A stretch of DNA of 22,741 bases from a virus, in the IMG/VR virus record IMGVR_UViG_3300047564_000153, positions 1-22,741 of that record. One strand, given 5' to 3'. The position numbers were made by a program, and so were the translations under genes. Positions 1 through 22,741 of the stretch are shown here, piece after piece. The notes under the pieces were generated by a model. It saw nothing but the letters and a program-made list of their open reading frames with translations. It made no database searches and was not told the origin of the DNA. Numbering within the stretch: the first letter of the stretch is position 1; every line of letters begins with the position of its first letter.

Positions 1-69
1 GACATCCTTAACCGAATTGGCGCTATGAGCGTTGATGAAATCAGACAACAGGAGGACTTGCTATCATGA
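1..69 (+). CDS. Portal protein, 3' end only (partial)
   Basis: The first 22 codons and stop belong to a portal gene whose 5' part lies outside the window. Bases 1-60 are identical to 15556-15615, the end of the complete portal gene in the second turn, and the reading frame is the same. The stop TGA overlaps the ATG of the protease-capsid gene (ATGA), and the AGGAGG at 50-55 inside this tail serves as that gene's ribosome binding site. It can be called only because the full copy is present downstream. Confidence 0.9.
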   Translation, partial: DILNRIGAMSVDEIRQQEDLLS

Positions 70-1628
70 AGATAACAATGCCAGTAACAATTACAGCAAG
101 CGATGCAGAATCACGCATCATTGCCGGTCGCATCGTTCAATGGGATTCAGTCGGCAATACTTCTGCTGGTCAAACTGTTTTCTTACCTAACTCAATTACT
201 TTTAACAAGAATACAAAGTTAGTCCTAGAGCATGAAATGACAAAGCCAATCGGCAAGTTAATGGAGTGGTCACAGGATGAAACTGGCATTACTGCTTCAT
301 TCAAGATCGCTAAAACAACTGCTGGCAATGACGCCCTTGAAGAGGCAGCGACTGGATTGCGTAGCGATTTTAGTGTGGGTGTGAAAGTAAATGCTTGGGA
401 CAACAAGGATGGCGTCATGGCTATCAGCGCATCACAACTAATCGAAGTTTCACTTGTAACTGAGGGAGCGATCCCAGGTGCAGAAGTGGAAAAGGTTGCA
501 GCAACCGAAACACAGGGACAAGCTGCATCCGAATCAACCATGGAGCCTCAAATTGAGGAACCTAAGACCGAAGGAGATGACCTAGTGTCAGAAACCGTTT
601 CAGAGGCAGTATCAACCGAGACGGTTGAAGCTGCAAAGTCAGAAGTAACTGCTGCGACAACACGTCCAGTATTTTACACAAATCCACGCGTGAACCTAGA
701 TGTAACAGCAGGTCAGTTCGCAATGGCACAAATCAATGCATCTCGCGGTGACGCAGATGCTCGGGATTTAGTTGCTGCTCTACAAGTTGCGACAGTTGCT
801 GAAAACACAGGTATGGTTCCACCTAACTACCTAAAGGACGTTATCGGCATCATTGATAACTCACGTCCGTTTATCGATAGCATCGAGACGGCTGCCCTTC
901 CAGTTTCTGGAATGAAAGTTTTCACTCCAAAATTGGGAACCAAGGCAACAGTTGCAGTAACAGCAGAGGGCGCAGAGTTCTCATCAACAGACACAACAGT
1001 CACATTCCAAGAGGATACAGTTGTTAAGTTTGCAGGCGCTGGCGTAATCAATGTTGAATTACTTGACCGTTCAGACCCAGGATTCTTGGATCTATATCTT
1101 CGCGAGTTGGCTGAATCCTACGCACAAAAGACAGATGCATACGCAGCACAAATCGCATCACAAAATGCAACAGCATCATCAGCAGCAACAATCTACGGCG
1201 CAATCGCTAAGGGTATTGCTGACTCATTCGGCGTACAGCGCTCAACACCAAACCGCCTACTTGTGGCTAACACAGGTGGAGAAGATGGTATCGACTTCGC
1301 AGGACTAGCAGCAGCAGTAGATACAACAGGTCGTCCACTATACGCAGCAGCAGCTCCGATGAACGCTAACGGCTTGCTTACACAGGGCTCAACAGCAGGA
1401 ACAGTCGCAGGACTTGGACTTGTTGTAGATGCTAACTACACAGGTGACGATGCAAACGCAAAGCATGCACTCGTTTACCCATCAAACGCAATGCGCTTCC
1501 ACGAAAGCAACCGCATTGAATTGCGCGCAAACATCGTAGCAAACGGTCGCATTGAGATCGGTCTATACGGATACGTCTGCGTAGTAAACCGTTACCCAGC
1601 AGCGTTCCGTAAGTTGAACGTAGCCTAA
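66..1628 (+). CDS. Prohead protease-major capsid protein fusion, allele A
   Basis: This 520-residue protein joins an HK97-type (U35-like) prohead protease to an HK97-fold major capsid protein. Residues 1-140 carry the protease signatures: LEHEM with probable catalytic His56, DFSVGV with Ser103, and LIEVSLV with Glu127. Residues about 141-200 are an acidic, Glu/Thr/Ser-rich linker that may act as the scaffolding delta domain. Residues about 201-520 are the capsid part, ending in a conserved stretch with YGYVCVVNRYPAAF. The family normally cleaves the delta region during prohead maturation; cleavage just before the capsid domain is inferred. An AGGAGG at 50-55 lies 10 bases upstream of the ATG, and the start overlaps the portal stop. 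It differs from the second allele (15621-17183) at 26 residues, none within residues 1-151. Confidence 0.92.
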   Translation: MKITMPVTITASDAESRIIAGRIVQWDSVGNTSAGQTVFLPNSITFNKNTKLVLEHEMTKPIGKLMEWSQDETGITASFKIAKTTAGNDALEEAATGLRSDFSVGVKVNAWDNKDGVMAISASQLIEVSLVTEGAIPGAEVEKVAATETQGQAASESTMEPQIEEPKTEGDDLVSETVSEAVSTETVEAAKSEVTAATTRPVFYTNPRVNLDVTAGQFAMAQINASRGDADARDLVAALQVATVAENTGMVPPNYLKDVIGIIDNSRPFIDSIETAALPVSGMKVFTPKLGTKATVAVTAEGAEFSSTDTTVTFQEDTVVKFAGAGVINVELLDRSDPGFLDLYLRELAESYAQKTDAYAAQIASQNATASSAATIYGAIAKGIADSFGVQRSTPNRLLVANTGGEDGIDFAGLAAAVDTTGRPLYAAAAPMNANGLLTQGSTAGTVAGLGLVVDANYTGDDANAKHALVYPSNAMRFHESNRIELRANIVANGRIEIGLYGYVCVVNRYPAAFRKLNVA

Positions 1629-1640
1629 TCACTTAATCAT

Positions 1641-1670
1641 GCCGGGGGGGTTGCTCCCGATCTCCCCGGC
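1641..1670 (+). promoter_or_regulatory. GC-rich stem-loop after capsid gene
   Basis: The short gap after the capsid gene contains GCCGGGG (1641-1647) and its exact complement CCCCGGC (1664-1670), with an inner GGG/CCC pair (1648-1650 with 1656-1658). No T-run follows, so it is not a classical intrinsic terminator. It may act as a partial terminator, an mRNA 3' stabiliser for the abundant capsid message, or an attenuator setting capsid-to-connector ratio. It is identical in the second copy although the gene just upstream diverges. Confidence 0.5.
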
Positions 1671-1690
1671 AGTAGTTTAGAGAGGACGAA

Positions 1691-2260
1691 ATGCCAAGTA
1701 TCATCACAGCAACACAGTTGAGAACCGTGCTTGGTGTTTCGTCTGCTCTTTACAATGATGCATATCTTGATGACATCATCGATACATCTGAGGCAGTTAT
1801 CTTGCCTTTACTTACAACTTTTGCATCACCAATCGCCAAGGTTTCGCTGACTAACAATGTCGCAACCTTTGAGACAGTAGGCATCCATGAGTTTACCGAG
1901 GGACAATCAGTTGTCATCGCTGGATGCGGATCACCATTTAACGGCACTCGAACAATCAATGATGATGTCGATGCATACACATTTACAGCAAACATCACTA
2001 ATGCCGATATCACAGAACGCAACGTCATCCCTAGCGGATCCGCAACACTTACAGGCGCTGCTACATATGTCGGCGTTGCTGCGGTCGAGTCCGCAATCAT
2101 CGTAGTTTCAGTTGAAGTATTTCAATCTCGTACTGCACCAGGAGGACAAATTGAAGGCGTGGATTTTGCTCCTAGCCCTTACCGCATGGGGCGCAGCTTG
2201 TTTAACCGCGTTGTCGGACTTCTGGGTTCGTATATTGATGTAGAAACGATGGCTCAATAA
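1691..2260 (+). CDS. Head-tail connector (gp6-like adaptor) with inserted beta domain
   Basis: The 189-residue protein begins with a helical ITATQLRTVLG segment and an acidic DDIIDTSEAV helix, typical of phage head-to-tail adaptors that bind below the portal ring. Helices resume at about residues 125-189. Between them, residues about 48-122 form a beta-rich insertion with HEFTEGQSVVIAG and PFNGT motifs that recur in phage structural proteins. Its place directly after the capsid gene supports a connector role. GAGG at 1682-1685 lies 5 bases before the ATG. The stop overlaps the next start (TAATG), indicating coupled translation. The adaptor assignment rests on position and the terminal helices; the insert's function is unknown. 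Confidence 0.7.
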   Translation: MPSIITATQLRTVLGVSSALYNDAYLDDIIDTSEAVILPLLTTFASPIAKVSLTNNVATFETVGIHEFTEGQSVVIAGCGSPFNGTRTINDDVDAYTFTANITNADITERNVIPSGSATLTGAATYVGVAAVESAIIVVSVEVFQSRTAPGGQIEGVDFAPSPYRMGRSLFNRVVGLLGSYIDVETMAQ

Positions 2261-2646
2261 TGCCATCAACAATTCTCTCGGCTGTTCGTACTCCTCTTGC
2301 CACAGCACTATCTGGAGTTTCAGCAAACGTATTTAGTTACGTTCCTGAGTCTATTCCAGCACCTGCTGTTGTTGTCGTTCCGGACTCTCCATACTTGGAG
2401 TTTGACACCATCGGCAAGAGCACCTTTCGATGCAAGATCAATATGACGATAACTTGTTGCGTTGCTTACAACAGCAATCCAGCATCGCTTGATAATATCG
2501 AGCAACTCATAACAAGTGTTGTGGCGGTTATACCTGCTGGATACGAAGTCCAGGCGGTTGATCGACCAACAGTTACGACAGTAGGCGCTGGCACTTTGCT
2601 GGTCGCAGATATACGCGTTGCCACTTGGTACACGCAGACAACATAA
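2260..2646 (+). CDS. Probable tail terminator protein
   Basis: This 128-residue protein has the usual shape of siphophage tail terminators, which cap the tail tube and join it to the head: an N-terminal helix (SAVRTPLATAL), then a strand with PAPAVVVVPDSPYLEF, then alternating beta strands. It lies between the connector and the major tail protein, the normal site for this role. There is no clear Shine-Dalgarno sequence; the ATG shares its A with the connector stop, so translation is probably coupled. The call is from size, pattern and position; I see no diagnostic motif. Confidence 0.6.
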   Translation: MPSTILSAVRTPLATALSGVSANVFSYVPESIPAPAVVVVPDSPYLEFDTIGKSTFRCKINMTITCCVAYNSNPASLDNIEQLITSVVAVIPAGYEVQAVDRPTVTTVGAGTLLVADIRVATWYTQTT

Positions 2647-2658
2647 GGAGAACCAATA

Positions 2659-3060
2659 ATGCCAACAACAGTCATTACGGGTCGCGACCTAGTACTCACA
2701 ATCGCAACGGTTAATTACGATGCGCAGACAACTAGCGTCACACTCACAAACACACCAGTCATCGATGTTTATCAGACACTCGACGGCAAGGCTTACAAGC
2801 ACACAGACGATCAATGGGCACTCAATATTGAGTTACTTGCCGACTGGGGAGCAACAGGCTCACTATTCGAAGCAATGTGGACTGCATGTGAAACAGCACC
2901 AAATACAACTCTTGCAGTTTCATTAACAGCTGCTACAGGCGCAGTATTCGCTTGTAACGTGTTGCCAGTATTCCCATCAGCTGGAGGCGCAGCACCAGGA
3001 GCACAGACTGACTCATGGGCTTTGACAGTGGTCGGAACACCAACCGAAACATTCAGCTAA
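2659..3060 (+). CDS. Major tail (tube) protein
   Basis: The 133-residue beta-rich protein precedes the frameshifted tail chaperone, the fixed position of the tail tube subunit in siphophages. Its sequence is rich in Thr, Ala and Val, with a central segment (DQWALNIELLADWG) and a C-terminal strand (SWALTVVGTPTETF) consistent with the tube fold. AAGGAG at 2645-2650 gives a strong ribosome binding site 8 bases before the ATG, as expected for a highly expressed protein. At 133 residues it is short for the family and seems to lack an extra Ig-like domain. Confidence 0.7.
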   Translation: MPTTVITGRDLVLTIATVNYDAQTTSVTLTNTPVIDVYQTLDGKAYKHTDDQWALNIELLADWGATGSLFEAMWTACETAPNTTLAVSLTAATGAVFACNVLPVFPSAGGAAPGAQTDSWALTVVGTPTETFS

Positions 3061-3082
3061 AATCTAACAAACGGGAGCAAAG

Positions 3083-3361
3083 ATGAAAAAAGAAATCACA
3101 ATTACATACGGGTCTGGGGATCAGGCGACTTACATCGCCTATCCGCCTGACTTTGCTAAATGGGAAATGGCTAACAAGAAGTCCATTGTTGAGTTCTCAG
3201 GAATGTATGATCTGCTGTTTGTTGCACATAGCGCTATGAAGCGCGAAGCTGCTGGCAAGCCAGTCAAGGCTCTTGATATCTGGATGGAATCTATTGTTGA
3301 TATTGAAGTAGGCATCGATAACCCAAAAGCCATGGACGAGGAAGTATCAGCCGACTCTTAA
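3083..3361 (+). CDS. Tail assembly chaperone, short (gpG-like) form
   Basis: The 92-residue product lies between the tail tube and tape measure genes, where siphophages encode the G/GT chaperones that coat the tape measure during tail assembly. GGGAG at 3073-3077 is 5 bases before the ATG. The protein is charged and mostly helical and ends at TAA 3359-3361. Codons 80-82 contain the slippery heptamer C CCA AAA in the correct phase, from which the -1 frame stays open to 3462. This short form is the in-frame product expected in excess. Confidence 0.8.
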   Translation: MKKEITITYGSGDQATYIAYPPDFAKWEMANKKSIVEFSGMYDLLFVAHSAMKREAAGKPVKALDIWMESIVDIEVGIDNPKAMDEEVSADS

Positions 3362-3462
3362 TTGAGTTGGCAATAGCAACTCAGATCCCAATGAGCGAGT
3401 GGACATCCGCCGAGGATATCCTAACGGCAATAGAGATTCTGGAGGAGCGCAATGGCAGATGA
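3083..3462 (+). CDS. Tail assembly chaperone, long (gpGT-like) -1 frameshift form
   Basis: A -1 shift at CCCAAAA (3322-3328) joins codons 1-82 to a second frame re-entered at 3328 and ending at TGA 3460-3462, giving 126 residues instead of 92. The added part contains LLIELAIATQIPMSEW and then TSAEDILTAIEILEER, the pattern of T-type chaperone extensions (a leucine-rich helix, PxSEW, an acidic helix). Without the shift these bases would be unused, in a phage that wastes almost none. The end overlaps the next gene's start at 3452. Frameshifting is inferred from the heptamer, its phase and the coding quality of the extension. Confidence 0.8.
3322..3328 (+). promoter_or_regulatory. -1 ribosomal frameshift slippery site CCCAAAA
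   Basis: The heptamer reads aaC CCA AAA in the zero frame, matching X XXY YYZ. After slippage CCC and AAA re-pair fully. It lies ten codons before the zero-frame stop. I did not identify a convincing downstream stem or pseudoknot by eye. Confidence 0.75.
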
Positions 3463-3913
3463 TCCAATCACCTATGATAAACAACAGTTGCGCGGAATCA
3501 TCAAGGCATTTAAGGCAATGGATGATGAAGCAGTTGAAGCTGCTAAAAAAGAATCTTCTGCACTTGCTAAATTCGCTTCTGATAAAATTAAGACGGCAGC
3601 TGCGTCTCGTACCGTTGCAGGTACGGTTGCGCGTGGTATTGCTGAGGGAGTTTCGATAAGCAAGTCAAGTAAGGTCGGTGAGTTTTCTTACGGCTTTGCT
3701 CGTCAGAAGTTTAGCGGTGGTGGTTCAACCTTGGATCTGCTTTACGGTATGGAATTCGGTTCCAATCGTTTCAAGCAGTTCCCAAATCGAACACCTAGCA
3801 AGGGTAGAGGCAATGAAGGTTATTTCATCTATCCGACTTTGCGCGCGATTCAACCTGAATTGATTAAGCAATGGGAAGAAGCATTTGATCGCATCTTGAA
3901 GGAGTGGGACTAA
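3452..3913 (+). CDS. HK97 gp10-like head-tail/tail morphogenesis protein
   Basis: The 153-residue protein starts with an Ala/Lys-rich helical half (residues about 10-65) and ends with a pattern seen in HK97-gp10-like proteins: GMEFGSNRFKQFP, then GRGNEGYFIYPTLR, then a helix with QWEEAFDRILKEW. Such proteins act at the head-tail joint. Its position is unusual, since gp10-like genes normally lie between connector and tail terminator; here it sits between the tail chaperone and tape measure. GGAGG at 3441-3445 is 6 bases before the ATG. The start overlaps the chaperone's long form and the stop overlaps the tape measure start (TAATG). It could instead be a tail-specific protein. Confidence 0.55.
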   Translation: MADDPITYDKQQLRGIIKAFKAMDDEAVEAAKKESSALAKFASDKIKTAAASRTVAGTVARGIAEGVSISKSSKVGEFSYGFARQKFSGGGSTLDLLYGMEFGSNRFKQFPNRTPSKGRGNEGYFIYPTLRAIQPELIKQWEEAFDRILKEWD

Positions 3914-5394
3914 TGGCAGGAAATAGAACGCTTAAACTTTCGATTCTTGCTGATGTCGATAACCTCAAGAAAAACCTGAGTCAGAGTACAGACGACGTTC
4001 AAGGTTTTGGAAACAAGATTGATGGATTCGCTGGTAAGGCAAAAGCTGCATTCGCTGTTGCTGGAGTAGCAGCTGCTGCTTATGCTGGAAAATTGCTAGT
4101 TGATGGTGTCAAGGCTGCCATCGAGGATGAGCAAGCACAGATACGCCTTGCCAACGCTTTAAGAAACACAGTCGGCGCAACGGATGATGCTATTGCCTCA
4201 GCTGAGGATTGGATTCTTAAGCAAGCCTTGGCAACTGGTGTTTCTGATGACGAATTAAGACCAGCCCTCGAAAGACTGACTCGATCCACAAAAGACATCG
4301 AGGAAGCACAAAAACTTACTAACCTTGCCCTGGATATTGCAGCTGCAAAAAATATCTCAGTCGAAACTGCTGCTAACGCATTAGCAAAAGCCAACGACGG
4401 GCAGACAGGCGCACTCAAGAAACTTGGCATAACTCTCGGAGACAATGCCAACAATCTTGCCGAATACAACAAAGTCCAAAAGCAACTGGCTAAGGCTCAG
4501 GATGAAGCCAATTTTGCTTTAGAAAATTACGGTCCAAAATCAAAAGAATATATCAAGGCTTCTGCAAAAGTCACAGAAGCGCAGGAGAAAGTAAACTTTG
4601 TTGCACAGTCAGGCATCGATGTTTTTGGTGAGTTAGGCAAAGAATTCGCAGGAGCAGCTGCTGAATCAGCCAACACCTTCCAAGGCAAAATGGATCGCTT
4701 GAAAATTGCATTTGATGAAACCAAAGAAACCGTCGGTGCATTTGTATTAGATGCGATCACGCCATTGCTCGGATTTGTTGTGGACAAAATTGTCCCAGCC
4801 GTTGAATCATTTATCGGTGCCATGGGCGGTAAAGAGGGACTTGGCGAGGCTTTCAAAGGTGTTTCAGATTTTGCTAAAAAGATATTTACGCCTGTCATTG
4901 AAGCAATGAAAGATGCATTTGATAAAATCAAAAAGGTTGTTATGGATAACAAAGATGAATTTGAGGCTTTGTTTAAGTTCTTGAAAACCTTTGTTGCACC
5001 ATTTTTGGGATTGGTTTTGAAGTTAGCCATTCAACAAATTGGCGACACAATTTCATTCGTGGTGGGTGCAATCGGAAAATTAATTACGGGATTTGAAAAA
5101 ATCATTTCCTTGGGAGGCAAAGTCAAAGACTTGCTTGGCAAGATTCCGGGGCTTGGTTTTCTCAATGGCAACTCAGCGCCTCAAAATACTGGCAGTTTGT
5201 TTGTACCAGGTAGCAGTCCAAACATTGCTCCTAACGGGCGCATGAATGGCGGGGCAACGGTGAACATCAATGTTTCAGGTGCAATCGATCCTATTAGTAC
5301 TGCTCGACAGATTGCTCAGATTCTTAACACAGAGGCAACGCTCAGCGGAACATTTAGCAACCTTGGCGGATCTAGATTGGTTTCTAGCGTATGA
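3913..5394 (+). CDS. Tail tape measure protein
   Basis: This 493-residue protein sets tail length and later leaves with the DNA. Features seen: a Lys/Asp-rich helical N-terminus, an Ala-rich hydrophobic segment near residues 40-60, long amphipathic helices with AKAQDEANFALENYG, a hydrophobic middle (residues about 300-400), and a Gly/Asn-rich C-terminus (GGATVNINVSGAIDP). I chose the ATG at 3913, which overlaps the previous stop and has AAGGAG at 3899-3904 eight bases upstream; a GTG at 3904 would sit inside that ribosome binding site. Using the usual scaling of about 0.15 nm per residue, the tail would be near 75 nm, which is short. The stop overlaps the hub start (ATGA). Confidence 0.9.
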   Translation: MAGNRTLKLSILADVDNLKKNLSQSTDDVQGFGNKIDGFAGKAKAAFAVAGVAAAAYAGKLLVDGVKAAIEDEQAQIRLANALRNTVGATDDAIASAEDWILKQALATGVSDDELRPALERLTRSTKDIEEAQKLTNLALDIAAAKNISVETAANALAKANDGQTGALKKLGITLGDNANNLAEYNKVQKQLAKAQDEANFALENYGPKSKEYIKASAKVTEAQEKVNFVAQSGIDVFGELGKEFAGAAAESANTFQGKMDRLKIAFDETKETVGAFVLDAITPLLGFVVDKIVPAVESFIGAMGGKEGLGEAFKGVSDFAKKIFTPVIEAMKDAFDKIKKVVMDNKDEFEALFKFLKTFVAPFLGLVLKLAIQQIGDTISFVVGAIGKLITGFEKIISLGGKVKDLLGKIPGLGFLNGNSAPQNTGSLFVPGSSPNIAPNGRMNGGATVNINVSGAIDPISTARQIAQILNTEATLSGTFSNLGGSRLVSSV

Positions 5395-6551
5395 CCTGGA
5401 GTCCCAATCCAACAGTAACCATTGATGGAGTATCGTTCACAAATAAATCATTGTGGAACGTATCTGTATCTTTTGGTCGCACAACCATTTGGGAACAGTC
5501 TCGGGCAGGTTATGCAACTATCAGCATCCTAAACGCCAACAATCAAGACTTTGGGTTTGATATGAATCATGACGTGATAATCACGGTTGATGATTCAAAC
5601 GGAGATCCAGTCACCCTATTTACTGGCAAAATCTCCAACGTGTCTAACAGCGTTCAAGCTGCTGGCACCAGCGCAACGGTTGCCATTCAGACGATCTCAG
5701 CCCTTTCAACTTTTGCTCAAATGGCTCGATCTGTTATCGGTGACACATCTTGGGCTAAAGAGTTTGACGATGCTCGAATGACTCGAATCTTTACGGATGC
5801 TGGGGTCACTATTGATACGGTGGACACTCCTCCCGTCTATGAGTTTACTGCCAGAAATGCCAGTCCAGCAGATGCGTATTCTTTAGCATCAGAATATGCA
5901 AGCATGGCATTTGGCTACATTTACGAGACCCCAACTGGGAGCGTTGGCTTTGCCAATGAGTCACGCAGATTCTTGGCAGAACGCGATAACGGCTATTTCA
6001 ATATCCCAAAAGATTACATTCTCTTTAATGGTCTGCAAAGTCAGAAAACCTTATCTGACATCATGAATTCAATTATTATCAGTTACAAAGCCAATGCTAA
6101 AAAGACGGCATCCGATGCGGTATCGATTGCCAATTACAGCCTAGTTGCAGGATCAGTTTCAACGGAGTTAGAAAAAGGCTCAGATGCCCAGGTGCAGGCT
6201 GATCGATACATCACCCTAAGAGCGTATCCTCGAACCTCCCTCTCATCATTTACCATTCAACTAGACTCACCAAATGTCGCAGATGCTGATATTGATGAGC
6301 TGCTCAACATCTCCATGGACAAAGCCATCGAAATCGATAACCTGCCTTTGGCGATCAAGAACACAACCTATCGCGGTTTCGTAGAGGGCTGGACTTTTAG
6401 TTTCAACAACATTCAGGTAAGCCTGACTTTTGACAGTTCTGACGTGGCTTACTCAGTCACTCCAACACGCTGGCAGGATGTCGATCCAGCCCTTATCTGG
6501 AATGATGTTGATCCAGCAGTAACATGGGATACTTTCGATGACATATACTAA
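5391..6551 (+). CDS. Tail hub / minor tail protein
   Basis: The 386-residue protein follows the tape measure and starts within its stop codon (ATGA). It begins with beta strands (VTIDGVSFTNKSLWNVSVSFGR), continues with a hub-like middle that includes an ASPADAYSLASEYA helix, and ends in a beta barrel-like region. This resembles gp27-type hub proteins of siphophages that close the tail tube. No separate distal tail protein of normal size is present, so this one may cover both roles. Residues about 363-386 contain repeated short Trp/Asp motifs (WQDVDPA, WNDVDPA, WDTFDD). There is no clear Shine-Dalgarno sequence, so coupling to tape measure translation is likely. The exact baseplate role is inferred from position. 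Confidence 0.7.
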   Translation: MTWSPNPTVTIDGVSFTNKSLWNVSVSFGRTTIWEQSRAGYATISILNANNQDFGFDMNHDVIITVDDSNGDPVTLFTGKISNVSNSVQAAGTSATVAIQTISALSTFAQMARSVIGDTSWAKEFDDARMTRIFTDAGVTIDTVDTPPVYEFTARNASPADAYSLASEYASMAFGYIYETPTGSVGFANESRRFLAERDNGYFNIPKDYILFNGLQSQKTLSDIMNSIIISYKANAKKTASDAVSIANYSLVAGSVSTELEKGSDAQVQADRYITLRAYPRTSLSSFTIQLDSPNVADADIDELLNISMDKAIEIDNLPLAIKNTTYRGFVEGWTFSFNNIQVSLTFDSSDVAYSVTPTRWQDVDPALIWNDVDPAVTWDTFDDIY

Positions 6552-6562
6552 GGAGCAAAGAA

Positions 6563-6730
6563 ATGGCTAATACGCCGAATTACAACTGGACTACGCCTGA
6601 CAACACAGGATATGTAAAAAACGGCGCGCTAGACATGAGAACGCTGGGAAACGCAATCGATTCAACGACTTACTCACTGCAACTTTCAATCGAAAGTTTC
6701 ATTCACCCTTTCCTATTGATGGGAGCATAA
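6563..6730 (+). CDS. Tail fibre N-terminal-type small protein (55 aa)
   Basis: The short gene encodes MANTPNYNWTTPDNTGYVKN and, shortly after, MRTLGNAIDSTT. This is the attachment motif that begins many actinophage minor tail and fibre proteins (PNYxWxxPxxxxxVxxGAxxxRTLGNAIDxT). In those phages it is followed by a long fibre; here the gene stops after 55 residues. AAGGAG at 6550-6555 lies 7 bases before the ATG, so it is well translated. It probably binds the tail tip and recruits the next small proteins (6734-7566) in place of a single long fibre. The motif is recognised from family knowledge; its partners are inferred. Confidence 0.75.
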   Translation: MANTPNYNWTTPDNTGYVKNGALDMRTLGNAIDSTTYSLQLSIESFIHPFLLMGA

Positions 6731-6733
6731 AGC

Positions 6734-7066
6734 ATGGCAACAGCATATAAAATCTTGGGGCAAGCTGCTCCAGCAGCTACGACAGCGACAGACCTTTACA
6801 CAGTCCCAGCTTCCACTAGCACAATCATTTCGTCTTTGACAGTATCTAACCGATCAACAACATCAGCGGCAACCTTTAGACTTTCGACAAGTGCAGCCGG
6901 TGCTGCAACTGCGGACAAAGATTATATTGCCTATGACATCACCATCGCTCCTAGTGGCATTGTTATCTTGACGGTTGGCTTAACTTTGGCTACAACTGAC
7001 AAGGTTCGCGTTTATGCTTCAACTGCTAATCTTTCATTCAATGCTTATGGAACGGAGATTTCATAA
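6734..7066 (+). CDS. Putative tail fibre/receptor-binding component (110 aa)
   Basis: The 110-residue beta-sandwich-type protein starts with MATAYKILGQ, then LYTVPASTSTIISSLTVSNR, and ends with FNAYGTEIS. Small proteins and domains of this pattern are widespread in phages of aquatic bacteria, next to tail fibre genes or decorating virions. GGGAG at 6721-6725 lies 8 bases before the ATG. The stop shares its bases with the next start (TAATG). No enzymatic motif is visible. Its role at the tail tip is inferred from its neighbours; a capsid decoration role is the main alternative. Confidence 0.6.
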   Translation: MATAYKILGQAAPAATTATDLYTVPASTSTIISSLTVSNRSTTSAATFRLSTSAAGAATADKDYIAYDITIAPSGIVILTVGLTLATTDKVRVYASTANLSFNAYGTEIS

Positions 7067-7566
7067 TGGGATTTACAGCGATTCCAGGTGGAGACATCTG
7101 GCTACAAATTGGCACTACACAGACTCCTACTAGCGGATCATCCGTTTCATTTACAAGCATCCCACCAGTAAAGAAGCTGCGTATCCTAGTTAACAGCGTT
7201 ACCCAAACAGCATCTAGTCGTCTGGTTTTAGTGTTAAACAATGACACAGGCGCAAAATACACTTACGCATGGAACGGTGTCGTGGCACAAATTACGGCAT
7301 CATCATCAAATCTTGGCGAAATCCGTTTAGGTCGCGCAGGAGGCACAAACATCATCTGCGACATCGAGTTCGATTACGCTAACCAAGCCTGTCCAAAATT
7401 GATTCAGGGCATGGCAGATAACAAGGCTGCTAACGGTGACACCATGAACCAAATCTGGGGAAACTATAACTCAACCGATTCAATCAATCGCATTGATGTT
7501 GTCAGTTCCACATCTACTTTTGCAGCTGCAAACACAGGTACTATTGCAATCTATGGAGCCTTCTAA
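7066..7566 (+). CDS. Putative tail fibre / receptor-binding protein (166 aa)
   Basis: The 166-residue protein looks like a single beta jelly-roll: alternating hydrophobic strands throughout (KKLRILVNSV, SRLVLVLNND, EIRLGRAGG, TIAIYGAF) and Gly/Ser/Asn loops, with no helix-rich part. Jelly-roll domains like this form the tips of phage fibres or carbohydrate-binding modules. It lies last in the tail block, just before a small conserved protein and the lysis genes, the usual place for receptor-binding proteins. GGAG at 7054-7057 precedes the ATG by 8 bases, and both ends overlap neighbours by TAATG junctions. Receptor binding is inferred. Confidence 0.5.
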   Translation: MGFTAIPGGDIWLQIGTTQTPTSGSSVSFTSIPPVKKLRILVNSVTQTASSRLVLVLNNDTGAKYTYAWNGVVAQITASSSNLGEIRLGRAGGTNIICDIEFDYANQACPKLIQGMADNKAANGDTMNQIWGNYNSTDSINRIDVVSSTSTFAAANTGTIAIYGAF

Positions 7567-7700
7567 TGCCTAAGACAACTAGACCAGAAACAACAGAAGT
7601 TAATTGCGAGACAGGCGAAGTGATTGTCCGTCCAATGACAGATGAGGAATACGCCTCTTACTTGGTAGTACAAAGTCAAGATGAAGCCGAGACTGAGTAA
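7566..7700 (+). CDS. Small conserved-type protein after fibre gene (44 aa)
   Basis: The 44-residue acidic product has NCETGEVIVRPMTDEEYASY in its middle. Short proteins with a TGE...RpmTdeE pattern are often found right after phage fibre genes and may help fibre assembly, but I cannot name a family with certainty. It starts on the fibre stop (TAATG), with GGAG at 7555-7558 seven bases upstream, and its last 20 bases overlap the lysin gene. Tight packing on both sides argues that it is real despite its size. Confidence 0.6.
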   Translation: MPKTTRPETTEVNCETGEVIVRPMTDEEYASYLVVQSQDEAETE

Positions 7701-8103
7701 GTCCGTAATCCAACTCAGAGAGCAGGCAGACGATTCTTATCCAGATCGAAAGCGTGATTCTGACGGGACAATCGGAGACTTGCGGCATCAAGCCAAAAAG
7801 AGCGATCACAACCCTGACCCTCATACAGGGTATGTCCGCGCTCTCGATCTCGATGTTGATTTCAACCGACAAGCCAATACAGCTGCTTACATTGCCGACC
7901 AGATTCGAATTGCAGCCAAGTCAGATAAGCGCATTGCATATGTCATATTTAACCGCAAGATTGCAAGCGCTAGAAGCCTTTGGCGCTGGCACAAGTACAG
8001 AGGAATCAATCCGCATACCAGCCACATCCACATCAGTTTTACGAAGGCTGGCGATGAAGATCAAAAGTTTTTTAACATCCCATTACTAGGAGGCAGTAAA
8101 TGA
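7681..8103 (+). CDS. Endolysin, M15-like zinc D,D-peptidase
   Basis: This 140-residue enzyme probably cuts peptidoglycan cross-bridges at lysis. It has the zinc-site pattern of M15/VanY-like peptidases in phages: IGDLRH (His36), SDHNPDPHTG (His43), ALDLDVD (Asp56), then PHTSHIHISF (His112, His115, His117). There is no cell-wall-binding domain, signal peptide or membrane segment, so it needs the holins just downstream. It is a single compact catalytic domain. The ATG lies inside the preceding gene with only a weak ribosome binding site; the conserved N-terminal pattern (LSKSVIQLREQAD...SDGTIGD) supports this start. Its stop overlaps the first holin's start (ATGA). Confidence 0.85.
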   Translation: MKPRLSKSVIQLREQADDSYPDRKRDSDGTIGDLRHQAKKSDHNPDPHTGYVRALDLDVDFNRQANTAAYIADQIRIAAKSDKRIAYVIFNRKIASARSLWRWHKYRGINPHTSHIHISFTKAGDEDQKFFNIPLLGGSK

Positions 8104-8309
8104 AGGAAGTCATCAAGCGCTTTAAGTCACCAAAGTTTAAGGCTGCTTTTAAGGATTACCTGGTAGGAGTTGGCGCATCTGCAATCGCAGCTGCTCTGGC
8201 TTTGGCAATGGACTTTGCACCAGAGTACGCAATCTTGATTGCTGGTATTACTGCACCAGTTGCAGCGTGGGCAGATAAGAATCGCAAAGAGTATGGCAGA
8301 ACGGAGTGA
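8100..8309 (+). CDS. Holin (two-TM type)
   Basis: The 69-residue protein has a Lys-rich N-terminus, a hydrophobic stretch (VGVGASAIAAALALAM), a short acidic turn (DFAPEYA) and a second hydrophobic stretch (ILIAGITAPVAAWA), then a charged tail. That is the usual plan of small phage holins that open the membrane for the endolysin. AGGAGG at 8088-8093 lies 6 bases before the ATG. It overlaps the lysin stop at one end and the next small membrane protein at the other. Function is inferred from topology and location beside the lysin. Confidence 0.75.
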   Translation: MKEVIKRFKSPKFKAAFKDYLVGVGASAIAAALALAMDFAPEYAILIAGITAPVAAWADKNRKEYGRTE

Positions 8310-8497
8310 CCGCCAATGATTGGGCAGGGCTCATCCTTGCCATTGCATCGACGCTTGCTATTTTTGTTGGCGGTTTGCGTTATCTGGTTCGCGGTTGGTT
8401 GTGGACTCTTACGCCGAATGGTGGATCATCTCTCGCAGACCGATTGGCAAGAATAGAGACACGCCAAGAACAGATGATGGAATTACTTAAGAAGTAA
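8306..8497 (+). CDS. Small membrane protein, second holin-like or antiholin candidate
   Basis: The 63-residue product starts at GTG 8306, overlapping the holin stop (GTGA). It has one clear membrane segment (WAGLILAIASTLAIFVGGLRYLV), then a cytoplasmic-type helical tail (SLADRLARIETRQEQMMELLKK) likely to form a coiled coil. Actinophage lysis cassettes often carry two small membrane proteins, one a holin and the other a partner or regulator. There is only a weak Shine-Dalgarno sequence, so it is probably translated by coupling and at a lower level. The division of roles between the two proteins cannot be read from sequence. Confidence 0.65.
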   Translation: MTANDWAGLILAIASTLAIFVGGLRYLVRGWLWTLTPNGGSSLADRLARIETRQEQMMELLKK

Positions 8498-8512
8498 GGG
8501 ACACTTATCCAC

Positions 8513-8737
8513 ATGGCAAGAAAAGCAACTAAAGCACTAGAGGATCAGGGTTACTCAAAACTCGATGCTTATTGCATTGGGTTACATGAGTATTACCAAT
8601 CATTGCGTAAGGCTGGCTTTAACGAGGATCGCGCTCTTTACCTTTTATCGGTCGTAGATTCTTATCCTGGGTGGATTTTGCCAGATCCAATCGAGCCAGA
8701 GCGTTATGGCGATTACGAAGATGAGGATGACGATTAA
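8513..8737 (+). CDS. Small acidic protein of unknown function (74 aa)
   Basis: I do not recognise this gene. The 74-residue product has a helical N-terminal half (SKLDAYCIGLHEYYQSLRKA, then EDRALYLLSVVD) and ends in a strongly acidic tail (YGDYEDEDDD). It opens the accessory region after the lysis cassette. AAGGGA-like bases lie about 12 bases before the ATG, a rather long spacing. Its 3' end overlaps the start of the metallophosphoesterase in another frame. Small acidic phage proteins of this kind sometimes bind host proteins, but nothing here shows that. Confidence 0.6.
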   Translation: MARKATKALEDQGYSKLDAYCIGLHEYYQSLRKAGFNEDRALYLLSVVDSYPGWILPDPIEPERYGDYEDEDDD

Positions 8738-9479
8738 GCGAATAGTCGTAGTCTCGGACTTACAAGTCCCATACCATGACAGGGTTGCCACTCGTAACCT
8801 TGCTAGTTTCATTCAGAAGTTTAAGCCAGATCAAGTCGTAACTATTGGCGATGAGATTGACCTTCCCCAGATAAGTAAATGGGAGGAAGGGCGCATGGGC
8901 AGTTATGCTCAAACGCTCGATGATGATCGTAACGAGGCGGTTCAGCTGCTATGGGAATTAGGCGTTACTGACTGCATAAGGTCAAATCACACAGACCGCC
9001 TATACAACATCATCATGGCTAAAGTGCCTGCCTTTGGCGCTTTACCTGAATTGCGCTTTGAGAAGTTTATGAAGTTTGATGAATTGGGCATTACCTTTCA
9101 CAAGAACCCCATGCCGATTGCGCCTGGCTGGATTGCAGTCCATGGCGATCACACACCGATAAAGCCACTAGGGGGCTTATCAGCCCTTGAAGCAGCCCGT
9201 AGGCATGGCAAGAACGTCATCTCAGGGCATACTCACAGAGCAGGGCGTTCAGCCTTCTCAGAGGCTTCTGGAGGGCGTATCGGGCGTGTTCTGCATGGTG
9301 TTGAAGTAGGCAACCTGATGGACTTCAAACAAGCTGCATACACTAAAGGCGTGGCTAACTGGCAACAGGCGTTCGCCATCATCTATGTAAACAAGGCAAA
9401 AGTCCAGGTGGACATAATTAACATTGAGAAGGACGGCACGTTTATCGTTGCTGGAAAGTCATACGGCAGAGCCCGATAA
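8706..9479 (+). CDS. Calcineurin-like metallophosphoesterase
   Basis: The 257-residue enzyme has the full set of calcineurin-like metal motifs in order: VVVSDLQVPYHD (Asp18, His24), TIGDEID (Asp49), SNHTDR (Asn94, His95), VHGDH (His146) and SGHTHRAG (His175, His177). The family hydrolyses phosphoesters with a two-metal centre; in phages the substrate is mostly unknown, with nucleotides or nucleic-acid ends as candidates. The start is uncertain: ATG codons at 8706, 8721 and 8727 are all in frame and none has a strong ribosome binding site; 8727 would give MTIKRIVVVSD and a shorter overlap with the previous gene. The stop overlaps the following 30-codon frame. Confidence 0.88.
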   Translation: MAITKMRMTIKRIVVVSDLQVPYHDRVATRNLASFIQKFKPDQVVTIGDEIDLPQISKWEEGRMGSYAQTLDDDRNEAVQLLWELGVTDCIRSNHTDRLYNIIMAKVPAFGALPELRFEKFMKFDELGITFHKNPMPIAPGWIAVHGDHTPIKPLGGLSALEAARRHGKNVISGHTHRAGRSAFSEASGGRIGRVLHGVEVGNLMDFKQAAYTKGVANWQQAFAIIYVNKAKVQVDIINIEKDGTFIVAGKSYGRAR

Positions 9480-9571
9480 TGGATGATCTGCACATAGACA
9501 TCAGACACACGCTTGATGATGCAGTTGATTTAGGAGAATCGTTATCGTTTCGTTACCAAATAAACGTGTAA
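9479..9571 (+). CDS. Possible tiny ORF (30 aa), unknown
   Basis: An ATG on the phosphoesterase stop (TAATG) opens a 30-codon frame encoding MDDLHIDIRHTLDDAVDLGE and a short tail ending RYQINV. The overlap style matches true genes nearby and the product is a regular charged helix, but it is very short and has no clear ribosome binding site. It could be a real microprotein or chance. Confidence 0.35.
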   Translation: MDDLHIDIRHTLDDAVDLGESLSFRYQINV

Positions 9572-9600
9572 TTGTCTGCTAGATGTGAGACCGTAATCCA

Positions 9601-9618
9601 GTAGCCAACCCAGGCTAC
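9601..9618 (+). repeat. Short inverted repeat in intergenic gap
   Basis: GTAGCC (9601-9606) and GGCTAC (9613-9618) form a perfect 6-bp stem with a 6-base loop. A competing CCGTA/TACGG pairing (starting near 9591, ending at 9620) overlaps it. It lies in the 65-bp gap 9572-9636, one of very few gaps in the genome. There is no T-run after it and I see no convincing promoter around it. Confidence 0.4.
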
Positions 9619-9636
9619 GGAATCGGGAGTAAGTAC

Positions 9637-9786
9637 ATGAGTTTTGAAATGCCAATGATCGTGTTATTACTAGCAGCTAATGCCCTTTGGTATTTAGTGG
9701 GCTGGGCAAAAGGCTTTAACGAAGGCAAACGAGAAGGATTGATCGTTGCCAAGTCCTATCAGCGTGTGAGTGAAAATGCGCGCTGA
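9637..9786 (+). CDS. Small single-pass membrane protein (49 aa)
   Basis: The 49-residue product has an N-terminal hydrophobic segment (MIVLLLAANALWYLVGW) followed by a Gly/Lys/Arg-rich tail (AKGFNEGKREGLIVAKSYQR). Small membrane proteins of this pattern are common in actinophage accessory regions, but their role is not known to me. GGAG at about 9626-9629 lies about 7 bases before the ATG. Its 3' end overlaps the next gene by 11 bases. Confidence 0.65.
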   Translation: MSFEMPMIVLLLAANALWYLVGWAKGFNEGKREGLIVAKSYQRVSENAR

Positions 9787-10060
9787 TGACATCCTTGACG
9801 AAGCAAAAGACCTTATCCAAGACCGAGGTAAAGATTACGGCTTGGCAGCTCTCAATCACCTTCGAATTGCCAAACTCTGGTCAGCCTACCTTGAACGCAA
9901 CATCGAGCCTCACGAAGTCGCAATCTGTATGGCACTTGTCAAAATCTCACGCTTACAAGAGACAAGCCTCCACGCAGACAGTTACAAGGACGGCTGCGCA
10001 TACATTGCGCTCGCTGGACAAATTGCATCAACTGATTGGAGTGACCTTGACAGTTATTAA
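9776..10060 (+). CDS. DUF6378-like protein
   Basis: The 94-residue helical protein has the pattern of a small phage family I know as DUF6378: ADDILDEAKDLI, DRGKDYG, NHLRIAKLWSAYL, EVAICMALVKISRL and DSYKDGCAYIALAGQIA. It is common in actinophages next to DNA metabolism genes; no activity is established. The conserved Asp/Glu and Lys/Arg residues on helices faintly recall MazG-type nucleotide hydrolases, which is only a guess. I prefer ATG 9776, which has GTGAG at 9766-9770 five bases upstream; a GTG at 9770 would add two residues. It overlaps the preceding membrane protein and the following zinc protein. Confidence 0.75.
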   Translation: MRADDILDEAKDLIQDRGKDYGLAALNHLRIAKLWSAYLERNIEPHEVAICMALVKISRLQETSLHADSYKDGCAYIALAGQIASTDWSDLDSY

Positions 10061-10298
10061 GTCTGCTCCTGGAGTCTGGTGCGATTACTGCAAAACCAGA
10101 TATGGAACAAATTCCATACTTGGGCAAAAGGCAGCTAGTTACACAGTTATCAGCAATCACCCAAAGAGCCAAGGTGTTAGACGGCATTACTGCAATGCAT
10201 GCGCCATCGATGTCCAGTCGTGGGCAGATGGTACGGTCTGGTCATTACCAGAACAAACCGATTACCTAATGAAACAAGAGGAGTTACCAAGTGTTTAA
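10041..10298 (+). CDS. Small zinc-ribbon-type protein (85 aa)
   Basis: The 85-residue product contains two cysteine pairs, GVWCDYCKTRYG and RRHYCNACAID, about 37 residues apart, a likely structural zinc site. Function is unknown; small zinc ribbons in phages often bind nucleic acid or RNA polymerase. The most plausible start is GTG 10041, overlapping the previous gene by 20 bases; a TTG at 10047 is an alternative. The frame stays open upstream to 9786, but that part overlaps the DUF6378-like gene and reads as a shadow. Its end overlaps the next gene's GTG by 8 bases. Confidence 0.65.
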   Translation: MTLTVIKSAPGVWCDYCKTRYGTNSILGQKAASYTVISNHPKSQGVRRHYCNACAIDVQSWADGTVWSLPEQTDYLMKQEELPSV

Positions 10299-10968
10299 CC
10301 TAGCAGATTATGAAACGGTGGAATCAAGGCTGGAAAAGTTTATTAAGGACTTTCCGGACTTTAGAATATCGACAGAATTGGAGAGTTACCAGAATGATAG
10401 ATTCATTGTTAAAGCGTACTTATATCGAACTTACGCTGATGGTGTCGCGTTCACGACAGGATACGCTGAGGAGAAAGTTACTGATCGAGGCGTTAATTCA
10501 ACTTCAGCGCTGGAGAATTGCGAGACTTCAGCAATCGGTCGAGCGCTTGCGAACGCGGGTTATGCTGCTAAAGGAAAGCGTCCATCTAGAGAAGAAATGA
10601 GCAAGGTCGAACGACTAAGCGCCAAGGACATTGCCAAGGCTAAGGAAGTACCAAGTTTCAAAACAAAAGAGGAAGCACTAGCTGCGGATCCTTGGAGTAA
10701 AGAGCCTATCTATGGCGATGTTACTCAGCCTCCAGCAGTAACAGCAGCTGAGGCTATTGCCAATGTTCAGGACATTCTGGGAGGAACTAACTCAGAAGGT
10801 TGTGTCCATGGTGACATGGTTTGGAAAGAGGGCGAAAAGGCTGGACGTGCTTGGGGTGGATTCTTCTGCGGTTATGCACCAAGGACAGGCGAAGCCAAGT
10901 GTTCAACAGTCTGGTACAACCTTGGATCAAATGGCAAGTGGGAGCGACAGAAATTAAGGAGCGTGTGA
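10291..10968 (+). CDS. Putative single-strand annealing / DNA-binding recombination protein
   Basis: The 225-residue protein has an N-terminal domain (1-110) with the motif SALENCETSAIGRALANAGY (residues 72-91) followed by KRPSREEM, a signature shared by a large actinophage family that I associate, without proof, with Rad52/Erf-like annealing proteins. The middle is a disordered linker. The C-terminus (171-210) has spaced zinc-type ligands, Cys171, His173, Cys193 and Cys204, among aromatic residues (WGGFFCGY, STVWYN), resembling a small nucleic-acid-binding module. GAGGAG at 10278-10283 lies 7 bases before the GTG start. The nearby resolvase-like nuclease fits a recombination role. The Rad52/Erf link is the least certain part of this call. 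Confidence 0.45.
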   Translation: MFNLADYETVESRLEKFIKDFPDFRISTELESYQNDRFIVKAYLYRTYADGVAFTTGYAEEKVTDRGVNSTSALENCETSAIGRALANAGYAAKGKRPSREEMSKVERLSAKDIAKAKEVPSFKTKEEALAADPWSKEPIYGDVTQPPAVTAAEAIANVQDILGGTNSEGCVHGDMVWKEGEKAGRAWGGFFCGYAPRTGEAKCSTVWYNLGSNGKWERQKLRSV

Positions 10969-11144
10969 TGGGCTTTGTTGAAGTAAACATCAATGGTCAA
11001 TGGATGAACCTGATGCACTTGACTTTAAGATGTCAGTTGTGCAATGAGGAAATCATATTGGCTCATGTGGCAAAGATTGAGAACGCAGATGCTCCAGTCA
11101 ATGCAACGTGGACATGTAAGAAGTGTCATTCAATCAATGGCTAA
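10968..11144 (+). CDS. Small zinc-ribbon protein (58 aa)
   Basis: The 58-residue product has CxxC pairs in LRCQLCNEE and WTCKKCHS, 27 residues apart, the normal spacing of a treble-clef or zinc-ribbon knuckle. Its ATG overlaps the previous stop (TGATG) and has AAGGAG at 10956-10961 six bases upstream, so it is certainly in the translated set. The last 8 bases overlap the nuclease gene. No family is recognised; a role with the neighbouring DNA proteins is possible. Confidence 0.7.
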   Translation: MGFVEVNINGQWMNLMHLTLRCQLCNEEIILAHVAKIENADAPVNATWTCKKCHSING

Positions 11145-11562
11145 TCATCGAAAACATCGAGGATATCGGACTCAAAAGGTTGTAGCCGATTACCTTAAAC
11201 AATGGTGGCAATATGCAGATACGGCTGGTGCTGGTCGTCAGGGTGAGGACATTCTCAATATTCCGACTATCAGCATCGAAGTTAAAGCCAGAGCAGACTT
11301 TCAGCCTTTAGCCTGGATCAAACAAGCTGAAACAAATGCTAACGGCAAGATGCCAATGGTAATCATGCGATGTAACGGTCAAGGCGAGGATGTGGGCGAA
11401 TACCTGGCATTTGTTAAAGTCAAGGACATTATGCCGATATTGCATTTAGTTGCACCAACAGATATACCAGCCCATTGTGACAAATGTGGGGCTTGGACAT
11501 TTATGGAAAGGAAGTGCCTATCATGCCAACTTACGAATACAAATGCGTTAAATGCCAAATAA
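11137..11562 (+). CDS. PD-(D/E)XK nuclease, Holliday-junction-resolvase-like, with zinc tail
   Basis: The 141-residue protein starts with MANHRKHRGYRTQKVVADYL and then TAGAGRQGEDIL, with ISIEVKAR at residues 45-52. Asp38, Glu48 and Lys50 match the PD-(D/E)XK nuclease core found in phage resolvases and VRR-type nucleases. After a strand-rich middle, the C-terminus carries HCDKCGAW and KCLSCQ (Cys114, 117, 127, 130), a zinc knuckle. Resolvases of this kind trim branched replication intermediates before packaging. I start at 11137, inside the previous gene; the longer frame back to 11044 overlaps that gene and shows no conservation. The zinc tail overlaps the next gene at 11523. Confidence 0.7.
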   Translation: MANHRKHRGYRTQKVVADYLKQWWQYADTAGAGRQGEDILNIPTISIEVKARADFQPLAWIKQAETNANGKMPMVIMRCNGQGEDVGEYLAFVKVKDIMPILHLVAPTDIPAHCDKCGAWTFMERKCLSCQLTNTNALNAK

Positions 11563-11684
11563 GCATGGAGTTAGAAAAGTCAATACATGAGGAGGCAGAT
11601 CCAATTTGTTGCGGTGAATCAATGCGTAGGGTTTATGGATCATTCGGCATATCCTTCAAAGGTAATGGATGGGGTCATCAATGA
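11523..11684 (+). CDS. FmdB-type zinc-ribbon protein (53 aa)
   Basis: The 53-residue protein begins MPTYEYKCVKCQISMELEKS and ends in GISFKGNGW, the two hallmarks of the FmdB/CxxC-CxxC-SSSS regulatory zinc-ribbon family. The second cysteine pair is the adjacent CC in PICCGES instead of CxxC, a small deviation from the family pattern. FmdB-like proteins are found in bacteria and phages; proposed roles are transcriptional, unproven. GGAAAGGAAG at 11505-11514 lies 8 bases before the ATG. It overlaps the nuclease gene by 40 bases in another frame and the methyltransferase start (ATGA). Confidence 0.82.
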   Translation: MPTYEYKCVKCQISMELEKSIHEEADPICCGESMRRVYGSFGISFKGNGWGHQ

Positions 11685-12157
11685 AACTGGTACTAGATCC
11701 AGCATCAAGCATGAGATCGTTTTACTTTAACAAGACTGACGATCGAGTGCTGTTTGGTGACATCCGAGAGGATGAAACCCATTTATTAACCAATGGTCAG
11801 ATAATCCATATCAAACCAGATCAAGTCATGGATTTCAGAGCCATACCATACGCAGATGACACATTTCAGGCAGTTATCTTTGATCCGCCACATTTACTAA
11901 ATCTGAGTGAAAAATCTTGGATGCGTAAGAAGTATGGCGTATTAGACAAAGAGACCTGGCGTGATGATTTAACTAAAGGCTTTGCAGAGTGCTTTCGAGT
12001 GTTAAAGCCAAATGGGACTTTGATATTCAAATGGAACGAAACATCAATCATGCTTAAAGACATACTGGCACTTACTGATCAAAAGCCATTAATTGGGCAT
12101 CCATCAGGGAAGCGTATGGGTACTCATTGGGTAATGTTTATGAAAGGTAACGCATGA
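11681..12157 (+). CDS. SAM-dependent DNA-methyltransferase-like protein
   Basis: The 158-residue protein belongs to a compact class I methyltransferase family common in phages. Seen in order: LDPASSMRSFYFNK (motif I-like SAM loop, residues 5-18), GDIRE, DFRAIPYADDTFQAVIFDPP then HLL (motif IV, DPPH at 68-71), WRDDLTKGFAECFRVLKPNG (93-112), IFKWNET and HPSGKRMGTHWVMFMK. DPPH in place of DPPY still fits an amino-methylating active site on DNA. It lacks a separate target recognition domain, so specificity is unknown. A likely role is protection of phage DNA from restriction. Start and stop both overlap neighbours by ATGA, which supports ATG 11681 over the in-frame codons upstream. Confidence 0.82.
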   Translation: MKLVLDPASSMRSFYFNKTDDRVLFGDIREDETHLLTNGQIIHIKPDQVMDFRAIPYADDTFQAVIFDPPHLLNLSEKSWMRKKYGVLDKETWRDDLTKGFAECFRVLKPNGTLIFKWNETSIMLKDILALTDQKPLIGHPSGKRMGTHWVMFMKGNA

Positions 12158-12603
12158 AACGACACGCCCAGACACGCCCAAGATCCACGCTGTTGATTGC
12201 GTTGTTTGGTACGCTAACGGCGCAGAGCCCATCAAGGGCTCACCGCGACCCGCTGAGGCGGGTAGGTCGCGGGGTGCTAGTAGCTATTGGGATATCTCTG
12301 TTTACACCGGCTTATGCCGATGCACCTGTAGAGGCTAAAAGATTAACGATTAAAGAATATGCAGCTATATTGGTAGATGATGATAAGCAGATGAAATGCT
12401 TAGGTAAGTTATATGGCAAAGAGTCAGCATGGAATCCAGATGCTGTTAATGGCTCTCATTATGGAATACCACAAGGACGATCTATATATCTAAAGACTGC
12501 ATTACCAGAGCAACAGATTATGTGGGGCTTGAAGTACATCGATAACAGATATGGTTCACCATGTAAAGCATGGGACTTCTTTCAAAGGAATAACTATCAC
12601 TAA
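12154..12603 (+). CDS. Lytic-transglycosylase-like exported cell-wall enzyme
   Basis: The 149-residue protein ends in a compact lysozyme-like domain: KCLGKLYGKESAWNPDAVNG with Glu90 as probable catalytic acid, then HYGIPQG, QQIMWGLKYIDNRYGSPCKA and a final aromatic NNYH. Cys82 and Cys137 could form a disulfide. Before it lie two hydrophobic segments: TLLIALFGTLTA (12-22) and VLVAIGISLFTPAYADA (41-57), the second with a signal-peptidase-like end. This suggests an exported or membrane-tethered enzyme. GAAAGG at 12142-12147 supports ATG 12154. An in-frame GTG at 12274 would start just at the second hydrophobic segment and remove an odd Arg-rich N-terminus encoded by a hairpin-rich DNA stretch. 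It is far from the main lysis cassette, so a role in entry or early wall remodelling is possible. Confidence 0.68.
   Translation: MKRHAQTRPRSTLLIALFGTLTAQSPSRAHRDPLRRVGRGVLVAIGISLFTPAYADAPVEAKRLTIKEYAAILVDDDKQMKCLGKLYGKESAWNPDAVNGSHYGIPQGRSIYLKTALPEQQIMWGLKYIDNRYGSPCKAWDFFQRNNYH
12161..12180 (+). repeat. 10-bp tandem direct repeat
   Basis: GACACGCCCA occurs twice in immediate tandem (12161-12170 and 12171-12180), just inside the 5' end of the transglycosylase-like gene. It lies 44 bases before the two GC-rich hairpins. It may be part of a protein-binding or replication/packaging site, or a simple slippage duplication. Confidence 0.7.
12225..12272 (+). other. Two back-to-back GC-rich hairpins within coding sequence
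   Basis: Hairpin 1 is GAGCCC-ATCAA-GGGCTC (12225-12241), a perfect 6-bp stem. Hairpin 2 (12243-12272) has CCGCG (12243-12247) and ACCCGC (12248-12253), loop TGAG, then GCGGGT (12258-12263), a 4-base bulge and CGCGG (12268-12272). Both stems are far more GC-rich than the surrounding DNA and encode a low-complexity Arg-rich peptide. Such structure inside a gene suggests selection on DNA or RNA rather than on protein. Confidence 0.7.
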
Positions 12604-12719
12604 TGAATACTGATGAGACTATGATTAAGTGCAGTAGGTGTGAGACAGATACACCTGAGTCAGAGCTGCTATCTGTCCATGCATGGTGGGTATGTGGTAT
12701 TTGTTATGATGAATTGTAA
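12603..12719 (+). CDS. Tiny zinc-knuckle protein (38 aa)
   Basis: The 38-residue product has CxxC pairs in IKCSRCETD and WVCGICYDE, a minimal two-knuckle zinc site. It starts on the preceding stop (TAATG) and its own stop overlaps the HNH start (TAATG), so it sits in a coupled chain. It is too short for WhiB and lacks its four-cysteine spacing. Function is unknown; its place beside the HNH and terminase genes may link it to packaging. Confidence 0.65.
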   Translation: MNTDETMIKCSRCETDTPESELLSVHAWWVCGICYDEL

Positions 12720-13027
12720 TGGCTAGACAGTCAGCGTTAAGAGATGATGGTAGTACTGCACTATGGAGACGGATACGTCAGCGCGTACTGACAAGAGATC
12801 AACATACTTGTCAGCGATGTGGATTAGAAGCAACGCATGTAGATCACATCATACCTAGACGACTGGGTGGTGATGATGGCATGGATAACCTGCAAGCATT
12901 ATGCAAACAATGCAATTTAAGTAAGGGGGGTGGTTTTTTTGAAATCAAAACGACACCCATGACCCCCCTTGGATCTTTTGCCCCCAAAAACGGCTCAATA
13001 AGCCACTATCAGGAGAGTACTGACTAA
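12719..13027 (+). CDS. HNH endonuclease (packaging-associated)
   Basis: The 102-residue protein contains a complete HNH site: CQRCG (Cys31, Cys34), HVDHIIPRRLGG (Asp42, His43), DNLQALCKQCN (Asn57, Cys62, Cys65) and SKGG. In HK97-like phages, an HNH protein encoded next to the large terminase is required for DNA cutting at packaging, and that arrangement is seen here. No recognisable small terminase lies nearby, so the HNH protein or a diverged neighbour may stand in. After the domain (residues 70-102) the sequence is low in conservation and carries runs of G and T in the DNA. Confidence 0.88.
   Translation: MARQSALRDDGSTALWRRIRQRVLTRDQHTCQRCGLEATHVDHIIPRRLGGDDGMDNLQALCKQCNLSKGGGFFEIKTTPMTPLGSFAPKNGSISHYQESTD
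12923..12970 (+). repeat. Inverted repeat of homopolymer runs in the HNH 3' end
   Basis: AAGGGGGGT (12923-12931) and its exact complement ACCCCCCTT (12962-12970) flank a 30-base loop that includes T7 (12934-12940). It lies in the poorly conserved tail of the HNH gene, just before the terminase. It may be a packaging or transcription signal; homopolymers are also sites of sequencing error. Confidence 0.55.
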
Positions 13028-13029
13028 CT

Positions 13030-14508
13030 ATGACTCAAAACCCTCAAACAGGCTTAGAACAGCCTCCTACGGCTTACCTAGGGGCGACAGAACCCCGTAT
13101 TAGGTCAAAACCAGTCGATTTACCTTCTAAAGGTCAAGAAATGATCGACTTTGTAGAGAAATTGATTGATCCAGTCACAGGTCAGCCCTTCAAACTGCTA
13201 CCTTGGCAGAAACTTTTGGCTATGGAAATGCATCGAGTCAAGCCTGATGGACGCTGGTATCACAATGAAATTGGGGTGATTATCGCTCGTCAGAATGGTA
13301 AATCTACCTTCATGCAGCTTCGAATCTTGGCTGGAATGTTCCTTTGGGGTGAGCGTTTACAAGTTCACACAGCCCACAAACTCACAACATCATCTGAAAT
13401 CTTTTGGAAGATTGACGAAATCATTCAAGCCAATGAACAACTTGTGACTCGGTTTGTTAAAAAGTATGAAACCAAGGGAAGCCAAGAGATTAAACTCAAT
13501 GATGGCACTCGATATCTGGTCAGAGCCAACAACTCAGCTGCTCGCGGTATTGCAGCGCCTGACGTAATCCATCTGGACGAAGTACGTGAATACAAAGATG
13601 ACGAAGTTTGGGCATCGCTTCGCTTTACTCAGATGGCAAGCAAGAATCCGCAAGCGATTATGTATTCCAATGCTGGAGATCAGCACTCAGTAATCTTGAA
13701 TCGCATGAGAGAGCGAGGACTTGCAGCAGCTGCGGGTTCAGATGATCCGATTGGTTGGTTTGAGTGGAGCGCTGAGCCAGGTTGCCCAATCGATGACATG
13801 AAAGGTTGGCAGCAAGCCAATCCGTCACTCGGATACACAATTCACATCGACAATCTCAAATCTGCCATGTCAGATGATGAGTCTATTATTCGCACAGAGT
13901 TATTGTGCCAATGGGTGAGCCAGATTAACCCAGCCATCAATCCGTCAAGTTGGACAGAGTGCGCGTCTGAGGGTACGCTCGCTCTGGATCGGGAGCAACC
14001 AACTTGGATGGCTATTGATCTATCACCAGATCGAAAAGCAGCCGCGTTAGTGGCAGCGCAGAGGCTTGATGGGGACAAGTTTTGCGTTGTGTTATTGGAA
14101 ACGTATTCGAATCCAGTAAACATTGACGATAAAGACCTGGCTAACAGCATCGCAGTATGGGCGCGTAAGTACTCAGTCGAAACTGTTGCCTATTCTCGTC
14201 AAACCGCTGGCGCGGTTGCTTTTCGGTTGGCTCCAGCAGGAATACCGACGACTCCTATCGACGGCGCTATTTATGGGCAAGCCTGCGATGAAATGTTGTC
14301 GGCAATTACCTCCCAGCGCCTAGTTCATGGCAATCAAGTCGAGTTAAATAAGCAAGTCCTATCCGCAGTCAAACTTCCATTTAAGGATGGTGGCTGGTAC
14401 TTAGGGCGCAAAGCCTCAGCTGCGACAATCTGCGCGACTGTTGGCATGGCGATGGTGTCTCACTTTGCGACACGTCCAGACTCAGAAGTGGATATCGTGT
14501 TGGGTTGA
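13030..14508 (+). CDS. Terminase large subunit
   Basis: The 492-residue packaging motor has the ATPase motifs: IIARQNGKS (Walker A, residues 84-92), VIHLDEVRE (Walker B and catalytic Glu, 179-187) and MYSNAG (coupling motif, 211-216). The C-terminal RNase H-like nuclease begins at WMAIDLSPDRKAA with Asp330. At the place where relatives usually have a second Asp (VAYDxxTAG), this protein reads VAYSRQTAG (Ser389). The length is normal for the small-phage terminase family. An AGGAGA lies about 14 bases before the ATG, a long spacing, so expression may be modest. The gene follows the HNH gene by two bases. Confidence 0.95.
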   Translation: MTQNPQTGLEQPPTAYLGATEPRIRSKPVDLPSKGQEMIDFVEKLIDPVTGQPFKLLPWQKLLAMEMHRVKPDGRWYHNEIGVIIARQNGKSTFMQLRILAGMFLWGERLQVHTAHKLTTSSEIFWKIDEIIQANEQLVTRFVKKYETKGSQEIKLNDGTRYLVRANNSAARGIAAPDVIHLDEVREYKDDEVWASLRFTQMASKNPQAIMYSNAGDQHSVILNRMRERGLAAAAGSDDPIGWFEWSAEPGCPIDDMKGWQQANPSLGYTIHIDNLKSAMSDDESIIRTELLCQWVSQINPAINPSSWTECASEGTLALDREQPTWMAIDLSPDRKAAALVAAQRLDGDKFCVVLLETYSNPVNIDDKDLANSIAVWARKYSVETVAYSRQTAGAVAFRLAPAGIPTTPIDGAIYGQACDEMLSAITSQRLVHGNQVELNKQVLSAVKLPFKDGGWYLGRKASAATICATVGMAMVSHFATRPDSEVDIVLG

Positions 14509-14511
14509 TTA

Positions 14512-14520
14512 TGCTATAAT
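14512..14520 (+). promoter_or_regulatory. Extended -10 promoter (TGCTATAAT) for portal and structural genes
   Basis: The sequence is a perfect extended -10 element, TGC followed by consensus TATAAT (14515-14520). I see no good -35 box at normal spacing, which extended -10 promoters do not need. The predicted start of transcription is about 14527-14530, at the second portal ATG, so the message would have almost no leader. This is the strongest promoter I could find in the genome unit. Confidence 0.65.
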
Positions 14521-14529
14521 TTTATGCTA

Positions 14530-15624
14530 ATGGCACTCAGAGATTTCTTCGCAAAGGCTCCTGAACCCGTAGGACTTACGGTTGATGCAGCTGCGACTCC
14601 AGCACCTTTTAATAACTCAATTCAGAGTTTATTTTATCCTTTAGCAACTGCTAATCGTCAGCAAGCAATGGCAGTTCCTACAATAGCAAGAGCGCGCAAT
14701 ATCATCTGCTCGACTGTTGCATCGTTGCCATTAGAGCAACGCATCAAATCTTCCGGGGTACGAGTTGAACCCAATCGCGTAATTAACCAACCTGATTCAC
14801 GCGTCCCTGGATCATCTATCTACGCTTTTATTGCTGAGGATTTGTTATTCCATGGCGTGGCGTATGGACAAGTACTAGCAATGTATGCAGATGGACGCAT
14901 CCAAGAATGGACACGCGTTTCACCTGATCGAGTTACATATACAACAAACTCAAGCAACACAGAGATCATCGGTTACTCAGTTGATGGTACTGCGGTTCCT
15001 TCAATGGGTATTCGCAGTTTGGTTGTATTCAATGGACTTGATGAAGGATTCTTATCGCGCGCAGGTCGCACAATTCGTGCAGCTGTTGCACTAGAGAACG
15101 CATCAGAAGCATTTGCTAAAGAGCCAGTACCAATGATGGTTCTAAAGTCAAACGGCACAAATCTTACTAGCGAGCGTATTGGCAAACTGCTTGAAGCCTG
15201 GCGCGTTGCCCGCACAACTCGGAGTACAGCATTTCTTAATGCCGATGTTGAATTGCAGGCAATGGGAATTGATCCAAACAAACTGCAACTCAATGAAGCG
15301 CGTCAGTACGTTGCTTTAGAGTTATGTCGCGCAGCAGGATTGCCTGCATACTTTGCAAACGCTGAAGCAACTTCAATGACTTACTCAAACGCAATCTCAG
15401 AGCGCAGATCACTCGTTGATTTCTCTTTGCGTCCTATCTTGACAGCAATCGAACAGCGTTTATCTATGGCTGACTTTGTTGGACAAGGCAATGACGTGCG
15501 TTATGCACTTGATGATTTCTTGCGCGGTAATCCTTTGGAGCGCGCGCAGGTTTACGACATCCTTAACCGAATTGGCGCTATGAGCGTTGATGAAATCAGA
15601 CAACAGGAGGACTTGTTATCATGA
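14530..15624 (+). CDS. Portal protein
   Basis: The 364-residue protein is a small HK97-type portal: an N-terminal arm (MALRDFFAKAP), the clip/wing region with TIARARNIICSTVASLPLEQ, DLLFHGVAYGQVLAMYADGR, SPDRVTY, then ELCRAAGLPAYFANAEATSM and LDDFLRGNPLERAQVY near the end. Twelve copies would form the packaging and head-tail channel. I start at ATG 14530; ATG 14524 is also in frame but lies inside the predicted promoter spacer, only 3 bases after the -10 box. There is no Shine-Dalgarno sequence, so leaderless translation is likely. The stop overlaps the protease-capsid start (ATGA), and AGGAGG at 15605-15610 serves that gene. Confidence 0.92.
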   Translation: MALRDFFAKAPEPVGLTVDAAATPAPFNNSIQSLFYPLATANRQQAMAVPTIARARNIICSTVASLPLEQRIKSSGVRVEPNRVINQPDSRVPGSSIYAFIAEDLLFHGVAYGQVLAMYADGRIQEWTRVSPDRVTYTTNSSNTEIIGYSVDGTAVPSMGIRSLVVFNGLDEGFLSRAGRTIRAAVALENASEAFAKEPVPMMVLKSNGTNLTSERIGKLLEAWRVARTTRSTAFLNADVELQAMGIDPNKLQLNEARQYVALELCRAAGLPAYFANAEATSMTYSNAISERRSLVDFSLRPILTAIEQRLSMADFVGQGNDVRYALDDFLRGNPLERAQVYDILNRIGAMSVDEIRQQEDLLS

Positions 15625-17183
15625 AAATAACAATGCCAGTAACAATCACGGCAAGTGATGCAGAGTCACGTATCATCGCTGGTCGCATCGTTCAATGGGA
15701 TTCAGTAGGCAATACATCTGCTGGTCAAACAGTATTTTTGCCAAACTCAATTACTTTTAACAAAAATACCAAACTAGTTTTAGAGCATGAAATGACAAAG
15801 CCAATCGGCAAGTTGATGGAATGGTCACAGGATGAAACAGGTATTACTGCTTCATTTAAGATTGCCAAGACAACTGCTGGCAATGACGCGCTTGAAGAAG
15901 CAGCGACTGGATTGCGTAGCGATTTTAGTGTGGGTGTGAAAGTAAACGCTTGGGATAACAAGGATGGCGTTATGGCTATCAGCGCATCACAACTAATCGA
16001 AGTTTCACTCGTTACTGAGGGAGCAATCCCAGGTGCGGAAGTGGAAAAGGTTGCAGCAACCGAAACACAAGGAACAGCTGCATCCGAATCAACCCAGGAA
16101 CCTCAGATCGAGGAACCTAAGACCGAAGGAGATGACCTAGTGTCAGAAACCGTTTCAGAAGCAGTATCAACCGAGACGGTTGAAGCTGCAAAGTCAGAAG
16201 TAACAGCTGCGACAACACGTCCAGTCTTTTACACAAATCCTCGCGTAAACCTAGATGTTACAGCAGGACAATACGCAATGGCACAGATCCAAGCAACACG
16301 CGGTGATGCAGATGCTCGCGATCTAGTTGCAGCACTACAAGTTGCAACAGTTGCTGAAAACACAGGTATGGTTCCACCTAACTACCTAAAGGATGTTATC
16401 GGCATCATCGATAACTCACGTCCGTTTATCGATAGCATCGAGACAGCTGCACTTCCTGTTTCTGGAATGAAGGTTTTCACTCCAAAATTGGGAACCAAGG
16501 CAACAGTTGCAGTAACAGCAGAGGGCGCAGAGTTCTCATCAACAGACACAACAGTAACCTTCCAGGAGGACACAGTTGTTAAGTTCGCAGGCGCAGGCAT
16601 CCTTGATGTCGAGTTGCTTGACCGTTCAGACCCAGGATTCCTAGATCTATATCTACGCGAGTTGGCTGAATCATACGCAATCAAGACAGATGCATATGCA
16701 GCTCAGATTGCAGCACAGAACGCAACACAGTCATCAGCAGCAACAATCTACGCAGCTATTGCTAAGGGTATTGCTGATTCATTTGGCGTAATGCGCTCAA
16801 CACCAAACCGCCTACTTGTTGCTAACACAGGTGGCGAGGATGGTATCGATTTCGCTGGTTTGCTTGGCGCAGTAGATGGATCAAGTCGTCCCCTATACGC
16901 AGCAGCAGCACCATCAAATGCTAACGGTCTTGTAACACAAGGATCGACATCAGGCACAATCGCAGGTCTAGGACTTGTTGTTGATGCTAACTACACAGGC
17001 GACGATGCAGGCGCAAAGCATGCACTTGTTTACCCATCAAACGCAATGCGTTTCCATGAGAGCAACCGCATCGAACTACGTGCAAACGTAGTTGCTAACG
17101 GTCAGGTTGAAATCGGTCTATACGGATATGTTTGCGTAGTAAACCGTTACCCAGCAGCGTTCCGTAAGTTGAACGTAGCCTAA
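15621..17183 (+). CDS. Prohead protease-major capsid protein fusion, allele B
   Basis: This is the same 520-residue fusion as at 66-1628, with the protease triad candidates His56, Ser103 and Glu127 unchanged. It differs from allele A at 26 residues, including Q152T, M159Q in the linker, F218Y, a VIN-to-ILD change at 327-329, and a cluster at 415-422. Residues 1-151 and 227-326 are identical despite many silent base changes, which shows both alleles are under purifying selection and functional. The intact upstream portal and ribosome binding site make this the copy in complete gene context. Confidence 0.92.
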   Translation: MKITMPVTITASDAESRIIAGRIVQWDSVGNTSAGQTVFLPNSITFNKNTKLVLEHEMTKPIGKLMEWSQDETGITASFKIAKTTAGNDALEEAATGLRSDFSVGVKVNAWDNKDGVMAISASQLIEVSLVTEGAIPGAEVEKVAATETQGTAASESTQEPQIEEPKTEGDDLVSETVSEAVSTETVEAAKSEVTAATTRPVFYTNPRVNLDVTAGQYAMAQIQATRGDADARDLVAALQVATVAENTGMVPPNYLKDVIGIIDNSRPFIDSIETAALPVSGMKVFTPKLGTKATVAVTAEGAEFSSTDTTVTFQEDTVVKFAGAGILDVELLDRSDPGFLDLYLRELAESYAIKTDAYAAQIAAQNATQSSAATIYAAIAKGIADSFGVMRSTPNRLLVANTGGEDGIDFAGLLGAVDGSSRPLYAAAAPSNANGLVTQGSTSGTIAGLGLVVDANYTGDDAGAKHALVYPSNAMRFHESNRIELRANVVANGQVEIGLYGYVCVVNRYPAAFRKLNVA

Positions 17184-17195
17184 TCACTTAATCAT

Positions 17196-17225
17196 GCCGG
17201 GGGGGTTGCTCCCGATCTCCCCGGC
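17196..17225 (+). promoter_or_regulatory. GC-rich stem-loop after capsid gene (second copy)
   Basis: Identical to 1641-1670: GCCGGGG and CCCCGGC stem ends with an inner GGG/CCC pair. It begins about 64 bases after the last difference between the two capsid alleles. Confidence 0.5.
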
Positions 17226-17245
17226 AGTAGTTTAGAGAGGACGAA

Positions 17246-17815
17246 ATGCCAAGTATCATCACAGCAACACAGTTGAGAACCGTGCTTGGTGTTTCGTCTG
17301 CTCTTTACAATGATGCATATCTTGATGACATCATCGATACATCTGAGGCAGTTATCTTGCCTTTACTTACAACTTTTGCATCACCAATCGCCAAGGTTTC
17401 GCTGACTAACAATGTCGCAACCTTTGAGACAGTAGGCATCCATGAGTTTACCGAGGGACAATCAGTTGTCATCGCTGGATGCGGATCACCATTTAACGGC
17501 ACTCGAACAATCAATGATGATGTCGATGCATACACATTTACAGCAAACATCACTAATGCCGATATCACAGAACGCAACGTCATCCCTAGCGGATCCGCAA
17601 CACTTACAGGCGCTGCTACATATGTCGGCGTTGCTGCGGTCGAGTCCGCAATCATCGTAGTTTCAGTTGAAGTATTTCAATCTCGTACTGCACCAGGAGG
17701 ACAAATTGAAGGCGTGGATTTTGCTCCTAGCCCTTACCGCATGGGGCGCAGCTTGTTTAACCGCGTTGTCGGACTTCTGGGTTCGTATATTGATGTAGAA
17801 ACGATGGCTCAATAA
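17246..17815 (+). CDS. Head-tail connector (second copy)
   Basis: Identical to the 189-residue adaptor at 1691-2260: helical ends for portal binding and a beta-rich insert at about residues 48-122. The ribosome binding site and the TAATG junction with the tail terminator are also unchanged. Confidence 0.7.
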   Translation: MPSIITATQLRTVLGVSSALYNDAYLDDIIDTSEAVILPLLTTFASPIAKVSLTNNVATFETVGIHEFTEGQSVVIAGCGSPFNGTRTINDDVDAYTFTANITNADITERNVIPSGSATLTGAATYVGVAAVESAIIVVSVEVFQSRTAPGGQIEGVDFAPSPYRMGRSLFNRVVGLLGSYIDVETMAQ

Positions 17816-18201
17816 TGCCATCAACAATTCTCTCGGCTGTTCGTACTCCTCTTGCCACAGCACTATCTGGAGTTTCAGCAAACGTATTTAGTTACGTTCC
17901 TGAGTCTATTCCAGCACCTGCTGTTGTTGTCGTTCCGGACTCTCCATACTTGGAGTTTGACACCATCGGCAAGAGCACCTTTCGATGCAAGATCAATATG
18001 ACGATAACTTGTTGCGTTGCTTACAACAGCAATCCAGCATCGCTTGATAATATCGAGCAACTCATAACAAGTGTTGTGGCGGTTATACCTGCTGGATACG
18101 AAGTCCAGGCGGTTGATCGACCAACAGTTACGACAGTAGGCGCTGGCACTTTGCTGGTCGCAGATATACGCGTTGCCACTTGGTACACGCAGACAACATA
18201 A
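17815..18201 (+). CDS. Probable tail terminator protein (second copy)
   Basis: Identical to the 128-residue protein at 2260-2646, placed between connector and tail tube. The assignment rests on pattern and position as described for the first copy. Confidence 0.6.
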   Translation: MPSTILSAVRTPLATALSGVSANVFSYVPESIPAPAVVVVPDSPYLEFDTIGKSTFRCKINMTITCCVAYNSNPASLDNIEQLITSVVAVIPAGYEVQAVDRPTVTTVGAGTLLVADIRVATWYTQTT

Positions 18202-18213
18202 GGAGAACCAATA

Positions 18214-18615
18214 ATGCCAACAACAGTCATTACGGGTCGCGACCTAGTACTCACAATCGCAACGGTTAATTACGATGCGCAGACAACTAGCGTCACACTC
18301 ACAAACACACCAGTCATCGATGTTTATCAGACACTCGACGGCAAGGCTTACAAGCACACAGACGATCAATGGGCACTCAATATTGAGTTACTTGCCGACT
18401 GGGGAGCAACAGGCTCACTATTCGAAGCAATGTGGACTGCATGTGAAACAGCACCAAATACAACTCTTGCAGTTTCATTAACAGCTGCTACAGGCGCAGT
18501 ATTCGCTTGTAACGTGTTGCCAGTATTCCCATCAGCTGGAGGCGCAGCACCAGGAGCACAGACTGACTCATGGGCTTTGACAGTGGTCGGAACACCAACC
18601 GAAACATTCAGCTAA
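18214..18615 (+). CDS. Major tail (tube) protein (second copy)
   Basis: Identical to the 133-residue tube protein at 2659-3060, with the same strong AAGGAG ribosome binding site. Confidence 0.7.
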   Translation: MPTTVITGRDLVLTIATVNYDAQTTSVTLTNTPVIDVYQTLDGKAYKHTDDQWALNIELLADWGATGSLFEAMWTACETAPNTTLAVSLTAATGAVFACNVLPVFPSAGGAAPGAQTDSWALTVVGTPTETFS

Positions 18616-18637
18616 AATCTAACAAACGGGAGCAAAG

Positions 18638-18916
18638 ATGAAAAAAGAAATCACAATTACATACGGGTCTGGGGATCAGGCGACTTACATCGCCTATCCG
18701 CCTGACTTTGCTAAATGGGAAATGGCTAACAAGAAGTCCATTGTTGAGTTCTCAGGAATGTATGATCTGCTGTTTGTTGCACATAGCGCTATGAAGCGCG
18801 AAGCTGCTGGCAAGCCAGTCAAGGCTCTTGATATCTGGATGGAATCTATTGTTGATATTGAAGTAGGCATCGATAACCCAAAAGCCATGGACGAGGAAGT
18901 ATCAGCCGACTCTTAA
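18638..18916 (+). CDS. Tail assembly chaperone, short form (second copy)
   Basis: Identical to the 92-residue zero-frame product at 3083-3361, with the slippery heptamer conserved at codons 80-82. Confidence 0.8.
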   Translation: MKKEITITYGSGDQATYIAYPPDFAKWEMANKKSIVEFSGMYDLLFVAHSAMKREAAGKPVKALDIWMESIVDIEVGIDNPKAMDEEVSADS

Positions 18917-19017
18917 TTGAGTTGGCAATAGCAACTCAGATCCCAATGAGCGAGTGGACATCCGCCGAGGATATCCTAACGGCAATAGAGATTCTGGAGG
19001 AGCGCAATGGCAGATGA
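18638..19017 (+). CDS. Tail assembly chaperone, -1 frameshift form (second copy)
   Basis: Identical to the 126-residue frameshift product at 3083-3462. Slippage at CCCAAAA (18877-18883) re-enters at 18883 and ends at TGA 19015-19017. Confidence 0.8.
18877..18883 (+). promoter_or_regulatory. -1 frameshift slippery site CCCAAAA (second copy)
   Basis: Same heptamer and phase as at 3322-3328. Confidence 0.75.
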
Positions 19018-19468
19018 TCCAATCACCTATGATAAACAACAGTTGCGCGGAATCATCAAGGCATTTAAGGCAATGGATGATGAAGCAGTTGAAGCTGCTA
19101 AAAAAGAATCTTCTGCACTTGCTAAATTCGCTTCTGATAAAATTAAGACGGCAGCTGCGTCTCGTACCGTTGCAGGTACGGTTGCGCGTGGTATTGCTGA
19201 GGGAGTTTCGATAAGCAAGTCAAGTAAGGTCGGTGAGTTTTCTTACGGCTTTGCTCGTCAGAAGTTTAGCGGTGGTGGTTCAACCTTGGATCTGCTTTAC
19301 GGTATGGAATTCGGTTCCAATCGTTTCAAGCAGTTCCCAAATCGAACACCTAGCAAGGGTAGAGGCAATGAAGGTTATTTCATCTATCCGACTTTGCGCG
19401 CGATTCAACCTGAATTGATTAAGCAATGGGAAGAAGCATTTGATCGCATCTTGAAGGAGTGGGACTAA
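19007..19468 (+). CDS. HK97 gp10-like morphogenesis protein (second copy)
   Basis: Identical to the 153-residue protein at 3452-3913, again between the chaperone and the tape measure and overlapping both. Confidence 0.55.
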   Translation: MADDPITYDKQQLRGIIKAFKAMDDEAVEAAKKESSALAKFASDKIKTAAASRTVAGTVARGIAEGVSISKSSKVGEFSYGFARQKFSGGGSTLDLLYGMEFGSNRFKQFPNRTPSKGRGNEGYFIYPTLRAIQPELIKQWEEAFDRILKEWD

Positions 19469-20949
19469 TGGCAGGAAATAGAACGCTTAAACTTTCGATT
19501 CTTGCTGATGTCGATAACCTCAAGAAAAACCTGAGTCAGAGTACAGACGACGTTCAAGGTTTTGGAAACAAGATTGATGGATTCGCTGGTAAGGCAAAAG
19601 CTGCATTCGCTGTTGCTGGAGTAGCAGCTGCTGCTTATGCTGGAAAATTGCTAGTTGATGGTGTCAAGGCTGCCATCGAGGATGAGCAAGCACAGATACG
19701 CCTTGCCAACGCTTTAAGAAACACAGTCGGCGCAACGGATGATGCTATTGCCTCAGCTGAGGATTGGATTCTTAAGCAAGCCTTGGCAACTGGTGTTTCT
19801 GATGACGAATTAAGACCAGCCCTCGAAAGACTGACTCGATCCACAAAAGACATCGAGGAAGCACAAAAACTTACTAACCTTGCCCTGGATATTGCAGCTG
19901 CAAAAAATATCTCAGTCGAAACTGCTGCTAACGCATTAGCAAAAGCCAACGACGGGCAGACAGGCGCACTCAAGAAACTTGGCATAACTCTCGGAGACAA
20001 TGCCAACAATCTTGCCGAATACAACAAAGTCCAAAAGCAACTGGCTAAGGCTCAGGATGAAGCCAATTTTGCTTTAGAAAATTACGGTCCAAAATCAAAA
20101 GAATATATCAAGGCTTCTGCAAAAGTCACAGAAGCGCAGGAGAAAGTAAACTTTGTTGCACAGTCAGGCATCGATGTTTTTGGTGAGTTAGGCAAAGAAT
20201 TCGCAGGAGCAGCTGCTGAATCAGCCAACACCTTCCAAGGCAAAATGGATCGCTTGAAAATTGCATTTGATGAAACCAAAGAAACCGTCGGTGCATTTGT
20301 ATTAGATGCGATCACGCCATTGCTCGGATTTGTTGTGGACAAAATTGTCCCAGCCGTTGAATCATTTATCGGTGCCATGGGCGGTAAAGAGGGACTTGGC
20401 GAGGCTTTCAAAGGTGTTTCAGATTTTGCTAAAAAGATATTTACGCCTGTCATTGAAGCAATGAAAGATGCATTTGATAAAATCAAAAAGGTTGTTATGG
20501 ATAACAAAGATGAATTTGAGGCTTTGTTTAAGTTCTTGAAAACCTTTGTTGCACCATTTTTGGGATTGGTTTTGAAGTTAGCCATTCAACAAATTGGCGA
20601 CACAATTTCATTCGTGGTGGGTGCAATCGGAAAATTAATTACGGGATTTGAAAAAATCATTTCCTTGGGAGGCAAAGTCAAAGACTTGCTTGGCAAGATT
20701 CCGGGGCTTGGTTTTCTCAATGGCAACTCAGCGCCTCAAAATACTGGCAGTTTGTTTGTACCAGGTAGCAGTCCAAACATTGCTCCTAACGGGCGCATGA
20801 ATGGCGGGGCAACGGTGAACATCAATGTTTCAGGTGCAATCGATCCTATTAGTACTGCTCGACAGATTGCTCAGATTCTTAACACAGAGGCAACGCTCAG
20901 CGGAACATTTAGCAACCTTGGCGGATCTAGATTGGTTTCTAGCGTATGA
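19468..20949 (+). CDS. Tail tape measure protein (second copy)
   Basis: Identical to the 493-residue tape measure at 3913-5394. The chosen ATG again overlaps the previous stop with AAGGAG eight bases upstream. Confidence 0.9.
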   Translation: MAGNRTLKLSILADVDNLKKNLSQSTDDVQGFGNKIDGFAGKAKAAFAVAGVAAAAYAGKLLVDGVKAAIEDEQAQIRLANALRNTVGATDDAIASAEDWILKQALATGVSDDELRPALERLTRSTKDIEEAQKLTNLALDIAAAKNISVETAANALAKANDGQTGALKKLGITLGDNANNLAEYNKVQKQLAKAQDEANFALENYGPKSKEYIKASAKVTEAQEKVNFVAQSGIDVFGELGKEFAGAAAESANTFQGKMDRLKIAFDETKETVGAFVLDAITPLLGFVVDKIVPAVESFIGAMGGKEGLGEAFKGVSDFAKKIFTPVIEAMKDAFDKIKKVVMDNKDEFEALFKFLKTFVAPFLGLVLKLAIQQIGDTISFVVGAIGKLITGFEKIISLGGKVKDLLGKIPGLGFLNGNSAPQNTGSLFVPGSSPNIAPNGRMNGGATVNINVSGAIDPISTARQIAQILNTEATLSGTFSNLGGSRLVSSV

Positions 20950-22106
20950 CCTGGAGTCCCAATCCAACAGTAACCATTGATGGAGTATCGTTCACAAATA
21001 AATCATTGTGGAACGTATCTGTATCTTTTGGTCGCACAACCATTTGGGAACAGTCTCGGGCAGGTTATGCAACTATCAGCATCCTAAACGCCAACAATCA
21101 AGACTTTGGGTTTGATATGAATCATGACGTGATAATCACGGTTGATGATTCAAACGGAGATCCAGTCACCCTATTTACTGGCAAAATCTCCAACGTGTCT
21201 AACAGCGTTCAAGCTGCTGGCACCAGCGCAACGGTTGCCATTCAGACGATCTCAGCCCTTTCAACTTTTGCTCAAATGGCTCGATCTGTTATCGGTGACA
21301 CATCTTGGGCTAAAGAGTTTGACGATGCTCGAATGACTCGAATCTTTACGGATGCTGGGGTCACTATTGATACGGTGGACACTCCTCCCGTCTATGAGTT
21401 TACTGCCAGAAATGCCAGTCCAGCAGATGCGTATTCTTTAGCATCAGAATATGCAAGCATGGCATTTGGCTACATTTACGAGACCCCAACTGGGAGCGTT
21501 GGCTTTGCCAATGAGTCACGCAGATTCTTGGCAGAACGCGATAACGGCTATTTCAATATCCCAAAAGATTACATTCTCTTTAATGGTCTGCAAAGTCAGA
21601 AAACCTTATCTGACATCATGAATTCAATTATTATCAGTTACAAAGCCAATGCTAAAAAGACGGCATCCGATGCGGTATCGATTGCCAATTACAGCCTAGT
21701 TGCAGGATCAGTTTCAACGGAGTTAGAAAAAGGCTCAGATGCCCAGGTGCAGGCTGATCGATACATCACCCTAAGAGCGTATCCTCGAACCTCCCTCTCA
21801 TCATTTACCATTCAACTAGACTCACCAAATGTCGCAGATGCTGATATTGATGAGCTGCTCAACATCTCCATGGACAAAGCCATCGAAATCGATAACCTGC
21901 CTTTGGCGATCAAGAACACAACCTATCGCGGTTTCGTAGAGGGCTGGACTTTTAGTTTCAACAACATTCAGGTAAGCCTGACTTTTGACAGTTCTGACGT
22001 GGCTTACTCAGTCACTCCAACACGCTGGCAGGATGTCGATCCAGCCCTTATCTGGAATGATGTTGATCCAGCAGTAACATGGGATACTTTCGATGACATA
22101 TACTAA
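20946..22106 (+). CDS. Tail hub / minor tail protein (second copy)
   Basis: Identical to the 386-residue protein at 5391-6551, including the Trp/Asp repeat motifs at the C-terminus and the ATGA junction with the tape measure. Confidence 0.7.
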   Translation: MTWSPNPTVTIDGVSFTNKSLWNVSVSFGRTTIWEQSRAGYATISILNANNQDFGFDMNHDVIITVDDSNGDPVTLFTGKISNVSNSVQAAGTSATVAIQTISALSTFAQMARSVIGDTSWAKEFDDARMTRIFTDAGVTIDTVDTPPVYEFTARNASPADAYSLASEYASMAFGYIYETPTGSVGFANESRRFLAERDNGYFNIPKDYILFNGLQSQKTLSDIMNSIIISYKANAKKTASDAVSIANYSLVAGSVSTELEKGSDAQVQADRYITLRAYPRTSLSSFTIQLDSPNVADADIDELLNISMDKAIEIDNLPLAIKNTTYRGFVEGWTFSFNNIQVSLTFDSSDVAYSVTPTRWQDVDPALIWNDVDPAVTWDTFDDIY

Positions 22107-22117
22107 GGAGCAAAGAA

Positions 22118-22285
22118 ATGGCTAATACGCCGAATTACAACTGGACTACGCCTGACAACACAGGATATGTAAAAAACGGCGCGCTAGACATGAGAACGCT
22201 GGGAAACGCAATCGATTCAACGACTTACTCACTGCAACTTTCAATCGAAAGTTTCATTCACCCTTTCCTATTGATGGGAGCATAA
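22118..22285 (+). CDS. Tail fibre N-terminal-type small protein (second copy)
   Basis: Identical to the 55-residue protein at 6563-6730, with the PNYNWTTP and RTLGNAIDSTT attachment motifs. The stop codon after residue 55 is present in both copies, so the truncation is not a one-off base error. Confidence 0.75.
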   Translation: MANTPNYNWTTPDNTGYVKNGALDMRTLGNAIDSTTYSLQLSIESFIHPFLLMGA

Positions 22286-22288
22286 AGC

Positions 22289-22621
22289 ATGGCAACAGCA
22301 TATAAAATCTTGGGGCAAGCTGCTCCAGCAGCTACGACAGCGACAGACCTTTACACAGTCCCAGCTTCCACTAGCACAATCATTTCGTCTTTGACAGTAT
22401 CTAACCGATCAACAACATCAGCGGCAACCTTTAGACTTTCGACAAGTGCAGCCGGTGCTGCAACTGCGGACAAAGATTATATTGCCTATGACATCACCAT
22501 CGCTCCTAGTGGCATTGTTATCTTGACGGTTGGCTTAACTTTGGCTACAACTGACAAGGTTCGCGTTTATGCTTCAACTGCTAATCTTTCATTCAATGCT
22601 TATGGAACGGAGATTTCATAA
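22289..22621 (+). CDS. Putative tail fibre component, 110 aa (second copy)
   Basis: Identical to the beta-rich protein at 6734-7066, joined to the next gene by TAATG. Confidence 0.6.
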   Translation: MATAYKILGQAAPAATTATDLYTVPASTSTIISSLTVSNRSTTSAATFRLSTSAAGAATADKDYIAYDITIAPSGIVILTVGLTLATTDKVRVYASTANLSFNAYGTEIS

Positions 22622-22741
22622 TGGGATTTACAGCGATTCCAGGTGGAGACATCTGGCTACAAATTGGCACTACACAGACTCCTACTAGCGGATCATCCGT
22701 TTCATTTACAAGCATCCCACCAGTAAAGAAGCTGCGTATCC
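22621..22741 (+). CDS. Putative receptor-binding protein, 5' part (cut by window end)
   Basis: The first 40 codons of the 166-residue jelly-roll-type protein seen complete at 7066-7566. The sequence is identical up to the last base of the window, where it is cut. Confidence 0.5.
   Translation, partial: MGFTAIPGGDIWLQIGTTQTPTSGSSVSFTSIPPVKKLRI

Follow-up and report, generated by a model that had tools for sequence, protein, structure and literature searches.

A probable case of two population capsid alleles recorded on one small siphophage genome, within a phage group that exchanges its capsid gene

Proposed model

We propose that the window, by which we mean the whole 22,741-bp stretch of DNA analysed here (a complete IMG/VR record), contains one phage genome that the assembly ran through more than once, recording two capsid alleles of a population, one of which, B, was gained by recombination at conserved borders; we give this reading a probability of about 0.72. 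In this model the walk would have run past its own start, the genome being circular or concatemeric in the assembly, a point on which we infer the behaviour of the assembler. The sampled population would hold two capsid alleles, with the walk taking A at the outset and B once it came round again. As judged from the trees, A would be the allele of the backbone's own lineage and B would come from the other of two circulating capsid classes, its most likely route of arrival being homologous recombination in a co-infected cell. The crossovers would lie where the DNA is conserved, between the portal and capsid genes and between the capsid and adaptor genes, as the border conservation and the exchanges among relatives suggest. 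Recognition of the capsid protein by host defences may be offered, as a conjecture, as a candidate for what maintains capsid diversity. The features on which the model rests are collected in Table 1.

Table 1. Coordinates of the features discussed, in window positions.
Feature	Position	Strand	Basis
One genome unit, first pass with allele A	1-15555	.	Offset 15,555; relatives 15.1-16.0 kb
Walk continued into a second round of this genome, carrying allele B	15556-22741	.	Overlap of 7,186 bp, its 171 differences confined to the region of the capsid gene
Protease-capsid fusion gene, allele A (class a)	66-1628	+	Pfam PF04586, phrog_2263, tree
Protease-capsid fusion gene, allele B (class b)	15621-17183	+	Pfam PF04586, phrog_2263, HK97-fold model, tree
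Terminase large subunit gene	13030-14508	+	Pfam PF03354, phrog_9
Portal protein gene	14524-15624	+	Pfam PF04860
Head-tail adaptor gene, downstream flank of the cassette	1691-2260	+	Gene order as in isolates; weak phrog_5938 match
Box 1, portal-end conserved DNA including the capsid Shine-Dalgarno	19-59 (second copy 15574-15614)	+	41-mer, third-position identity
Box 2, conserved stretch within the ORF (codons 169-191)	570-638 (second copy 16125-16193)	+	Third-position identity
Box 3, intergenic hairpin with a CTCCC-type loop, following the capsid stop	1640-1671	+	Pairing in 93% of cells; covariation of 0.826, against 0.223 on shuffling
Box 3 hairpin, second copy	17195-17226	+	Identical sequence
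Shine-Dalgarno region CGGGAGCAA, complementary to hairpin loop TTGCTCCCG	3072-3080 (second copy 18627-18635)	+	Loop complement
Gene targeted by the loop, probably a tail assembly chaperone	3083-3361 (second copy 18638-18916)	+	Location behind the probable major tail protein gene; chaperones of isolates matched weakly by profile

Geometry of the record

Comparison of the window with itself at an offset of 15,555 yields a 7,186-bp overlap with 171 substitutions and 0 indels, the first mismatch lying at 61 and the last at 1577 and the region 1578-7186 being mismatch-free, which reproduces exactly the counts of the initial annotation (about 171 differences without indels, 61-1577, 5,609 clean bases). 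Its confinement of the divergence to the protease-capsid gene holds as well, as 170 of the 171 mismatches fall inside that ORF. On either side of the difference the flanks of A and B are identical for 60 bp upstream, where the comparison is limited to this length because the window is the whole record, and for 5,609 bp downstream. The description of this DNA as otherwise identical is therefore correct over these two lengths but carries less weight than it might, as one assembly-graph path may have been used twice, which would make the identity of the downstream copy automatic and no proof of two identical backbones. IMG/VR relatives that look complete measure 15.1-16.0 kb and mostly hold one capsid gene (10 of 12 long relative records checked), so that the 15,555-bp spacing corresponds to one genome and the record is a single small siphophage genome of ~15.56 kb walked 1.46 times. 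We know of no assembler setting whose k-mer signature fits a contig start 60 bp ahead of the first difference.

The gene order of the window is terminase, portal, fusion, adaptor, terminator, major tail protein, chaperone and tape measure, in which the adaptor, major tail protein and chaperone are assigned by position, with weak profile support or none. After the tape measure gene, a gene at 5391-6551 is found in a minority of relatives (56 loci) and is missing in most of the phages with a closely related capsid; mosaicism extends to the tail region as well.

The protease-capsid gene and its two alleles

The capsid ORF encodes a prohead protease (Pfam PF04586, aa 11-145; S78-type) fused to a major capsid protein (phrog_2263), and a model of the fusion protein, of moderate confidence (pLDDT 72, pTM 0.54), matches HK97, Bxb1 and other actinophage capsids when compared with the PDB by Foldseek. 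Alleles A and B differ at 29, 13 and 128 first, second and third codon positions respectively (128 of 170 in the third), with dN of 0.033, dS of 0.45, dN/dS of about 0.07, 26 amino-acid replacements, 97 transitions and 73 transversions. These differences are what natural divergence under purifying selection leaves behind, and are not sequencing error. They are unevenly shared between the two halves of the protein, the protease half (aa 1-150) having 39 synonymous and 0 replacement codons and the capsid half (205-520) 73 and 24 (p=1.4e-4). Replacements are densest at aa 411-447, a borderline excess (p=0.055) that lies partly in a low-confidence part of the structure model.

The closest relatives of allele A are L017/L023 (94%) and those of allele B are L003/L004 (91%), and at the 26 differing amino-acid sites relatives divide into two near-complete haplotype classes, a and b. 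In the capsid tree class a is a single clade (100/100), while allele B sits among class b; A and B are both natural alleles. The portal tree requires 6 changes between classes a and b; well-supported branches force at least 4 of these, and the total is hardly below the 7.3 obtained with shuffled labels. As the portal of the window is sister to L017/L023 in the portal tree, and allele A is sister to the same L017/L023 in the capsid tree, A would be the home allele of the backbone lineage and B the likely incomer. The initial annotation had proposed looking for each allele beside different flanks, and at the level of allele classes this is what is seen, with a and b spread across the portal tree; the exact sequence of A or of B turned up in no other contig, in searches from which the near-neighbour records of the window were possibly left out.

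Alternative explanations

Among other explanations, the one with most to say for itself is that A and B come from two strains with different backbones, that the assembler crossed between them in the conserved borders and that the shared backbone is artefactual. Over-length IMG/VR records of this group, namely G001 (L381/L382), G002 (L379/L380), G003 (L384) and G006 (L383), join or overlap two diverged strains at 67-90% identity, and strain chimeras thus do occur in it. The joins take several forms (inverted at 80% in G001, tandem at 67% in G002, ends of 89.6% over 785 bp in G006), but these records diverge across their overlaps, whereas the backbone after B is identical for 5,609 bp. Near-identity of the border stretches between strains would have made a crossing easy, yet two wrong joins are required, one at each edge of one gene. 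Only 60 bp are present upstream of A, although these match the backbone at sites that vary among relatives. Among the relatives no other genome pair was found whose flanks are almost the same and whose capsids are 11% diverged, which weighs against the favoured model. Natural exchange of exactly the capsid gene is frequent in the group, which weighs against a chimera. On balance we hold a strain chimera to be rather unlikely.

Two intact capsid ORFs in one record would also result from a single phage genome of >22 kb with two capsid genes, through tandem duplication or a dimeric prophage, a reading that we find very hard to sustain. The repeat includes nine further genes without one difference, and no integrated copy was found among the 84,980 genome-species contigs scanned, where the host scan returned relatives that were all weak, three of these lying in MAG contigs. 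Unit length and relatives together lead us to reject this candidate, and the preference of the initial annotation for two variants in one population over two genes in one genome is upheld, given that the repeat unit is as long as the genomes of relatives and that the lineage of each allele occurs in other contigs with different flanks. Targeted hypermutation of the capsid gene by a diversity-generating element, for which one could cite the confinement of the differences to one gene, is scarcely credible: the third-position excess, the low dN/dS and the mixture of transitions and transversions, which shows no single-base bias, do not resemble it, and both alleles have closer relatives elsewhere. 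We have rejected it on the third-position bias and these closer relatives. Passage of the assembly more than once over one genome with two population alleles is the reading that we favour.

Exchange of the capsid gene among relatives

Exchange of capsid alleles is well supported for the phage group, but the sharp edges at the gene are by themselves no proof of the recent exchange that the initial annotation claimed for A and B, since both edges lie in DNA common to many relatives, where any join of A and B, real or artefactual, would look sharp and a cross-strain assembly join would give the same edges. Exchange is supported better by the relatives than by this contig. In a set of 133 distinct genomes, for which pairwise identities of the terminase, portal, protease domain, adaptor and capsid domain were taken, the first four are intercorrelated (r 0.75-0.91) whereas the capsid domain correlates with them only at r 0.17-0.26. 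This includes the protease domain of the same protein (r 0.26), which itself follows the portal at r 0.89. Accordingly, 377 genome pairs have portals at least 90% identical with capsid domains below 45%, and 557 pairs have portals below 70% with capsid domains at least 85% identical. One portal clade of 73 genomes contains three capsid-domain types (23, 35 and 15 genomes), the switch between types starting at aa 195-205 and extending to the gene end. These three types require 4 changes on the portal tree as against 6 for classes a and b, so type swaps are the rarer of the two. In L006/L147 a window-like capsid gene lies between flanks only about 65% similar, similarity jumping at the gene edges, and the trees of the exchanged unit and of the flanks are incongruent. 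Comparisons of this kind give good support to a model in which the capsid gene would behave as a general exchange cassette, with whole-gene swaps within and between lineages together with swaps of the capsid domain alone, the latter close to a conserved block within the ORF (box 2 below).

Conserved blocks at the cassette borders

Three blocks, boxes 1 to 3, mark the borders of the exchanged units, and their conservation at the DNA level includes wobble positions. Box 1 is a 41-mer found exactly in 48 contigs, and a MAFFT alignment of the 5' border gives a third-position identity of about 1.00 over the last portal codons in the group with portals at least 90% identical; the box takes another version in a more distant portal group. 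Box 2 is 69 nt long, lies just ahead of the protease/capsid domain junction and keeps a third-position identity of 0.95-0.97 in 72 genomes; it also folds as a hairpin (z -3.1). The conserved block of box 3 consists of the capsid-adaptor intergenic hairpin and the leader after it. From this conservation we infer that the boxes would be natural sites for homologous crossovers; alternatively, the borders could be conserved for a regulatory function, with exchange as a by-product. An Rfam search of 14001-22741 returned three sub-threshold hits, none of them at the borders. In one relative, the hairpin at L106:3874-3905 combines arms of two distinct haplotypes on either side of the conserved loop, possibly through a crossover inside the loop. 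This is the single hybrid hairpin seen, and the other crossover positions are read from the points at which similarity shifts.

A hairpin loop that matches a remote Shine-Dalgarno

The box 3 hairpin has 13 pairs, with 93% of cells paired and a covariation of 0.826 that falls to 0.223 when shuffled and to at most 0.22 when slid, and its loop is a nearly invariant GCUCCC. We consider it probable that this hairpin acts as a long-range cis-acting RNA element, in which the CUCCC-type loop would pair across three genes with the Shine-Dalgarno of the chaperone gene and so tune the head/tail protein ratio, the partners covarying and the capsid cassette being swapped beside it. The gene that follows the probable major tail protein, 1.4 kb downstream of the hairpin, has as its Shine-Dalgarno the exact complement of the loop, CGGGAGC(AA), and the duplex of loop and Shine-Dalgarno in the window has a predicted energy of -17.2 kcal/mol. 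Fold prediction gives no structure at the target site at 3072, on which account pairing of a loop with a linear partner is assumed. Hairpins were found by direct hairpin enumeration. A recognised hairpin and sufficient sequence downstream were available in 186 genomes, and in 169 of these a start site lying 1.3-1.85 kb from the hairpin carries a perfect loop complement of 7 nt or more; elsewhere in these contigs, gene starts reach a 7-nt complement in 1.5% of cases. Five loop classes (GCTCCCG, TCTCCCG, ACTCCCG, GCTCCTG and GCTCTCG) each match their own ribosome binding site (RBS) only, the matrix of loop class against RBS having a diagonal of 7.1-10 nt and off-diagonal values of 3-6. The paired cells, the double changes and the covariation score of loop and RBS lie above all 500 shuffles, and the counts of covarying pairs and of pair types are not outstanding against the same 500. 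It is the count of 169 of 186 together with the class matrix that carries the argument for pairing, because the class and shuffle tests are conditioned on a match of at least 7 nt.

The targets of the loop form one length class, with 166 predicted products of which nearly all have 88-97 aa, and representative products align as one family; the gene is probably a tail assembly chaperone, to judge from its position and a weak profile match. A short frame ending in MSEWTSAEDILTAIEILEERNGR, at about 3330-3460 of the window, overlaps the end of this probable chaperone gene and suggests a G/GT-type frameshift pair. By analogy with the icaR 3'-UTR, the simplest function of the hairpin would be a damped translation of the chaperone relative to the capsid and tail tube proteins. 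In a sister group with GCCCT-type loops the match to the RBS is mostly absent; some of these genomes (loci L334, L335, L341, L342, L356 and L364) have an 8-9-nt complement about 20 nt inside the chaperone gene, and others have none.

Significance and relation to known systems

Major capsid genes serve as phage lineage markers. Here the capsid domain varies almost independently of the remaining genome, and even of the protease domain to which it is fused, so that trees built from capsid sequences are misleading for these phages. The group offers a natural and testable case for the old question of module swapping by homology at conserved borders, and a covarying match of loop to Shine-Dalgarno would constitute a conserved RNA switch inside the late genes of tailed phages. 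The record also serves as a warning that a virome contig of excess length may hold a pair of alleles or a chimera of strains. While the exchange of phage modules is itself known, the domain-level capsid cassette with its conserved boxes sets this case apart, as does the proposed RNA element at the cassette border; no earlier description was found in a literature search of partial coverage.

Capsid protein triggers some bacterial defences, as described for CapRel (PMC9712102) and Thoeris (PMC12578639), and allele swapping could therefore be a counter-strategy. Arthrobacter cluster AN phages have genomes of about 15.5 kb and the same protease-capsid fusion (PMC5513430), and they resemble the phage of the window, as do Microbacterium phage BonaeVitae (Orlajensenviridae) and Curtobacterium phage Penoan, in their 15-17 kb genomes, fused protease-capsid gene and gene order. 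The 15,555-bp unit likewise fits the range of about 14-18 kb of small siphophages with this fusion. The capsid protein of the window shares only 24-27% amino-acid identity with those of the Arthrobacter, Microbacterium and Curtobacterium isolates, which places the window outside named clusters and genera, and the complement of hairpin and RBS is not seen in the isolates MooKitty and Atraxa at the corresponding gene, after the major tail protein, although both have hairpins. Phage mosaicism with conserved boundary sequences has been discussed (PMC3029335), and here too modules would be swapped at short conserved DNA at gene borders; unlike in that case, the unit is the major capsid gene or the capsid domain alone, one block lies inside an ORF, and the pattern extends over >130 uncultured genomes. 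Finally, in the icaR mRNA of Staphylococcus aureus the 3'-UTR pairs with its own Shine-Dalgarno (PMC3868564), and the phage hairpin is alike in presenting a C-rich motif after a stop codon that is complementary to a distant Shine-Dalgarno of the same transcript. It differs from icaR in that the loop lies between late genes and matches a different gene, 1.4 kb downstream, with natural covariation in support of the predicted pairing.
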